From Desulfosudis oleivorans (lineage in GTDB: Bacteria; Desulfobacterota; Desulfobacteria; Desulfobacterales; SURF-7), in NCBI GenBank assembly GCA_020723325.1, contig DYJD01000006.1:1-64000 (forward strand): a stretch of 64,000 nucleotides of DNA. Reading direction: 5' to 3'. Both the position numbers and the translations under genes were made by a program. Shown piece after piece: positions 1 through 64,000 of this stretch. Positions within the stretch are counted from its first letter, which is position 1. Every line of letters begins with the position of its first letter. The notes beneath the pieces are model-generated. The model was not told the origin of the DNA. It did no database searches and saw nothing but the letters and a program-made list of their open reading frames with translations.

Positions 1-265
1 TACCATGCAGGACCGCATAGCGTTTTTTGACATCCTCATCCGAGACGGACTTTTCAGGAAACATGCGCAGCAGGCCATGAAAATGGTTTCCCATGATACA
101 GAAGCCGAATACCTCGACAAAATATACCTTGCTCAAGCGCCGGATCAGATCCACCAGAAAATCCTTTTCCACATCCCCCAGTGGATATCCCCCAAGGGCT
201 GTCCGGGACATCACATGATACACCGCCGGTTCATCCGGAATTACAATGCGTGCGGTTCTTGGCAT
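1..265 (-). CDS. RayT/IS200-like (Y1) transposase, partial
   Basis: The gene runs off the left edge, so only the N-terminal 88 codons are visible. The start ATG at 265 follows a perfect AGGAGGTA ribosome-binding site at 271-278. The protein begins MPRTARIVIPDEPAVYHVMS and contains GNHFHGLL. The HxH pair there is the metal-binding motif of Y1 (HUH) transposases of the REP-associated/IS200 type. The catalytic tyrosine would lie beyond the window edge. Family members cut and join single-stranded DNA at small hairpins, and several REP-like hairpins occur elsewhere in the window. Whether this enzyme mobilises those repeats is inference. Confidence 0.85.
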   Translation of the reverse strand, partial: MPRTARIVIPDEPAVYHVMSRTALGGYPLGDVEKDFLVDLIRRLSKVYFVEVFGFCIMGNHFHGLLRMFPEKSVSDEDVKKRYAVLHG

Positions 266-410
266 ATCCCTACCTCCTATTCAATCAATCCACTTAATTA
301 AAAGCAAATCCCAATCAATGCCCTCGGTTTTGAAGGTTCATTGCGCCCCATCCGAATCATTCATTATCCTTTTATAAAACAGATTGAATTGAATATCAAT
401 GCATAATTTG

Positions 411-446
411 CCTGTCCCAATTTTTCTTACGCATAGGACCTGTCCC
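411..446. repeat. Direct repeat of CCTGTCCC
   Basis: Two copies of CCTGTCCC (GGGACAGG on the minus strand) lie at 411-418 and 439-446. They flank a short AT-rich stretch just upstream of the transposase gene, and the second copy touches the stop codon of the small ORF at 446-598. They may be an end of the transposase-associated element. This is only a short direct repeat, so confidence is low. Confidence 0.3.
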
Positions 447-598
447 TAGCTTTTGTATCGTTTCCATGCTTCTTCAGGTGTAATTGTAAATCTTTTAATT
501 GCCTCATTGTATCGCGGGCTATTTACATACAAATATTCATCACCTCCAGCAGAGATTAGCAAAAAAGGCATTAAAATAACAAGGAAATGCTTTTTCAT
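446..598 (-). CDS. Small secreted or membrane protein, 50 aa
   Basis: An ORF of 50 codons begins MKKHFLVILMPFLLISAGGD and ends TPEEAWKRYKS. The start has Lys-Lys followed by about 13 hydrophobic residues, a typical short signal peptide or membrane segment, and AAGGA lies about 10 nt upstream of the ATG. No family is recognised. The stop codon lies inside a GGGACAGG repeat, so the protein may have been shortened by insertion of a mobile element. It could be a genuine small protein or the remains of a longer one. Confidence 0.45.
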   Translation of the reverse strand: MKKHFLVILMPFLLISAGGDEYLYVNSPRYNEAIKRFTITPEEAWKRYKS

Positions 599-838
599 TT
601 ATTAACTATCCTTTATGTATAACGTATAGATTTTTATCCTGCGTCCCGCATAAAGGGGGAGCACCGCTCCAGCATTCCGCCTCTGACAGCGGTCAGGTAA
701 AAATTCTCGATGTGTCTCAGCGGGATGATGGATAAAAATTGGTTGAACTGAGCCGCCATGTACGGCTCAAGAATATGCTTATCAATATATATGGGGATTG
801 TAAAGAGGATGTTCCGATTGGTTCCGGGAGCAATTTAA

Positions 839-967
839 GCCTTTTTAGGGCGAAAAGGATGGAATGTGAGTTCTGCATGGATTGCTTTTTCCGATTTGAC
901 CCACCTGGCGGTTGACGGCCATGTGGCCCCTGCCACCCAGAACCAAGCCATGAACTGTATCATCTGA
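839..967 (+). pseudogene. Integron-type tyrosine integrase remnant
   Basis: A plus-strand reading frame open from 839 to a stop at 965-967 encodes FSDLTHLAVDGHVAPATQNQ (from 887) followed by AMN. This closely resembles the conserved block (LTHLAV...TQNQA) in the N-terminal core-binding domain of integron integrases and related tyrosine recombinases. There is no start codon with a ribosome-binding site, the frame stops right after the block, and no catalytic domain follows. I read it as a short decayed fragment. The minus-strand ORF at 835-1092 is then its shadow. The surrounding 600-840 stretch shows no other recognisable gene; it contains a 7-bp hairpin at 749-769. Confidence 0.5.
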
Positions 968-1111
968 CTTAACGAAATGAAAGCTACCCACACGGCATTC
1001 GGAGCAACTATCAAATTGCTCTCATGAGGAAAAAATGGTAATTTGGAATCATGGACAGGAAGCACACAGCCAAATTCAGAATGACGGACCATTGGGATAA
1101 GGACTGAAAGA

Positions 1112-1624
1112 ATGATTTTTATCCTTAAAAATTATAAATATAAATTTTCAATCCCTGTCGGTTTGCATCTTGCGGTAATCGGCATGGTTTGTGGGCTGAT
1201 GGTTTTATCGCCCGGACCGGCGGAAGCGGTGCGGGGCTATACGGAAAGAGACTATATCGTTGACCGGCATATCCGCTTCCAGGGCTATGAGCCGGTCCTG
1301 AATGACGGCTATACCATCAGCGTGTCGGATAAAAAATGGGACCAGACCATCGGTTATGTCATGAGTAAGGACCGCGCCCTTTTAATTGAATTCACGCCGG
1401 TGACACCCCTGGCCGGTGTGATCATGTTGGCCAGTGAAACCGGTTCTCCCAGAAAACTGAAAGCGGTTTGGGCCGATGATCACATCACCACACCGATCCG
1501 GATTTGGACCGACCGGTTCTGGACACCGGACAATCGGGATTGCGATGCCACCGGCTGCCCGCGCATCATGTTCCGGGCCACCAGCGGCACCCTCAATTTT
1601 ATTGTAAAAGAACGTAAAAACTAG
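1112..1624 (+). CDS. Exported hypothetical protein, 170 aa
   Basis: The protein starts MIFILKNYKYKFSIPVG and has a hydrophobic segment at about residues 18-35 followed by AEAV, which looks like a signal peptide with an Ala-x-Ala cleavage site. The mature part (about 130 residues) is rich in Asp, Trp and Arg. It has two cysteines in DCDATGCP, which may form a disulfide in the periplasm. AAGGA lies about 8 nt before the ATG. I recognise no family. It is convergent with the end of the polysaccharide operon, so it is probably transcribed separately. Codon use resembles that of neighbouring genes, which supports it being real. Confidence 0.6.
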   Translation: MIFILKNYKYKFSIPVGLHLAVIGMVCGLMVLSPGPAEAVRGYTERDYIVDRHIRFQGYEPVLNDGYTISVSDKKWDQTIGYVMSKDRALLIEFTPVTPLAGVIMLASETGSPRKLKAVWADDHITTPIRIWTDRFWTPDNRDCDATGCPRIMFRATSGTLNFIVKERKN

Positions 1625-1634
1625 AACATAGTCC

Positions 1635-2843
1635 TCATCCAACTTCATCCGTAAAAATGGCTTTCAGCGCATTGGTATTGGCGCGGGCATTGAACTGTTT
1701 TTCAGCCCGGGAACGCCCGGCAATGCCCATTTTTGCCAATAGCAGCGGTTCGTGGTACAGGCGGGCCAGGCAATCGGCCAGGGCCGCGGATGAGGCCGGT
1801 GGGTAAAGGAGTCCGGTTTGGCCCTGGACCACCATTTCCGGCAAACCGGAAATGTCAGGGGCCACAACGGCCCGGCCCTTGGCCATGGCTTCGATCACGG
1901 TCATGGGCGTGCCTTCGCTCCGGGAAGACAGGACAAAAACATGGCACCAGTCGAACTGGCGGGCGACTTCCTCCTCAAAAAGCGGCCCCAATAATTCCAT
2001 TTGTGCGGCAAGACCGGCGGTCCGGATCTGCTCATGAACTGCTTGCCAAAGGGGACCTGCCCCCACCAGCCGGCAATGGAAGGGGACGCCCAGGTTCTGT
2101 AACTGCCGGCAAGCGCTGATCAGAAGATCATGTCCTTTCACCGGGTCAAAGCGGGCCACATGTAAAATCCGCAGAGCCGGTGCCACGGCCGCCATGGGCT
2201 GAACCCAGCGCCAGGGATCGGTTGCCAGGTTCAATCCCAAAGGCACGGTGAAAAAGCGCTGTCGGCGCAATATGGGAAAGCGCCGGTGCAGAAAAGCAAT
2301 GTGGTGGTGGCAGTTGGAAATGATAAAACGCGCCCGGCGCAATTTTTCCCGGGTAAGGGGCTGGGGCAGCAGAATGTCCGAGCCATGCACGCTGATGCTG
2401 TAAGGAATCCCGCTCAGGGCCTCCAGCAGAATGGCCACACCGGCCGCACCAAAGGCAAAATGGACATGGACATGCCGGACCTGATGGATGTGCAGATGCC
2501 TGGCCAGCACCGCGGCGCCGGCCAGGCGGGCCAAATTGCGGAGGCGCTGACCCGGAATGCGGTCGTGCAGTTTCAGGGCCAGTACAACTGCGCTGAAATA
2601 GCGGCCGGGTCGTCGGACCAGCCACATGAGATTGGCGGAAAGGTAGTGCCACGGCCGAATGGGGTTGAGGTAAAAGGTGGTCTCCCGCAGATCCTGGTCA
2701 TGGGGATGAAAATCTCCGGCGGCCGGCGGCCGGTTGGCCGCCAGCAGCGGGAAAATGCCGAGGCTGTTCAGACCACGGATTTCCCGCTGCAAAAAGGTCA
2801 TGCCCAAATGGGGAAAGGTGGAGAAGAAGTAAGCGATTTTCAT
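1635..2843 (-). CDS. GT4 family glycosyltransferase
   Basis: This is a cytoplasmic glycosyltransferase of the GT-B fold that probably adds one sugar to the lipid-linked repeat unit of the exopolysaccharide. The N-terminal domain has HVHVHFAFGAAG and SVHGSD, typical of GT4 acceptor domains. The C-terminal half has SRSEGTPMTVIEAMAKGR, which contains the E-x7-E motif of retaining GT4 enzymes, and GLPEMVVQGQTGLLYPP. It is the last gene of the operon. The ATG at 2843 overlaps the TGA of the beta-helix gene as ATGA, so I prefer it to an in-frame TTG at 2849. Length (402 aa) is normal for the family. The sugar and linkage cannot be read from the sequence. Confidence 0.88.
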   Translation of the reverse strand: MKIAYFFSTFPHLGMTFLQREIRGLNSLGIFPLLAANRPPAAGDFHPHDQDLRETTFYLNPIRPWHYLSANLMWLVRRPGRYFSAVVLALKLHDRIPGQRLRNLARLAGAAVLARHLHIHQVRHVHVHFAFGAAGVAILLEALSGIPYSISVHGSDILLPQPLTREKLRRARFIISNCHHHIAFLHRRFPILRRQRFFTVPLGLNLATDPWRWVQPMAAVAPALRILHVARFDPVKGHDLLISACRQLQNLGVPFHCRLVGAGPLWQAVHEQIRTAGLAAQMELLGPLFEEEVARQFDWCHVFVLSSRSEGTPMTVIEAMAKGRAVVAPDISGLPEMVVQGQTGLLYPPASSAALADCLARLYHEPLLLAKMGIAGRSRAEKQFNARANTNALKAIFTDEVG

Positions 2844-3988
2844 TTGCAATCACCAGGCAGTTGCGATGCGATATAGCGGCTGCCGGCCCCTTGTTGGGAG
2901 GCGGCTTTATAGCCATCAAAACTTGCATAGGTCTTGCCGAGATAATAAAAACTTCCCAACCCGCAAAACAGATTGTTGGTTTCCGCAAAACCAGCACCCG
3001 CGTTCTCATCCAGATATAGAAAAGCCGTGGTATATTGCCCGGAAAGCTGATTCCCTGTGATCGTAACATTGGAAACCGCCTCTGTCAGGCGAATGCCATA
3101 TTCGGCCTTTGTGTGGGTGAGCTTGTTCTCGGTGATGGTTATGTTCTTGGGCTTCTGGCCGCTGCCCTCCCCGTAAATGGATATCCCGCCCCGGCGGTTG
3201 TTTTCAAATACATTTTTCATGATGGTGATGTTCTCACCCTTCAGGGGCGAATCCACCCAGATGGTCAGGCCGAAATCCCGGTTATCCACAACCTGGTTGC
3301 TTTCAATGCCATTGTTCTCCCCCAGCATGCGGATGCCCACCTTGGCGCTGCGGACCACCCGATTGCCGCGCACGAGATTGTTGTTCCCCAAAACATAGAT
3401 GCCGTGGCCCTCGCCGCTGGTGGCGGATGTCAGTCGGCCGCTGTCCAGCACTTGATTGTCGATGATGCGGTTGTTGTGGCCGCCCACGTAAATGCCGTTT
3501 AAACCATCTTTGCCGCATTCCTGTACGAAATTGCCTTCGATCACATTAAAGTCCGCACCGTGATCCACGCTATCCGCATGGTCGTGGATGTGGATACCCG
3601 AGCGCAGGGATTTTTGAATCCGCAGCCCCTGAATCCGAATATGGGAAGCGCCCCAGATGATCACGCCGTGTCTTTTGCCGGTGGCCTCGATCACCGGCGG
3701 ATTGGCTTTATCGCCGAGAAAAACAATATTGGCAGCGGCGGTTCCGGAGCGGGTGACCTGCAACATTTCGGAATAAGTGCCGGCGCCGATCATCACCAGA
3801 TCCCCGGGCCGGACCTGTTTGCCGGCCTTGGCAAGGGTCCGCCACGGCTGGGAAGCGGTGCCGGGATTGGCATCGTTGCCGTTGATGGCCACATAATAGG
3901 TTTTGGCAAAGGCTTCCCGGCCTTCACCCGTGATGCCCAAGAGCATGGACACCAATAGAAACAGTGACAAGTGAATTGTTTTTTGCAT
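2840..3988 (-). CDS. Secreted right-handed beta-helix protein (DUF1565-like)
   Basis: An N-terminal signal peptide (about residues 1-28, ending AFA) is followed by YYVAINGNDANPGTASQPWR, the usual opening of DUF1565/parallel beta-helix proteins. The body then has many short repeats of the kind N-x-I-x-x-N-x-V (for example NNRIIDNQVL, NNLVRGNRVV, NGIESNQVV), the coils of a right-handed beta-helix as in pectate lyases and periplasmic alginate epimerases or lyases. It probably acts in the periplasm or at the surface on the polymer made by this operon, as a lyase, epimerase or binding protein. No catalytic triad is obvious to me. It sits between a NodB-like gene and a GT4 gene and overlaps the latter by 4 bp. 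Confidence 0.82.
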   Translation of the reverse strand: MQKTIHLSLFLLVSMLLGITGEGREAFAKTYYVAINGNDANPGTASQPWRTLAKAGKQVRPGDLVMIGAGTYSEMLQVTRSGTAAANIVFLGDKANPPVIEATGKRHGVIIWGASHIRIQGLRIQKSLRSGIHIHDHADSVDHGADFNVIEGNFVQECGKDGLNGIYVGGHNNRIIDNQVLDSGRLTSATSGEGHGIYVLGNNNLVRGNRVVRSAKVGIRMLGENNGIESNQVVDNRDFGLTIWVDSPLKGENITIMKNVFENNRRGGISIYGEGSGQKPKNITITENKLTHTKAEYGIRLTEAVSNVTITGNQLSGQYTTAFLYLDENAGAGFAETNNLFCGLGSFYYLGKTYASFDGYKAASQQGAGSRYIASQLPGDCK

Positions 3989-3999
3989 GGCAATGCTCC

Positions 4000-5274
4000 T
4001 TAAAAATGGTTGAATTTTTCCAGGAAACTCACATCCGGATTTTCAGGCAAAGCCAGGCCCACTGAGGGCCGCCCGGTTTCATCCGGGTGAAACAGAGTCG
4101 TCGTCAAGGGTTTATCACCCAAAAAAAGCTGAGTATCCCGCGGCCGCGGAGTGTAGAAACAGATTCCGGCCAGTTCCTTTTCCTCCGGCCGGCGCCGGCC
4201 GGTTGTCGGATCAGCCAGGGAATGGATGCGGATCAGCAGATCATCGCCCTCTATTTTAACGGTCCATTCCAGATGGTGAAAGACCAGCCAATACGTTAAT
4301 AGATCAAGGGTTCTGGCCACCCAGATACGACCTGCACGGCAATGGCCGGCCAGGTTTTCAAGGGCCTGCCGGTCGGGGTCCGGAAACAAGGGGTCCTGGC
4401 GGTCAGCCGGCATGCCGAAATGGGTATAGACGATCAAATAGCCCCTTTGCCGGATCAGCCGGTTCAGGTTGGATCTGCTCAGGGCATACCGCAAAGTATG
4501 CCGGGTGGGCAGGCCCCATAAACCATCCGGGTGGGCATTGAAGCGCGAGAAACCGAGCAAGGTTCGGCCGTCCCGGAGTTTCAGCGGATAGGCCAGGGGT
4601 AAAATTTGGTGGGGCCTGCGGATATGGGCTGGTTTTCCCAGGCCGCGTTTGACGCTGTTTTTTACCGTATTTTGCACCAGGCGCCATAATTGCAAAATGC
4701 GGCCTTGAAAACCGCTTCCGATGGACAAAGGCCAGGCCAGTAATTCCGAGGCCCAATAAAATTTAATGCCCAAGCAATCCACCAGGTCGCCGGTATAAAA
4801 GGGTGAGTCGGGCAGGTCGCCGCAAAAATTCGGCTCGGTGCGGGCATACAGGTTGTGAATGTTGATGGGCGCGCCGTGAATGCTCAAGATTTTGATGTTC
4901 AAGCCGCGCGCGGTAAGATCCTCGGTCAGCCGCTTGGCGGTGTTGCGCAGAAAATCCGCTTGCGGGGGGCTGCGGTCAAAGGCGCCCCAGGAGTGCAGGG
5001 TGTCGATCAGTCCGCATTCCAGGGCCTTGCGGATCAGTTCAGCCTCTTTCGCCGGCGTTTTACCGTCATCTTCATAATAGGCCATATGGCCGTATTGCCG
5101 GCCCACACCAAAGAAGGAGTCGGAAACCGCAAGGCCCAAGCCCTGGCGCGGGCAGTTCAGATATTGATGGATGCGGATGAAAGCCGCCGGATCACAGCGG
5201 TCGATATCCGAAGAAAGGGCCAGCCCTGCTGAAAAAGGATAGGGAAAAGGCCGCAGGCCCACCCGGCCTTTCAT
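4000..5274 (-). CDS. NodB-like putative polysaccharide deacetylase, 424 aa
   Basis: The protein opens MKGRVGLRPFPYPFSAGLAL followed by SSDIDRCDP. The S-x-D-x-D near the N-terminus resembles the metal-binding first motif of NodB/CE4 deacetylases, and a later YTHFGM segment could carry a second histidine. The resemblance is weak, so deacetylase activity is inference from the motif plus context. The start ATG at 5274 overlaps the TGA of the upstream glycosyltransferase as ATGA. A much longer upstream reading frame exists but overlaps that gene. There is no signal peptide, so it probably acts in the cytoplasm or with membrane partners. The alternative is a conserved polysaccharide-locus protein of unknown activity. 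Confidence 0.55.
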   Translation of the reverse strand: MKGRVGLRPFPYPFSAGLALSSDIDRCDPAAFIRIHQYLNCPRQGLGLAVSDSFFGVGRQYGHMAYYEDDGKTPAKEAELIRKALECGLIDTLHSWGAFDRSPPQADFLRNTAKRLTEDLTARGLNIKILSIHGAPINIHNLYARTEPNFCGDLPDSPFYTGDLVDCLGIKFYWASELLAWPLSIGSGFQGRILQLWRLVQNTVKNSVKRGLGKPAHIRRPHQILPLAYPLKLRDGRTLLGFSRFNAHPDGLWGLPTRHTLRYALSRSNLNRLIRQRGYLIVYTHFGMPADRQDPLFPDPDRQALENLAGHCRAGRIWVARTLDLLTYWLVFHHLEWTVKIEGDDLLIRIHSLADPTTGRRRPEEKELAGICFYTPRPRDTQLFLGDKPLTTTLFHPDETGRPSVGLALPENPDVSFLEKFNHF

Positions 5275-6437
5275 CTCCGCGGCTTTTGCTTGTTGATCAA
5301 ATGCTTGCATATTCCCAAAATCCGTTCGGCATTGTGCTGCCACGTCAAACCAGCGGCAATCCGATGAAAAGCATTTTGCCCCAGTCTCGCCCGCATTTCC
5401 GGATTTTCCAGCAAAGCAGCCAGCTTGTTTATGAACCCAGGGCGATCTCCCGGCGCATACAACAGCCCCGACTCTTGATCCTGGATCAACCATTTTATCT
5501 GCCCCTGGGCTGAGGCGATCACCGGCCGGCCCATGGCCATGGCCTCCACGATTTTAAGGGGCGAGAAATAGAAGGGCTGGATGGCCGGATACGGTGCCAC
5601 GATGATATCCATGGCCGCCAGATAGGCCGGCATTTGGCTGTGGGGCACCTGACCGGTAATGGTCATGGATACGCGGCTGTCCTGGGCCTGTTTGACTTTA
5701 TCCCGGGCCGCGCCCACCAGCAGGAGCGCCACCCGGTCTTTCCATTGGGGGTAAAGGCCAATGAGCTCCTGGGCCGACTCGGCCAGGAAATCAAAGCCGT
5801 GCCAGGGGGTGAAACTGCCGGAAAAGCCGATCACCAGCTTGTTTTCCAAACCCAGCATCTTGCGGATGCCACGGCCGTCCACGGCTGGATGAAAGCGGCT
5901 GAGATCAACCCCGTTGGGCACGGTGGTAATTTTGCCGGCCGAAAGGCCGTAGTGGATATAGTAGTCTTTGAGAACATCAGATACCACCAGCAGGTGATTT
6001 GCGGCGGCAAACACATGTGCTTCCAGCCGGCACCAGAATGGCAGTCCCCGGAAGTTTTCCGCCTGGGACAAGAATTTTCTTTCCAGCATGGGCGCGTTGA
6101 CTTCCAGCACAATGGGGATGCGCAGGGCCCGGCACAGGAAAATCAAGGAAGTATATCGGCAGGCCCGGAAAATGACCAGATCAGGTTTGGCCTGCTGGAG
6201 GACCCGCAGTTGTTCCCCAAGCCTAGTGAAAACCATGCCCGCGGCATATCGTATTTCCCGAAGAGGATCCGGCGCCATGGATTTGGAGCCGGACGACTGT
6301 CCGTGCTTTTCCGAGATGCGCGGCAAATGCGCGGCTACCTCCGGGTGCAGGCGGCTCAGGGCCGCCAGGAATTCACGGGTATGCACCCAGTCCCCGCCCC
6401 CCGGCCGCACATAGCTTACATAGAGTATTTTCGGCAT
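5271..6437 (-). CDS. GT4 family glycosyltransferase
   Basis: This is a GT-B fold glycosyltransferase of the exopolysaccharide operon. It has the NGVDLSRFHP segment common to GT4 enzymes, then GFSGSFTPWHGFD, and near the C-terminus SPLKIVEAMAMGRPVIASAQ. The second glutamate of the E-x7-E motif is present. The first position appears to be an aromatic residue instead of Glu, a substitution also seen in some active members. I chose ATG at 6437 because AGGA lies 5 nt upstream. A GTG at 6449 overlaps the preceding stop codon by 4 bp and is an equally plausible coupled start. The sugar donor is unknown. Confidence 0.85.
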   Translation of the reverse strand: MPKILYVSYVRPGGGDWVHTREFLAALSRLHPEVAAHLPRISEKHGQSSGSKSMAPDPLREIRYAAGMVFTRLGEQLRVLQQAKPDLVIFRACRYTSLIFLCRALRIPIVLEVNAPMLERKFLSQAENFRGLPFWCRLEAHVFAAANHLLVVSDVLKDYYIHYGLSAGKITTVPNGVDLSRFHPAVDGRGIRKMLGLENKLVIGFSGSFTPWHGFDFLAESAQELIGLYPQWKDRVALLLVGAARDKVKQAQDSRVSMTITGQVPHSQMPAYLAAMDIIVAPYPAIQPFYFSPLKIVEAMAMGRPVIASAQGQIKWLIQDQESGLLYAPGDRPGFINKLAALLENPEMRARLGQNAFHRIAAGLTWQHNAERILGICKHLINKQKPRR

Positions 6438-6445
6438 CGGTTTCC

Positions 6446-8287
6446 TCACACAAGCAAAACATTCGGATAGTCTTCCAGGGTGCTGTGGCCGTATAAACCC
6501 AATTCCAGCATGGCAAGGGTGGAAAACAGGCTAAAGACATGGTAACGATCCCAGTTTTGTCCATGGGCAATGAGGTGTTCAAGCCGGGTAAAATCCAATG
6601 CAGCCCCCAGGGCCGGCCGGTTCGCCATAATCTGTTTCAAGATCCGGAAAAGGACGGCCTGGGCCGGCAGCTTGTCCGGCCCCTTCAGCAGATGTTTGCC
6701 GTACAAGGTCCAGGCCGGCCGGATGAATTTCATCCTTTTCACAGCATGTTTCAGGTAAAAGCGGGCCGAGCCCAGGGGGCCGTGATAGCCGCTGTACTCT
6801 ATTCCCCCCAGGGCCGGCGCCAGTTTTGCCAAAAAATGGCGGTACAAATTGAATCTTGACTTCTGGCCCTGGGGACATTGAATTGCGTCGGAATAAAAAG
6901 GCACGCTGTAAAACGGGCTCGTGCTCCAAAAATAGCAGCGATTGCGATCCTCGGCCTCAAAATATATTTTGACAATGATGCCGTAAAATTGGAAGTGCAG
7001 CCATTTTCCTTCCAGGCTTTTTTCCGGAAAGGCCGCCAGGTGGGCTGCAAGGGATTCCCGCAGGTCCCTGGGAGTAAAGCCGGTCAAGGCCGCGCTCAAA
7101 CCGAGTCCCAGCCGCCGTCCGCCCAAAAAATTATCCTGGATGACATAGTCGGCCAGACCTTTCAGATGGGTCATGGGTATGGGCGGGCGCAAGGCCGGCA
7201 GGCACTGGTCCCCGCCATCGCCGGTAAAATGAATGACCCGGAAGCCGTACCGGCATTGCAGTTCCCGGAAATAGGTTAAGATAAAAGCCATGTATAAGGG
7301 ACTGAAGCCGGCCTTGATACCCAGAAGCTCCAGGGAGTCAGAGCAACGGATTCCCTTCAGGGGGATGGCTTGCCAGGGGGCCTTGAGTTGCTCGGCCACC
7401 TTGGCGGCGCAACGGATTTCCACCTGGGAGGTATAGCCTTGCTGATAAAAGGTCGCGGTTGAAAACGGCATGCCGGCAACGGCCAGGCCGGCAGCCACGG
7501 CCCGGGAGTCCAGGCCGCCGCTTAGGGAAACGAGATTGGGCATTTCATTGTCGGCCCTTATTCGGCAGGCCGTAACGAATTTTTCCGCCAGGCGCTCCGC
7601 GTTGCCGCGTACATTTTCATCTTTGTGACCCATCTGACTGAAATTGAATTCATGCAGCCGCTGGATGCTTACCTGCTTTTTGGCCGGGTCGGCCAAGAGC
7701 AGGGTGCCTGGTGTCAAAACATCGATCCCCTGCCACACTGTTTTTTCCCCCAGGCCATGGCCCAACATGAGAAAATGGGCCAGGGACAGCCGGTCGACTT
7801 CCGGTCGCTGCCCCTGGTTGTACAGAAAGCGGATGTCCCGGGCCAGGCTGAGGCTGTGGGAGTTGTAGCGATAGTAAAGGGGCAGACGGCCGAAAATATC
7901 ATTGAGCACCGCGGTTTTACCGGTTTGCCGGTGGCTGAAAAAGAGGATAAATTCGCCATCCTGGCTTTCCAGCCAGTTGCGCAGGAAAGCCGCATCCAGG
8001 GACGTGCTGAAAATCATCCGGCCGAGCTTACCCATTTCGGCCTTCAGATTTGGACCGGAAACATTATACAGCCGGCCCTCGATCAGCAGGTGATGATCCT
8101 GGTCTTCCATGAAAACAATGGGGTAGGCGGAATAGGCCCCGACCCCCAGGATGATGGCATCGGTATGAAGATAGATCGACCGTTGATAGCCTGAAAAAGA
8201 GTATAGCCCGGCAACGGCCTTTTGAAATTGGCCGTAAAGGCCCATGGCCTGGGGCTCAAAGTGTTGGATCATGTGCAAGCCGGGCAT
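6446..8287 (-). CDS. Asparagine synthase-like protein lacking the N-terminal Cys
   Basis: The C-terminal half carries SLSGGLDSRAVAAGL, the PP-loop (SGGxDS) of the asparagine synthetase/beta-lactam synthetase ATP-pyrophosphatase fold, and later FTGDGGDQ. The N-terminal 250 residues look like a class II glutamine amidotransferase fold (LIEGRLYN, NDIFGRLPLYY). The nucleophilic cysteine that should follow the initiator Met is absent, so glutaminase activity is unlikely and ammonia or another amine would be the donor. Homologues are common in polysaccharide clusters, where amidation of a uronic acid is often proposed; that role is inference here. The start at 8287 has AAGGA 9 nt upstream, and a second ATG at 8272 overlaps the preceding stop as ATGA. 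Confidence 0.8.
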   Translation of the reverse strand: MPGLHMIQHFEPQAMGLYGQFQKAVAGLYSFSGYQRSIYLHTDAIILGVGAYSAYPIVFMEDQDHHLLIEGRLYNVSGPNLKAEMGKLGRMIFSTSLDAAFLRNWLESQDGEFILFFSHRQTGKTAVLNDIFGRLPLYYRYNSHSLSLARDIRFLYNQGQRPEVDRLSLAHFLMLGHGLGEKTVWQGIDVLTPGTLLLADPAKKQVSIQRLHEFNFSQMGHKDENVRGNAERLAEKFVTACRIRADNEMPNLVSLSGGLDSRAVAAGLAVAGMPFSTATFYQQGYTSQVEIRCAAKVAEQLKAPWQAIPLKGIRCSDSLELLGIKAGFSPLYMAFILTYFRELQCRYGFRVIHFTGDGGDQCLPALRPPIPMTHLKGLADYVIQDNFLGGRRLGLGLSAALTGFTPRDLRESLAAHLAAFPEKSLEGKWLHFQFYGIIVKIYFEAEDRNRCYFWSTSPFYSVPFYSDAIQCPQGQKSRFNLYRHFLAKLAPALGGIEYSGYHGPLGSARFYLKHAVKRMKFIRPAWTLYGKHLLKGPDKLPAQAVLFRILKQIMANRPALGAALDFTRLEHLIAHGQNWDRYHVFSLFSTLAMLELGLYGHSTLEDYPNVLLV

Positions 8288-10140
8288 GGGGGTGTTTCCT
8301 TTGGATGCTTGTTGGCTGAATTTTTCACTTGAAAACTCACCTGCAAAACCTGCCGGCCGGCCCCGGGCTCCTTGCGGCAGAAGCACAGGGGCAAGGCCCG
8401 CAGGGAGGGCAGTGGAAATACGCATGGTTTCAGGGGTTGCAAGCCAAAGGGGCCGGAGTCGCCCGCCATCTGAACCAGCAGGCATCGGTCGTCTTTCAAC
8501 AGCCTAAGGCCGGCGGCTTCTTCGGCATAGCCCGCATTCAGCGGCCACAGCACCGGCTCCATGATCGCCAGCATCCGGCAGGCGCCCCGCAGGTTTAAGG
8601 CATAGTATTTGGTAAATGAATCGCCTTGCCAAATATAGCGGATCTGTAAGGCGGTTTGCAATGGCTGTCCTTTGCCAATGGGCAAGACCAGGTCGCCTTC
8701 CACTTCCACCAGGATTGCGTCGGAATGCGCCTGCCACTGAATGCGGGCCTTGCGAAAGTGTGCGCTGGTTGCCGTACCCTGATCCGTCTGCAGAACCACC
8801 CGGGGTGTCAAGCTTTCCGGCCGGGGGTCCAGGGCCGGCATGTGCAGCGTTTCCATGGGCCGATAGGCGAGCTGGGTGGCGGCCTGGACCGGCCCCCAGG
8901 CAGCATGGTACAAGTAGGTGACGCTGCCGCCGCCGGGCACGAAAAAATATTGTCGGTCACAGCCATGGCCGGAAAGCGGGGTCATATGGCCATAGCCCGA
9001 GATGGTGGCGCTCCAGGAGCGCTGTTTGATGCGCAGACTGTTGAGGCTGGCAAAGGCCTTGACCTGTTTGTCCTCATCATCTGGCCAGGGGACGGGTCTG
9101 TGGTCCACCCCGGGCATATAAGCCAGGGTGCAGGCCAGATTGACGGCCTTGATGGCCGTGGGGTACAGGCAGGAGACCCCCTGGCCGGTTTCATGAAAGG
9201 GCCCGTCGGCCAGATGGTTGTCCTGCAGACAGGTCCCAAGATGTTCAAGGCTTTTCACCAGGGCCTGTCCGGCCGCCGGGTTGCGCGGACTGCCGAAAGC
9301 AAGGGCCATTTGACTGCCGTGGCTGGTCTTGCTGCCATAGATCGTCCACTTGTATCCCCGGCTGCCCAGGGAATTGTCCAGGCTGCCGTCCGGATAAATG
9401 AAATCAAGATGGGTGGCCAGGGCCCGGTCAAAATCCGGTATCAGCCGTTTTTCGCCGCTCAATTGAATATAAAGGGCCAAGGCGGCCAGGGTCATTTCCA
9501 GGCCGTAACCGATATCAATGCCCTTGGGTTCAAAATAGATTTTTTTCAGTAGCCGCCGGCCGGCGCCTTCACCGACGACAAAACCTTCCCGGTTGATCCG
9601 CCGGGTCGCCAAAAAGGCCAGGCTGCGTGCCTTTTTCTGCCATTTTGCCTGGGGCCGAACCCGATGGCTCAAGGCCAGGGCTGCGGCCGCACCGGCCACA
9701 TAATTGATCACCACCCGGCGCAGCCTGATATTTTCGCAAACCCATTCCGCGGCCCTGGTCAAGGCCTGGCAATACACGGTTTTGCGCTCAGGGTCGATCC
9801 GTGGGCCGGCCGTATCCAGCAGGGCTGCAAGGGCCAACAATTGGAACACGCTGGTTCCATCCCATTGGTCCTGATCCTCATACCAACTGCCGTTGGCATT
9901 TTGCATGCGCACCATCCAATCACAGAGTGCCAGGCCGTGGTCGAACAAGGCCCGGCGCCCCGGCTGCATACCCAAAAACACCATGGGAAAAGCCGCTTCC
10001 CCGCAGCGGACATGAAATTCACCATGGTAAGGGCACCACAGGCCGCCCTGGTTATGCCCGGTTTTTTGCCCCCCTTGCAGCGGCAGGAGGGCCTCAACCA
10101 AACCAAGTAAAAGCGCCTGCATGGCCGCTTGCGCCGTCAT
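8269..10140 (-). CDS. Uncharacterised 623-aa protein, toroid plus beta-domain-like
   Basis: I do not recognise a named family. Residues about 1-330 are mostly helical with repeats such as NANGSWYEDQDQWDGTSVFQ, PDGSLDNSLGSRGYKW and TSHGSQMAL. These resemble the alpha/alpha toroid of polysaccharide lyases, heparinase-like proteins or terpenoid cyclases. Residues about 380-600 are beta-rich, like the sandwich domain that follows such toroids. There is no signal peptide, so if it is a lyase or hydrolase it would act in the cytoplasm, which is unusual. It is coupled to the flippase gene by an ATGA overlap at 10137-10140, so it is a fixed member of the operon. A role in trimming or recycling repeat units is inference. 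Confidence 0.6.
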   Translation of the reverse strand: MTAQAAMQALLLGLVEALLPLQGGQKTGHNQGGLWCPYHGEFHVRCGEAAFPMVFLGMQPGRRALFDHGLALCDWMVRMQNANGSWYEDQDQWDGTSVFQLLALAALLDTAGPRIDPERKTVYCQALTRAAEWVCENIRLRRVVINYVAGAAAALALSHRVRPQAKWQKKARSLAFLATRRINREGFVVGEGAGRRLLKKIYFEPKGIDIGYGLEMTLAALALYIQLSGEKRLIPDFDRALATHLDFIYPDGSLDNSLGSRGYKWTIYGSKTSHGSQMALAFGSPRNPAAGQALVKSLEHLGTCLQDNHLADGPFHETGQGVSCLYPTAIKAVNLACTLAYMPGVDHRPVPWPDDEDKQVKAFASLNSLRIKQRSWSATISGYGHMTPLSGHGCDRQYFFVPGGGSVTYLYHAAWGPVQAATQLAYRPMETLHMPALDPRPESLTPRVVLQTDQGTATSAHFRKARIQWQAHSDAILVEVEGDLVLPIGKGQPLQTALQIRYIWQGDSFTKYYALNLRGACRMLAIMEPVLWPLNAGYAEEAAGLRLLKDDRCLLVQMAGDSGPFGLQPLKPCVFPLPSLRALPLCFCRKEPGAGRQVLQVSFQVKNSANKHPKETPPCPACT

Positions 10141-11573
10141 GTGGCCCGAGCCTTGAGGATCAGGCGCCGGACTTCTTCCACGGTCAGGATGCCCGCGACG
10201 GAAAGGAAGGGAAAAAAGAGGGCCGTGCACAGAAGAATCTGAAAAAGCACATGCCAGGAGCGGGTCAAAAACAGGGTCAGGGACCACAAGCCGGTCAAAA
10301 AAACCGCGCGCACCAAGGTCTGCCAGCGGCCCACCGCCCCGATCAGCCGGAAAATCAGCGTGAAATAAACCACCAGAACAAAGCCTTCGGTGATCAGGGT
10401 GGCCCAGGCAGCGCCCATGGCGCCCCAAAATGGAATCAATACAAAATTGATCAGTATGTTCAGCAGGGCCCCGAGACCGGTGACCCAGGCGCTCACGGTC
10501 TGCCGACCGATGGCCCGCAACACGGTTCCGCAAACCGTGCTGGGCATGATGACAGCGGCGCTGAATATCAAGACCGCCAACAACGGTCCGGCCGGTCCGT
10601 AAGTTGTGCCGTAGACCAGTTCGATGAGCTTGCCGGAAAGTATGGCCGTGACAACAGCCACGGACAAGCCGAAGCCGCAGGCTTTTTCGATCAACTGGGA
10701 CATCACCGGCTTCAATTCAGAGGGATCGGCGGCGTAGATTTTGGCAGCGGCCGGGAACAGGGCCGTGGTGACCGCCTGGATGACGAACAGGGGCGCCTCC
10801 AGCAAGCGGTAAGCGGCATTATACTGGCCCACGATTTCTTCAGAGCAGAACAGGCTCAGAATGACGGTATCGATGTAATAATAAATGGAAACAAAAATCG
10901 ACACCAGGGCAAAGGGCAGGCTGAGCCGGAGCAGCTCGAAGATGGACGGCTGCAAGGCGCGCCAATGGGGCCGGCCAAAATGCCGGATGCACCAGGTCCC
11001 GGCAAAACCCAGGCGCAGGAGCGCTCCGGCGCTGTAAACCACACAGAGCAGCAGCAGGTCTTGCCGGAAATACAGTAGCAGAATGCCCAGCAAGGACATG
11101 AAAAAATTGCTCACGGCAATCACCACGGCCGGATAGGCCATTTTTTCATGGGCTTCAAAAGCAGAATAAAAGACCACGGTAAGGCTGTCAAAAATTGTTC
11201 CGAAACCCAAAATGGAGAGCACCAAAAGGGTCTGGGCATCCCGCTGGGCGAAAAAGCCCACCAGCAGGATCAGCAAAAAGGCCGGACCGATCAAGACCGC
11301 CTTGGCCAAGAGGCTTCTGGCCATATAGGCCCGGGTGCTTTCCGGTTTGCGGCTCACCACTTGAACCAGATAAGTGGATAGTCCCAGATCCATGGCAATG
11401 GCCAGCATGCTGACAGTGGCATAGCCAAAGGAAAAAATCCCGAAAGCGTGCACCCCAAGCTGTCTGGCGGCATAAATAAACAGGAAAAACTGCATGATGC
11501 GGCTGAGCAGACGGCCGCTCACCAAAAACACCGTGTTTTGTAGAATTCTGCCGTATACACCGGGGGCGCTCAT
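10137..11573 (-). CDS. Wzx-like polysaccharide flippase (MOP superfamily)
   Basis: This 478-residue integral membrane protein has about 12-14 hydrophobic segments and the opening RILQNTVFLVSGRLLSRIMQ, typical of Wzx/RfbX-type exporters. Family members flip undecaprenyl-linked repeat units across the inner membrane. It lies directly after the Wzy-like polymerase gene, the expected partner, and its ATG at 11573 overlaps that gene's TGA as ATGA. A longer upstream frame is present but overlaps the polymerase. The C-terminus LKARAT is basic and cytoplasmic. No key residue appears to be missing. Confidence 0.88.
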   Translation of the reverse strand: MSAPGVYGRILQNTVFLVSGRLLSRIMQFFLFIYAARQLGVHAFGIFSFGYATVSMLAIAMDLGLSTYLVQVVSRKPESTRAYMARSLLAKAVLIGPAFLLILLVGFFAQRDAQTLLVLSILGFGTIFDSLTVVFYSAFEAHEKMAYPAVVIAVSNFFMSLLGILLLYFRQDLLLLCVVYSAGALLRLGFAGTWCIRHFGRPHWRALQPSIFELLRLSLPFALVSIFVSIYYYIDTVILSLFCSEEIVGQYNAAYRLLEAPLFVIQAVTTALFPAAAKIYAADPSELKPVMSQLIEKACGFGLSVAVVTAILSGKLIELVYGTTYGPAGPLLAVLIFSAAVIMPSTVCGTVLRAIGRQTVSAWVTGLGALLNILINFVLIPFWGAMGAAWATLITEGFVLVVYFTLIFRLIGAVGRWQTLVRAVFLTGLWSLTLFLTRSWHVLFQILLCTALFFPFLSVAGILTVEEVRRLILKARAT

Positions 11574-13101
11574 GGTGTTGCAGTCCTGCCTGGCTCCGGC
11601 CCGGCTGGCGGAGAAGTCCAAGCCGCTGGGGGGCTGGGATTAGCGTTTGGATTCAGGGCTTGAAAAAGGCCGAACAGCATCCAGGTTGTTTCCGACAGAA
11701 ATACATACTCATATTCAAACTGGTGGTGCAGGCACCAGCCCAGCCAGCCGCCGAAAAAACCAATGGCCAGCCAGGTTGAAAGGGCGGCCCCGGAGGACCG
11801 GCCGACCCGGAACAGACCTGCAAACACCAGGACAAGAATCAACAGAAACAGGACGAAAACCATCAGGCCCTGTTCGGCCGCCACCAGCAGGAATTCATTA
11901 TGCACGGGTTTGGGGAAGTCATAGCTGACCGCCGACGGCGTGGTGTCATACCGCTCGATCACGGAAGTGTAGTTATTGAGCCCGACTCCTATCAAGGGGT
12001 GGTGGCGGATGATATTGAGGGCGACAATGCTCATGGGCACCCGTAAGGCCGCCGAGCCATAGTCGTCCTGAAACAAGCGCCGCTGAACGGATTGCACGGT
12101 GCTGATAAGGATCAGCGCGGACAGGGACAAAAAAATCAGCAGCAAGACCGCCGAGAGCAAGCGATGCCGAATTTTTTTAGTAAGACACCAGTACAAAACC
12201 ACCGTGCTGCCCAAGGCCAGCCCCAGCCAGCCGCCCCTGGAATAGGTGAGCAACATGGCAATGCCCATCAGGGCAAAGGGCATCAAAAGCCAAATTTTGG
12301 TTCGCCTGGGAAGATTTGCAAAAAACAAGGCAAAATTCATCTGCAATAACAGGTTGAGAAACACCGAAAGTTTATTGGGATGGCCGAGGGTTCCGGCCAC
12401 CCGGCTGACGGTGCCGGCGCCGGCGCGCATTTCAAAATAGGAGCGTTCGGCTTCGCCCAACATGGCAAATCCCAGCCGGCCGCCGGTGAAATATTGGGCC
12501 AGGCCGATAAGGGCTTGCAGCATGCCCATGACCAAGAGGAGAACCACCACCTGGCGAAGGGAACCCACGGATTGGATGTTATTGGCCATGTAAAGGAATA
12601 CCAGCCAATTTTTAAAAACCGTCCAAATCACGGCGGTCATGATAAAATCCGGCATGGAGGTGCGCAGGACACCGGCCGCGGTGATGATGAAAATCAGGAA
12701 AAAAGGAATGGAAATTTGCGGGAACAGGCGCAGGCGCAGGCGGTGATCCATGACCGCCCGTAAAGCCCAGGCACCCATGGCCAGCAGAAAAAACACATCA
12801 AAGGCGCCCACGCCGAAACCGTTGATGGGCCTTATCCAGATTCCTTCGGTATAGGTAAAATGAAAGTCGACGCGTATGGGCAAAAAAAAAGGGCGCAGTA
12901 AAGAAAAAAACGTTCCCGTTCCGGCATAATCAGGATGGCGGCAAAAACAAAAATGCAGATGACCGCAAAGATCAGCCATTTGGGGGCCTGACCAGCGGAA
13001 AAAATCAGCAGGGAAGCGGTTGCTGATCCGGCCAGAAGGCTCAACAACACTTCCAAGCCCACGGGTTGCCTGATGAGTTGAAAGCGGGACGATTTAAACA
13101 T
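11570..13101 (-). CDS. Wzy-like O-antigen ligase/polymerase, frameshifted at an A9 tract
   Basis: Two reading frames together make one O-antigen ligase/polymerase of about 510 residues. The first begins MFKSSRFQLIRQPVG at 13101 and runs to CALFF. The second continues LPIRVDFHFTYTEGIW to the stop at 11570. They meet at nine consecutive A (plus strand, 12882-12890), where one more base would restore the frame. The rest has about ten membrane segments and the periplasmic motifs GHPNKLSVF, LTYSRGGWLGL and HHPLIGVGLNNY expected of Wzy/WaaL-type proteins. As written, translation ends at residue 89. This may be a sequencing error in a homopolymer, a true inactivating mutation, phase variation or slippage. 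The start overlaps the kinase gene by 8 bp. Confidence 0.8.
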
Positions 13102-13843
13102 AGCGATACAGCCATTTGGGAATTACGAACCTGCGCCGGTTCAAAAAACTGCCCAGTAAGCGGGCGCCGTCGGCGGTCAATAAGGACTGGGCCGCGGCCA
13201 CCACTTCCGACCGGGTGCGGTTGGCCTCCAGCACGAGAATAACGCCATCGGTTTTGGCGGACATCATCCTGGCCTGACTGGAGCGCAGCACCGGGGCCGC
13301 ATCCAGCAGCACCAGATCGTACACTTTGCGGGCCGCCTCCAGAAACCGTGAAAACATGGTCATGTCAAACAGCGGCGAGTTCTGGTCCGGGATCCGGCCC
13401 GCCGGCATCAAATCCAGGCCGGCCAGTTGCGAGGATTTGACCGCTTCCGGCAGGGGAACGCGTCCCAGCAAATGATCTAAAAAACCCGGGCCGGCAGGGA
13501 TGTGAAAGGCGGCATTCAAGGATGGCCGGTCCAGGTGGGTGTCCACCAACAGAATTTTTTTATTGGCCAGGTCCATGGCCAGGGTCAGGCCGAGATTGAA
13601 GGCCACGGTGGATGTGCCCACGCCCCTTTCTGTTCCGGTCAGCATAAAAACGCTGAAGGAGCGGTCGGTCTGCATGGCCAGCAATTTGTTTTTAAACGTT
13701 CGGAAGCCCTCTGCAATGGCCAGGTGGCGGTCCTGCTCCAACATCCAGAGGGCCGGTCCGCCGGAAAAGGGCTTTCCTTTTTTTCCCGAAACAACAGCAG
13801 GGCCGGGATTCAGGGTATTGATGGAACGATTTTCAGGGCTCAT
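13094..13843 (-). CDS. CpsD/Wzc-type tyrosine-kinase-like ATPase with altered Walker A
   Basis: This 249-residue cytoplasmic P-loop protein of the bacterial tyrosine kinase family partners the chain-length protein encoded just upstream. It shows LLVDTHLDRPSLN (Walker A') and DLVLLDAAPVLRSSQA (Walker B). The P-loop itself reads GTERGVGTSTVAFNLG, so the lysine normally found in GKS/T is a threonine. That should weaken ATP binding or hydrolysis, and the C-terminus (WLYRYV) has only two tyrosines instead of a cluster. It may be a regulatory or structural relative rather than an active kinase. It overlaps the chain-length gene by 4 bp and the polymerase gene by 8 bp. Confidence 0.82.
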   Translation of the reverse strand: MSPENRSINTLNPGPAVVSGKKGKPFSGGPALWMLEQDRHLAIAEGFRTFKNKLLAMQTDRSFSVFMLTGTERGVGTSTVAFNLGLTLAMDLANKKILLVDTHLDRPSLNAAFHIPAGPGFLDHLLGRVPLPEAVKSSQLAGLDLMPAGRIPDQNSPLFDMTMFSRFLEAARKVYDLVLLDAAPVLRSSQARMMSAKTDGVILVLEANRTRSEVVAAAQSLLTADGARLLGSFLNRRRFVIPKWLYRYV

Positions 13844-15288
13844 ATTTTTTCATCTTTTTCCAGGTGCGTATCTTCAATGGCGGCAAATACCGGAAGGTTG
13901 AACCAGCGCATGATATCCTCCGGGCGTTTGACCGTATGATCCAAATAATAAGCAGCAAAAGCGCAACCGATGCCGGCCAGCAGTCCAGCCAGCAGGGCCA
14001 ACCCGGCCATGAGCAATTTTTTGGGATACACGGGCGTCATGGGAATCGCAGCCAAATTGTTTACGGAAATGTTGGCCACCCGGGAAAGGTCGCGCTGGGC
14101 CTCGATGCGGGCCTCTTCGGTCTTGTCCGTATAAAGCTGGTAGTTCTTTTTGTTTTGCTCCACTTCCCGCAACAGTCGGTTCAGTTCCACTTCTTTCAAT
14201 GACAGGGCTACCGAGCTTACCTCGATCTTTTGAATCTCGTCTTCCAGTACCTCCTTGTGATTAGCCAGGGCCGCGCGATCCAGGATCATGCCGTCCAGCA
14301 ATTTTTTCTTTTCGCTTTTGATGCGTTCAACCACTTTATCCACCTGCCGCTGGGCATCCTGATATTCCACCGAGGATTCGGGATACAGCAAGGCGATCCG
14401 TTCCTTTTCCACCAGAATGGGCGTGAGGGCCTTTTCCAGATCCACCATGACTTCGTAGCTGCGCAGCTCCTGGATCATGGCTTGAATGTCTCCCCCGGTT
14501 TTTAAGGTCGTTTCCATGCTCTGGATCTTAATATCCACTTCCATGACCTTGGTGGTGACTTCGCTCAAATTCTCCCGCAGGGTGCGCAGATAGCGCACGT
14601 TTTGGGTGCGCTGGGCTTCGATTTGAATGATGGAGCCTTCTTTTTGAAAGGCTTTTAACGCATCTTCGGCTTCCAGCAATTTTGTCCGGGCCGTTTCGGT
14701 CTGGCGGTTGTAAAAATCCACACCGCCGCCAGTGCGATGAACCTCGATATGGCGGTCGATGTAACGGTCCAGGAAGGTATTGACGATTTCGGTGATCCGC
14801 TCCGGATTCTCACCCCTCAAGCGCACTTCAATGATATTGGACATGGTGACGGGCTCGATTTCCAGTTTTTCGCGCAGATTGCGGACCGCCTCTTCCACTG
14901 GATGGGCTTTGCCCGTAATCCCGGCCTTGATCATCAACCGGTGAAAAAAGGCCGGCTGGTATTCGGCTTGGAGGTTCAGTTGTTCCACCACCTGGCGCAG
15001 CAGGGTGTCGGAGGTCATGATGCGGATTTCCGAATTGATGTCCTGTTGGGACACGGGCAAGACTTCAAATCGTTCCAAGGTGTGCAGCTGCTGCCTGGAA
15101 TCCAGCAGGGGTTTCAGCAATACGCTGCCGTTTACCTGGTAGAGGGGCGTGGCCAAAAAGGAATGGCCGATGACCAGCACAACAATGACGGCAAATGTAC
15201 CGACCAGGACGTGCAGTTTGGAGAATACAATGAACAAAACATCTCGAAGAGATACGCGCAGGGGTTGCTGTACAGGAGTGTCGATCAT
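13840..15288 (-). CDS. Polysaccharide co-polymerase (Wzz/GumC-like)
   Basis: This 482-residue inner membrane protein controls polymer length and links the cytoplasm to the outer membrane exporter. A first membrane segment is at about residues 28-48. A Wzz-type domain follows, with IEVRLRGENPERITEIVNTF, then a long periplasmic coiled coil (about residues 190-400) and a second membrane segment with the proline motif PMTPVYPKKLLMAGLALLAG. The cytoplasmic tail is short and the kinase-like ATPase is a separate gene, the split arrangement seen in many clusters. It overlaps that gene by 4 bp. Confidence 0.9.
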   Translation of the reverse strand: MIDTPVQQPLRVSLRDVLFIVFSKLHVLVGTFAVIVVLVIGHSFLATPLYQVNGSVLLKPLLDSRQQLHTLERFEVLPVSQQDINSEIRIMTSDTLLRQVVEQLNLQAEYQPAFFHRLMIKAGITGKAHPVEEAVRNLREKLEIEPVTMSNIIEVRLRGENPERITEIVNTFLDRYIDRHIEVHRTGGGVDFYNRQTETARTKLLEAEDALKAFQKEGSIIQIEAQRTQNVRYLRTLRENLSEVTTKVMEVDIKIQSMETTLKTGGDIQAMIQELRSYEVMVDLEKALTPILVEKERIALLYPESSVEYQDAQRQVDKVVERIKSEKKKLLDGMILDRAALANHKEVLEDEIQKIEVSSVALSLKEVELNRLLREVEQNKKNYQLYTDKTEEARIEAQRDLSRVANISVNNLAAIPMTPVYPKKLLMAGLALLAGLLAGIGCAFAAYYLDHTVKRPEDIMRWFNLPVFAAIEDTHLEKDEKI

Positions 15289-15298
15289 ATGCTTCCGC

Positions 15299-16345
15299 CT
15301 ATTTAGCGGCCTTGCCGCCCAGGGAATAAATCCCTGAAATAGTGAAATTCAAGGGAATGATGCGCCATAGGGAATCGGCCGTCAGGGCAGCCTGGGCCAT
15401 GCCGGTTCTGGGAATATAAATCACATCATACTGCTGGATCAACGGGTCGCTCACGGTGCCCCGGTCGATCACCTCCCCCAGGTAGACGATCTGGGCATCG
15501 GGTTGCCCGTTTTCCTTGCGCCGGATGATGACCACCTGATCGGTCTTGGCCTCCCGGCTGAAACCGCCGGCCATGGCAATGAGCTGGGTCAGGGTGATGG
15601 GGCCGGGCAGTTCGTAGAAATCCGGTCTTTCCACCTGCCCCATAACGTAGACCCGGTTGGAACGGGCGTGCAAGACCACCACGGAGACCGTTAAATTTTT
15701 AATCAGATGTTGATAGCGGGATTCCAGGCGCTCGCGCAGTTCCTGGGTGGTCAGGCCCGCGGAATGGATATCGCCGATATACGGAAGGGAGATCATGCCG
15801 TCGGGTCTGACCACGGCCAGGCGCGACATGCCCCGTTCCTGATTATAGATGGTTTTTTTCAGGTCCTCGACCTTGGCGTTGAAACCGATAACTTCTGTTG
15901 CAATCACCGGCCTGGACAGAATCGGGCTGTAGAGTTTGGTAAGTTCCGCGGCCAGCTCGGCCGGCTTTTTGTCGGCAGCTTGGACATCACCGATGGGGGT
16001 AAGGGTGATGTTGCCATCCGGCCTTACCTTCACGGTCCGGCTCATGACCGGATAATAGTAGAAATCAATGCGCAACTCATCTTCGGTGTCGATGACATAT
16101 TCCGGCACCCTAGTGCCTGGATCGATATGGTAAAGGATCTCCAGTTCATCACCCATGCCGATTAGATAGGAAGCGGTCAAGACCGGCTTGACTGTATCAG
16201 GTTCCATGGCTGGCGGCCGGATGGTTTCGGGCTGGGCCGCACAGCCTGCGAAGGCAGCAATGATCATCAGGCAGGCGCACAAGCGCCGGAACAGAGATGC
16301 TTTTCCATTCCGCATGTCAAGACAGTTATCCATCAAAGTCCACAT
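15299..16345 (-). CDS. Wza-like polysaccharide export lipoprotein
   Basis: This outer membrane polysaccharide exporter of the Wza/SLBB family forms the exit channel. It has a lipoprotein signal peptide ending AFAGC (Cys35), the export domain with YLIGMGDELEI and KVRPDGNITLTPIGDV, a second VRPDGMISLPYIGDIHSAG, and an SLBB-type region with VYVMGQVERPDFYELPGPIT. The start at 16345 has AGGA 8 nt upstream; internal ATGs at 16333 and 16315 would give a shorter signal peptide. It lies next to the co-polymerase gene (11-nt gap), its physical partner. Confidence 0.9.
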   Translation of the reverse strand: MWTLMDNCLDMRNGKASLFRRLCACLMIIAAFAGCAAQPETIRPPAMEPDTVKPVLTASYLIGMGDELEILYHIDPGTRVPEYVIDTEDELRIDFYYYPVMSRTVKVRPDGNITLTPIGDVQAADKKPAELAAELTKLYSPILSRPVIATEVIGFNAKVEDLKKTIYNQERGMSRLAVVRPDGMISLPYIGDIHSAGLTTQELRERLESRYQHLIKNLTVSVVVLHARSNRVYVMGQVERPDFYELPGPITLTQLIAMAGGFSREAKTDQVVIIRRKENGQPDAQIVYLGEVIDRGTVSDPLIQQYDVIYIPRTGMAQAALTADSLWRIIPLNFTISGIYSLGGKAAK

Positions 16346-16364
16346 AATTCAATTCCTGTTGATC

Positions 16365-17135
16365 CTATTGGGAAGCTTCTGAAAGCTGAATTTCCACCCG
16401 GCGGTCATGCTGCCATTCAAAACGCCGGCCGATAGCGTCCACGGTGGACAATTCGCCGCGTCCCTCCAGGCTCATCCTTTCTTCAGGTACACCGAACTGT
16501 TTCAGGAGATTGTACACGGCCCGGGCGCGATTCAGGGACAACACCTGATTGTAGGCCACACTGTGACGCTCGTCGGCAAAGCCGATGACCGCAAGGTTGA
16601 ATCTGGTTTTTTGCATGACGGCGGCGAAATGCTCCAGCTCCTGCAGATATTGATCTTTGACCTGGTAACGGTCCGTATCAAAAAGGACCACCGGGGGCAG
16701 AATGAATTTCTCTGCGATAACGGTCTTTTCAATAATTCGGGGCTCCTTGTCAGCCCCTCCTTTGCCATGATCACCGAAATCGGTTCCGTCTGATTGGGGC
16801 CGCGGGCTGCCTGGACTTTTGAAATTCAGCACAATGATTTTTTCCGGAACAGGGGGCAGTTCCACCAGCAGGTCTTGTCTGAAATCATGATGATCCACAG
16901 CCACGGCGGTAATGCGCAGCGGGGTTGTTGCAAAATAGGAAACCGGCAAGGATAGGGGGGTGCGGCCGACTTTTTGGTCGTTTACAGAAATGTCCGCTTC
17001 AACTGTGGCGGATTCGATTTGGATGAAGCCTGAAATACCCTTTTCCGAACGTTGCCAGTGGGCAGGATGGCAGCCTGCCGTCAGAAATGCCACTATACTC
17101 CAGCCAACCAGGAAAAAACAGCATCTTCTCATCAT
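16365..17135 (-). CDS. OmpA-family lipoprotein with PEGA-like domain
   Basis: The protein has a lipoprotein signal ending FLTAGC (Cys22). A PEGA-like segment follows (ATVEADISVNDQKVGRTPLS), then a linker and an OmpA C-terminal domain with VLFDTDRYQVKDQYLQELEH, IGFADERHSVAYNQVLSLNR and GRGELSTVDAIGRR. The OmpA domain normally binds peptidoglycan, so the protein probably fixes the export complex to the cell wall. The start ATG at 17135 follows GGCGGAG; an in-frame upstream start at 17177 would put extra residues before the signal peptide. Its place next to wza supports a structural role in export. Confidence 0.85.
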   Translation of the reverse strand: MMRRCCFFLVGWSIVAFLTAGCHPAHWQRSEKGISGFIQIESATVEADISVNDQKVGRTPLSLPVSYFATTPLRITAVAVDHHDFRQDLLVELPPVPEKIIVLNFKSPGSPRPQSDGTDFGDHGKGGADKEPRIIEKTVIAEKFILPPVVLFDTDRYQVKDQYLQELEHFAAVMQKTRFNLAVIGFADERHSVAYNQVLSLNRARAVYNLLKQFGVPEERMSLEGRGELSTVDAIGRRFEWQHDRRVEIQLSEASQ

Positions 17136-17190
17136 TGCTCCGCCTTGATCCATTCCGCTGTTATCTGTTCCATGCAAATAATATTATAAT

Positions 17191-18687
17191 TTACCATGAA
17201 TTTCTTTCACTCTCAAGCAGTTGTTTCAAAAAAATACGGGCCCGTGAAAAATCCGGCTTGTGCTCCAGGGTTCTTTTAAATAATTCCTCGGCTTTGTCAC
17301 GGGATTTGATTTTCAGATACAGCTCGCCAAGACCACAAAGCAAATCCGGATAATCAATTTGCTGATCCAATAGTATATTGCCGGCCTCCAGCGCCGGTTG
17401 GATTTTTCCGGCGGTTTTCAGGGTGTTGAAAAGCATGAGGCGGGCCCGGGTATAGCCCGGATTCAATTCCAGCGCCAGGCGGAAGGCTTTCTCAGCTTCC
17501 TCCAGATGACCCACACGATAGTGGAGGGACCCCATACCCCAATGAAAATCCGGGTAGCGGGCATATAAGTGGCCGGGTTCCTGGAAGGCGTGCACGAGCT
17601 CGGCAAGCAAGCCGGGCAGATGCATGTCTTCCACCGGTCGCGTCAACATCAGCATTTCACTTATGCTGGGAACTGCCACAAGATTTTTCCCAAAGCCGGT
17701 TATGGTTTGGGCAATCAGTTCTTCAGCCGCCCCGTTTGGAAGCGTTTTTGTATGCGGGTATTGGGTCCCGCGCTGGAAATAAGCCAGCAACAACGCCAGG
17801 GAACTGTTCTCCGGATTCAGACGTAAGCCCTCTTTGAGCACGGCCACGGCTTCTTGAAATCTTCCAGTTGCGCACAGCATGATGACCAATTTGATGCGGG
17901 CGTCACTGAAATTGGGATTTCCGGATAAGGCCTTTTGAAACCATTGCATGGCCGTTTGGGGATCCTGCTTGCGGCCGGCATGAATGATCCCCAGGTGATG
18001 ATAGAGATCCACATAATCCGGATATTTTCCCAGGATCATGGAAAACTCCGTCTCGGCCCGGTTGAGTTCATCCGTCAGGGTATAAGCTGCCCCCAAACGG
18101 ATTCTGGCAGACCAATAGGCAGGATTGATGATGACCGCTTTTTCAAGGGCCGGTATGGCATGGATAGGCTTTCCCATGCCCAAATAAGTCAGGCCTAAAA
18201 TAAAATGAAGATCAGCATGCTGGGGAAATTGCTCGAGGCGTTGAATGCAGGCCGCTTCAATACGGTCATAAATTCCCAAACGGTGAAATGCCGAAATCAT
18301 TTTAAGCTCGGCCGGGCAGCGATATGGATTGAAATCGGCCATTCGGTTGTAAATTTTCAGGGCGGCCGGCCGGGCGCCGATTTTCTCATAGCAGCGGCCC
18401 AAACATTCATAAATCTCGGTTCGTTCCGGGTCAATGCGCAGCACTTCTTCGAATTCCTGCAAGGCTCCCAGATAGTTGCCCATGGCGAAAAGGATTTTTC
18501 CCAGCTCGTAGTAGGACTGGGCGCAGTAAAACATGGCTAGGCGGTATTTCACGCTTCTGCTGCCGGCAAATTCAACAAGCATCTTTTTAAAAAGCCGGAT
18601 AGCCAGGCGGTACTGTCCCTGATTAAACAATCCGATGGCTTTCTCGTAAAATCGACTTTCACCTTTTGACCAGATTTTTTTGATCAT
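17191..18687 (-). CDS. Tetratricopeptide repeat protein, 498 aa
   Basis: The protein is built of about ten TPR units, for example ALQEFEEVLRIDPERTEIYE, AIPALEKAVIINPAYWSARI and AEKAFRLALELNPGYTRARL. It has no signal peptide or membrane segment, so it probably acts in the cytoplasm. It sits between the initiating sugar-phosphate transferase and the export genes. TPR proteins are frequent in exopolysaccharide clusters, where they scaffold assembly proteins. No catalytic domain is visible. The N-terminus MIKKIWSKGESRFYEKA follows a weak ribosome-binding region. The exact partner is unknown. Confidence 0.88.
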   Translation of the reverse strand: MIKKIWSKGESRFYEKAIGLFNQGQYRLAIRLFKKMLVEFAGSRSVKYRLAMFYCAQSYYELGKILFAMGNYLGALQEFEEVLRIDPERTEIYECLGRCYEKIGARPAALKIYNRMADFNPYRCPAELKMISAFHRLGIYDRIEAACIQRLEQFPQHADLHFILGLTYLGMGKPIHAIPALEKAVIINPAYWSARIRLGAAYTLTDELNRAETEFSMILGKYPDYVDLYHHLGIIHAGRKQDPQTAMQWFQKALSGNPNFSDARIKLVIMLCATGRFQEAVAVLKEGLRLNPENSSLALLLAYFQRGTQYPHTKTLPNGAAEELIAQTITGFGKNLVAVPSISEMLMLTRPVEDMHLPGLLAELVHAFQEPGHLYARYPDFHWGMGSLHYRVGHLEEAEKAFRLALELNPGYTRARLMLFNTLKTAGKIQPALEAGNILLDQQIDYPDLLCGLGELYLKIKSRDKAEELFKRTLEHKPDFSRARIFLKQLLESERNSW

Positions 18688-18733
18688 CGGTAGACTCTTG
18701 TTATATTGTTACAGTCTTTGCTTGGACAAATGT

Positions 18734-20161
18734 CTATTTTGCTCCTTTTCCGGACAAAACCACCGGGAGGGTATAAAATAGAATTTTCAGGTCCAGCAGC
18801 AGGTTCCAGTTTTGTGCATATTCAATATCCAAGCCCATCCATTCATCAAATTTGATGAAGTTTCTTCCGCTGATCTGCCACAAGCCGGTGAGGCCCGGTT
18901 TGACACTGAAGCGCAACCGATGCCGGTCGTTGTAAAAGCGTTCAAAATCCCGCACCGGCAACGGTCTTGGCCCCACAAGACTCATGGAGCCGAATAAAAT
19001 ATTCACAAGTTGCGGCAACTCATCCAGACTTGTCTTCCGCAGCCAAAAACCGATCCGGGTGACCCGGGGATCATGGGTGATCTTAAAAGCCGGTTGGCCT
19101 TGATATTCATTCTGGGCCTCCAGCTCGTCCTGCATTTGATCGGCACCCGGCACCATGGTGCGGAATTTATAGATGCGGAAGCGCCTTTTGTTCAGACCAA
19201 TGCGGTCCTGAATGTAAAAAATCGGGAAGCCGTCATATACGGCGATCAGGCCAGCGATCAGTAAGAAGAGCGGTGCCAGCAGGATCAATCCGCCCAGGGC
19301 GCCGAGGATATCCATGAACCGTTTGAAATCGTACTGCAATTGGGAATAGCGCTGGGTTTCATAATATATCAGCGGCAGGTTGGCAACCGGCTCCACCAAC
19401 TGATGTATATTTTTTTGCAGATTGAAAATATTTGCCGCCAGTTGCACGCTGACCCCCTGGCGGGAGCAAAGCTCAATGATTTTCTGAATACGATCGTAGT
19501 GGCTGCGAATGGGCAGGGCAATAATGACCTCATCCAGGGGCTGGTTGGAGATATCATTATTGAATTCTGCCAGGGTTCCCAGTTTTACTTCGGTCCCGAT
19601 TTGATGTATTTTTTCATAACCATTGGAGTTTGTATCAAAATCATAAAATCGGATGGCGGTCTGGGGGCTTTTTAGTTCCTGAAAAATTTCCATGGCGCGT
19701 TTATTGACGCCGACAATCAGTATCTGCCGGACAATGCGTTTTTCAAGCCAGGCTTGTAATCCGAAAATCAGACCCCGATACAAGAAAAACAGCATCAGCA
19801 TGACTACCCAGAAAGTAGCGGCCGGAACAGCAGCAAACCGGTCAATACCAAAACCATGAACCCCGGCCAATTGGATAATGGCGCCCAGGGTTACTGCTGC
19901 GGGCAATCTTTTCATCCATTGCCTTCTGTCCATCATGATGCTTCGCGGATACAACTCCAGGCGTTTGAAGACTGCCACCCAAATAAAGGCCAGGCCTGTA
20001 AGGATGAGCATGTTCTGAATGGATTCCTGTGTTTTCAAAATGATATCCGGTGCCGGGAAACATCCGGTGGAAAAATACGTTCGCACACCCATGAAGGCAA
20101 ACAGGACCAGTGCGATATCGATGAGTTTTAAAACCGAATGCAGTGATTTTGTTTTTTTCAA
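18734..20161 (-). CDS. Undecaprenyl-phosphate sugar-1-phosphate transferase (WbaP/WcaJ-like)
   Basis: This enzyme starts synthesis by moving a hexose-1-phosphate from a nucleotide sugar to undecaprenyl phosphate at the inner membrane. Four membrane segments are in the N-terminal 130 residues, followed by a CoA-binding-like domain ([18 protein letters not shown]). A fifth hydrophobic segment and the catalytic domain come last, with [40 protein letters not shown] and [14 protein letters not shown]. It is the first gene of the 14-gene operon. The best start I see is TTG at 20161 with no clear ribosome-binding site; the next ATG would remove part of the first membrane segment. The sugar specificity is not readable. 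Confidence 0.9.
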
Positions 20162-20388
20162 AATGAATTGGTGTGGTTGAAGATTGTCAATGAATTGCCA
20201 GTACAGAACAGGCAGCCAATATGAAATTACGTATTTATATCAATTCCAATGGTGCCGGTCAATCCATCTTCTTTATTGACTGGCAAGTATGGACTGTCGT
20301 AATAATCACAATTTGACAAATCGGCGCGGCTTTAAATTTGCGCGCCCAGTAACTTGAAAACCAAGGATAGGAAGCACACAACCGAGCC
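20162..20388. promoter_or_regulatory. Divergent intergenic region with hairpin
   Basis: This 227-bp gap separates the divergent polysaccharide operon and DHH gene, so both promoters should lie here. A near-perfect hairpin is formed by GCCGGTCAAT (20252-20261) and ATTGACTGGC (about 20275-20284), with one G-T mismatch. On the plus strand TTGACT followed 18 bp later by TAATAA is a possible promoter for the DHH gene. I see no clear promoter for the minus-strand operon and no small ORF. Confidence 0.35.
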
Positions 20389-21288
20389 ATGAGAATCGTA
20401 ACGCGACCTGATTTTGACGGTATCGCCTGCGCCGTTCTTCTGTATGAGGCCCTCAACATTAACCTGCCGGTAAAATGGGTTGAACCCAATGATATGCAAA
20501 AGCGGCAGGTGGATATTATTCCCGGTGATGTGATTGCCAATTTGCCGTATCACCCCAATTGCACACTTTGGTTCGATCATCATTATTCAAACAAGATCGA
20601 CCAGCCGTTCAAGGGCGAATACCGCATTGCGCCCTCGGCTGCCGGGGTTGTTTTTCAATATTATCGCAAAAGGTTCCGCCAGGATTTTCAGAAATTGGTG
20701 CAGGCGGCGGACAAAATCGATTCTGCTGATCTGACCCAGGATGAAGTGATTTATCCTGAAAAATTTCCCTATATCCTGATTTCCATGACCATCAAAGGCC
20801 ATTATAAAGCCGATGAACCCTATTGGAACACCCTCGTGGATCTGTTTCGAACAGGCGACATCGCCGGTGTACGCGCCCAGGAAGAAGTCGACCGGCGTTG
20901 CCGGGCGGTGGTTGCGGAAAACATAAGCTTCAAGGAGGTTTTGCTGCGCTGCACAACAGTGGACCGGCATGTTTCCATCACGGATCTGCGTTCCTTTCAA
21001 AAGGCGCCCAGCGGCAATCGCTTTCTTGTATATTCCCTTTTTCCCCAAGCCACGGTCAGCGTAAAAATCCGGTATGATGACGGCGATCGGGAAAAAGTGA
21101 TTGTGAGTGTGGGACACAGCATCTTCAACCGCAATTGCCGGGTCAATGTGGGGCAGATGTTATCGGCATTTGAGGGCGGAGGTCATAAAGGGGCCGGCGC
21201 ATGCAGCTTTCATCACAGCAAAACCGATGCCTATCTCTCTAAAATTATAGAAATTCTGCTCAAGAACGAGCCTTCGGCCAATCCGTAA
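20389..21288 (+). CDS. DHH family phosphoesterase
   Basis: The 299-residue protein starts MRIVTRPDFDGIACAVLLYE and has TLWFDHHYSN. These are the RPDxDG and DHH metal-binding motifs of the DHH superfamily (RecJ, NrnA, exopolyphosphatase-like). Near the C-terminus AFEGGGHKGAGAC matches the DHHA1 substrate-binding motif (GGGHxxAAG). Related enzymes hydrolyse short oligonucleotides, cyclic dinucleotide products or pAp; which of these applies here cannot be told. It is cytoplasmic and monocistronic, convergent with the hybrid kinase 17 nt downstream. The ribosome-binding site before the ATG at 20389 is weak. Confidence 0.88.
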   Translation: MRIVTRPDFDGIACAVLLYEALNINLPVKWVEPNDMQKRQVDIIPGDVIANLPYHPNCTLWFDHHYSNKIDQPFKGEYRIAPSAAGVVFQYYRKRFRQDFQKLVQAADKIDSADLTQDEVIYPEKFPYILISMTIKGHYKADEPYWNTLVDLFRTGDIAGVRAQEEVDRRCRAVVAENISFKEVLLRCTTVDRHVSITDLRSFQKAPSGNRFLVYSLFPQATVSVKIRYDDGDREKVIVSVGHSIFNRNCRVNVGQMLSAFEGGGHKGAGACSFHHSKTDAYLSKIIEILLKNEPSANP

Positions 21289-21304
21289 AATCCGAAATTC
21301 GAAT

Positions 21305-24091
21305 TTAGATATTCGATTTCATTTTTTCAATCAGGCTGGAAATGGTCACGACGGCCTGGGCGAAGTCGAATTGTTCGACCTGTTTTTCCAGCAGCCTGAG
21401 ATCCGGCTGCAAATCATGATTTTCCCATAATTTGTTTCTTATTTCGCTGCAAAAGGAAAGAGCCTGAAAACTGCTGCCTTGTAATAACGTTTTCAATCTT
21501 TCACACTGCTGAAGCAGCAGGGGCCAAGACTCAGCCTGGTCTGGAGCGGCTGTGGGTGCATTTTCGGTTTTCATGTTCGGCATTGCCGCTGCAGCCCTTT
21601 TTACATCTTCCAGCGCCAGACGGAATTCTTCCAGAAGCGCCTGCAACTGGATAGTTACTTTTTCATTGCTAGGCTCAGCCAGCTCGGTCTCGATCCGGGT
21701 CGCCGCTTCCCGCAGTTTCAATGCCCCCAGGTTGCCGCCGACTCCGCCGATGGTATGCAGGAGCGTGCGCGCCGTACTTGGATCATTACTGTTCAAGGCG
21801 CGGCTGATCAACCCGGCGGATTCCCCATACTGAGCCACAAAATCATGCAAGAGCTTGACGTATAATTCCTGTTTTCCGCCCAGTCGCTGCACGCCGGCAT
21901 TGATATCCAGAACGGCCCTGGCCGGGGGGGGCGGCTCATCCGGAAATTCGTGCTCCGCAGGCATGGGGTGCTCTTGTAGTTCCTGCAAGGCAGGGATCCA
22001 TTTTTTTAGGCAATCCAGCAACTGCCGCCCATCGATGGGTTTGATCACATAATCGTTCATGCCGGCGGCAAGGCATTTCCCGCGATCCCCTTTCATTGCT
22101 CCGGCGGTCATGGCGATAATTGGAAGATGCTTGAAAGCTGGATTGCTGCGTATGATTCGGGAAGCTTCCAGACCATCCATTTCCGGCATTTGAATGTCCA
22201 TGAGTACGGCATGGTAGCTTTGGCGAAAAACCTTGGTAACAGCCTGCCTTCCATTTGCAGCCACATCCACCATAAATCCGATGCCCTGAAGCATTTCAAC
22301 GGCGACCATTTGATTGATGGAATTGTCCTCTGCCAGTAAGATGCGGAATTGATCCGGCTGAATCCTTGGGATCAGGGCCGGATTATTTTCAGTCATCGGG
22401 CTTTGGTTCGTTTCTGTTTGATTTTGGGCAGGGCCGCCCTGACTTTCCGGTTGTTTTTTCTTAAATATAAGCTTGAATGAAAAAGTGCTGCCGACACCGG
22501 GTTGGCTTTCCACCTTGATATCCCCACCCATCAGGCGGGTGATTTGTTTGCAAATGGAAAGCCCTAGTCCGGTACCGCCATAGCGCCGGGTGGTGGTTCC
22601 ATCGGCCTGGGTGAATGCATCGAAAATACGTTTCAGGGCTTCCGGCTGAATGCCTATGCCTGTATCCTGGATCTGAAACAGGAATTCGATTTTGTCATCA
22701 GGTCTTTCTTGTGCTTGCACAATCATGGAAATAAAACCGGTTTCCGTAAATTTTAATGCGTTTGACAACAGATTGATCAAAACCTGGCGCAGGCGCAAGG
22801 GGTCGCCGATGATCGTAGTGGTGCTTTGAGAATCCAAATCGACAATGAATTCAATTCCTTTTTCCAATATCTGGGTTCGAAACATGTCGGCAATATCCTG
22901 GACGATTTCCCGGACAGAGAAGGGAATGGTTTCACAAATCAACATGCCGGCTTCGATTTTGGAGATATCGAGAATGTCGTTCATCAGACCCAGCAGGGAA
23001 AGGGAAGAAGAATGGATGACTTTCAAATATTCGCTCTGTTTTGGATCCAGCTTTGTTTTCAGGGCCAATACGCACATTCCGATAACGGCATTCAAGGGAG
23101 TTCTGATTTCATGGCTGATATTTGCGAGAAAATCGCTTTTGGCCCGGGCAGCGGCTTCGGAAACAGCCTTTTGCCGTTGCAGACGCTGATGGGTAATGGA
23201 TGTGTAAACCACAATGAGTCCGAGTCCCGCGGCAAAGCCCATGATCAGAAGCACCACGCCCTGGGTGGAAGATACATCCTGCTCAACGGCCTTGCGAGCC
23301 AGCTCCATTTCCTCCCAGCCGTCTATGCAGATTTGGTTGGCCAGACCGACGATTTCCGGAGCAATGGGCAGTATTACTGCTTTTACCTCCTCATCCATTT
23401 TTCGCGATACGGAGACGATGCCTTCAAGATAATCCCGGTAATCTTCCATGGCCAAGATCAGATGATTATATCCCGTGGGGTTCATGGCCGACAATTCTTT
23501 GGTCAGTTCATCCAGTATCGCAAAGGCCTTTGCAGCCAGGGGCGGGCGGAATTCCGTCAGGTATTCTTGAAGACAGAGATGGGCTTGGTCAAATTCATGG
23601 TGAAGCCGCAAGGTGCCATCTCGAGTAGTTTCCATGTCTTCAAACACCTGATGGATTTTTTGTCCCAGGAGCAACAAAGCTTCCTTATTGGCGTTGCGGG
23701 TGCGGAACCGGATCACGACATTACGGTATTTGGTCATATAACTGTTGGTCAGGAAATGGATGCGTTCAAGGACCGACTGGATTTTCGGGTCGGTAATCCG
23801 CCTGGGTGCGCTGCCTATAATCGCTTCCACTTCCCGCATCCTTTTTTCGGCTTCCAGGTTGTCTTCTTCTTTGTTCAAGTAGATGAATTTTTCCACAGCC
23901 GCGCGCATGGCCAGAATCAGCGCTTCGATTTCATAGGCAAGCCGCAACCTGCCAGAGACCTCCTGGGTTAAAAAATTGACGCGGGTTTCCAGGGATTTGG
24001 CCTGAAAAATGGATATTCCGGAAACCACCATAAACAAAAATACCAGAACGGCGTAGCCGGTTATTCTCAGGTTTTTAATGCTGATTTGCAT
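21305..24091 (-). CDS. Hybrid sensor histidine kinase (HisKA-HATPase-REC-Hpt)
   Basis: This 928-residue inner membrane kinase has a first TM at about residues 10-30, a helical periplasmic sensor of about 240 residues, and a second TM at about 275-297. Next come HisKA with FLANISHEIRTPLNAVIG (His327) and a HATPase domain with TGIGIQ, RRYGGTGLGLSICKQ and GSTFSFKL. A receiver domain has LMDIQMPEMDG (Asp632), and the Hpt-like domain has LLHTIGGVGGNLG (His779). The usual HxxKG of Hpt domains reads HTIGG, so the lysine is missing, which may weaken docking. It is encoded 11 nt after the DUF3373 gene; the signal is unknown. Confidence 0.92.
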   Translation of the reverse strand: MQISIKNLRITGYAVLVFLFMVVSGISIFQAKSLETRVNFLTQEVSGRLRLAYEIEALILAMRAAVEKFIYLNKEEDNLEAEKRMREVEAIIGSAPRRITDPKIQSVLERIHFLTNSYMTKYRNVVIRFRTRNANKEALLLLGQKIHQVFEDMETTRDGTLRLHHEFDQAHLCLQEYLTEFRPPLAAKAFAILDELTKELSAMNPTGYNHLILAMEDYRDYLEGIVSVSRKMDEEVKAVILPIAPEIVGLANQICIDGWEEMELARKAVEQDVSSTQGVVLLIMGFAAGLGLIVVYTSITHQRLQRQKAVSEAAARAKSDFLANISHEIRTPLNAVIGMCVLALKTKLDPKQSEYLKVIHSSSLSLLGLMNDILDISKIEAGMLICETIPFSVREIVQDIADMFRTQILEKGIEFIVDLDSQSTTTIIGDPLRLRQVLINLLSNALKFTETGFISMIVQAQERPDDKIEFLFQIQDTGIGIQPEALKRIFDAFTQADGTTTRRYGGTGLGLSICKQITRLMGGDIKVESQPGVGSTFSFKLIFKKKQPESQGGPAQNQTETNQSPMTENNPALIPRIQPDQFRILLAEDNSINQMVAVEMLQGIGFMVDVAANGRQAVTKVFRQSYHAVLMDIQMPEMDGLEASRIIRSNPAFKHLPIIAMTAGAMKGDRGKCLAAGMNDYVIKPIDGRQLLDCLKKWIPALQELQEHPMPAEHEFPDEPPPPARAVLDINAGVQRLGGKQELYVKLLHDFVAQYGESAGLISRALNSNDPSTARTLLHTIGGVGGNLGALKLREAATRIETELAEPSNEKVTIQLQALLEEFRLALEDVKRAAAAMPNMKTENAPTAAPDQAESWPLLLQQCERLKTLLQGSSFQALSFCSEIRNKLWENHDLQPDLRLLEKQVEQFDFAQAVVTISSLIEKMKSNI

Positions 24092-24102
24092 AATTGGAAC
24101 TG

Positions 24103-25521
24103 TCAGAAGCGAATATCCACAAGCAGATAATAATTGATGGTTTTCATGTCGCTTTCAACCGGATTGCCGTACAGCGGGCTGAAGAAGGCGTGGTCCATCA
24201 GAATTGTGCCGGTCCTTGCAAACATGGTTTGTTTGTGGAGTGGCTGGAGATAATAGATTTCATAGGCATTCCCGCGGGTGGCGAGCTTGTTGGAAAGGCT
24301 GCCGCTGCCGGAAGACAGCAACCCCAGCCAATATTTTGAACCATAATTATACTCCAAGCCGATGCGGGGGAAATTAAGAAAGGACAAGGGCAATTGATAG
24401 CGGAGGCCCGTATACACACCGTGACCCTTGAGTCGATTGCCGATGGTTTTGCTGATATTATCGGAATAAATGCTCATCTCATAGCCGTTTTGAAACAAAG
24501 TACCGGCAGGGGCAAGGTCCATGTCAATATAGGTATAAGCCCCGAACCAATCCAAACCGGCGGTTTTAATATCGTCAAACTGTAAATGAATGGTGGCCAT
24601 GTCCGCATAGCCGGTGCTTTCAGGATATCTCACGATGCCGGGAAAGCCTTTCAGGGGAGCCAAATCCATCCGAACAAAACTTAACCAGAGCAGTGAGTTG
24701 CGGATTTGTGGAACTTCGGTTTCAAAAGCGGCGCCGGTACCGCGCACATCATCGAAATCCGGAATGGCGGCTTTATAGCGCAAATAATGCTGTTGAAATT
24801 TGGAATACACCAGGCGGAACATGCTTTTCTTTAAACCGGTTAGACTTTCCAGGGAGAGGGTGGCGATGATGCCGTCCGCCTCCACATCATTCAGCATCAC
24901 CGGCCAAGTAGATTTGCGGGTGGAGTTGTCTTTCAACTCGTTGGGCGGACCATCACTGGCCGGCAAGCGACCAAAGGTTATGGACAATGGCGTTCCCTCC
25001 AGAAAATAATCGATGTAGGCCCGCTCAACATGCAGGTTGCCTTCCTGATTGGGGATACTGGGATGGCTCCAGTCCGACGGTTGGTCATCAAAGGTGAACT
25101 CCCCCCACAATTTGAAATAGGACAAGCGTCCGTGAAAGACGATATTGTCCCGGATATCGGAGCGCAGGCTGAGACGTAACCGGTTGGTCCAGACTTCATC
25201 CGAGCTTCCATCGGATTTGGCACCGGCAATAATATAATCTTTATATCGTATGGTTTCCAGGCGGGTTCGAAATTCGCCGCTGAATTTGATTTTATCAAGA
25301 ATGGACTTGGTTTCAATCTTATCCAACCGTGCGGAAAGTTCATCCAACTCTTCCCGCAGGTTTTCTTTTTGATTGGCTGGCAAAGATCCGGCGGATGAAG
25401 GTTCCTGTTTTTGCGCCTGGTCATCAATATCTGGCATGTTGCCCTCTTCAGCAAAAATGGCTGCTGAAAACATCACAAGCGGAAAGAAAGCCAACAGCCA
25501 TGTTCGCAATAATTTCATCAT
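24103..25521 (-). CDS. DUF3373-family outer membrane beta-barrel protein
   Basis: The protein has a signal peptide (ending AAIFAEEG), a short coiled coil (NLREELDELSARLDKIETKS), and then a beta-barrel pattern of alternating hydrophobic and polar residues. It opens FSGEFRTRLETIRYKD and ends with a C-terminal Phe (YYLLVDIRF), the usual outer membrane insertion signal. The coiled coil plus KFSGEFRTR start is typical of DUF3373 proteins, found mainly in deltaproteobacteria and thought to be porin-like. ATG at 25521 follows GGAGGT. The next gene upstream encodes a monoheme cytochrome c, so a joint role in periplasmic or surface electron transfer is possible but unproven. Confidence 0.85.
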   Translation of the reverse strand: MMKLLRTWLLAFFPLVMFSAAIFAEEGNMPDIDDQAQKQEPSSAGSLPANQKENLREELDELSARLDKIETKSILDKIKFSGEFRTRLETIRYKDYIIAGAKSDGSSDEVWTNRLRLSLRSDIRDNIVFHGRLSYFKLWGEFTFDDQPSDWSHPSIPNQEGNLHVERAYIDYFLEGTPLSITFGRLPASDGPPNELKDNSTRKSTWPVMLNDVEADGIIATLSLESLTGLKKSMFRLVYSKFQQHYLRYKAAIPDFDDVRGTGAAFETEVPQIRNSLLWLSFVRMDLAPLKGFPGIVRYPESTGYADMATIHLQFDDIKTAGLDWFGAYTYIDMDLAPAGTLFQNGYEMSIYSDNISKTIGNRLKGHGVYTGLRYQLPLSFLNFPRIGLEYNYGSKYWLGLLSSGSGSLSNKLATRGNAYEIYYLQPLHKQTMFARTGTILMDHAFFSPLYGNPVESDMKTINYYLLVDIRF

Positions 25522-25538
25522 ACCAAGACCTCCATCCA

Positions 25539-25883
25539 TTATTTCATGCCGGCGGCAATGGGAAGATCCGAATCCGCCGCGTGTTCCATAAGGTATTTTT
25601 TAATTCTGGAGCGTTCTTCCTTGTTGATCAACGAAATGATATCCTGCTTGCGCTGATGTTTTTCCCGGTCAAAGAAGCGTTCCCACTGAATGGCGGCATA
25701 TTTCACCGGTGCAATTTTAGGTGCTTTCATGCCATCGCCATGGCAAAGTCCGCATTTAGACTGAAAAAGCGATTCACCGTCCAATTCCCCGGCAATGGAA
25801 TGGTTCACAGGCAAGCATAACACCACCCATACAATTGAATACAAAATGGCTTTATACATGAGGTTGTACATGGTGGATTTCAT
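25539..25883 (-). CDS. Monoheme c-type cytochrome
   Basis: This short exported protein (114 aa) has a signal peptide (about residues 5-29, ending HSIAG) and one heme-binding CGLCHGDG motif. PKIAPVKYAAIQWERFF follows and may supply part of the heme pocket. An axial Met is not certain; MKAPKIAP and the C-terminal AAGMK both contain Met. It is probably a small periplasmic electron carrier. It lies 17 nt upstream of the DUF3373 porin gene on the same strand, so the two are likely co-expressed. I chose ATG at 25883 over an in-frame TTG at 25907; ATG at 25871 is another option. Confidence 0.82.
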   Translation of the reverse strand: MKSTMYNLMYKAILYSIVWVVLCLPVNHSIAGELDGESLFQSKCGLCHGDGMKAPKIAPVKYAAIQWERFFDREKHQRKQDIISLINKEERSRIKKYLMEHAADSDLPIAAGMK

Positions 25884-26072
25884 CCCGTGTTCGGGTTTTG
25901 GAAACAAATTGTTGTTGGTCTTTTTAAATCAGCCGCCTTATCAACACCGCATACATGACGAACCGAATTATCAATAGAATAGATGGCGGGAAAAAAAGCA
26001 GCCAAGATCGGTCAAGCGATATAATTTTAGTTTATACTATTTTTTAGAAATGATGGCAACCATCAAAAGCCA

Positions 26073-28553
26073 TCAGCCAAGCTCCATGGAAATGCCCTGG
26101 GATTCCGCCAGATCCCTCAATGTTGCCAGTGCCTCTGTATATTCGAAGGCCTCAATTAGTTCATGAAGCTGTTCCAGTTGTTTTTGGAATGGGGAACCCT
26201 GGGCCTGGGTCTGGATCGATTGCATACAATCCACGGCATCAGCATCACCGGTTATGAGCAGTCCGGCCAGCTTGACTAACAGGGGGCTGATTTTGGTCAG
26301 ATCCTCCAGGGTTTCTTGGTCTGGGGTGGATGGATTTGCGGGGTTTGGGGTTTCGGCCTGCTTTAGTGTACCTATGGATCGGATCACGATCTCGAAAGAC
26401 TGTTGAAAATCTGCAAGAAGGGCCACTATGTTTTCCTGTTTTTTTTGGATGATTGAAGTCTCCAGTTCAGAGGCGGCTGTGTACAGATCCATGGCCCCGA
26501 TATTGCCGGAAATCCCCTTGATGGTATGTGCTATTTTCCGGATTTGCTCCATATCGTCCCCAGCCAGCGCAGCCCGGATTCTGGCAGGGGTCTCCGCATG
26601 ATCGGCATGGAACAGGTGCAAAAGCTTATTATAGAGTACCCGATTGCCGCGGAGCAACGACAGTCCGTTTTCAATATTGATACCCGGCAAGGCCGCGGGC
26701 AGCGCATCACCGGCGGCGCTGCCGGGACCGGCTTGCGGCATAATGGTGGCGGGTCGATTTGATGGTGATATCCACCTGGTCAAAACTTCAAAAAGCTTCG
26801 TGGATTGAATCGGCTTGGTGATGTAGTCGTTCATTCCGGCAGCGAGACATTTTTCTCTTTCACCGGTCAAGGCATGGGCAGTCAGGGCGATAATCGGAAT
26901 CCCGGATCGTGAATCCCATGGCAGGGTCTCCGGGCCTGCGTTCCTTTTTTCAGCTTCGCGCTCCCTGATTTTCCTGGTTGCTTCATACCCGTCCAACACC
27001 GGCATTTGCAAGTCCATGAGCACAACATCAATTTCACGATCTGCTGCCAATTCAACAGCCTCTTGGCCATTGGCGGCAAGGGTTACAATACCTCCTTGGC
27101 CCTCAATCAATTCCGAGGCGACCAGTTGATTGATCTCATTGTCTTCGGCCAGCAGGATTCTTACGCCTTTCATCAATTTCAAAGCCTCGTCCGCCCATAC
27201 ATCTTTTTTCAGGACGTCTGCCTTCTTGATTACCGCTTTTCCAAAAAGTTCCATGATGGAGTCAAACAGGACCGACATATTCACCGGCTTGATTAAAAAA
27301 GCGTCTGCGCCGGCTTCCTTGGCCGAGGCTGCCTGGGTGACCTGAAAGGAAAAGGACAACAAGGCATTTTCCAGGATCTCGCGGGAAGAGGCATTGTCAT
27401 CCACCACCAGAACCCGCATCCCCTGAAGATCCGGCGGCATGATGTAGCGTCGTTCTTTTGCTTCCGGGCGGCAGATGAAACTTGCAGTAAAAGCAAAGGT
27501 GCTCCCTTTTCCAAGCTCACTGGTTACATGGATTTCTCCCCCCATCATTTCCACCAGGCGTCGAGAGATGGTCAAGCCAAGACCGGTACCGCCATATTTA
27601 CGGGTTGTGGAACCATCGGCCTGTTGGAAGGCTTGGAACAGATGCCGGATCTGGTCGGGCGCGATGCCGATACCGGTATCCTTGACGGAAAATTCCAGCA
27701 TGATCTTGTCAGGAGCATGATTCCCGGATGTTTCGGTCAGTTTGGTGGCAACAACAATCTCGCCGGCTTCCGTGAATTTGACGGCATTGTTGGTCAGGTT
27801 CATCAGCACTTGTCCGAGACGTAAGGGATCGCCCACCAGGGCGAGGGGCACATCCGCGGCGGTATTGAACAGCAATTCGACCCCTTTTTCTTTGGCCTTG
27901 ATGCTCAGCAGGCCGATAAGATTGTCCAGAACATCCTCCAGGTTGAAATCCACTGACTCCATGCGGAGTCTGCCGGCCTCGATTTTGGAAAAATCCAGGA
28001 TATCATCAATGATGCCGCGCAAAGATTGGCATGAGGCCTGCATCTTGGCCAGATAGTCCTGCTGTTTTACGGTCAAATTCGTTTTTAACACCAATTCGCA
28101 TAGACCCATGATGGCGTTCATGGGGGTCCGGATTTCATGACTCATATTAGCCAGGAATTCGCTTTTAAAGCGGGTGGCGGCCTCAGCCGCCACCTGCCCC
28201 AAACGCGCCTGCTCCTCGGAATGCACCAGCCTTTTTGTTTTGGCGTCGATCTGGGCCGCCATCAGGTTCACTTCGTCGACGATGGCATTCAGATCCATCT
28301 GCGCCACCGGTTCCAGGGTATGGCTGTAATCTCCTCCGGCGATCCGCCATAGAGGTTGCACCAAGGCTTCGGCCACGTCTTCGGAGATATTATTGACCTT
28401 GACAAAAAAGTCCTGTTTCAACTGATGATCAGCGTAAATATAGTGGGCCGCGCCCAGCAGCCCAATCAAACAGGCGCTGGTCAGACTGAGCCAGAAGACC
28501 AGGTCCGAGGCCATGGTACGTCTGATATAAGCTGGTTTTGTAAACAGACTCAT
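26073..28553 (-). CDS. Hybrid histidine kinase with two apparent internal deletions
   Basis: The order is one TM (about residues 15-38), a short HAMP-like stretch, HisKA with FLANMSHEIRTPMNAIMG (His139), a HATPase with KYGGTGLGLTISRR, a first receiver, a second receiver with LMDLQMPVLDGYEAT (Asp514), and an Hpt domain with IAHTIKGISGNIGAM (His676). Two parts look missing. The second TM and most of the periplasmic sensor are absent, with EALVQPLWRIAGGDYSHT joining directly. The first receiver jumps from QAASAKEA to GADAFLIKPV, losing its phosphoacceptor Asp. Both gaps keep the frame. The start ATG at 28553 is preferred to TTG at 28577. The kinase core, second receiver and Hpt look intact. Confidence 0.88.
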   Translation of the reverse strand: MSLFTKPAYIRRTMASDLVFWLSLTSACLIGLLGAAHYIYADHQLKQDFFVKVNNISEDVAEALVQPLWRIAGGDYSHTLEPVAQMDLNAIVDEVNLMAAQIDAKTKRLVHSEEQARLGQVAAEAATRFKSEFLANMSHEIRTPMNAIMGLCELVLKTNLTVKQQDYLAKMQASCQSLRGIIDDILDFSKIEAGRLRMESVDFNLEDVLDNLIGLLSIKAKEKGVELLFNTAADVPLALVGDPLRLGQVLMNLTNNAVKFTEAGEIVVATKLTETSGNHAPDKIMLEFSVKDTGIGIAPDQIRHLFQAFQQADGSTTRKYGGTGLGLTISRRLVEMMGGEIHVTSELGKGSTFAFTASFICRPEAKERRYIMPPDLQGMRVLVVDDNASSREILENALLSFSFQVTQAASAKEAGADAFLIKPVNMSVLFDSIMELFGKAVIKKADVLKKDVWADEALKLMKGVRILLAEDNEINQLVASELIEGQGGIVTLAANGQEAVELAADREIDVVLMDLQMPVLDGYEATRKIREREAEKRNAGPETLPWDSRSGIPIIALTAHALTGEREKCLAAGMNDYITKPIQSTKLFEVLTRWISPSNRPATIMPQAGPGSAAGDALPAALPGINIENGLSLLRGNRVLYNKLLHLFHADHAETPARIRAALAGDDMEQIRKIAHTIKGISGNIGAMDLYTAASELETSIIQKKQENIVALLADFQQSFEIVIRSIGTLKQAETPNPANPSTPDQETLEDLTKISPLLVKLAGLLITGDADAVDCMQSIQTQAQGSPFQKQLEQLHELIEAFEYTEALATLRDLAESQGISMELG

Positions 28554-28598
28554 TTCATCCCGGAATGCTGCATCCAAGATTTTTTTCCAGACCCGGGT

Positions 28599-29204
28599 CT
28601 ATTTTTTCAAAAGCACATCAGGGTACAATATTTCTACGCAGTTCGGGCAAATACCATGGGAAAATTCCGCTTCCGAATGCTTTTGAATATAGTCTTCGAT
28701 CTGGTTCCAATAGCCTTTATCATCCCTGATATTTTTGCAGTGTGCGCAGATGGGCAGAAGACCTTTAAGGGATTTGATCTGGGCCATGGCCTGTTTCAGC
28801 TCCTGTATCTTGATCTCCAAGGATTTGCGGTAAGCTTCTTTTTCAAGGTGATGGCCTACCCGGAGTCGGACGATATCCGGTAGGATGGGCTTGGTGATGT
28901 AGTCCACGGCACCAAGCTCCAGACCCTTTTTTTCAAAGCCGATATCACTCATGGCGGTTAGAAAAATAATGGGAATGCCGCTGGTACGATCATCCGACTT
29001 CAATTGGCGGCAGACCTCATACCCATCCATTCCCGGCATCACAATATCCAGCAGGATGATGTCCGGCAGATTCTGCCTGGCCCTATCCAGCCCTTGGATG
29101 CCGTTCATGGCTATATAGGTTTTAAAATGGGGCTTCAAGGCATCCAGAATAATATTTACATTCACTCTTTCATCTTCAACAATGAGAACCGAATTTGTTG
29201 TCAC
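28599..29204 (-). CDS. Response regulator with C-terminal Cys-rich module
   Basis: The receiver domain is at residues about 5-120, with VLIVEDERVN, ILLDIVMPGMDGYEV (phosphoacceptor Asp) and YITKP. A coiled linker follows (KIQELKQAMAQIKSLKG), then a C-terminal module GLLPICAHCKNIRDDKGYWN ... GICPNCVEILYPDV. The pairs CAHC and CPNC could bind a metal. Proteins with this receiver plus LLPICxxCKxIRDDxGYW tail are frequent in deltaproteobacteria, and the tail function is unknown to me. It is not a DNA-binding regulator. GTG at 29204 follows AGGAGGT at 29211-29217, so I reject the longer upstream frame. It probably works with the hybrid kinase 45 nt downstream. Confidence 0.85.
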   Translation of the reverse strand: MTTNSVLIVEDERVNVNIILDALKPHFKTYIAMNGIQGLDRARQNLPDIILLDIVMPGMDGYEVCRQLKSDDRTSGIPIIFLTAMSDIGFEKKGLELGAVDYITKPILPDIVRLRVGHHLEKEAYRKSLEIKIQELKQAMAQIKSLKGLLPICAHCKNIRDDKGYWNQIEDYIQKHSEAEFSHGICPNCVEILYPDVLLKK

Positions 29205-29330
29205 TGACGCACCTCCTGTGATGAATGGTTGACGTCTGAAACAACCATAAAGCAGATAAGTATACAAACCGGATGAATTGGTCCTGAGCAATGGCGGAGA
29301 AAACTCAATAGCGGGATCCCAGGCACCCAA

Positions 29331-29769
29331 ACTAGAAGAATATTTTTCGCAATGATTATGGTGGTCACCCTATCACATGCCGATCAATCTTTCAAATCTC
29401 TTTAAACTCGGACTTGAGATCATCACGGGAATGCCGTATAGTACAATTAATCATAAACGTCGGCATCCATGACAAGCTGGAATATTTTCTTTTATTTTTC
29501 AACAGATAAGCCGCTGCATATTGATCTGCCCTTGATTCCATGTTCAGCAGGAATTGGAATCTGTGATGATTTATTTTTGGTTGTTTCCCGGCCGATGCGG
29601 AAAATTTTGCACAGCTCAGCGGTATTCTTCTGATCCGATGATATTTTTGAACCGGCCCCAGGATGATTCCTTGCATCCCAACGATCATGCGCGATAGACG
29701 GCGAGATCTGGTTTTTCGATACCGGTCCGGCGTTGCCATTGCTATCCTTTAACAAACAGGAGGTGCACC
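29331..29769. other. Intergenic region without recognised features
   Basis: About 440 bp lie between the response regulator (minus) and the cNMP-binding protein (plus). Two overlapping minus-strand frames of 115 and 87 codons exist, but neither has a ribosome-binding site or resembles a protein family, and they contradict each other. The divergent genes on both sides mean that promoters are expected here. I could not single out a convincing one. Confidence 0.5.
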
Positions 29770-30258
29770 ATGATTATGAAGCAATCGGATTTTTTCTGGG
29801 GGTTGCACAAGGATGTGGCCAAAGAATTTATGGAAAACGCACAAAAATATGCCCATGACAAAGATGAGGTGCTTTTTCGCGAAGGGGACCCGGCTGAACG
29901 TTTTTACATCCTGCTTAAGGGGCGGGTGCGTTTGACCATTGGGCAAAACGGCAGGAGTGTATACATGGTAAGCCACCCAGGTGAGGCCTTTGGTTGGTCA
30001 AGCCTGATCGAGCGAACTACTTATGCCGCTTCCGCCATCTGCCTTGAGCCCACCAAATTGCTGGTCATTGAAAAACAGGCTTTTGAAAGAATCCTGCAGG
30101 ATGAGCCGGAAAAGAAAATGCTGTTGTACAAACGCCTGGCAGAAATGCTGGGTCATCGTCTGATCATGAGTTATCGCGCCCAAGCCGCAGCCCAAGTGGA
30201 CACTGCACCCATTTCTTTCGGCTCCGGTCAATTGCAGGATTATCCCTTGGGCTTATAG
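29770..30258 (+). CDS. Cyclic nucleotide-binding domain protein without HTH
   Basis: This 162-residue protein is made almost only of a CAP-type cNMP-binding domain. It has EVLFREGDPAERFYILLKGR, then VRLTIGQNG, MVSHPGEAFGWSSL and LLVIEKQAFERILQ. The C-terminal helix-turn-helix of Crp/Fnr regulators is absent, so it is not a classical DNA-binding regulator. It may sense a nucleotide and act on a partner protein. The GExxGxxS region reads GEAFGWSSL, and the canonical phosphate-binding Arg seems to be replaced, so ligand binding is uncertain. ATG at 29770 follows AGGAGGT. It appears monocistronic. Confidence 0.85.
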   Translation: MIMKQSDFFWGLHKDVAKEFMENAQKYAHDKDEVLFREGDPAERFYILLKGRVRLTIGQNGRSVYMVSHPGEAFGWSSLIERTTYAASAICLEPTKLLVIEKQAFERILQDEPEKKMLLYKRLAEMLGHRLIMSYRAQAAAQVDTAPISFGSGQLQDYPLGL

Positions 30259-30268
30259 GATCTGCACT

Positions 30269-30421
30269 AGGGCAAATCGCTTATGGTTTTTAGGTCGGGG
30301 TCGGTATCGGGGTCGCAATTGGAATGAGCCGTTTTTTCAGGGTTGCAAGCAGGGTCAGTAGATTAATTCGATACCGATTCCGATAGCGACCCCGACTCCG
30401 AAAACCAAATGCGATTCCCCT
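30269..30421. repeat. Long imperfect palindrome with GGGGTC hexamers
   Basis: The left arm (about 30269-30320) reads AGGGCAAATCGCTTATGG then TCGGGGTCGGTATCGGGGTC. The right arm (about 30365-30421) is close to its reverse complement, with CGATAGCGACCCCGACTCCG and AAATGCGATTCCCCT. The arms are about 50 bp each around a 45-bp centre. The same design recurs at 47.6-48.0 kb, so this is a dispersed MITE-like element. It fills the gap between the cNMP-binding gene and vapB. Confidence 0.6.
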
Positions 30422-30441
30422 GAATAGCTCTGGAATATGCC

Positions 30442-30469
30442 TTGACAGGCATATGTATCATGATATTAT
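30442..30469 (+). promoter_or_regulatory. vapBC promoter with palindromic operator candidate
   Basis: TTGACA at 30442-30447 and TATTAT at 30464-30469 are spaced by 16 bp, a good sigma-70-type promoter. The perfect palindrome TATCATGATA (30456-30465) overlaps the -10 region. Type II antitoxins usually repress their own promoter through such palindromes, so it is a candidate operator for VapB. Confidence 0.6.
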
Positions 30470-30492
30470 GATGTTTAGTGGAGGCATATTAT

Positions 30493-30687
30493 ATGCGCAC
30501 AACTTTGAATATCAACGACGAGGCCCTAACAGCGGCCATGGAATATGCCCAAGGCCGTTCAAAAACCGAAGTGGTGAATGAGGCTTTACGGCGATTCGCA
30601 CGCGCTAAAATGCGTCGGGAACTTCTGCAATTACGGGGTAAAGTAAAATGGGAAGGGAATCTGGATGAGCTGAGGAAACGAAAATGA
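30493..30687 (+). CDS. vapB: VapB-type antitoxin
   Basis: A 64-residue protein, MRTTLNINDEALTAAMEYAQ and then GRSKTEVVNEALRRFARAKM, matches the VapB/ribbon-helix-helix antitoxin pattern: a short beta strand, two helices and a charged C-terminal tail that should block the toxin. ATG at 30493 is preceded by GGAGG with an 8-nt spacer, so I trim the longer frame beginning at 30478. Its stop overlaps the toxin start by 4 bp (ATGA), as is common for these operons. It should neutralise VapC and repress the promoter at 30442-30469. Confidence 0.85.
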   Translation: MRTTLNINDEALTAAMEYAQGRSKTEVVNEALRRFARAKMRRELLQLRGKVKWEGNLDELRKRK

Positions 30688-31094
30688 AGGTTTTGGTCGA
30701 TACTTCGGTATGGATTGATTTTTTTAACGACTACAAAAGCCCTGCTGCCGAAGCCTTGGCCCGATTGATTGATGAAGAGGTGGACTTGCTTACCTGCGGA
30801 GTGATCCTCTCTGAATTTATGCAAGGGCTAAAAGACCCGGGAACCATAAAGACCCTGGAAAAACATTTCCGGGAGATGGATTGGCTTACACCCCAAGAAC
30901 CCGAAACGTATCTTGCCGCCGCAGCCCTCTTTCGCGATCTGCGCCGCCGCGGTATAACTGTACGTTCGACCATCGATTGTCTGATTGCCCAGCTTGCGCT
31001 GGAGAACAAAGCTCTTATCTTAACCAAAGACAAAGATCTCAGCAGAATCATCGATTCTGGTGTTATGCGGCTACAAGCCTTTCCGATACCATAA
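30684..31094 (+). CDS. vapC: VapC-type PIN domain ribonuclease toxin
   Basis: This 136-residue PIN domain protein starts MKVLVDTSVWIDFFN, with the first acidic residue at Asp6. The conserved Glu is in ILSEFMQG, and further acidic residues are in STIDCLIAQLALE and LTKDKDLSRI. These form the Mg-dependent nuclease site that in VapC toxins cleaves tRNA or rRNA. It is translationally coupled to vapB. The acidic residues look intact, so the toxin is probably active. The RNA target cannot be predicted. Confidence 0.9.
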   Translation: MKVLVDTSVWIDFFNDYKSPAAEALARLIDEEVDLLTCGVILSEFMQGLKDPGTIKTLEKHFREMDWLTPQEPETYLAAAALFRDLRRRGITVRSTIDCLIAQLALENKALILTKDKDLSRIIDSGVMRLQAFPIP

Positions 31095-31129
31095 AAAAAT
31101 GGCCGAAGCGAAAAAGCCGGGACATCATC

Positions 31130-31158
31130 TTGTAATAGCATGGCAATACAGGTATACT
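31130..31158 (+). promoter_or_regulatory. Candidate promoter of the SBP-OmpA/PspA cluster
   Basis: TTGTAA at 31130-31135 and TATACT at 31153-31158 are separated by 17 bp. This lies about 138 bp before the first gene of the 31.3-43.6 kb cluster and after vapC. The -10 is good and the -35 moderate. No operator is evident. Confidence 0.4.
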
Positions 31159-31296
31159 CGCTCTGCTAACGATGGCATGCCCCTTACAAAAACGGGCCTC
31201 TTAATCACAATCAATTGAAATTTTATTCATTTTGGTCTTTCGATTAGGACAAGGCAAAAAAGCGATACGATCCCTTTGGAATGACTGGAGGATAAC

Positions 31297-33138
31297 ATGC
31301 GCATGAGAGTGAAGACCAGCCTGATTGCATTGCTGCTGTTGGTTCTGGGTATGAGTGAAGGCCGGGCGGAGAAGAGCTTTAAAAGTCTGGTGGGCAATGT
31401 CCCTGTGGGTAATGTCACTCAAACCAAGCCCCTGCTCGTGCCTTATATTACCTGGGGCGGGGACATGGCCACGTTTTACGCCAACGGCGGCTTGCAAACC
31501 AAGGTCGGCAGCATTTTCGCCAAACAGGGCCTGCAGCTCCAGTTGACCGCCGGCGACAATTTCACCCAACAAGTGCGGGACTACCTGGCCGGTAAGTCGC
31601 CTTTTTTGCGCGGCACCTTCAGCATGATGGGCATGGCTTCGGAAGTGATCGGCGCGGACAGCCGCACCCAGGGCATGGTGATCGCCCAGATGACCTGGTC
31701 GGCCGGCGACCACATGGTGATCCGCACCCCCATGAAGAGCACGGCGGATTTGAAAGGCAAGACCATTGTCCTGCAGGAAGGCGGGCCCCACGTGGGCATG
31801 CTGGATGATATTCTGAACACAGCCCAGTTGAAGTGGGAGGATGTCAACATCATCTGGGCCAAGGATTTGACGGCCACACCGGATTCACCGGCGGAGATGT
31901 TCCGCAAAAATGCCAAGATCGATGCCTGCTTTGTGATCACGCCGGATATGATCGGGCTTTGCGGCGGCTTGCACAACACCGGTTCCGGCGCCGAGGGTTC
32001 GGTGAAAAACGCCCGGGTGCTGGTATCCACCGCCGACTTGTCCCGCTCCATCGCCGATGTCTATGTGTGCCGCAAGGACTTTTTCGATGCCAATACCGAG
32101 CTGGTCACCCAATTCGTGGCCGGGTACCTGAAAGCCTGTGAAGAAGTGCTGGATTTGAAAAAACAATATGAAGCCAAGGGTTCGCCGGAATACATGAAAT
32201 TGCTGCAACTGACCCAGGACATTTACGGCAAAACCGTCATCCCCACCCTGGAGGAGGATGCCCACGGCCTGCTTTCCGACTGTACTTTCGTGGGCCATCC
32301 GGGCAATGTGGCCTTTTTCACCCAGAAGAACAATCTGCACGGGTTCGCCGCCTTTCATGAAAGCGCCCTCAACCTGGCCGTGAACCGGGGCTATGCCCAG
32401 ACCCAAAAGGCCCTGCTGCCCTCGGGAATCGATTTCAACTCGCCCAAATTCATCAAATATCTGAGCAAAATCACGGTTGAAAAAACCGAACGGTTCCAGG
32501 CTGAAGCCGTGCAGAAGGAAATCGAGGAACTGAGTGCCGGCGGCGGTCTGGACGACCGCACGATTGCTTCCTTCACCATCGGCTTTGAGCCCAATCAGAT
32601 GGAGTTTGATGCAAACAAATACAGCGCCGAATACAAACGGGTGGTGGAAATGGCGGATAAATACGGCAATGCCGTGGTGGCCATCCGCGGGCATTCGGAC
32701 CCCACCAAAACCCTTTTGGACCTGGTCAAGGCCGGCATGGGCAAAGGCATTGTGAAGCGTTCCGGCACCACGGGCAATTACAACTATTCATTGAACGGCA
32801 AACCCATGGATCTGGGCGCCATACCCGCCATGATCAAGCTGATCGAAGCCGGTTATTTTGACGGGGCCGGCGAAGCCAATCCCAGGGAAACCATGCAGGC
32901 GGCCCTGAATTTATCCAAAAAACGGGCGGAGGCCGTGCGCAAGTCCATCCTCGGTTTTGCCCAATCCAAAGGGATCCGTTTTGATGCCAGCCAGATCCAA
33001 TCCGTGGGCGCCGGTATCCGGGAACCGTTCATCGCCAAACCCGCCTCCATGCAAGAGGCCATGCAGAACATGCGGGTGGAATTCCGTCTGCTGCGGGTGT
33101 CTGCCGAGGCCGCGTCCAAATCGGATTTCGATTTTTAA
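31297..33138 (+). CDS. NMT1-type solute-binding protein fused to OmpA-like domain (exported)
   Basis: A signal peptide (about residues 1-24) is followed by a periplasmic binding-protein domain of the NMT1/SsuA kind (about 45-370), with TPMKSTADLKGKTIVLQEGG and PDMIGLCGG. An OmpA-like domain then spans about 425-605, with NAVVAIRGHSDPTKTLLDL and NLSKKRAEAVRKSILGFAQ. The OmpA part has an insertion of about 50 residues before the NxxxSxxRA helix. The first domain would bind a small ligand and the second peptidoglycan, which would fix the sensor to the cell wall. GGAGG precedes the ATG at 31297. It heads a cluster with VWA, PspA, AAA+ and ABC importer genes. The ligand is unknown. Confidence 0.82.
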   Translation: MRMRVKTSLIALLLLVLGMSEGRAEKSFKSLVGNVPVGNVTQTKPLLVPYITWGGDMATFYANGGLQTKVGSIFAKQGLQLQLTAGDNFTQQVRDYLAGKSPFLRGTFSMMGMASEVIGADSRTQGMVIAQMTWSAGDHMVIRTPMKSTADLKGKTIVLQEGGPHVGMLDDILNTAQLKWEDVNIIWAKDLTATPDSPAEMFRKNAKIDACFVITPDMIGLCGGLHNTGSGAEGSVKNARVLVSTADLSRSIADVYVCRKDFFDANTELVTQFVAGYLKACEEVLDLKKQYEAKGSPEYMKLLQLTQDIYGKTVIPTLEEDAHGLLSDCTFVGHPGNVAFFTQKNNLHGFAAFHESALNLAVNRGYAQTQKALLPSGIDFNSPKFIKYLSKITVEKTERFQAEAVQKEIEELSAGGGLDDRTIASFTIGFEPNQMEFDANKYSAEYKRVVEMADKYGNAVVAIRGHSDPTKTLLDLVKAGMGKGIVKRSGTTGNYNYSLNGKPMDLGAIPAMIKLIEAGYFDGAGEANPRETMQAALNLSKKRAEAVRKSILGFAQSKGIRFDASQIQSVGAGIREPFIAKPASMQEAMQNMRVEFRLLRVSAEAASKSDFDF

Positions 33139-33162
33139 TCCTTAACTGCAAAGGGTGACGGC

Positions 33163-34119
33163 ATGAACAGGTCGGTCTGCATCGTTGTTTTCGTTTGGCT
33201 GAGTCTCCTGCCTGGTTCGGGAATGGCTGCATCCGTGGATACCGACTCCAATAACGTGGTGATCGTGCTGGATGCTTCCGGGTCCATGAGCGAAAAAATG
33301 GGCACAGCCGGCATGACCAAGATGGAAGGCGCCAAGACCGCCCTGCTGGAAGTCTTGCGCCAGGTGCCGGCCGGCACCAATATCGGCCTGCTGGTTTTCA
33401 GTTCAAGCAATCTGAAAAATAACTGGGTCTACCCCTTGGGGAAGCTGGATCCGGCTATGCTGGAGTCTGCCGTCCGGCTGCCCCAACCCGGCGGCAACAC
33501 CCCTTTGGGCGAATACATCAAAAAGGGGGCGGACAGGCTTTTGGAGCAGCGCGCCAAGCAATTCGGCTACGGCACCTATCGTTTGCTGATAGTCACGGAC
33601 GGCGAGGCCACGGAGCGCGAAAACATAGTGGAAAGAGTCGTGCCGGAAGTGATGGCCCGGGGCATCACCATGGATGTCATCGGCGTGAACATGCGCAAAG
33701 CCCACACCCTGGCCACCCGGGTGAACTCCTACCGGAGTGCCGATGATCCGGCAGCCCTGACCCGCGCCCTGAGTGCCGTATTTGCCGAGGTGGGCGGGAC
33801 CGAGCAATCCGGCACGGATGCGGAAGCCTTTGCCGAGCTTGCGCCCTTACCGGATGAGATGGCCCAGGCCATGTTGAAAGCCCTGGCCGTGAGCGGCAAT
33901 CACCCCATCGGGCAAAGCGCCGGCCCCAAGGGACTGGAAAAACCCTTGGTGGATTCAGCCAAGGGGCAATCAGCGCCCACGACACAGGCTCCCCAATCCC
34001 AGCAGCAACAGGCTGCCAAGGAGGAACAGCCGCTTTGGTATTGGGTCGTTCCGATTCTGATCGCCATTATCTGGTTGAGTCGCCGCAAATCAAAAACAAG
34101 ACGCAGCCGGAAGTATTGA
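33163..34119 (+). CDS. Membrane-anchored VWA domain protein
   Basis: A signal peptide (1-23) is followed by a von Willebrand A domain with an intact metal-ion-dependent adhesion site: DASGSMS (Asp37, Ser39, Ser41), the threonine in GGNTPLG, and VTDGEAT. A Pro/Gln-rich linker, a C-terminal TM (PLWYWVVPILIAIIWLS) and a basic tail RRKSKTRRSRKY follow. So the VWA domain is periplasmic and tethered to the inner membrane. VWA domains mediate metal-dependent protein contacts, often with AAA+ partners or substrates. It lies between the two SBP-OmpA genes (24 and 16 nt), so they probably form one complex. Confidence 0.88.
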   Translation: MNRSVCIVVFVWLSLLPGSGMAASVDTDSNNVVIVLDASGSMSEKMGTAGMTKMEGAKTALLEVLRQVPAGTNIGLLVFSSSNLKNNWVYPLGKLDPAMLESAVRLPQPGGNTPLGEYIKKGADRLLEQRAKQFGYGTYRLLIVTDGEATERENIVERVVPEVMARGITMDVIGVNMRKAHTLATRVNSYRSADDPAALTRALSAVFAEVGGTEQSGTDAEAFAELAPLPDEMAQAMLKALAVSGNHPIGQSAGPKGLEKPLVDSAKGQSAPTTQAPQSQQQQAAKEEQPLWYWVVPILIAIIWLSRRKSKTRRSRKY

Positions 34120-34135
34120 AAGGATCCATCCACCC

Positions 34136-35716
34136 ATGAGCGAAGAAAAGGTCAAAGGGATTTTGGCAGCGGCCGTGATTTGGATTCTCATCATCGGCCT
34201 CTTGGCAGTGGCTGCGAAATTTTTGATTCTGCCTTATTTTCAAAAGGAATTGGTAAAGGAGACCGGATCGGAAAGTCAATATAAACATGAGATCAAACTC
34301 GCGGCGGATTCCTTTTCCGGATATTGTCTGCTGCGCTCGCCGGCCATGCAGAAATTGCTTAAAAGCCAGGGCATCAAACTGACCATTCAGGACGACGGGG
34401 CGGATTATGCGGCCCGGATGAAGGCCCTGGCCAAACAGGATGTGGCCATGGCGGTGTTCACCATTGATTCCTTTGTGCTGAATGCCGTGAAGCTCAACAA
34501 TTTTCCGGCCAGCATCGTGCTGGTGATCGACGAATCCGCAGGGGCCGATGCCATTGTCAGCCATAAAGACAGCGTGGGCAGCATCCAGGACCTGGATGAT
34601 CCCCAGGCAGGCCTCGTACTCACTCCCGGCTCTCCCAGCGAATTTCTGGCCCGCACGATCATCGCTCATTTCAACCTGCCCCGCCTGCCGGAAAAATGGC
34701 TGATCAAAGCCGACGGCGCGGCGGATGTGTATAAAGCCTTTGTGGGCGCGGATCCAAAACAGAAAAGGGCCTATGTATTATGGGAACCGTATGTCACCAA
34801 GGCCCTGAGCAACAAGGATGCCCATTTGCTGCTGGACAGCTCCAAACTCAAAGGTTATATAGTGGATGTCCTGGTGGTGGAACGCAATTATCTCAAGGAC
34901 CATGGCGAGTTGGTGTCGGCTGTGGTGGAAGCCTATTTAAAAACCGCCCATTCTTACGCGCAGCAAAGCGATGGAATGAAGACCCTGGTGCTGGAAGATG
35001 CCGGTCAAACCGGCGCGGAGAAATTGGATGCCGCTGCTGCGGAGAACATGATCAAACGCATTGAATGGAAAAACACCCTGGAAAATTATGCGTATTTCGG
35101 CTTGGCAACCGGCAAGGACGATTCCGGTATTCGCAATCTGGAGGAAATCATCACCAACATCACCGAGGTGCTGGTTAAAACCGGCGCTTTATCGGAAAAC
35201 CCCTTGGCCGGCAAGGCCCATACCCTGTTTTATGCCAAGATCCTCGCGGATCTGAAGGCCGCGGATTTCCACCCCGGCAAGGCCATGAATGTAATCAAGG
35301 GTCTGGGGCCGGGAACCGGCGAGCTGGACAAGGCGCGGCCCAAAACGGTCCTGCCGCCCCTTGCCGACGCGGAATGGAAAGCCTTGGCCCCGGTGGGCGC
35401 TTTGCGCATCGAGCCCCTCGCCTTTGCCCGGGGAACGGCCCGGATCAACCTTCAAAGCGAACGGGACCTGGATCAGTTGGCAACCCGGCTGGCTTCCTGG
35501 CCGCAATATTATCTGCGCATCGAAGGGCATGCCCGGGCCGAGGGCGATCCCCAGGCCAATCTGCAACTGGCCATGGAACGGGCCCAGGCCGCGGCCGATC
35601 GGCTGATTGCCGCCGGGGTCGAACCCAACCGAATCCGGACTTTTGCCGCCCCGCCGGGCGGTAGTGAAGGGGATTCGCAATCCGTATCTTTTATTGTGGG
35701 TTCGCCCCCGTATTGA
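34136..35716 (+). CDS. Membrane-anchored NMT1-type binding protein fused to OmpA-like domain
   Basis: The N-terminus has one uncleaved TM (about residues 8-30, GILAAAVIWILIIGLLAVAA). A binding-protein domain (about 50-330) follows, with DSFVLNAVKLNNFPASIVLV, VLWEPYV and YIVDVLVVERNYL. The OmpA-like domain is at about 415-522, with ARINLQSERDLDQLATRL, YYLRIEGHARAEGDPQANLQ and AMERAQAAADRLIAAGVEPN. It is a second, diverged copy of the architecture at 31297, anchored in the membrane rather than released. It would span from inner membrane to peptidoglycan. The ligand is unknown. Clean spacing (16 nt) shows it is in the same operon. Confidence 0.82.
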   Translation: MSEEKVKGILAAAVIWILIIGLLAVAAKFLILPYFQKELVKETGSESQYKHEIKLAADSFSGYCLLRSPAMQKLLKSQGIKLTIQDDGADYAARMKALAKQDVAMAVFTIDSFVLNAVKLNNFPASIVLVIDESAGADAIVSHKDSVGSIQDLDDPQAGLVLTPGSPSEFLARTIIAHFNLPRLPEKWLIKADGAADVYKAFVGADPKQKRAYVLWEPYVTKALSNKDAHLLLDSSKLKGYIVDVLVVERNYLKDHGELVSAVVEAYLKTAHSYAQQSDGMKTLVLEDAGQTGAEKLDAAAAENMIKRIEWKNTLENYAYFGLATGKDDSGIRNLEEIITNITEVLVKTGALSENPLAGKAHTLFYAKILADLKAADFHPGKAMNVIKGLGPGTGELDKARPKTVLPPLADAEWKALAPVGALRIEPLAFARGTARINLQSERDLDQLATRLASWPQYYLRIEGHARAEGDPQANLQLAMERAQAAADRLIAAGVEPNRIRTFAAPPGGSEGDSQSVSFIVGSPPY

Positions 35717-35726
35717 GACGCTGCCC

Positions 35727-36512
35727 ATGTTGGATAATGCCAAAGCCTTCCTGGATCAAGATCGATTCAGGAAAAAAGTATTGCTGAAACTGGCGGCCGA
35801 TCCGTTTTTTCTGGCCCCTTTTGTGGTCGGGGTAACCGATCTTCTGGCCCTGTGGACTTTCAACCTGGACTCGGGCCTGGCTGTTTTTGCGGGAATCGTC
35901 GCCATTCTGGCGGCCGTGGGCTATTTTTTCACCCGCCTGATGCTTGGAAAAAAGTCCTTGGCAACGGAAGCCTTGGAATCCCTGCAAAAAGAGGCCCGGG
36001 CCGAACGTGATAAAAGATTGGACGAGCTGGATCGCCGGCTGGCGGCCGACGGTGATCCCCGAACGGAAATCTGCCTGCGGGATTTGCGGGCTTTGGCAAG
36101 CGCTTTTGAAGAAAGCCGGGATGCCATGATCGCCCGGGCCAACGGCGCGACCACGGAAATTCTAGGCGGCGTGGAACAGCTTTTTCAACGCTGCGTGCAT
36201 TCCCTGGAGAAATCCCTGGAACTGGGCTACACCGCCGAGCGCATGACCAGCAAATCCGCCCGGCAACCCATTTTACAAGAGCGGGAGCGGATCATTGCGG
36301 AAGTCATGCAAACCATCCCCCAATTGGGCCATGTGCTGGCTTCCATTCAGGCCCTGGAAGTGAACGGCAGCAGTCGTGCTTCTGATCTGGCGGCCATCCG
36401 CACTGAACTGGATCAAAGTCTGGAAGTGGCCAAGAAAGTAAAGGAACGTATGCAGTCCATGGAAAAAGAATTTGATTTGCCGGAGGGGGTGGATGAGAAA
36501 GGCGGTAGTTAA
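35727..36512 (+). CDS. Two-TM coiled-coil protein, 261 aa, unknown
   Basis: I recognise no family. Two membrane segments are near the N-terminus (FFLAPFVVGVTDLLALW and AVFAGIVAILAAVGYFF). A long cytoplasmic, largely helical region with coiled-coil character follows (ESLQKEARAERDKRLDELDR, RTELDQSLEVAKKVKERMQS). MLDNAKAFLDQDRFRKK at 35727 is the first sensible start after the previous stop at 35716. Being next to pspA, it could be the membrane partner that recruits PspA, in the way PspB/PspC do elsewhere, but it has no sequence resemblance to them that I can see. Inference only. Confidence 0.7.
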   Translation: MLDNAKAFLDQDRFRKKVLLKLAADPFFLAPFVVGVTDLLALWTFNLDSGLAVFAGIVAILAAVGYFFTRLMLGKKSLATEALESLQKEARAERDKRLDELDRRLAADGDPRTEICLRDLRALASAFEESRDAMIARANGATTEILGGVEQLFQRCVHSLEKSLELGYTAERMTSKSARQPILQERERIIAEVMQTIPQLGHVLASIQALEVNGSSRASDLAAIRTELDQSLEVAKKVKERMQSMEKEFDLPEGVDEKGGS

Positions 36513-36605
36513 TAAAGGGAAAAAAATACTTTGTGCATGGTGATTTTGTTCATGCATTTAAGCCTTATGCATGACATGTTCAGCTTTTCAACCCTTGCGC
36601 GGGCC

Positions 36606-36632
36606 TGTGTGGGAGCGGCTTCCAACCGCAAT
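36606..36632. repeat. REP-like hairpin (TGGGAGCGGCTTCC family)
   Basis: TGTGGGAGCGGCTTCCAACC contains the core GCGGCTTCCAACCGC, which can form a small hairpin. Near-identical copies are at 48577-48601 and 53827-53851. These are dispersed REP-like elements. Confidence 0.6.
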
Positions 36633-36689
36633 TATTTCATTGGTTTTTGACGATTTGCTATGCTTATCTGAAAATTATGAATATCATTG

Positions 36690-36820
36690 ATGGCCTCGTA
36701 AAAAGTCCCAACCGCTGTCACTCCCGTGTGGGCGGGAGTCCAGAACCACTCGAAAAAACTGGATTCCCGCCTGCGCGGGAATGACGGAAAAAGGTGTTTT
36801 ACGACTTTTTTCGAATGCAT
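36690..36820. repeat. BIME-like pair of inverted REP hairpins
   Basis: Two hairpins, ACTCCCGTGTGGGCGGGAGT (36720-36739) and ATTCCCGCCTGCGCGGGAAT (about 36763-36782), face each other with outer TGTCA and TGACG ends. CGTAAAAAGTC lies at the left and ACGACTTTTTTCG at the right. This arrangement is typical of bacterial interspersed mosaic elements spread by REP-associated transposases. It splits the SBP-OmpA genes from pspA, in a 349-bp gap that holds no gene. Confidence 0.6.
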
Positions 36821-36861
36821 CACAATTTGACCACAATTATAATTCTAAGGAGGAGGACCCA

Positions 36862-37695
36862 ATGTTTAAAGCACTAGCCCGATGGTTGAAAGCGATCGGA
36901 TATCTACTGACTGGCCAGTTGGATTCGGCCCGGAGAACCCTGGACACGAATCCGCATGTGGTGCGCGCCAAGTATGACGCCATTGTCCAGGAGAAAACCG
37001 GCCGGATTCAGCAATACAAGCAGGCCGTGGCCGGACTCATTGCCCAGCAGGAAAACAAGATTGCCAAAGTGAAAGCCCTGACCGGCGAAGTCAAAAAACT
37101 GGAGGACCTCAAAGCCGGTGCTATGGCCAAGGCCAAACAGCGGGTGAGCACCCTCCAGGCCGCAGGACGTTCCAAGGAAGACATTCAACATGATGAGGAT
37201 TACATGAAATGTCTGACCGCTTTCAATGATTTCAGCTCCACTTTGGCGGAAAAACAGGCCCGTATCGACGAGCTGGAAGCGGATGTCAGCGATTACGGCA
37301 ACCGCATCAAGGAGCATAAGGTTCAGCTCCAGCAACTGGTGCGCGAGATCGACAAGATCAAGGCCGAATCCACCGATGCCGTGGCCGACATTATTACGGC
37401 CAGGCAGGAAAAAGAGATCGCCGACGCCTTTTCCGGCATTGCCGAAGATGGGACGGAGAAAGAACTACAGCGCATGCGGGAATTGCGCCAGGAAGTGAAA
37501 GCCGAGGCCCGGGTCTCCCAGGAACTGGCCGGAACCGATACCCGCGCCCAGGAGGCGGATTTCCTCGAATATGCCCGAAAATCCACTGCCAGCAATGAAT
37601 TTGATGCCCTGGTAGGACTGTCTGCGGATGCGGACAAAACCGCCCAGGAACCGGAGGCGAAAACCACCCAGAAGGCCTCGGCTCTGCCAGAGTAA
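36862..37695 (+). CDS. pspA: PspA/IM30 family membrane-remodelling protein
   Basis: This 277-residue, almost wholly helical protein starts MFKALARWLKAIGYLLTGQL, the short amphipathic membrane-binding helix of PspA/Vipp1. Long coiled coils follow (QENKIAKVKALTGEVKKLED, KQARIDELEADVSDYGNRIK, QLVREIDKIKAESTDAVADI). PspA proteins form ESCRT-III-like polymers that bind and repair the inner membrane under stress. The C-terminal 60 residues are poorly conserved and end in an acidic, Ala-rich tail. AGGAGGA precedes ATG at 36862. There is no PspF-type activator nearby, so regulation differs from the enteric phage-shock system. Confidence 0.88.
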   Translation: MFKALARWLKAIGYLLTGQLDSARRTLDTNPHVVRAKYDAIVQEKTGRIQQYKQAVAGLIAQQENKIAKVKALTGEVKKLEDLKAGAMAKAKQRVSTLQAAGRSKEDIQHDEDYMKCLTAFNDFSSTLAEKQARIDELEADVSDYGNRIKEHKVQLQQLVREIDKIKAESTDAVADIITARQEKEIADAFSGIAEDGTEKELQRMRELRQEVKAEARVSQELAGTDTRAQEADFLEYARKSTASNEFDALVGLSADADKTAQEPEAKTTQKASALPE

Positions 37696-37775
37696 GGAGG
37701 GGATTGTAAAAGCGGAACTCAGGAGACAGAATTCAGGCAGTGCTCCAATGGTAGAATCGCTTGTCGTGGCTGTTT

Positions 37776-37828
37776 GATTTGAATTTTGGTAATTCGAATT
37801 TGTTTCGAGTTTCGATATTCGAATTTCG
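37776..37828. repeat. AT-rich TTCGAA dispersed repeat
   Basis: A stretch with GGTAATTCGAATTTGTTTCG and ATATTCGAATTTCG lies between pspA and the binding-protein gene. Its reverse complement closely matches 43567-43620, and a shorter version lies at about 21288-21317. It is a dispersed repeat of unknown origin. Confidence 0.5.
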
Positions 37829-37859
37829 CACTTCATCTAAATAGAGGAGGAAATGGCTT

Positions 37860-38933
37860 ATGATGCGGAAAAACCTAATAAGCACCACCATTTTACCGGT
37901 TTTGGTAGTCATACTGCTTCTCTTCCAGGGAGCGGCACTGGCTGAAAACAAGCCGTCTTTTTCACTGGCCTGGAGTGAATACCCCTCCTGGAGCACCTTC
38001 GGCGTGGCCGATGCGGTCAAACTCATCAACGGGAAAAAAGGCCAGACCGGCCCCATTGAAGATAAATGGGGGGTGGATATTGTGTTGAATGAAGCCGATT
38101 ATGATTCCTGCCTGGTCATGTATGGCTCCAACCAGTGCGATGCGGTCTGCATCACCAATATGGATGTTCTCAGTCCGAGTTTGACGCGTCCTTCCACGGC
38201 CGTGCTGCCGACATCCACCAGTTTCGGCGCCGATGCCTGCATTGTCACGGCCGATATAAACAACATCAAACAACTGCGCGGCAAAAAAGTATACGGCCTG
38301 GCCAAAACCGTTTCCGAATACTGCTTTGTGCGCAATCTGGAAATTCTGGGGGAGAAGGAAAAAGACTTTCAGTTCACCAATATGGATCCGGCTGCCGCGG
38401 CCCTGGCCATGCAGCAGAAACAGAAAGGCTATGAGGCCATTGTGGTCTGGAATCCATTTGTGCTGGAGACCCTGAACAAACGCAAGGACACCAAGGTGCT
38501 GTTCGACTCCACCAAGATCCCCGGCGAAATCATCGATATGGTGGTAATCGGGCAGGCGGTGCTGGAACAGCCCGGCGGCGCGGCCTTTGCCGGGGCTCTG
38601 ATCGAGACTTTTTATGCCGTGAACCAGCGCATGGCCGATCCCAAAACCGCCGACGACACACTAGTGGCACTAGGGGAAAAATTCTCCAACCTCAATTTGC
38701 AGTCCATGCGTGAAGTGGTCAAGCAAACTCAATTTTACTCCACAGCAGAACAAGGGATAAAAGTCCTGACGGATAAAGGCACCAAAGACATCATGGAACG
38801 GGTCATCCATTTTTGCGTGGAGCATGAAATTGTGCCGAAAAAACCGGCGGTGGGTTACGGCAATGCAGCCGAGGCGCCTGGTATGGCTTTGCGTTTTGAT
38901 CCCGGATATATCAAGAAACTGGGTAGTAAATAA
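37860..38933 (+). CDS. ABC importer solute-binding protein (NMT1/SsuA-like)
   Basis: A 357-residue periplasmic binding protein has a signal peptide (about residues 1-28, ending ALAEN). The mature protein begins PSFSLAWSEYPSWSTFGVAD and has CDAVCITNMDVLSPS, KQLRGKKVYGLAKTVSEYC and EAIVVWNPFVLETL. These belong to the NMT1/taurine-sulfonate type of type II binding proteins. It lacks the OmpA domain of the two paralogues upstream and is followed by its permease (1-nt overlap, TAATG) and ATPase. Several cysteines in the ligand domain are unusual for the family. The ligand may be a sulfonate, amine or similar small compound; I cannot tell which. Confidence 0.85.
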   Translation: MMRKNLISTTILPVLVVILLLFQGAALAENKPSFSLAWSEYPSWSTFGVADAVKLINGKKGQTGPIEDKWGVDIVLNEADYDSCLVMYGSNQCDAVCITNMDVLSPSLTRPSTAVLPTSTSFGADACIVTADINNIKQLRGKKVYGLAKTVSEYCFVRNLEILGEKEKDFQFTNMDPAAAALAMQQKQKGYEAIVVWNPFVLETLNKRKDTKVLFDSTKIPGEIIDMVVIGQAVLEQPGGAAFAGALIETFYAVNQRMADPKTADDTLVALGEKFSNLNLQSMREVVKQTQFYSTAEQGIKVLTDKGTKDIMERVIHFCVEHEIVPKKPAVGYGNAAEAPGMALRFDPGYIKKLGSK

Positions 38934-39736
38934 TGCTGCGTAAACCGCTTTCAAAAAAAATCAGTCTGCTGCTGGGGCTTGGGGCCATTGTTGGACTCAT
39001 GGGTCTTTACACCCTGATTTCCTACTGGCAGCATCAGATCAATCCGGCGGACTCCACCATTCCCACCTGGACCCAGTTGGGGGACGGTGTCCGGAAAATC
39101 ATTGAAATCAATCCCCGGGACAACCAACGCTGGATCATTTTGGACAGCCACGCCACAGCCATGCGCCTGGGAATGGGACTGGTATTCGGAATTCTGGGCG
39201 CTGTTGTCCTGGGACTTTTGATGGGTTGTTTCGACGTTTGGGAGGCCTTGCTGGTTCCGCCCATGTCCCTGCTTGCCAAGGTTCCACCCACGGCGGCCCT
39301 GGCGGTTTTTTTTGTGATGGTGGGCACCGGCGACAATATGTTTGTGACCATGATCGCCTTCGGGATTTTACCCAGTTTATCCCAATCGGTTTATCTTTCC
39401 GTGCGGGAGATTCCCGAGGAAATGCTTTTTAAAGCCTACACCCTGGGAGCAACCCGTACGGAACTGATTTGGGACATCATTTTCCAAATGATTTTGCCCA
39501 AAATCCTGGATGCCGTGCGTCTGCAAATCGGGCCGGCCATGGTTTACCTGATTGCGGCGGAAATGGTGGTGGGCGACGTGGGTTTCGGCTATCGCATCCG
39601 GCTGCAATCCCGGTTGATGAACATGAATGTGGTCTATCCGTATCTGGCCCTGCTGGCTGGCTTTGGTTTTGCCATGGACTACAGCCTCCGCAAACTGCAA
39701 CAGGCGGGCTTTGTATGGTATGTCCGGAAAAATTGA
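38933..39736 (+). CDS. ABC importer permease (SsuC/TauC-like)
   Basis: A 267-residue inner membrane permease of the binding-protein-dependent transport family has about six membrane segments. The cytoplasmic EAA-type loop is IPEEMLFKAYTLGATRTELI, which contacts the ATPase. MVYLIAAEMVVGDVGFGYRI near the C-terminus is characteristic of the taurine/sulfonate/nitrate permease group. It overlaps the binding-protein gene by one base and lies 22 nt before the ATPase gene, so the three form one importer. Confidence 0.88.
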   Translation: MLRKPLSKKISLLLGLGAIVGLMGLYTLISYWQHQINPADSTIPTWTQLGDGVRKIIEINPRDNQRWIILDSHATAMRLGMGLVFGILGAVVLGLLMGCFDVWEALLVPPMSLLAKVPPTAALAVFFVMVGTGDNMFVTMIAFGILPSLSQSVYLSVREIPEEMLFKAYTLGATRTELIWDIIFQMILPKILDAVRLQIGPAMVYLIAAEMVVGDVGFGYRIRLQSRLMNMNVVYPYLALLAGFGFAMDYSLRKLQQAGFVWYVRKN

Positions 39737-39758
39737 AAAGAGTAGGATGGAGCAAGCA

Positions 39759-40709
39759 ATGAACCGGGAGATCGTGCTGGAATGTCGTCATATCAGTCAT
39801 TGGTTCGGCCGTAAAAAGGTCCTGCATGACGTTGATCTCAAAATCATCCGGGGCGAGATCGTGGCCCTGGTGGGGCCTAGCGGTTGTGGTAAATCCACCT
39901 TGTTGCGGGCCATTGTGGGCACCCATCCTCCCTGCCAGGGCGAAGTGCTCATCCGCTCCGGGGCTGGGGCAGAAGCCAAGCTCGTGGGCGGTCCCGGCCG
40001 GGACCGGGGGATTGTGTATCAGCAGTATTCCCTTTTCCCTTTTCTCACGGCCCGGGAGAATGTGGCTCTCGGCCCCATGCTGGATCAGACCGATATCCCC
40101 TTTCGTCTTCTACCCTTCACTGGATGGCGCAAAATCCGCAAGCAACATTTGCAGGAGGCCGACGAGTTGCTGGAGACCTTGAAACTGGGCGAAGCGGTAA
40201 ATCTGTACCCCCATGAAATGTCCGGCGGCATGCGCCAACGGGTGGCCATTGCCCAGGCCCTGATCATGCGGCCCACGATTTTGCTGCTGGACGAGCCCTT
40301 CGGGGCCCTGGACGAGGCCACCCGCGAAGAACTCCAGACCATGTTGCTGACCCTGTACGCGGAAAATTGCACCCGCAAAGCCCAGGGTCAGACACCGGCC
40401 CATACCATCCTGATCGTCACCCACGAACTGAATGAGGCCCTTTATGTGGGCGACCGGGTGTTGGCCCTGTCCCAGTATTGGAATTGGAAGGCAGCGGGTT
40501 TTCAGGAACACCCGGGTGCCACCATCATTTACGATCGGGTGGCCCCGGTTTTTTTGCCGGATCAGGAAATGGAATATGAAGTTTTGCGGGCCCAGCGCAA
40601 AACCATTCGGGCCACGGCTTTTGAAGAACAGTTTTCCCAGTCCAGAAACGCGCAAATCCGCTTCTGGGAGGAAATTGAGGCCGGTAAAGGCATGGGAGTA
40701 CTGCAATGA
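39759..40709 (+). CDS. ABC importer ATPase (SsuB/TauB-like)
   Basis: This cytoplasmic ATPase carries Walker A GPSGCGKST, Q-loop YQQYSLFPF, signature MSGGMRQRVAIAQAL, Walker B ILLLDEPFGALD and the H-loop in IVTHELNEAL. It has an insertion before the signature and a C-terminal extension of about 60 residues not usual in simple importers. That extension could be a regulatory or docking site for the adjacent AAA+ protein (inference). I chose ATG 39759 because GGAG lies just upstream; ATG 39747 is an alternative. Its stop overlaps the AAA+ gene start by 4 bp. Confidence 0.9.
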   Translation: MNREIVLECRHISHWFGRKKVLHDVDLKIIRGEIVALVGPSGCGKSTLLRAIVGTHPPCQGEVLIRSGAGAEAKLVGGPGRDRGIVYQQYSLFPFLTARENVALGPMLDQTDIPFRLLPFTGWRKIRKQHLQEADELLETLKLGEAVNLYPHEMSGGMRQRVAIAQALIMRPTILLLDEPFGALDEATREELQTMLLTLYAENCTRKAQGQTPAHTILIVTHELNEALYVGDRVLALSQYWNWKAAGFQEHPGATIIYDRVAPVFLPDQEMEYEVLRAQRKTIRATAFEEQFSQSRNAQIRFWEEIEAGKGMGVLQ

Positions 40710-42520
40710 AGGATTGTCCTTTTTTAACCAAGGCCGGAAAAATCATCAATTCCGATCAAACCCGGACCCTGCTGTTCACCGGCAATGTCCACGACCTGTT
40801 TCCCTTGGACGTTTCAGAAGCGACCACCTATATGCCCCTGGTGGATTTTCTCACGGCCCAATGGCGCATGCCGGATCGGATCATTTTAGTGTATGAACTG
40901 AACGGCCCCATCCGGTTCATGGAAAGCAAGGACCGCGAAAAGATCCGGGATGCCTGGCTGCGGTGGCGTTCCGGTTTTGATGCCGACACCCTGGCCATTC
41001 AAAAAATGCTGGCTTCAGCCAAAACCAGGGCGCATCTGGAAACCCTGCACAAAACTTTTGACGACAACCTGCTGGCTGCGGTGGGCAATCCCACCGTGGC
41101 CCTGGAATTTCTGCGGCAGATCTGCCTGTGCTCCCGGTCCCTGGTGGACGGCAAGCCGGCTCTGACCGAGAACCTGATCATCATCATCGAGGCCGGTGAA
41201 ATGCTGATTCCAGAAGGGGAGATCAGTCATTTATCCGATGCGGACCGGCATCGCCTGGCCATTTGCAATGACTGGTTTGCGGATCCGGGGTTCATGAACA
41301 GCGACGATTTTGTAGTGCTGCTGGCCGAATCCCGCAGCCTGATCAACCAGCGGGTGGCGCGCCTGCCCCAGATCATGGAAGTGCCCATTGAGGCGCCCAA
41401 TCAAAATTTGCGCCGGGAATTCATCGACTGGTTCATGGGGCGCCTGCCGGCAGGGAAAGAGCTGCGCCTGTGGGGCACTGTTGAGGAATTGGCCCAGTAT
41501 ACAGCGGGCCTTTCCATTCATGCCCTCATGCAGTTGCTGAAGGGGGCCGCGTACGAGGAGCGTCCGCTATTACCCGGCGCGGTAGTGGCCAAGGTGGAGG
41601 AATACATCCAAAGCCAATTGGGCGAAGATGTGGTGGAGTTCAAGAAGCCCAACCATAAATTGGATGATCTTGTGGGCTTTGAACGCCTCAAGACGTTTTT
41701 AAGAAACGAGCTGATCCCCCGCCTGCAGATGCGCGACGCCGCGGCTTTATCCGGCGCAGCCGTGTGCGGGCCCATCGGCGGCGGCAAGACCTATATTTTT
41801 GAAGCCGTGGCCGGTGAACTGGATATGATCGTGATCGTGCTCAAAAATCTGCGGTCCCAGTGGTTCGGTCAGACCGACGTGACTCTGGAACGTCTGCGCC
41901 GGGTGCTGGATGCCCTGGCCAAGGTCATCATCTTTGTGGATGAAGCCGATACCCAGTTCGGCGGCGTCGGGCCGGAAACCCACGATACGGAACGGCGTCT
42001 CACCGGTAAAATCCAGGCCATGATGTCTGATTCCACCATGAAAGGCCGGGTGTTCTGGCTGCTCATGACCGCCCGGATTCATTTGCTGTCGCCGGATATA
42101 AGGCGGCCGGGGCGGGTAGGGGATTTAATCATTCCGGTATTGGATCCGGAGGGCGCTGAACAGGAAGCCTTCATTCGCTGGACCCTGAAAGGTGTGCTGG
42201 CCCATGAACCCACGGATGAAGTCGTCAAGAGTTTTACGGCCGCCGCGCGGAACTATTCCGCGGCCAGCTTCGCCACTTTGCGGGCGGAGCTCAAAGCCAA
42301 GGTGGCCATTTTGAAACGCACCTTGCAAGTGGAAGAAGTGCAAGCCATCATCGCCGACCATATTCCGCCGGCCATTCAGGAAACACGCCGGTATCAGACC
42401 CTTCAGGCCTTGGTCAACTGCACCCGCAAGAGTCTGCTGCCGGACCCGAACATAGCGGAGACAGGGCGCCGGGCCTGGGAGGATGAGCTGCGGGAATTGG
42501 AGCAAAAGGGTGTTCGTTGA
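40706..42520 (+). CDS. Tandem AAA+ ATPase (Ycf46-like organisation)
   Basis: The C-terminal half (about residues 310-520) is an intact AAA+ module with GPIGGGKT (Lys361), Walker B VIIFVDEAD and the arginine-containing DIRRPGRVGDLI. The N-terminal 270 residues look like a second, degenerate AAA module (TRTLLFTGNVHDLFP, ENLIIIIEAGEMLIP) without a P-loop lysine. That layout, inactive plus active AAA, resembles Ycf46-type proteins. It could disassemble or remodel the PspA polymer or the VWA complex, by analogy with Vps4 acting on ESCRT-III; this is inference. It is coupled to the importer ATPase by a 4-bp overlap. Confidence 0.82.
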   Translation: MKDCPFLTKAGKIINSDQTRTLLFTGNVHDLFPLDVSEATTYMPLVDFLTAQWRMPDRIILVYELNGPIRFMESKDREKIRDAWLRWRSGFDADTLAIQKMLASAKTRAHLETLHKTFDDNLLAAVGNPTVALEFLRQICLCSRSLVDGKPALTENLIIIIEAGEMLIPEGEISHLSDADRHRLAICNDWFADPGFMNSDDFVVLLAESRSLINQRVARLPQIMEVPIEAPNQNLRREFIDWFMGRLPAGKELRLWGTVEELAQYTAGLSIHALMQLLKGAAYEERPLLPGAVVAKVEEYIQSQLGEDVVEFKKPNHKLDDLVGFERLKTFLRNELIPRLQMRDAAALSGAAVCGPIGGGKTYIFEAVAGELDMIVIVLKNLRSQWFGQTDVTLERLRRVLDALAKVIIFVDEADTQFGGVGPETHDTERRLTGKIQAMMSDSTMKGRVFWLLMTARIHLLSPDIRRPGRVGDLIIPVLDPEGAEQEAFIRWTLKGVLAHEPTDEVVKSFTAAARNYSAASFATLRAELKAKVAILKRTLQVEEVQAIIADHIPPAIQETRRYQTLQALVNCTRKSLLPDPNIAETGRRAWEDELRELEQKGVR

Positions 42521-42556
42521 TTCCAAATGATACTGAAGATAAAAAAGGGCGGGCTT

Positions 42557-43567
42557 ATGGATCAGGAAAGCATTTATAATCAGATTTTGAGCGGGCATCG
42601 GAAAGCCGGCAAGCACTATGCGTTCAATGACGACCATGATCCGCACCGGCCGGCCGATTTCTGGTTCCAGCACTCCCCCGAGGGGCTAATACTTTTCGTG
42701 GTCTTTTTTACGCAAGCTTGCCGTTGGTCCAGATGTTTGGGCTGCAATCTGCCGGGAAGGATGTCCAGCCGGCATGTTTCCTACAAAGCCATCATGGCCC
42801 AGATCGACAACCTTTTCAATCAACCGGAGATTGTCAGGCAGTATGCGGCCATCCACAAAATCATCGTCAGCAACAACGGATCAATTCTGGATCAGGCGAC
42901 CTTCTCCTCCACGGCTTTCATGTACCTGATGGCCAAGGTCAACCTGCACCTGCCCAACCTGGCTGTTTTTGCCCTGGAGACCCGGCCGGAATTTGTGGAA
43001 TTCGCCGAACTCGAATTCATTGCCCGGGCCCTGGCGGAAGGTGATACCCCAACGGAGCTGGAACTAGCCATCGGCTTTGAAGCCTTTGATGAGCATGTGC
43101 GCAACCAGTTTTTTGATAAGGGTTTGAGCTTTGAGGGTTTTGAAAAACTAGTGCGCCTGGCAGCGCCGTACAACTACCGTATTAAAACCTATTTTATGCA
43201 AAAGCCGGTGCCCCAGATGACCGATGCCGAGGCTGTGCGGGATATCGAACGGGCCATCGACTATCTCCACGGCATGGCCGGGCGCTACGGCATCCGCATC
43301 AACATGCATTTGAATCCCACCTATGCCGCCCGGGGCACGCTGCTGGAAGAGTCTTTTCAAAAGGGGCAATTTACAGCGCCTTTACTGTCGGATGTAGCCC
43401 GGGCGGTCCGACACGCCAGGGACAAGGCCCTTTCGGTTTTCATCGGCCTTTCAGACGAGGGCCTGGCCGTAGAAGGCGGCTCTTTCCTGCGGCCGGCGGA
43501 TGCCCAGTGGGTGCAAAGGTTGGAGCAGTTCAACCGCACCCAGGATTATGCTTTTCTGGAATCGTGA
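42557..43567 (+). CDS. Radical SAM protein of the Elp3/RaSEA-like type
   Basis: The cluster-binding motif reads TQACRWSRCLGCNLPG, that is C-x4-C-x2-C instead of the classical C-x3-C-x2-C. Elp3- and RaSEA-related radical SAM enzymes also have longer first spacings. The following KIIVSNNGSILD, VFALETRPEFVEF, LELAIGFEAFDEHVRN and INMHLNPTYAA match the order of SAM-binding strands in that group. The substrate is unknown; relatives act on tRNA. I start at ATG 42557; ATG 42527 is possible. It follows the AAA+ gene by 36 nt and ends the cluster, but might be an independent gene that happens to be co-transcribed. Confidence 0.72.
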   Translation: MDQESIYNQILSGHRKAGKHYAFNDDHDPHRPADFWFQHSPEGLILFVVFFTQACRWSRCLGCNLPGRMSSRHVSYKAIMAQIDNLFNQPEIVRQYAAIHKIIVSNNGSILDQATFSSTAFMYLMAKVNLHLPNLAVFALETRPEFVEFAELEFIARALAEGDTPTELELAIGFEAFDEHVRNQFFDKGLSFEGFEKLVRLAAPYNYRIKTYFMQKPVPQMTDAEAVRDIERAIDYLHGMAGRYGIRINMHLNPTYAARGTLLEESFQKGQFTAPLLSDVARAVRHARDKALSVFIGLSDEGLAVEGGSFLRPADAQWVQRLEQFNRTQDYAFLES

Positions 43568-43620
43568 AAATCCGAAATCCGATTATCGAAATCCGAAACA
43601 AATTCGAATTTTCAAAATTT
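43567..43620. repeat. AT-rich TTCGAA dispersed repeat (second copy)
   Basis: The stretch ATCCGAAACAAATTCGAATT with flanking CGAAATCCG units is nearly the reverse complement of the copy at 37776-37828. It begins right at the stop codon of the radical SAM gene. Confidence 0.5.
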
Positions 43621-43675
43621 AAAATAATAAGCCTTGGCAAAAAAGCGGGCAATTAAACTAAATGGAAGAAACAGC

Positions 43676-43720
43676 TTGACATATTAAATGAACGCTGTTA
43701 ATTAAATGCTGTTCAATTAA
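43676..43720 (+). promoter_or_regulatory. Promoter and inverted-repeat operator of the TetR/glycyl radical operon
   Basis: TTGACA (43676-43681) and TAATTA (43699-43704) are separated by 17 bp. The half-sites TTAAATGAAC (43684-43693) and GTTCAATTAA (43711-43720) form an inverted repeat that covers the spacer and -10. This is a likely site for autorepression by the TetR-family protein encoded 20 bp downstream. Confidence 0.6.
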
Positions 43721-43739
43721 TTAATCAAAGGAAGCAAAA

Positions 43740-44453
43740 ATGCCAAGAACCGCCCGCCAGCCGGTGGAAGTCGCCGCCGTCAAGCAGAAAATTTTGGATG
43801 TGGCCCTGGATCTGATGTTGACGGAAGGCTTTACCGCTTTAAGCATGCGCAAAGTCGCGGCGCATTCGTCCATGACGGCCGCCAATATTTACAACTACTT
43901 CTCCAATAAGGATGAAATTTATCTTGCCATTCAGACCCGCGGGTTTGAGATGCTGCTGGAACGCTTTGCGGTCATTGCGCAAGAAGTCATGCCGCCCTTG
44001 TCGAAAATCAAGGCGCTGATCCGGGCTTATCTTGATTTCGGCCTGCAGCATGCGGGTCTGTATGAAATCATGTTCACGCGCAATACTCCTAAGTTTGCGG
44101 ATTATGTGGGTACGCCATTGGAGCCCACTGCCGCGGTTGAAAAAAATACGGCCTTGCAATTGGCGGCCCTGGCCGCCCAGGTGATTTCAGACTTAATTAG
44201 TACGCGACCGGACCTGAAAGGCCTGGATCCGGCCTACCAGACTGTCCAGTTGTGGACCGCCTTGCACGGAATTGTTTCGCTTTACAACAGTCGTGTTTTG
44301 CAGGAGGCGGATGAGCAATATACCGCGACCATGGAGCGACTGGCGGCAGATCTTCTAAGGCCCTTTGAAGATGGCGCTTCGGATTCCAGGCGCAAAAAAA
44401 ATCGTAACAGCAAAGATCCTAACGCAAATAGGAGGTCTTCCAATGCCGAGTAA
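43740..44453 (+). CDS. TetR family transcriptional regulator
   Basis: The N-terminal helix-turn-helix region has KILDVALDLMLTEGFTALSM then RKVAAHSSMTAANIYNYFSN and KDEIYLAI, the usual TetR DNA-binding signature. The C-terminal ligand domain has LQHAGLYEIMFTRNTPKFAD. The last 30 residues are basic and probably disordered. AAAGGAAG precedes the ATG. The gene overlaps the glycyl radical enzyme gene by 11 bp, so both are on one transcript, and the regulator most likely senses a substrate of that enzyme and represses the operator at 43684-43720. Confidence 0.9.
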   Translation: MPRTARQPVEVAAVKQKILDVALDLMLTEGFTALSMRKVAAHSSMTAANIYNYFSNKDEIYLAIQTRGFEMLLERFAVIAQEVMPPLSKIKALIRAYLDFGLQHAGLYEIMFTRNTPKFADYVGTPLEPTAAVEKNTALQLAALAAQVISDLISTRPDLKGLDPAYQTVQLWTALHGIVSLYNSRVLQEADEQYTATMERLAADLLRPFEDGASDSRRKKNRNSKDPNANRRSSNAE

Positions 44454-47400
44454 ATCCTTCTTTTCCCAGCTTGCGAATTTATTTTTGGTTACAAACAAGC
44501 CCGTGCTTGAAAATGGTCGGGGGGCCAAGGGCATTTTGAACCGGTTGACCCATCTGGTCTTGCGTATGATGGCCCTGCAGTTCAACCTGCGGCCCTCCTT
44601 GCGCAAATATTTAAAGGGAGTGGACGGCTGGATCAATTTTTCCGTGGGCTTTTTGACTGAAAGCGGTACAGTGGAGCAGGCCATCGTGTTTAAGAACGGC
44701 CGTGTGCGGGTAATGGCGGCTATCCCTGGGGATGTGGATGTGGTCCTGAAATTCGTGGACGAAGGGGCCCTGAAGGAGATGGCCCGCAGTACACCCAATG
44801 AAATCCTTAACTTGATCCTGAAAAACCGCATGATTCTGGAAGGAAATCTCTCCTGTCTGCAGTTGTTCAATTATTATATTGCGCTGCTCATGGGAAAAGT
44901 ACACCAAAAAATGTTGGAGCGGGTGCGGCGGGCGGATGCGGTTGATCGCAGGAAGCTGTCGCCGATGAAAAAGACCGAATTGAGCCAAGTCCTTGTCCAG
45001 CGTAAAAAATATCGGATGAAAGGTGCGCCGGGCATTGATCCGGGCGTGAAATTTCTGGCCGATCCTTATCTTTCGGATTTCAGCCTCGATGACTTCCCGC
45101 GCCTCAATACATTTCTGGATCGGCATTTTACTACCCTGCCGGAAGTGTGCCCGGAAAGACCAAAACTCATGACCGATTGGTATCGCAAAAACGGTTTTGA
45201 ACAAGATATCAAGGGTGAAACCTGGTTTCCGGAATTGCGCCAGTCCCTGGCCTTTCAACACCTGCTGGAGAACAAACAGCCGATCCTATGGCCGGATGAT
45301 CTGCTGGCCGGAACCACCACCACCAAGGCCATTGGCGCCACGGTTTTTCCCGACGGTCAGGGCACCATGTTCTGGGCGGAATTGAATTCCTCAAGTGCGC
45401 GATTGCTTTGCCCGTATCGTTGCGATGCCGAGGCGGCCCGGGTTCTGCATCATGAAGTCTTTCCTTTCTGGCTGCACCGGACTTTCCGCGAATATGTGCG
45501 CACCAATTTCAATAGCCCCCTGTGTCAGCGCATCGACGAGCGTTTTGTGGCCTATTTTGTCTGGAAGTCGGTGGGCATCTCCCATACCATTCCCAATTTT
45601 AAGCGCCTGTTGCAGCGGGGGGCTGGCGGGATCATGGCCGATATCCAAAGCCGTATGGAAGACCCCGGTTTGAAAGAGGACCAGCAAAAGACCCTGCAAG
45701 CCATGCTGAATTGCCTTACTGGCCTGATTGCATATGCATCCAATCTGGCCAGGGAAGCGGAAAGAAAAGCCTGCCTGGAAAAAAATCCGCAGCGCAAAAG
45801 GGAATTACTACGTCTGGCGGAAATCTGCCGCAAGGTGCCGCAACAGCCGGCCGAGAGCCTGGATGAGGCCGTCAATACTGTCTGGATCTGTTGGGTGGCG
45901 TTGCACAATGAGAACGCCAATACCGGTCTGTCCATCGGTCGCCTGGATCAATTGCTCCAGCCCTATTTGGCGTATGATATGGACTGCTGTACTACCGCGG
46001 CGGAGAAAGCGGCCTGCCTCCGCCACGCCTTGGAATTGACCGGTTGCTTGTTCATGCGCATGGCCGACCATGTGCCGCTGTTGCCGGATATCGCCAACTA
46101 CCTCTTCGGCGGGGCTTCCTCCACCCAGGCCATCACCATCGGTGGGATCACGCCCCAGGGCGAGGACGCGGTCAATGACATGACTTATATCATTTTAAAG
46201 GTCACGGAAATGCTGGCCATCCGGGATGCCAATCTGAACGCGCGCTATCATCCGGCCAAGAACAGCGATCAATATTTGCGGCGCCTGTGCGAAGTGAACC
46301 TGATCACCGCGGCCACGCCCATCATGCAAGGTGATGAAGCCGTGTTCAAGGCTTTGGGCAAGCACGGCTATCCGGAAGAAGCCGTCCGGGATTGGGCCGC
46401 CACCGGTTGTGTGGAGCCCACCATCCAAGGCCGGCATTTCAGCCATACCGCCACGATTTTGCTGAACATGGTGGCTGCCATGGAGATGGCCCTGAATAAC
46501 GGCCGCCACCCGTTGATGCGCTGGGAAGTAGGCCCGAAAACCGGCCGCATCGAAGACGACAGCTTCCCGGATTTTGAAAGTTTTTTCAAGGCCTGGGCTG
46601 TTCAGCAGGAGTTCATCGTGGAACAGGCCGTGACCCTCAACAACTTCCTGGGAAAGGCCCACCAACAGTATCGACCCACCCCCCTTTTAAGCGCCCTCAT
46701 CGATGGTAGCATTGAAAGTGCTAAAGATGTTGTCCAAGGCGGTGCGTGCTACAGCAGCGGCGGAACATCCAATATCGGTCTGGCGGATGTGACCGATTCC
46801 CTCCTGGTCATCAAAAAGCTGGTGTTTGATGAAAAAAAAGTATCTTTCCGGCGTTTGAAAGCGGCGGTGGATACGGATTTCAAACACGAGCCGGCCCTGC
46901 TGGCCATGATTCAGAAGCAAGTGCCCTTGTTCGGCTCCGGCGATGAGGAAGCCCAGGCCATGGCCAACCGGGTGGCCAAAACCGTACATGACGCCTATGC
47001 CCGGCACACCCTCTACCGCGGCGGGCCTTATACCGCCGGTTTTTGGTCCATGTCCCAGCATGTGGCCTACGGCAGCCTTTCCGGCACCCTGCCCTCCGGT
47101 CGCCTGGCCGGCAAAGCCTTCACGCCGGGCTTGACCCCCAGTCCCAAGGCTTCCAAGAATTTTCTGGACAATATCGCCGCGGTGGCCAAGCTGGACCCGG
47201 AGAACCTGGACAACAATCTGGCCTTTAATGTGAAATTGGCTGTGGGGCCCAATGATTCACGGGAAAAAACCGTGGAACAAATGCACGCCTATGTGAAGAC
47301 TTATTTTAAAATGGGCGGGATGCAGATTCAATTTAATACCGTGGATTCGGAAACCCTGAAGGACGCCATGGCCCATCCGGAAAACTACCGGAACCTCATG

Positions 47401-47493
47401 GTGCGCATATCCGGTTACAACGCTTATTTTGTCACCCTCAACCGGGATATTCAGACGGAACTGGTGGAACGCGCCGAATACGGCCTGGCCTGA
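44443..47493 (+). CDS. Glycyl radical enzyme with N-terminal SCP2-like domain
   Basis: Residues about 210-1016 form a glycyl radical enzyme with the active-site Cys656-Val-Glu658-Pro (AATGCVEPTIQG) and the glycyl loop VRISGYNAYF (Gly991). The Cys-x-Glu pair is the arrangement of dehydratase/lyase-type members (glycerol dehydratase, choline lyase), not of pyruvate formate-lyase. Residues about 58-140 (AIVFKNGRVRVMAAIPGD, DVVLKFVDEGALKEM, RMILEGNLSCL) look like an SCP2 sterol/lipid-carrier domain, which I do not know from characterised glycyl radical enzymes. A lipophilic substrate is inferred. AGGAGGT precedes ATG 44443. No activating enzyme is visible in the window. Confidence 0.85.
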   Translation: MPSKSFFSQLANLFLVTNKPVLENGRGAKGILNRLTHLVLRMMALQFNLRPSLRKYLKGVDGWINFSVGFLTESGTVEQAIVFKNGRVRVMAAIPGDVDVVLKFVDEGALKEMARSTPNEILNLILKNRMILEGNLSCLQLFNYYIALLMGKVHQKMLERVRRADAVDRRKLSPMKKTELSQVLVQRKKYRMKGAPGIDPGVKFLADPYLSDFSLDDFPRLNTFLDRHFTTLPEVCPERPKLMTDWYRKNGFEQDIKGETWFPELRQSLAFQHLLENKQPILWPDDLLAGTTTTKAIGATVFPDGQGTMFWAELNSSSARLLCPYRCDAEAARVLHHEVFPFWLHRTFREYVRTNFNSPLCQRIDERFVAYFVWKSVGISHTIPNFKRLLQRGAGGIMADIQSRMEDPGLKEDQQKTLQAMLNCLTGLIAYASNLAREAERKACLEKNPQRKRELLRLAEICRKVPQQPAESLDEAVNTVWICWVALHNENANTGLSIGRLDQLLQPYLAYDMDCCTTAAEKAACLRHALELTGCLFMRMADHVPLLPDIANYLFGGASSTQAITIGGITPQGEDAVNDMTYIILKVTEMLAIRDANLNARYHPAKNSDQYLRRLCEVNLITAATPIMQGDEAVFKALGKHGYPEEAVRDWAATGCVEPTIQGRHFSHTATILLNMVAAMEMALNNGRHPLMRWEVGPKTGRIEDDSFPDFESFFKAWAVQQEFIVEQAVTLNNFLGKAHQQYRPTPLLSALIDGSIESAKDVVQGGACYSSGGTSNIGLADVTDSLLVIKKLVFDEKKVSFRRLKAAVDTDFKHEPALLAMIQKQVPLFGSGDEEAQAMANRVAKTVHDAYARHTLYRGGPYTAGFWSMSQHVAYGSLSGTLPSGRLAGKAFTPGLTPSPKASKNFLDNIAAVAKLDPENLDNNLAFNVKLAVGPNDSREKTVEQMHAYVKTYFKMGGMQIQFNTVDSETLKDAMAHPENYRNLMVRISGYNAYFVTLNRDIQTELVERAEYGLA

Positions 47494-47500
47494 TTCCTGG

Positions 47501-47520
47501 GGGCGGTTCGTGAACCGCCC
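47501..47520. terminator. REP-like hairpin after the glycyl radical enzyme gene
   Basis: GGGCGGTTCGTGAACCGCCC is a perfect inverted repeat 8 bp after the stop codon. It has no T-tract, so it may be a factor-dependent stop or mRNA-stabilising hairpin. A related hairpin, GGTTCGCGAACCGCCCC, is at 47887-47904. Confidence 0.5.
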
Positions 47521-47575
47521 TGATCCAAACGCGGTCATCTCTGTGAAAGAGCCGGTGACAGGCTCTGTTGTTGGC

Positions 47576-48031
47576 CAGGGCAATCGGATGTAGTTCTTTT
47601 CGGGGTCGGGGTCGCTATCGGCATCGGGGTCGGAAAAAAATGGAAAAAACTCGATACCGATCCCGACCCCGATACCGAGAGGTTGGATGGAAGAGATAAA
47701 ACCAAAACCCTCACGAATCGCTTTGTTTTGGTTGACGATAGCATTCAGACGATTGCCTTGGCTCGCCATTCAGGGCGATTGCATGTAAAAAATGCCCCCT
47801 GTCCCTGTTGTGCCGTAAACCCAGAAACCCAAGTACGTTTCCCCTGCTGACCCCAAGACCCAATGTGATGGCCTTGCCGTAGGGGTTGGTTCGCGAACCG
47901 CCCCTACCCGTCCCGATGACGGATCGCCCGGGATGATGGAATGTTAAACCAATTGACTTGGCGAACACAATGTGGACAGGCCATCAACCCGAAAGGCTTG
48001 TCTCATACCAAAGCTACATGCGATTCCCCTG
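47576..48031. repeat. MITE-like element with 18-bp terminal inverted repeats
   Basis: The left end CAGGGCAATCGGATGTAG (47576-47593) and the right end CTACATGCGATTCCCCTG (48014-48031) are inverted repeats matching at 16 of 18 positions. Inside, GGGGTCGGGGTCGCTATCGG (47602-47621) faces CCGATCCCGACCCCGATACC (47657-47676), and a REP-like hairpin sits at 47881-47905. The design matches the palindrome at 30269-30421. It carries no ORF with family resemblance and no clear target duplication. It fills most of the 620-bp gap before the MarR gene. Confidence 0.55.
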
Positions 48032-48050
48032 TCCACCATATTGTTGCCTA

Positions 48051-48097
48051 TTGACATTTTATTTCACATATGAAATAAATTATTTCGTATGTGAAAT
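48051..48097 (+). promoter_or_regulatory. Promoter with two tandem palindromes before the MarR gene
   Basis: TTGACA is at 48051-48056. Just downstream are the palindromes ATTTCACATATGAAAT (48061-48076) and ATTTCGTATGTGAAAT (48082-48097), whose starts are 21 bp apart, two helical turns. An AT-rich -10 (AAATAA or TAAATT) overlaps the first. This is a typical layout for autorepression by a MarR dimer pair. Confidence 0.6.
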
Positions 48098-48116
48098 AAT
48101 TATTAAAAGGAAACCC

Positions 48117-48554
48117 ATGCAAGATAAACGTTTGTTTTTCATAATCAATAAAGCACAGCGCTCAATGCAGAAATGGGCAGATGCAGAGCTGATAGAACAA
48201 TTGGGTATATCTTCCGCCCAGATGGGAGCACTTTTTTTTCTTTCGGAAAATAACGGTTGCCTGCTTAAGGAATTGAGCGACGGCTTGATGTTGAACAATT
48301 CCGCCATCACCGGTTTAGTTGGCCGTATGGAAAAGGGCGGTTTGATAGAAAAGCGGGACTGTCAGAAGGACGGCCGTGCCTTTCGCGTTTATTTGACTGA
48401 AACAGGCCGGACAAAGGTCCGTCTTGGAATCCCCATGGTAGAAGGGTTCAATCAGATGATGAAGCGGATCTTCACGGCGGAGGAAATTGACTTTGCCATA
48501 GGTTTCTTCAACAGAATCATCGCGGTTGCCGCTGAAAGAAAGATAAAACCATAA
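48117..48554 (+). CDS. MarR family transcriptional regulator
   Basis: This 145-residue winged-helix protein has ISSAQMGALFFLSENNGCLL, KELSDGLMLNNSAITGLVGR and MEKGGLIEKRDCQKDGRAFR. These are the MarR recognition helix and wing (DxRxxxxxLT-type ending RVYLTETGR). ATG at 48117 follows AAAGGAAA; a longer upstream frame lies in repeat DNA and is rejected. It probably binds the tandem palindromes at 48061-48097 and controls itself and the DUF4442 gene downstream. Confidence 0.88.
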   Translation: MQDKRLFFIINKAQRSMQKWADAELIEQLGISSAQMGALFFLSENNGCLLKELSDGLMLNNSAITGLVGRMEKGGLIEKRDCQKDGRAFRVYLTETGRTKVRLGIPMVEGFNQMMKRIFTAEEIDFAIGFFNRIIAVAAERKIKP

Positions 48555-48576
48555 CCATGGTTTCAACCATCCCCTC

Positions 48577-48601
48577 TGTGGGAGCGGCTTCCAGCCGCGA
48601 T
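48577..48601. repeat. REP-like hairpin (TGGGAGCGGCTTCC family)
   Basis: TGTGGGAGCGGCTTCCAGCC followed by GCGAT, with stem CGGCT/AGCCG. It is identical over 25 bp to the copy at 53827-53851. It lies between the MarR and DUF4442 genes and could separate their expression. Confidence 0.65.
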
Positions 48602-48649
48602 ACAGTTGAAACGGCGATCTCGGCCAAAAATATACACGGAGGAAGAGCA

Positions 48650-49102
48650 ATGAATTTTGTTTTAAAAGCCTACAAACGTTTGAACCCCTGGCCTTTTGGG
48701 AACCGCATTTTCACACGTTTACTGACCTTCAAAGCCCCGTATTTCCGTTCCATTCGTCCGCTCATCTGTGATCTGCGACCCGGGGCCTGCCGGAGCCTTA
48801 TGAAAGACCGGCGAAGAGTGCGCAACCATATCGGCACCGTGCATGCCATAGCCATGTGCAATCTGGCGGAGCTCACCGCCGGTCTGGCCGTGGATGTTTC
48901 CCTGCCATCGGATTTGCGCTGGATACCAAAAGAAATGAAAGTGCAGTATCTGAAAAAGGCCAAGGGAACCCTGAAAGGAAGTTGTGAATTTGATCCCAAA
49001 GTCCTCACCCCTGGGGACATCACCATACCCTTTACTATCACCAACATGGATAACCAGACGGTTTTCCGTGCGGACATCATGTTTTATGTCAGTCCAAGAT
49101 AA
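48650..49102 (+). CDS. DUF4442 hotdog-fold protein
   Basis: The 150-residue protein has MKDRRRVRNHIGTVHAIAMC followed by NLAELTAGLAVDVSLP, the conserved core of DUF4442, a thioesterase-like hotdog fold. The C-terminal strand region ends with FRADIMFYVSPR. Family members are presumed to act on acyl-CoA or acyl-ACP, but no activity is established that I know of. AGGAGGAAG-like sequence (GGAGGAAG) precedes ATG 48650. It is convergent with the alpha/beta hydrolase, leaving 8 nt between the stops. Confidence 0.82.
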   Translation: MNFVLKAYKRLNPWPFGNRIFTRLLTFKAPYFRSIRPLICDLRPGACRSLMKDRRRVRNHIGTVHAIAMCNLAELTAGLAVDVSLPSDLRWIPKEMKVQYLKKAKGTLKGSCEFDPKVLTPGDITIPFTITNMDNQTVFRADIMFYVSPR

Positions 49103-49110
49103 AATTACGA

Positions 49111-49995
49111 TCACCCTACATGTTTTTTCAGGAAAGCAAGTTGATCACTTACGGTCCGTTCAAAATCGGGTTGTACGTATACCTCAAAATGTCCACGCTC
49201 ATAGGTGATCAGTTCTCCTTTGGGTGCTCTTTTGGCAGCTCTGATTGCGGGTTTGGGTGGTGTGGTGACATCCTTTGTAGCCACCTGGACCAGCAAGGGG
49301 CAGGTGAGTTTTGGAGCCAGCTTGCCGGGTGAGTATTGGGCGATGGACAAGAATATTCTGGCCGCCACGGTTTCATTAAACTGCCCTGCCTTTGGGAACA
49401 GTCTGCGGGATGCTTCAAATTCACCTGGGGCGGTCATGGCTGCGAGGTCTCCAGGCCTTCCGAAGGCAGGCACATAGAAAGGTTCTTGGCCGAGCATCTT
49501 GGTGATCAGATCCCGAACTGCGGCCAGCCCAAGCCGTATGTTCTGCATAGGACCAGCGGCCATGGCAGATGCAAAGCCGTTCATATGGGGCACCTGGGAG
49601 ATGACTGCGGCGATGTTTTGGTCTTCTGATGTCACGGCCAGGACATGCCCGCCGCTGAAGGATGTGCCCCAGGCCACAATTTTTTGGGGATCCACTTCAG
49701 GCAGGGATCGGGCGTATTGGATGGCCGCATGCCAGTCCTCATGCTGTTTTTTGATGTTGAGTATCTGTCTGGGCAAGCCGTCGCTCTCGCCGAAATGGCG
49801 ATAGTCGAACACCAGGGCATGATACCCGGCCTGGGCAAATCGTTCCGCATAGGCATCCAGGCGCAGTTCTTTTACGCCGCAGAAACCGTGGGCAAGTACA
49901 ACGCAAGGTGTCTTGCCGGTTTTTAAGGGCTTATACAGCCAGCCCCGACATACCAATCCCTGTGAAACAAACTGAATATTGGCTCTTGCCGCCAT
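49111..49995 (-). CDS. Alpha/beta hydrolase (dienelactone hydrolase/X-Pro peptidase-like)
   Basis: The 294-residue cytoplasmic hydrolase has an HG oxyanion segment VVLAHGFCGVKELRLDAYAE, the nucleophile elbow GTSFSGGH (Ser), a late acidic residue in VQVATKDVTTPP and a histidine in YERGHFEVYV. These form the expected catalytic triad. Substrate class is open: ester, lactone or thioester. AGGAG lies 7 nt before ATG 49995. It follows the pyruvate carboxylase gene on the same strand with an 86-nt gap, so it may be co-transcribed, but no functional link is obvious. Confidence 0.85.
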   Translation of the reverse strand: MAARANIQFVSQGLVCRGWLYKPLKTGKTPCVVLAHGFCGVKELRLDAYAERFAQAGYHALVFDYRHFGESDGLPRQILNIKKQHEDWHAAIQYARSLPEVDPQKIVAWGTSFSGGHVLAVTSEDQNIAAVISQVPHMNGFASAMAAGPMQNIRLGLAAVRDLITKMLGQEPFYVPAFGRPGDLAAMTAPGEFEASRRLFPKAGQFNETVAARIFLSIAQYSPGKLAPKLTCPLLVQVATKDVTTPPKPAIRAAKRAPKGELITYERGHFEVYVQPDFERTVSDQLAFLKKHVG

Positions 49996-50081
49996 GGAGC
50001 AACTCCTTGATAAATAAATCGGCTTTATCTGACAATTTGCATTGTCTTGGGAATGATTGCACCCAATTTGCCTAAAAAAAA

Positions 50082-53000
50082 CTAGGCTAGGGAAGCCCCA
50101 CAACCCGGACAAAAACGGAAGGACTCGTCCTTGATCGGCGCCTGGCAGGCGGCACATTTTTTAGGCACTAGTCCCAGCACCACCAACAGTTCGCCTTCGC
50201 GCACCGGCACCATTTTTTTGTCGTGCTTGAAGTCGGCGGTTTTGATCACCCGTTCGACAATGCCGTCCATGGGTGCCAGCACCGCCTTTTCCTGCTTCAT
50301 GATGGTGATATTGAACAGCTCCTCCCCTTTCTTGACCACATCGCCGGGCTTGACATACATGACCCACAGATCGCCGGTGCTGGGCGAACCCACCTGCGCC
50401 GGATTGTTCCGGTCCGCCATTTCCATGGTCCCGGCCATGGCCGCCATGGATTCGGCCACCTTGACCGGATAGGTGAAAGTCTCATCATCCAGTTCATAGC
50501 GTACCAGGCTCATACCTTGCAGGTCAGGGGTGCTGATGTCCAGGATCATCATGCGGTGGGGTTTGCCGTCGCTGTCGTTGAAATACAATTCCCGATCCGG
50601 GGTGAGGCCCTCGAACCAGACATCCAGGGGCAGCCGGTTGGGGTTGCCGAATTCCTGGCGGAAACGGATAGTTTTCAAGGCATCGGCCGGATGATTGAGA
50701 TACATGACCAGTTCTTCTTCCGTGGGCTCGCGCTCGATCTGGCGAGTCAAATCCGCGCGTTCTGCCCCAAGATTGATCTCTGTCAGGGAAGCCAGGGGCG
50801 AGGCCTGGGTCCGCTGGCTTAACGCTTCCCGGTATTTATTGCCGAAAACGCTTTCATACACCCAATCCGGCGGGAAACCCAGGGGCAGGCGGCCGAATTT
50901 GCCCATGAGCAGGTCCCGAAATGCGTCATTGCCCTCCCGATACAGAATCAGGCGTTCCTTTTTCAGTTCCGCATTCAATTTTCCCTCAGGAACACCGGCT
51001 ACGGATTCCAAAATCCACAATAAATGTCGAACTTCCTCCTCCCCGCCCCGCTGAAAGGCGCGGGTCACGGCCAGAAAAGCGGTGTTCCAGGTGATCTGGG
51101 AGCCGGGGGTGACATCGTGATAGCGGACAATGCGGCGGGTTCCGGCCAGAAAGCGCAACATGTAGGGGAGCAAATGAATATACCCCTGTTTCAAGGCGCC
51201 TTCCTGGGACGAGGAGGTGGCGCCGCCGGGCATGCCGTGAAAAACCACGTCATGGTCGATGCCGCGGAAATAGGGAGCCGTGTAGCGGTCATAATAAGGC
51301 ATGATCTGCTTGAGCACGAAATTGCAGGTGCGGATCATCTCCTTGTTCAGGTCGGTTTTGAGTCCCATTTCTTCTTCAATGAAGGCAGCGGTGGAAAGCA
51401 CCTCCCCCTGGCCGTACCAGCGCACGGCCGCGCCGATGGCCGTGTCGATGATATTGGCCCCGGCCTGGGCCGCTGCGCCGCAAGCCGGCACAAACAGACC
51501 GTCGGTGAAATGGCGGTGATAATGAATCACCAGCTCGGGATATTTTTCCCGGATGGCGCTAACCAAAGCCCGCATGAAACGGGGCGGGCAGACCCCGGCC
51601 ATGTCTTTGAGCCCGATGATGAAATGACGCACGGCCTGGTTTTCAGGCAGCCCGCTGGCCTTGGCCACCATGGCCACTATCTCCTCCACCACGTCCATGT
51701 AGTGGGGCACGTCGAATCCTTCGGCCCAGGACAGGGAAACCGCCGGTTCAAACACGTTTCCAGGGGAATTCATGAGCACTTCCGCCAAGGGATACATATT
51801 CTCCACATGATTCAGAAAATCAAAGCAGCGCACCACATCGTGCTGCTCGCAGATCCTTTCCGTCGTCAGTCGCATGAGGTTGCGGGGCTGGGGTTTGTAG
51901 CCCAGAAGGTTGGTGGAACGCACTAGGATCTGTTTGGGGGTCACCGGTGCGAATTGATTCCAGCTCCGGGCCTCGTTAAAGGGATAGGTCATGTTGGCCA
52001 TCATGGCCACATGAAAATGGGCCCCGCCGCCGTTCTCGATGGAAAAGAAGCCGCAGCGGTCCAGATAGGGGCCGATCAGGGCATCCTCGGCCAGCCGGAA
52101 GCGGTTGCCGCTGTTGGATTGGGTGATGTCCCGGGGCGTCGTGTCCGTGAAATGCACCAGGCCGGTATCGCGGATATAGTCCAAAAGGGCCTGGCGATCC
52201 CCCCGGGGATAGACGGCCTTGATTTCGGCTTTGTCCAGGAAGGGCAGCACCGGCGTGAAAGGCGAGAGGCGCTTGTCCCCCTGGCCCCGGTATTCGCCCA
52301 ATTGCACAAAGGGATTGTAGCCCCGGGCCGAAATTTCAGCCACCAGCCTACTGGCGCGTACGGCCTCCGGTTCCACATCGCGGTAATACAAAAGATCCGG
52401 CGCGGTTTCGATGAAGCGCGTATCATAGTCGCCGGTTCGGAAACGGGCATTGTTGATGATGCGGCGATGAAAGGGGATGGTGGTTTTGAGGCCGCCGATG
52501 ACATATTCGTTTAAAGCCCTGTCCATGATGGCCAGGGTCTTGTTCCAGTCGCGGCCGTAGGCAATGAGCAGGGCCGCGGCGGAATCATAATGGGGTGGGA
52601 AAGCATAGCCGCCGGATATACACGAATCCAGCCGCACCCCCGGTCCGCCAGGAGAGATATACCGGGTGATCAGGCCGGAGTTGGGGGCAAAACCGTTGCG
52701 GGGATCCTCGCAGTTGATTCTGACCTGCACGGCATGGCTCACCGGCAGGGTTTGCTCCGGCTTGAAACGCAGGGCCGCCCCAAAGGCAACGGCGATCTGT
52801 TCCTCCACCAGATCCACGCCATAGCGGCATTCCGTGATACCGTGTTCCACTTGCAGGCGGGTATTAACTTCGATCAGATATTCCCGGCCATCCCCGTCCA
52901 CCAGGAATTCCACGGTGGCCAGCGAATGATAGCCCACTTTTTGAACCAGTTTTACTGCGTATTCCTTCAGGCGCCCACGGCGTTCATCCGTCATGCCGGC

Positions 53001-53768
53001 CCAGGGCGAAGGGGTGATTTCCACGAGTTTTTGGTGATTGCGCTGAACCGTGCAATCCCGTTCGTCAAAGGCGAACACATTTCCGTAGCGATCGGCAATG
53101 ACTTGAATTTCAATATGCCGCACCGAGGTCAGCAGTTTTTCAACAAACAGGCGCGGATTGCCGAACGAGGCCTGGGCCAGGGCCGAAGCTTTGGAAAAAG
53201 CGTTTTCCAATTGCGTAAGATCATGGACTTCATAAATACCGCGGCCGCCGCCGCCGCCTTCGGCCTTGAGCATCACCGGCAAGCCGATTTGGGTGGCGGT
53301 TTGGCGGGCCTCGGCGATTCCAACCGCCCCTTTGGACCCTGGAACCACCGGTATCGACAGGCTGCGGGCCAGCTCCCGAACCTTGACCTTGTTACCCAAA
53401 AGCTGCATGGCCTCGGCCGAAGGGCCGATGAAAAGCAGGCCGGCTTCCTTGCATTTTTGTGGAAAACCGGAATCCTCTGAAGCAAACCCCCAGCCCGGAT
53501 GCACGGCTGCGGCTTTATGCTTTTTGGCCAAAGCGATGATGCGGTCAATGGACAAATAGGCCCTGGGGTTTTCCCCCAATAGAATCAATTCCTGAGCCCC
53601 GGCGGTAAACGGCGCGGTTTTATCCGCATCGGTCACTGTCAAGACCGGCACGGCATTGAAGACTTCCCGGATGGAGCGGATGATGCGCCGGGCGGTAATG
53701 CCCCGGTTGGCCACAAGTATTTTTTTGCCACGGATCTCGGCCGCAACTTGTTCAAATGTCTTACTCAT
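50082..53768 (-). CDS. pyc: Pyruvate carboxylase, single chain, with C-terminal zinc ribbon
   Basis: A 1228-residue biotin enzyme converts pyruvate, bicarbonate and ATP to oxaloacetate. The biotin carboxylase domain (1-450) has KAEGGGGGRGIYEVHD. The carboxyltransferase domain (about 530-830) has DTTPRDITQSNSGNRFR, the catalytic lysine in GLKDMAG (Lys721) and the metal-binding IHYHRHFTDG. The biotin carrier domain has NITIMKQEKAVLAPMDG, so the biotinyl Lys1158 sits in MKQ rather than the usual MKM. A C-terminal extension CAACQAPI...CPGCGASLA is a zinc ribbon not normally present. The substrate assignment rests on domain order and on the adjacent pyruvate synthase; another 2-oxoacid is possible. 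Confidence 0.85.
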   Translation of the reverse strand: MSKTFEQVAAEIRGKKILVANRGITARRIIRSIREVFNAVPVLTVTDADKTAPFTAGAQELILLGENPRAYLSIDRIIALAKKHKAAAVHPGWGFASEDSGFPQKCKEAGLLFIGPSAEAMQLLGNKVKVRELARSLSIPVVPGSKGAVGIAEARQTATQIGLPVMLKAEGGGGGRGIYEVHDLTQLENAFSKASALAQASFGNPRLFVEKLLTSVRHIEIQVIADRYGNVFAFDERDCTVQRNHQKLVEITPSPWAGMTDERRGRLKEYAVKLVQKVGYHSLATVEFLVDGDGREYLIEVNTRLQVEHGITECRYGVDLVEEQIAVAFGAALRFKPEQTLPVSHAVQVRINCEDPRNGFAPNSGLITRYISPGGPGVRLDSCISGGYAFPPHYDSAAALLIAYGRDWNKTLAIMDRALNEYVIGGLKTTIPFHRRIINNARFRTGDYDTRFIETAPDLLYYRDVEPEAVRASRLVAEISARGYNPFVQLGEYRGQGDKRLSPFTPVLPFLDKAEIKAVYPRGDRQALLDYIRDTGLVHFTDTTPRDITQSNSGNRFRLAEDALIGPYLDRCGFFSIENGGGAHFHVAMMANMTYPFNEARSWNQFAPVTPKQILVRSTNLLGYKPQPRNLMRLTTERICEQHDVVRCFDFLNHVENMYPLAEVLMNSPGNVFEPAVSLSWAEGFDVPHYMDVVEEIVAMVAKASGLPENQAVRHFIIGLKDMAGVCPPRFMRALVSAIREKYPELVIHYHRHFTDGLFVPACGAAAQAGANIIDTAIGAAVRWYGQGEVLSTAAFIEEEMGLKTDLNKEMIRTCNFVLKQIMPYYDRYTAPYFRGIDHDVVFHGMPGGATSSSQEGALKQGYIHLLPYMLRFLAGTRRIVRYHDVTPGSQITWNTAFLAVTRAFQRGGEEEVRHLLWILESVAGVPEGKLNAELKKERLILYREGNDAFRDLLMGKFGRLPLGFPPDWVYESVFGNKYREALSQRTQASPLASLTEINLGAERADLTRQIEREPTEEELVMYLNHPADALKTIRFRQEFGNPNRLPLDVWFEGLTPDRELYFNDSDGKPHRMMILDISTPDLQGMSLVRYELDDETFTYPVKVAESMAAMAGTMEMADRNNPAQVGSPSTGDLWVMYVKPGDVVKKGEELFNITIMKQEKAVLAPMDGIVERVIKTADFKHDKKMVPVREGELLVVLGLVPKKCAACQAPIKDESFRFCPGCGASLA

Positions 53769-53826
53769 TTCATAACTCCCTTATTTTATTTCTGGGGCCT
53801 CGGTCATCGTTTCGTTTATGCTCCAT

Positions 53827-53851
53827 TGTGGGAGCGGCTTCCAGCCGCGAT
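53827..53851. repeat. REP-like hairpin (TGGGAGCGGCTTCC family)
   Basis: TGTGGGAGCGGCTTCCAGCC then GCGAT, identical to the copy at 48577-48601, lies in the 110-bp gap between the pyruvate carboxylase and biotin ligase genes. It may form a hairpin in the shared transcript. Confidence 0.65.
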
Positions 53852-53878
53852 TCGGCCGAAATAATGATCAAGGCCATT

Positions 53879-54664
53879 TCAGGCAGCGGGATAAATGCTG
53901 CCTGAATGAAAAACGCGCTGCTGCCCTTCCCCAGTCCGCACCCGTATCCCGCCGCTGGAATCCAGGCCCAGCATAACAACACATGCTTTGGCGCCGTTAT
54001 AGGCGTCCAATACAATCTCCCGGCCCCGAAAAGCCAGATGCGCCTCAAGGCCATGTAAAAAATCAGCCGGCGCGCCGCCGGCCGTCTTTTCTAAAAAATT
54101 TCGGCGCATTTCATGGACAAAGCGTCCCCATATCTCCATGGGCCCAAGGGCAACGCCGAATTCCTGCAAACAACCCGCGGACATGGCATGGGATCGGTCA
54201 CGGCGGTTGTCCATCGGCGCTGAGGTTAGATTCAACCCCACCCCGGCCACAACCGTTCCGGCTCTTTCCTCGATCAGAATGCCGGCCACTTTTTTCCCGG
54301 CCACCAGCAGGTCATTGGGCCATTTGATGGTTGCCCCGAGCCCCAACCCGCTTAACACCACCCGCAGGGCTTCGGCTGCCAGCAAGGATATCAAATTGCA
54401 CCAGGCCGGGGGCGGTTGCGGGACACACAGTGAAGCATACAAATTACCCGGCGGTGAATGCCAAGGCCTTTGAAACTGCCCGCGACCGGACGACTGGCGT
54501 TCCGCCAGCACCCCAGCCCATTCCGGCAGCCTGCCGGCCTCAAACAATTGCCAGGCCAGATCCATGGTGGAAGTGCAGGCTGCGGCAGTAAACAGGGTCA
54601 GCCCAAACTTATTTGATTCATGTATTTCCACGAATGTCAATTCGCAATTTCCAGTCTCGGACAA
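53879..54664 (-). CDS. birA: Biotin--protein ligase (no HTH domain)
   Basis: The enzyme activates biotin with ATP and attaches it to biotin carrier domains, here most likely that of the pyruvate carboxylase encoded next. Motifs: ACTSTMDLAWQLFE, ERQSSGRGQFQRPWHSPPGN, TIKWPNDLLVAGKKVAGILI and GVGLNLTS. At 261 residues it lacks the N-terminal DNA-binding domain of BirA repressors, so it is a monofunctional ligase. It lies 14 nt after the pyruvate:ferredoxin oxidoreductase gene, so it is in the same operon as both carboxylating enzymes. Confidence 0.92.
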   Translation of the reverse strand: MSETGNCELTFVEIHESNKFGLTLFTAAACTSTMDLAWQLFEAGRLPEWAGVLAERQSSGRGQFQRPWHSPPGNLYASLCVPQPPPAWCNLISLLAAEALRVVLSGLGLGATIKWPNDLLVAGKKVAGILIEERAGTVVAGVGLNLTSAPMDNRRDRSHAMSAGCLQEFGVALGPMEIWGRFVHEMRRNFLEKTAGGAPADFLHGLEAHLAFRGREIVLDAYNGAKACVVMLGLDSSGGIRVRTGEGQQRVFHSGSIYPAA

Positions 54665-54678
54665 CCGCCGCCGCAGGG

Positions 54679-58765
<4,087 letters not shown>

Positions 58766-58780
58766 CCCATCACCTCCGTA

Positions 58781-59662
58781 TTATTGTTTTCCAATTAATC
58801 GGTTCAGGGCTTCAGCATACTTTTCCGCTGTCTTGCTGATGACGTCCGCAGGCAATTCCGGAGCTGGTGGCTGTTTGTCCCACTGTATTTTTTCCAGATA
58901 ATCCCTTACAAATTGTTTGTCGAAGCTCGGCGGAGACATCCCTGGCCGATACGTATCAGCCGGCCAAAACCGAGATGAATCCGGAGTGAATATCTCATCG
59001 ATCAGAATCAGTTCGCCACCGATCAGGCCGAACTCAAATTTGGTGTCTGCAATAATGATGCCCCGTTGTTTAGCAAATCCGGCAGCATGGTTATACAACC
59101 GCAAACTGATGTCCCGCACCTTGTGGGCAATTTCCACGCCTACAATTTGTTCGGCCTTTTCAAAAGAGATGTTCACATCATGCGCCCCTGCATCAGCCTT
59201 GGTGGAAGGCGTAAAAATAGGTTCAGGTAGACGGTCAGCCTCTATAAGTCCTTTGGGTAGCTCAATACCGCATACACAACCGGTATGGCGATACTCATTC
59301 CAGCCTGAGCCGACCAGGTAGCCACGTACAATGGCTTCAATTGCTAATGGTTTGGCTTTTTTCACCAACACCGTTCTTTGGGCCAATTCCTCTCGCCGCC
59401 AGCGTTCGTTGTCAACCCAATCCTCCAAGACCGGATTTTTATCAACAATATGATTGTCGATTATATCCGTGGTTCTATCGAACCAGAAGTTTGACAAACG
59501 TGTCAGCATTGCCCCCTTACCTGGAATGGCATTGGGAAGCACATGATCAAAGGCTGAAATGCGGTCGCTGGCAACGATTAAAAGATGATGGTCATCGCTG
59601 CATATATAAACATCGCGGACTTTTCCTTGTCGTAAAAACTTGAAACCGGCAGTCGCGGTCAT
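58781..59662 (-). CDS. purC: Phosphoribosylaminoimidazole-succinocarboxamide synthase
   Basis: The enzyme joins aspartate to CAIR in purine synthesis using ATP. It has [72 protein letters not shown] and [11 protein letters not shown], the standard PurC signatures. Length (293 aa) is that of the long PurC form. AGGAGG precedes ATG 59662 with 8 nt. A terminator-like hairpin lies directly upstream of this ribosome-binding site (59690-59720), which suggests attenuation. It is the first gene of the block leading to gamma carbonic anhydrase and pyruvate:ferredoxin oxidoreductase. Confidence 0.94.
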
Positions 59663-59683
59663 GGATATTTCCTCCTTTTCCAC

Positions 59684-59730
59684 AAAAAAAGGCCGTCATT
59701 CGGAATACGAATGACGGCCTAATCTTTTTT
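59684..59730 (-). terminator. Terminator hairpin immediately before purC (attenuator candidate)
   Basis: The arms AGGCCGTCATTCG (59690-59702) and CGAATGACGGCCT (59708-59720) make a perfect 13-bp stem with a 5-nt loop. Read on the minus strand it is followed by seven T (59690-59684), a strong intrinsic terminator, and then by the purC ribosome-binding site within 16 nt. On the plus strand AATCTTTTTT follows, so it could work both ways. A promoter for purC would hardly fit between it and the gene, so purC expression probably depends on read-through. Confidence 0.75.
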
Positions 59731-59883
59731 AAGCACCCTTCCATAATACTTGGGAAGGGCCCATTCAAACCCTCAGGCTTATAATTGTGTCACCACTTCA
59801 ACCCTTCAGAAGAATTTCGCTCGCGCGCCGTTCTTTAAATTGGTTGGAGTTGACTAATAGTTATAATGCATGTTTTTTGTCAA
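59731..59883 (-). promoter_or_regulatory. Structured purC leader with promoter
   Basis: On the minus strand TTGACA (59883-59878) with TATTAG 18 bp downstream is a possible promoter. The leader then contains CCCTTCC and GGAAGGG arms around a 10-nt loop, just before the terminator hairpin. An earlier GAAGGG could pair with the CCCTTC arm instead, giving a choice of structures. It matches no riboswitch class that I can recognise from primary sequence. This accounts for the 280-bp gap between purC and the DUF2294 gene. Confidence 0.45.
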
Positions 59884-59941
59884 GGATTATATTTGCACTG
59901 GTGAAATAAATATTCCGTTGGGTGCTTATGCGTGTGCAAAA

Positions 59942-60325
59942 TCATCCAAATTTTGAATGCGATACCAGGGTGAAAATTATCACACGCTCGCCGGTGACCG
60001 TGCTGATATCGGTATGCAGACTCTTTACTTTAATTCCGGTGATGGCTTCCACGGCAGTTTCCAGCAATGGCCGCCCTTTCTCAAGCAACGCGATCCGAAC
60101 ACGTTTGATCAACTCGCGGCCTTCATTCTGTTTGGAGGTATCTGCCAGGCTGTGCTCGGCCTGGGTCAGCACGCCCTTTAAACGTACCAGCACCATATCA
60201 TCAAGAATGTAGGCCTTGGTCTCCAACGGGCCTCTTCCCATAAATTCTTTTTCAAACTTGATCACCGCTTCGGCGATTTCAGCTTCTATTTGGCCTTTGG
60301 TCCGATTCATGGCAGGTTGTTTCAT
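59942..60325 (-). CDS. DUF2294 family protein
   Basis: The 127-residue protein has KGQIEAEIAEAVIKFEKEFM, GRGPLETKAYILDDMVLVRL, KGVLTQAEHSLADT and TDISTVTGERVIIFTL, the pattern of the small DUF2294 family. It is cytoplasmic. Function is unknown, and some family members are found near stress or Na-dependent genes. It follows the HTH-subtilase gene on the same strand with a hairpin between them (60346-60377). The start at 60325 has only a weak ribosome-binding site; ATG 60310 is possible. Confidence 0.8.
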   Translation of the reverse strand: MKQPAMNRTKGQIEAEIAEAVIKFEKEFMGRGPLETKAYILDDMVLVRLKGVLTQAEHSLADTSKQNEGRELIKRVRIALLEKGRPLLETAVEAITGIKVKSLHTDISTVTGERVIIFTLVSHSKFG

Positions 60326-60345
60326 CTTTTATATCATTAATGCGG

Positions 60346-60377
60346 CGACCCCGTTGCTGGCTGCCAGCGCGGGGTCG
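60346..60377. other. Intergenic hairpin between HTH-subtilase and DUF2294 genes
   Basis: CGACCCCG (60346-60353) pairs with CGGGGTCG (60370-60377), and inside them GCTGG pairs with CCAGC, giving a compound stem-loop. There is no T-tract on the minus strand, so it may be a weak or factor-dependent terminator or an mRNA processing site. Confidence 0.5.
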
Positions 60378-60451
60378 TCTTTCATCCTCAATAAAACAAG
60401 TTGATTTTATTTCATAGCATCCTTGTACCGAATCATCAAGAATAAGCCGGA

Positions 60452-62110
60452 TTATCTTTTCACCATCGGCCGAATGCCGATCAGGCCGAGAGAACCTATC
60501 ACGAGCCACACTATGCCAGCCGATGGGGGAAAGTCGGTTGAAGAGGCGATGAAACAGCCGCCGCCACTGCCGCCTTCCGCAGCCGGAGCCGGGGCAGAAG
60601 CCGTATTGGCTGTGGCCTGGCGGGTGATAGTCTGGTTGCTGGAAGGCGTGGCGGTCAAGGCCTGATAGGCATTCACGCGCCCGGAGGTAATGTTGGCTTC
60701 ATGCAGATCCGCCACCGTGTCCACTGTATTCATGATTTGATCCTTGACTTGGACCGGGGTCAAATCCGGATAGTGGGCGAAGATCAAGGCTGCTACGGCT
60801 GCCACCATGGGGGCGGCAAAGGAGGTACCTTGGGTTTCGCCGTAATTATTGCTTGTCAGGGTAGAGATGATGTTTTCCCCTGGGGCGGACACATCCACCC
60901 AATTGCCGTAATTTGAGAACCAGCTTTTTTTATCCTGGCGGCTGCTGGCCCCGACAGAGATGAGCCCGGGAATGTCATATGCCGCCGGATATACCAGGGC
61001 GCCCGAGCCTTCATTGCCGGCGCTGCATACCACCAGGGCGCCCTTGCTGACGGCGTACTCCAGGGCGGCTTTATAGCTGTTGCTGTAACGGTTGCTGCCG
61101 GAACTGATGTTGATCACCTTGGCGCCGTTATCAACCGCGTAAATCACGCCTTTAGCGATATGGGAGGAACTCAGGGCCGAAGAGCCATCGGTATTCATGT
61201 AGCCAGCGCGAATGAGCATGATTTTGCATTTACCGGCAATGCCGGCGATGCCGATACCGTTGCCGGTGGTGGCGCCGATAACACCCAGCACACGATTGCC
61301 ATGGGAGGATAACAGAAAGGTGGGATCATTGTCTTCATCTTGATAATCATTGTTCGGATCATTCAGGCCCACCGGTTGATGAACAAAATCCCAGCCCACC
61401 ACGTCATCTACATAGCCGTTTTGATCATCATCAATACCGTTGTCTGCAATTTCCCCGTGATTATGCCAAATATTTTCCTGCAGATCTTCATGGGTCAAAT
61501 CAAAACCCATGTCGATCACCGCCACAATGATGTTTTCATTGCCGGACTCCACTTCCCAGGCCTTGGTGATCTGAAGGTCGGCTCCCTCTGTTTCATAATT
61601 GCTCAGGCTCCATTGGCGTGGGAAAAATTCATCATTGGGTTTTTCTTGGGTTTCGCTGGTATAATTGGGCTCACAGGTTTTTACCAGGGGATGACGCCGC
61701 AGCTCCGCCGCCATTTTGGTCACAGATGCGCCCTTGGGCAAGGTCAGAACATAATAATGAATTTTTTCAATCTTTTCATGCACTGTCAGCCCATGGTCGT
61801 CGATCAGGCCGGCAATGGCATCCATGTCCGCCTCCGGCTTAAAATTGACCACCACCTGACCTTCCACATAACCCTGATTTTCAGCAGCCTCTGCAAAACC
61901 GCAGGCCAGTACCAGCAAACAGATTACTATCATCTGTTTGGTCACGACTTGCCATTTTTTCAGATGTTTTCCGAGGCTTTGGGCGGAAATACCCAGCATT
62001 TTCGCTGCTGTGCGGGAATCACCGCCGCTTCTTTTCAAGGCCTCATTGATGAGCTGACGGGTGATTTTTTCAATGGTCGGAAGTTGTTTGGTGAATCTGA
62101 TTGTTGCCAT
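60452..62110 (-). CDS. Fis-type HTH fused to S8 subtilisin-like protease with C-terminal sorting-like tail
   Basis: Residues about 14-53 (KITRQLINEALKRSGGDSRT then AAKMLGISAQSLGKHLKKW) are a Fis/NtrC-type helix-turn-helix. A hydrophobic segment follows at about 60-75 (MIVICLLVLACGFAEAA), which looks like a signal peptide or membrane anchor. Then come an inhibitor-like propeptide and a subtilase domain with Asp200 (AVIDMGFDL), His270 (SSHGNRVLG), Asn366 (SAGNEGSG) and Ser430 (GTSFAAPMVAA). The tail has GGSGGGCFIASS, a TM (IVWLVIGSLGLIGI) and RPMVKR, as in CTERM sorting signals. GGGGGA precedes ATG 62110. A DNA-binding domain joined to an exported protease is unusual. Confidence 0.85.
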   Translation of the reverse strand: MATIRFTKQLPTIEKITRQLINEALKRSGGDSRTAAKMLGISAQSLGKHLKKWQVVTKQMIVICLLVLACGFAEAAENQGYVEGQVVVNFKPEADMDAIAGLIDDHGLTVHEKIEKIHYYVLTLPKGASVTKMAAELRRHPLVKTCEPNYTSETQEKPNDEFFPRQWSLSNYETEGADLQITKAWEVESGNENIIVAVIDMGFDLTHEDLQENIWHNHGEIADNGIDDDQNGYVDDVVGWDFVHQPVGLNDPNNDYQDEDNDPTFLLSSHGNRVLGVIGATTGNGIGIAGIAGKCKIMLIRAGYMNTDGSSALSSSHIAKGVIYAVDNGAKVINISSGSNRYSNSYKAALEYAVSKGALVVCSAGNEGSGALVYPAAYDIPGLISVGASSRQDKKSWFSNYGNWVDVSAPGENIISTLTSNNYGETQGTSFAAPMVAAVAALIFAHYPDLTPVQVKDQIMNTVDTVADLHEANITSGRVNAYQALTATPSSNQTITRQATANTASAPAPAAEGGSGGGCFIASSTDFPPSAGIVWLVIGSLGLIGIRPMVKR

Positions 62111-62245
62111 GGTGCGTCCCCCTTTTGTTGTGAGCGTTGCCCTGTACTTGAGCAAGGGGGGTGCCATGGAAAAAAATTAATATAATTTATTGTAATTATA
62201 TCATAATATTCAAATATAAATGAATCTTGCTAAAATGAATACCAG

Positions 62246-62348
62246 GCAACCCAAGTTGCTGTACCAAACTTGCCGTTGCTGATGGATGCCCGGCCGGCGT
62301 GGGTTTTATCATGGCAACCCAGTCGGTTCACACCGCAACCCAGGTTGC
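62246..62348. promoter_or_regulatory. Repeated GCAACCCA palindromes upstream of the HTH-subtilase gene
   Basis: GCAACCCAAGTTGC (62246-62259) and GCAACCCAGGTTGC (62335-62348) are near-identical 14-bp palindromes 89 bp apart. A partial copy, GCAACCCAGTCGGTT, is at 62314-62328. They lie 136-238 bp upstream of the gene for the Fis-type HTH protein and could be its operators. The last copy also precedes a T7 run (62353-62359) on the plus strand. AT-rich DNA with TATAAT-like boxes lies nearer the gene. No gene is seen in this 355-bp gap. Confidence 0.45.
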
Positions 62349-62373
62349 AGGCTTTTTTTCTTAAAGAAGATTT

Positions 62374-62413
62374 AGGATAAAGAAACCCCGAACCGATGGT
62401 TTCGATTCGGGGT
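62374..62413 (-). terminator. Terminator of pyk
   Basis: ACCCCGAA (62385-62392) and TTCGGGGT (62406-62413) form an 8-bp stem. On the minus strand it is followed by TTTCTTTATCC. It lies 53 bp after the pyruvate kinase stop codon, in the right orientation. Confidence 0.65.
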
Positions 62414-62465
62414 CGTTTGTTGGTATTCAAGGGAGAGCCATAGGCGTTTGAAAAGGCTTTTGGGC

Positions 62466-63878
62466 CTATTTTCGTTTCAACAAATTTCTGGCAGTGCTGA
62501 TTTCAATATATGAAGCGCCGAAATCTGAGCCGAAATTGCCGGCCAGAACTGTGATCAGACTATCCTCGTCAAAATATTTTTCTTTCAACAAACGGGTCAA
62601 GGCGGTCCGCAGGAATTCGTGGGAAGACAAATCCGATTCCATGTAATCCGCATAAACCCCATAGGACAAAGCCAGCTCCCGCATCACCCGTTTACTGTAG
62701 CACTGGGCAAAAATCGGGTTTTCGCCACGGTAGGCGGCCAGACTCAAAATGGTTTTGCCACTGATGGTATCGGCAATCAGGGCTCTGGTTTTGAGCCGCA
62801 AGGATGCTTTCACCGCTGCCTTGGATAAATAACCGGTAACATTGTTCTTGGCCTCATAAGCAGTATCAATAAAGGTGCTGAGGCTGGACTCAACTTCCTC
62901 GGCGATTTTGGCCATCATTTTAACAGCCTCCAGGGGATATTTGCCGCTGGCGGTCTCAGCGGAAAGCATGATGGCATCCGTGTGATCCAGGCAGGCATTG
63001 GCCACATCGGAAACTTCCGCCCGGGTGGGCCTGGGTGAATTCACCATGGATTGCAGCATCTGGGTGGCAATGATCACCGGTTTTCTACGCTCAATGCATT
63101 TCCTTACCAGATTTTTCTGGATAATCGGTATCCTTTCCGCCGGAATCTCAATGGCCAGATCCCCGCGGGCCACCATCACGCCATAGGCATGATCCAAAAT
63201 TTCATCAATATTGTTGACCCCTTCCTGATTTTCGATTTTCGCGATGATTTTTATCTTACTCTTGTGGCTATCCAGGATGGTCTGAATAGCAAGAATGTCT
63301 TCCTTTGATCGTACAAAAGAATGGGCAATAAAATCAATATTATGATCAATAGCAAAAGCGATAAAGGCCTTGTCTTTTTCACTCAGGGAGGGCAGGTTTC
63401 TGACTTTGACGGACGGCACATTGATCCCTTTGCGGCCGCGGATGGCGCCGTCGTTTTTCACCTCGCATTTCAACGCCTGGCCGGTTTTTTCCAATACGGC
63501 AAGTTCAATATCCCCGTCATCAATTAAAATCCTGTCTCCTGGGGAAAGATCATCCACAAAATGATCATAGGTGACAAAAACACATTCCGGGGAAGATGAT
63601 TTTTCGTGATCCCCCTTGACCAGAATTACATCGCCGCATTTTACTGGAATTTCTCCTTGCAATTCAGTAGTTCTGATCTCAGGCCCCTTGGTATCGATCA
63701 TGATGGCGATCCGTTCGGAAACCGTGCGCACATTTTGAATAACGGCCAGGGCCTCCTCCGGTGTTTGATGGGCTGTATTCATTCTGACCACATCCATTCC
63801 GGCTTGGTGAAGCTCTTTTAGAAGAGACGGCTCGCAGCGCTTTTTAGATAGCGTTGCAATTATTTTTGTTCTTTTCAT
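62466..63878 (-). CDS. pyk: Pyruvate kinase
   Basis: The 470-residue enzyme converts phosphoenolpyruvate and ADP to pyruvate and ATP. It begins MKRTKIIATLSKKR and has IMIDTKGPEIRTTE, the catalytic-lysine region IIAKIENQEGVNNIDEIL, MVARGDLAIEIPAERIP, IIATQMLQSMVNSPRPTRAE and DAIMLSAETASGKYPLEAV. The opening MNTAH replaces the usual MNxSH. The C-terminal allosteric domain is present (ADTISGKTILSLAAYRGENP). It lies 47 bp from the divergent CheX-like gene, and a terminator follows at 62374-62413. Confidence 0.94.
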   Translation of the reverse strand: MKRTKIIATLSKKRCEPSLLKELHQAGMDVVRMNTAHQTPEEALAVIQNVRTVSERIAIMIDTKGPEIRTTELQGEIPVKCGDVILVKGDHEKSSSPECVFVTYDHFVDDLSPGDRILIDDGDIELAVLEKTGQALKCEVKNDGAIRGRKGINVPSVKVRNLPSLSEKDKAFIAFAIDHNIDFIAHSFVRSKEDILAIQTILDSHKSKIKIIAKIENQEGVNNIDEILDHAYGVMVARGDLAIEIPAERIPIIQKNLVRKCIERRKPVIIATQMLQSMVNSPRPTRAEVSDVANACLDHTDAIMLSAETASGKYPLEAVKMMAKIAEEVESSLSTFIDTAYEAKNNVTGYLSKAAVKASLRLKTRALIADTISGKTILSLAAYRGENPIFAQCYSKRVMRELALSYGVYADYMESDLSSHEFLRTALTRLLKEKYFDEDSLITVLAGNFGSDFGASYIEISTARNLLKRK

Positions 63879-63925
63879 TTTTTCATTCCTTGAAATTCCT
63901 GAAAATTTTATTTAAAAGTATCGAT

Positions 63926-64000
63926 ATGGACGCCGCATTGATCAATCCTTTTATTAAAGCAACCATTGCTGTTCTGCAGACCATGGCCCATATTAAAGCC
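63926..64000 (+). CDS. CheX-like protein, partial N-terminus
   Basis: The last 75 bases encode 25 residues, MDAALINPFIKATIAVLQTM and then AHIKA, cut by the window edge. The pattern NPFIxATxxVLxTMA is the N-terminal helix of the CheX/CheC family of chemotaxis phosphatases. Its ribosome-binding site is weak (AAAAG about 10 nt upstream). The phosphatase motif would lie beyond the window, so the assignment is tentative. Confidence 0.6.
   Translation, partial: MDAALINPFIKATIAVLQTMAHIKA

Follow-up and report, generated by a model that had tools for sequence, protein, structure and literature searches.

A conserved bacterial gene unit with a PspA-like protein, a tandem AAA+ protein, an ABC importer and OmpA-fused binding proteins

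The closest system described so far is an operon that Manfredi et al. (2024) noted in one paragraph, in which PspA is encoded together with an AAA+ protein, an ABC transporter and an SBP-OmpA protein (PMC11237479). According to its main text, their example (OGG56892.1) consists of a PspA/Snf7 protein, a two-AAA ATPase, an ABC ATPase, a permease and a PBPB-OmpA protein, and ATP-driven membrane remodelling linked to transport was proposed as its function. For PspA homologues that lack an AAA ATPase, the same text describes the control of their assembly as unknown (PMC11237479). Since this operon has already been noted there, the core of the unit described here is not new.

The locus studied here shares with the operon of PMC11237479, as given in its main text, a PspA-family protein (weak in the window protein), an AAA+ protein with an inactive N-terminal copy, an ABC ATPase, a permease and an SBP-OmpA protein, but it has two such fusions where that text gives one. 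The terms vWA, von Willebrand, TelA, radical SAM, plasmid, bacteriophage and jumbo do not occur in that main text. Relative to it, we add the replacement of PspA by TelA in a sister clade, a second fusion without the peptidoglycan-binding Asp and an [LI]PE tail that is conserved at the C-terminus of PspA. We also add that Vibrio plasmids and huge phages carry copies of the unit and that Bacillus phage G has a reduced one.

Organization and conservation of the unit

The window is the whole stretch of DNA that was analysed (64,000 nucleotides). Ten consecutive genes were confirmed on its + strand at 31297-43567, with all of the parts that an earlier note on this DNA had placed in one row; they are numbered g1 to g10 in 5' to 3' order, where g1-g9 form the core and g10 is occasional. 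Conservation was counted in 44 distinct loci that were found via g1 and have 9.5 kb of downstream sequence each. Of 111 relatives in one search, 80 were covered. L026 and L044 lie on the same contig, and L044 was left out of these counts and kept as a row in the residue counts. AAA+ homologues of 24-31% identity from other genomes (L003, L028-L035) were not counted, and no other gene of the unit was found in their stretches. The PspA type was present in 28 of the 44 loci. The VWA protein, the second fusion (g3), the two-TM protein (g4) and the SBP were each observed in 28/28 of these loci, and the permease, ABC ATPase and AAA+ protein in 26/28 each. Gene content and order were found to be retained across many phyla. 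A chance neighbourhood is therefore rejected, and nine of the ten genes (g1-g9) are a real unit. The earlier note had proposed a single candidate system, with a lack of co-occurrence beyond the importer triplet as the outcome that would speak against it; the neighbourhood search found co-occurrence beyond that triplet, and the proposal stands with the radical SAM gene outside the core. These genes recur together, so that the earlier description of them as an unusual combination of parts is wrong.

No cluster among the 1287 flanking ORFs of at least 100 aa occurred in more than four loci, so the flanks hold no conserved regulator or defence partner. The top flank cluster was a response-regulator domain, seen in at most four loci. 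The tenth gene, g10 (42527..43567, +), encodes a TIGR01210-like radical SAM protein, whose match to that archaeosine RaSEA family (3e-31) scores 108.8 bits and so falls short of the cut-off of 212.15. Of 81 other distinct loci, 5 have such a gene no more than 80 bp away from a gene of the unit, and g10 is an occasional neighbour rather than a core member.

Gaps of 349 bp before g5 and 164 bp after it raise the question of whether two or three unrelated units, each with its own promoter, lie side by side. The gap before g5 does contain a promoter-like site, and L036 has a gap of 287 bp at the same place. However, the g4-g5 gap holds a dispersed repeat of this genome (36686..36800, unstranded, with the right end set by the query), for which at least 9 further genome copies of 83-95% identity were found when 40 of 269 candidates were scored, and in 33 of the 35 other PspA-type loci measured this gap is shorter than 100 bp or the frames overlap. 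Promoter-like sites also showed no excess (12, compared with 9.1, sd 3.2, in shuffled DNA), and the gene set recurs across loci. The gap is thus read as a repeat insertion, and separate units are considered highly improbable.

Wall-facing proteins and the importer

The two fusions of an SBP with an OmpA domain named in the earlier note are borne out in g1 and g3, where one domain of each falls just below Pfam's cut-off. The g1 protein (31297..33138, +) has a signal-like N-terminus followed by NMT1-like (3.5e-07) and OmpA (0.0011, below the cut-off) matches; g3 (34136..35716, +) has an N-terminal TM anchor, an NMT1 match of 6e-04 (20.2 against a cut-off of 20.5) and an OmpA match of 1.1e-12. 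In the OmpA domain, an Asp and an Arg form what we take to be the diaminopimelate-site (peptidoglycan-binding) pair. Both residues are retained in g1, with Asp468 and Arg543 each found in 81/81 rows with a letter. In g3 the Asp position is occupied by R, G, S, A or Q in 67/67 rows with a letter and Arg482 is kept in 67/67, so that the pair is incomplete. The phage copies tested follow the same pattern, where the g1 pair is kept in 3/3 and the g3 Asp is lost in 4/4. This loss in every g3 row is a sign of a division of labour between the two OmpA domains.

Between the fusions, g2 (33163..34119, +) encodes a VWA protein (Pfam 2.6e-12) with a hydrophobic, signal-like N-terminus and a C-terminal hydrophobic stretch (15-residue Kyte-Doolittle maximum 2.27; a stricter 19-residue scan flagged the N-terminus only). 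These features agree with the earlier view of a tethered protein. Its MIDAS is intact, as also noted earlier, and wherever a row has a letter at one of the five positions the residue is conserved (D37, S39 and S41 in 77/77; T113 and D146 in 74/74). The C-terminal stretch was observed in 34 of 36 PspA-type proteins compared with 2 of 12 TelA-type proteins, so tethering is not universal. Furthermore, g4 (35727..36512, +) encodes a coiled-coil protein with two hydrophobic segments; TelA-type loci have a two-TM protein that is its homologue (hhalign 98%, E 2.9e-13, 159 columns). It was also considered as an ESCRT-III protein and rejected, as the matches listed for 33 members at E 0.1 (25 of 33 families) do not include PF04012 and consist of scattered SNARE, syntaxin and other coiled-coil families.

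A complete type I importer, as claimed earlier, can be read from the sequence of g6-g8. It comprises an SBP without an OmpA domain (g6; 37860..38933, +) that matches TIGR03427, a putative urea SBP family, at 5.4e-45, below the family's cut-off; a TauC/SsuC-like permease (g7; 38933..39736, +); and an ATPase (g8; 39759..40709, +; Pfam 4e-33) with its start corrected to 39759 as the best choice and intact Walker A, signature and Walker B motifs. The SBPs of the unit resemble the taurine, sulfonate and urea families, which suggests that the solute is a small organic compound containing nitrogen or sulfur.

These family resemblances and the intact ATPase motifs would also suit an ordinary scavenging importer, in which three SBPs feed one permease, OmpA merely holds them in the periplasm and PspA or TelA passively stabilises the membrane around a leaky or heavily expressed transporter. 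The phage-G version, which retains just the importer, SBP-OmpA, a small protein and a TM-anchored PspA-like protein, is in keeping with this as well. Such an importer, however, has no need for a VWA protein and a second fusion in 28/28 PspA-type loci or for a tandem AAA+ protein in 26/28, and the constant loss of the key Asp from one OmpA domain speaks for divided tasks. We regard it as a rather unlikely explanation.

The PspA-like protein and the AAA+ protein

The start of g5 (36862..37695, +) was corrected to the ATG at 36862, behind AAGGAGGAGG, from 36781, which gives a product of 277 aa. The earlier note had assigned PspA on a clear motif, which is too strong, since PF04012 does not match the g5 protein of the window at E 0.1 and its kinship is recovered through its relatives, the Vipp1 profile and the predicted fold. 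PF04012 is matched by 13 of 30 relatives at E<=0.1 (best 5.3e-06), and the profile match to Vipp1 has an E of 0.0063. The AF2 model (pLDDT 79.5, pTM 0.51) shows the Vipp1-like layout of an N-terminal helix, a long helical hairpin and further helices. Vipp1 takes ranks 1-5 in Foldseek, where only rank 1 (E 5.2e-04) has E<0.001; in VIA-align, unrelated helical hairpins score level with or above Vipp1, the helical hairpin being a common shape. We therefore call g5 a divergent PspA/IM30-like protein, probably of the ESCRT-III kind, rather than a Pfam member.

The C-terminus of g5 ends in EFDALVGL, a linker and LPE, with mean majority identities of 0.83, 0.27 and 0.89 respectively. [LI]PE, followed by no more than a single residue, closes 33 of 36 distinct complete C-termini, a count that excludes L041, which lies at the end of a contig, and a fragment of L068. 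The tail is absent from L086, L091 and L092, where the AAA+ gene is present. Among named strains, Botrimarina colliarenosi and Aeoliella straminimaris (L080, L087) encode the g5 and g9 pair.

The AAA+ gene g9 (40706..42520, +) starts within the last four bp of g8, which is the overlap seen earlier. Its product of 604 aa has two AAA domains, as had been described, of which the first is degenerate and lacks Walker motifs and the second appears active, with Walker A/B, arginine fingers and a WFG pore loop (R-S-x-W-[FY]-G in 25/25 AAA+ rows). The best structural matches of the model in Foldseek are p97/Cdc48/Rix7, and alignments with the D1-D2 part of p97/Rix7 extend over 500-675 columns. No MIT domain was matched; PF00004 was the only Pfam match at E 0.01. 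By its domain content and modelled structure, g9 is not a Vps4. For a possible kinship with cyanobacterial Ycf46, a literature search gave nothing of use. The earlier suggestion that the AAA+ protein could remodel PspA as Vps4 does ESCRT-III is plausible, and such a role has already been proposed for this operon type in the main text of PMC11237479. To this we add the conserved g5 tail and the intact pore loop.

From the architecture of the nine core genes, which is seen directly in the sequence, we infer one envelope machine, in which a wall-anchored importer is coupled to a PspA or TelA coat on the inner membrane that the AAA+ protein recycles (probability about 0.45). In this machine g1 would grip peptidoglycan, the SBP domain of g1 would join those of g3 and g6 in presenting ligand-bound lobes to the permease, and the importer would therefore be held between membrane and wall, with the VWA protein and g4 as possible scaffolds. 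Solute binding or the transport state may set where the g5 coat assembles under the membrane beside the importer. The AAA+ motor would then catch the exposed C-terminal [LI]PE tail of g5, thread the protein and dismantle the coat; in the sister clade TelA would be the coat protein. The pair of g5, with its conserved tail, and g9, with its threading loop, offers a concrete case for the question of how bacterial ESCRT-III proteins are assembled and disassembled, and through the unit a coat protein of bacteria is linked with an importer and with the cell wall.

Sister, plasmid and phage versions and known systems

In the sister clade the PspA slot is occupied by TelA (PF05816; 8e-72 in L027); Desulfogranum japonicum DSM 18378 (L115) has a locus of this type. 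The two are not detectably related by profile comparison (hhalign probability 0.5%), and TelA was rejected as a distant PspA; a common role is suggested by position. No TelA match was found in the window's own genome. An AAA+ gene was found near only 3 of the 7 TelA-type loci with full downstream sequence. The C-termini of 12 operon TelA proteins were observed to be mostly hydrophobic-acidic and those of three outside the system were not, although these controls are few.

Copies of the unit were found on six Vibrio plasmid records and in huge (jumbo) phages. A 436-kb phage has both a g9-type protein and a tailed PspA, whereas a 595-kb phage has a PspA without the tail and gave no g9-type match anywhere in its record, a comparison of two phages. 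The record of a 359-kb phage and, at E 1e-5, that of phage G gave no g9-type match either. The reduced version in Bacillus phage G (gp243-gp250) includes a permease, an ABC ATPase, the TM-anchored PspA-like gp247 and two SBP-OmpA fusions, gp249 and gp250. L131 is phage G again and was excluded from the comparison of phage-G versions, and several of the phage-G-like loci are almost identical to one another. A gp246-like phage protein was rejected as a TelA relative. As a terminase marker phrog_2 was left unused because its function is unnamed and it is present in 11 of 14 control genomes.

Within the phylum of the window the unit is rare (3 of 395 sampled genomes, the window's own included), and TelA is annotated as toxic-anion resistance; together with the plasmid and phage copies, this fits a mobile protective module. 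In the space between membrane and wall, SBP-OmpA and VWA would then detect damage or the arrival of an agent, PspA or TelA with the AAA+ protein would seal the membrane and the importer would act as a signalling ABC protein. We hold such an envelope-stress or anti-attack system to be doubtful, as the flanks lack a conserved regulator or defence partner and PADLOC gave no specific match to a known defence system, its matches being weak or generic (LmuB on g5; mad3, AriA, mad8 and PtuA on the ABC ATPase; IetA on the AAA+ protein). A wider and speculative extension of the envelope machine, to which we likewise give a low probability, is that it is mobile and guards membranes. The wall-anchored ABC importer would drive a coat of exchangeable type (PspA, TelA or membrane-anchored PspA), and huge phages and plasmids might carry the machine so that, for as long as they stay, the inner membrane of the host remains intact and energised or is barred to other phages. 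Natural swaps are available in TelA for PspA and in the tail-less PspA of a phage without a g9-type match, and among the carriers of the unit phage G, with Bacillus (Priestia) megaterium as its laboratory host, is cultivable for study of this reading.

Compared with the enteric Psp system (PspF-PspABC), the unit has a PspA-like protein in common, and no PspB, PspC or PspF match was found among the ten proteins, in line with the absence noted earlier. It resembles ESCRT-III/Vps4 (CdvB/CdvC) in that an ESCRT-III-like coat with a conserved C-terminal tail adjoins a classical AAA ATPase, but this AAA+ protein is a p97/Rix7-like tandem with a degenerate AAA where Vps4 has its MIT domain. With phage G it shares a permease, an ABC ATPase, a PspA-like protein and two SBP-OmpA fusions, whereas VWA and AAA+, present in the window unit, have no match in the 18.7 kb around gp243-gp250. 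The TauABC and SsuABC importers are alike in their permease, ATPase and SBP families, to which the window unit adds two OmpA-fused SBPs and four further core proteins.

The gene cluster and its conservation

Ten genes, all on the plus strand, were found at 31297-43567 of the window, which belongs to a genome of 7.2 Mb (contig C69). They encode an SBP-OmpA fusion (g1), a VWA protein (g2), a second SBP-OmpA fusion (g3), a two-TM coiled-coil protein (g4), a PspA-like protein (g5), an SBP (g6), a permease (g7), an ABC ATPase (g8), a tandem AAA+ protein (g9) and a radical SAM protein (g10), with successive gaps of 24, 16, 10, 349, 164, -1, 22, -4 and 6 bp. Pfam and NCBIfam profiles identified NMT1-type SBP and OmpA domains in g1 and g3 (the OmpA match of g1 and the NMT1 match of g3 lie under the Pfam cut-off), VWA in g2, BPD_transp_1 in g7, ABC_tran in g8 and AAA in g9. 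The products of g6 and g10 resemble the TIGR03427 SBP and the TIGR01210 radical SAM protein respectively, each below the family cut-off, and g4 matched neither Pfam nor NCBIfam. The start of g5 was placed at 36862, not 36781, and the 349-bp gap before it contains a dispersed repeat (36686-36800) with at least nine further copies in the same genome at 83-95% identity. Among 35 other PspA-type loci measured, this gap is below 100 bp or the frames overlap in 33, the remaining two having gaps of 207 and 287 bp. Downstream of the cluster, a TetR-like gene (43740) was seen by eye before a 1042-aa protein (44365-47493) with the motif RISGYNAYF close to its C-terminus, which presumably marks a glycyl-radical enzyme. 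AT skew is strong at 10001-14000 (0.28 and 0.22), unlike in the remaining window.

Scanning GTDB genomes with g1 yielded 111 relatives. Eighty of these, together with two loci from relatives, were annotated using profiles for the genes of the window and for the TelA variant; two entries (L026 and L044) are one contig, which leaves 81 distinct loci, and all counts exclude the duplicate. As the loci were collected through g1, the counts tell what accompanies g1. Where 1 kb or more downstream of g1 was available, the VWA gene was observed in 68 of 69 distinct loci; where 3 kb or more was available, g3 was observed in 57 of 58. L081 is the exception in both cases. Completeness was counted over the 44 distinct loci reaching 9.5 kb or more beyond g1, where a PspA-like gene is present in 28, TelA replaces it in seven and neither is found in nine. 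All 28 PspA-type loci hold the VWA gene, g3, g4 and the SBP gene, while permease, ABC ATPase and AAA+ genes each occur in 26; L051 lacks all three, L068 the AAA+ gene, and L073 the permease and ABC genes. The seven TelA-type loci contain VWA (7), g3 (7), two-TM (7), SBP (6), permease (5), ABC (4) and AAA+ (3) genes. Among the nine others, L066 and L102 have g1-g2-g3 alone, L070 has these with an AAA+ gene, L081 has g1 alone, and L048, L055, L094, L099 and L113 have other partial sets.

The unit g1-g9 is real; the earlier note had offered all ten genes as a candidate system. The AAA+ gene lies upstream of g1 in ten planctomycete loci, and five loci (L027, L059, L098, L111 and L112) have a radical SAM gene no more than 80 bp away from a unit gene. 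When 1287 flanking ORFs were clustered, no family spanned more than four loci. Proteins more weakly related to the AAA+ protein were noticed in another setting (L029, L030 and L034); the one in L029 is followed by a DegT-type aminotransferase gene, and the genes after those in L030 and L034 look alike by eye.

PspA and TelA types and the identity of g5

In a sister clade the PspA slot is occupied by TelA (PF05816, 8e-72 in L027). TelA and PspA are unrelated by profile comparison. The two-TM proteins of both types are homologous (hhalign 98%, E 2.9e-13). A quick g1 tree of 80 rows, with SH-aLRT only and long-branch warnings, has one branch that parts 37 PspA-type rows from 12 TelA-type rows with one change between them, and 31 rows belong to neither group. 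A hydrophobic C-terminal stretch was observed in 34 of 36 PspA-type VWA proteins and in 2 of 12 TelA-type ones. The window falls within the PspA clade, together with Desulfatitalea (Desulfosarcinaceae), one Proteobacteria-titled MAG, G028 (a genome from the order of the window) and CSSED10-310; other rows of this clade are mainly Verrucomicrobiota, Planctomycetota, Lentisphaerota, Hydrogenedentota and Sumerlaeota, and the remaining Desulfobacterota rows sit in the TelA-side clade. From this placement and the rarity of g1 in the phylum of the window (3 of 395 sampled genomes at E<=1e-30, its own included) we infer a probable horizontal transfer into its group of Desulfobacterales.

The protein encoded by g5 in the window does not match PF04012 at E 0.1, and its assignment comes from the matches of its family members rather than from its own score. 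PF04012 is reached at E<=0.1 by 13 of the 30 members, the best with 5.3e-06; several of the 30 are also matched by other coiled-coil families. The best PDB chains for a 30-member profile were Vipp1/PspA (E 0.0063-0.011), with unrelated coiled coils close behind (E 0.031 and up). The AlphaFold2 model (pLDDT 79.5, pTM 0.51) shows an N-terminal helix and a long hairpin (31-100, 112-195), besides other helices. In Foldseek its first five ranks are all Vipp1, the first (E 5.2e-04) being the sole one below 0.001; VIA-align gave Z 11.7 to Vipp1 over 133 residues (rmsd 2.3), a score that unrelated hairpins equal or exceed (up to 12.9). We call g5 PspA-like, probably a divergent relative within the ESCRT-III superfamily. 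Elsewhere in genome G000, the only PF04012 match at E<=0.001 (4.2e-12; L116, contig C98, about 86286-86720) is neighboured on its own strand by a second VWA protein that looks secreted, another PspA-VWA pairing.

Sequence features bearing on mechanism

In OmpA domains, an Asp and an Arg hold diaminopimelate. Our alignments show both residues kept in g1 in all 81 rows with a letter. In g3 none of the 67 such rows has the Asp, and the Arg is kept. With the Asp kept in one and lost in the other, g1 should bind peptidoglycan and g3 should not, at least in the usual way. All lettered rows preserve the MIDAS residues of the VWA protein. In g9, the first AAA has lost its Walker motifs. Walker A, Walker B and the arginine fingers of the second are present in all or almost all lettered rows, and the pore loop reads R-S-x-W-[FY]-G in each of 25 rows. 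The g9 model (pLDDT 88.4, pTM 0.78) has structural matches in p97, Cdc48, Rix7 and NVL; the alignments span 500-675 columns at query TM-scores of 0.31-0.51, and a different arrangement of the two AAA halves may account for these low values.

The C-terminus of g5 consists of an EFDALVGL block and a terminal [LI]PE joined by a variable linker; mean majority identity over 30 rows is 0.83 for the block, 0.27 for the linker and 0.89 for [LI]PE. This layout ends 33 of 36 distinct complete proteins; the exceptions (L086, L091 and L092) are early long branches in the tree and have an AAA+ gene. With its short conserved tail after a loose linker, g5 has the layout expected of a polymer protein with a handle for an AAA+ protein, and the tail may serve as one. 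These three loci are exceptions to such a link, the phage comparison behind it comprises two phages, and a nearby AAA+ gene is often absent in TelA-type loci (present in 3 of 7). The importer could instead be an ordinary one, with the other unit genes as passengers. We regard the unit as a widely conserved, mobile envelope system, which is real, and put forward its mechanism as a hypothesis.

Plasmid and phage copies and comparison with known systems

On six Vibrio plasmid records g1 was found at 31.5% identity. Two of these (L120 and L123, the order in L123 being taken from the record annotation only) carry, in this order, ABC ATPase, g1, VWA, g3, two-TM, TelA, SBP and permease genes. A Sphaerotilus plasmid (L117, 7887-10750) has TelA followed directly by a vWA gene, without an importer.

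Among viral records, the uncultured 595-kb phage assembly LR756511.1 (Terminase_6N 4.4e-06, over the cut-off; Gp23 capsid 5e-87) carries g1-VWA-g3-g4-PspA-SBP-permease-ABC, with no g9-type AAA+ match across the whole record. The IMG/VR records are metagenome contigs. One of 436 kb (Gp23 1.1e-16) has the same eight genes and an AAA+ in two pieces (L124, 20923-21848; L127/L128), either real or an assembly error. Another of 107 kb has g1-VWA-g3-g4 reaching the record end; it gave no match to Terminase_6N or Gp23, and its phage nature therefore rests on the IMG/VR classification. A third, of 359 kb, carries a TelA-type unit whose g1 reads in two frames; it has a weak Gp23 match (2.2e-07 over 41 positions) and a VWA protein that by eye has no hydrophobic C-terminus. 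Gp23 matched 0 of 14 control genomes and 3 of 5 records, Terminase_6N 6 of 14 and 2 of 5. In these phage and IMG/VR copies the MIDAS is kept in 4 of 4 and the Asp of g3 is absent in 4 of 4; all three copies tested for the Asp/Arg pair of g1 keep it.

Bacillus phage G has a reduced version composed of permease, ABC ATPase, gp246, gp247 (TM-anchored, PspA-like) and gp249/gp250 (SBP-OmpA fusions). A gp249 scan gave 25 viral loci, that is phage G and 24 others (L122 and the L130-L154 range), several being near copies. All 25 have permease, ABC and SBP-OmpA genes; gp246-like genes occur in 23 and gp247-like genes in 19, an antisense ORF being picked at that place in the other six, and two have an ORF matching the TelA-type AAA profile on the same stretch. 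The gp246-like protein gave no convincing Pfam match. Relatives of gp247 match PF04012 in 10 of 13 cases (best 1.9e-09). Their alignment with g5 spans 210 columns (E 3e-05, probability 73%); when they were searched against the PDB, Vipp1 was not recovered.

Jug phages with a pspA-like gene beside terD are described in passages of PMC12363816. Literature searches on TelA/PspA/OmpA/VWA/ABC combinations, on PspA or phage shock proteins in jumbo or huge phages and on OmpA in phage G gave no further description of the unit among the titles listed, with a minority of subscription journals covered. The main text of Manfredi et al. 2024 (PMC11237479) associates PspA or TM-Snf7 with a two-AAA ATPase, an ABC ATPase, a permease and a PBPB-OmpA protein, and proposes ATP-dependent membrane remodelling tied to transport; the words TelA, von Willebrand, vWA, radical SAM, plasmid, bacteriophage and jumbo are all absent from it. 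As far as that text describes the operon, PspA, the two-AAA ATPase, ABC ATPase, permease and SBP-OmpA are common to it and to the unit in the window. The core has thus been noted before, and the definition of the full unit is added here, as are the TelA swap, the OmpA asymmetry between g1 and g3, the g5 tail and the carriage on plasmids and phages.
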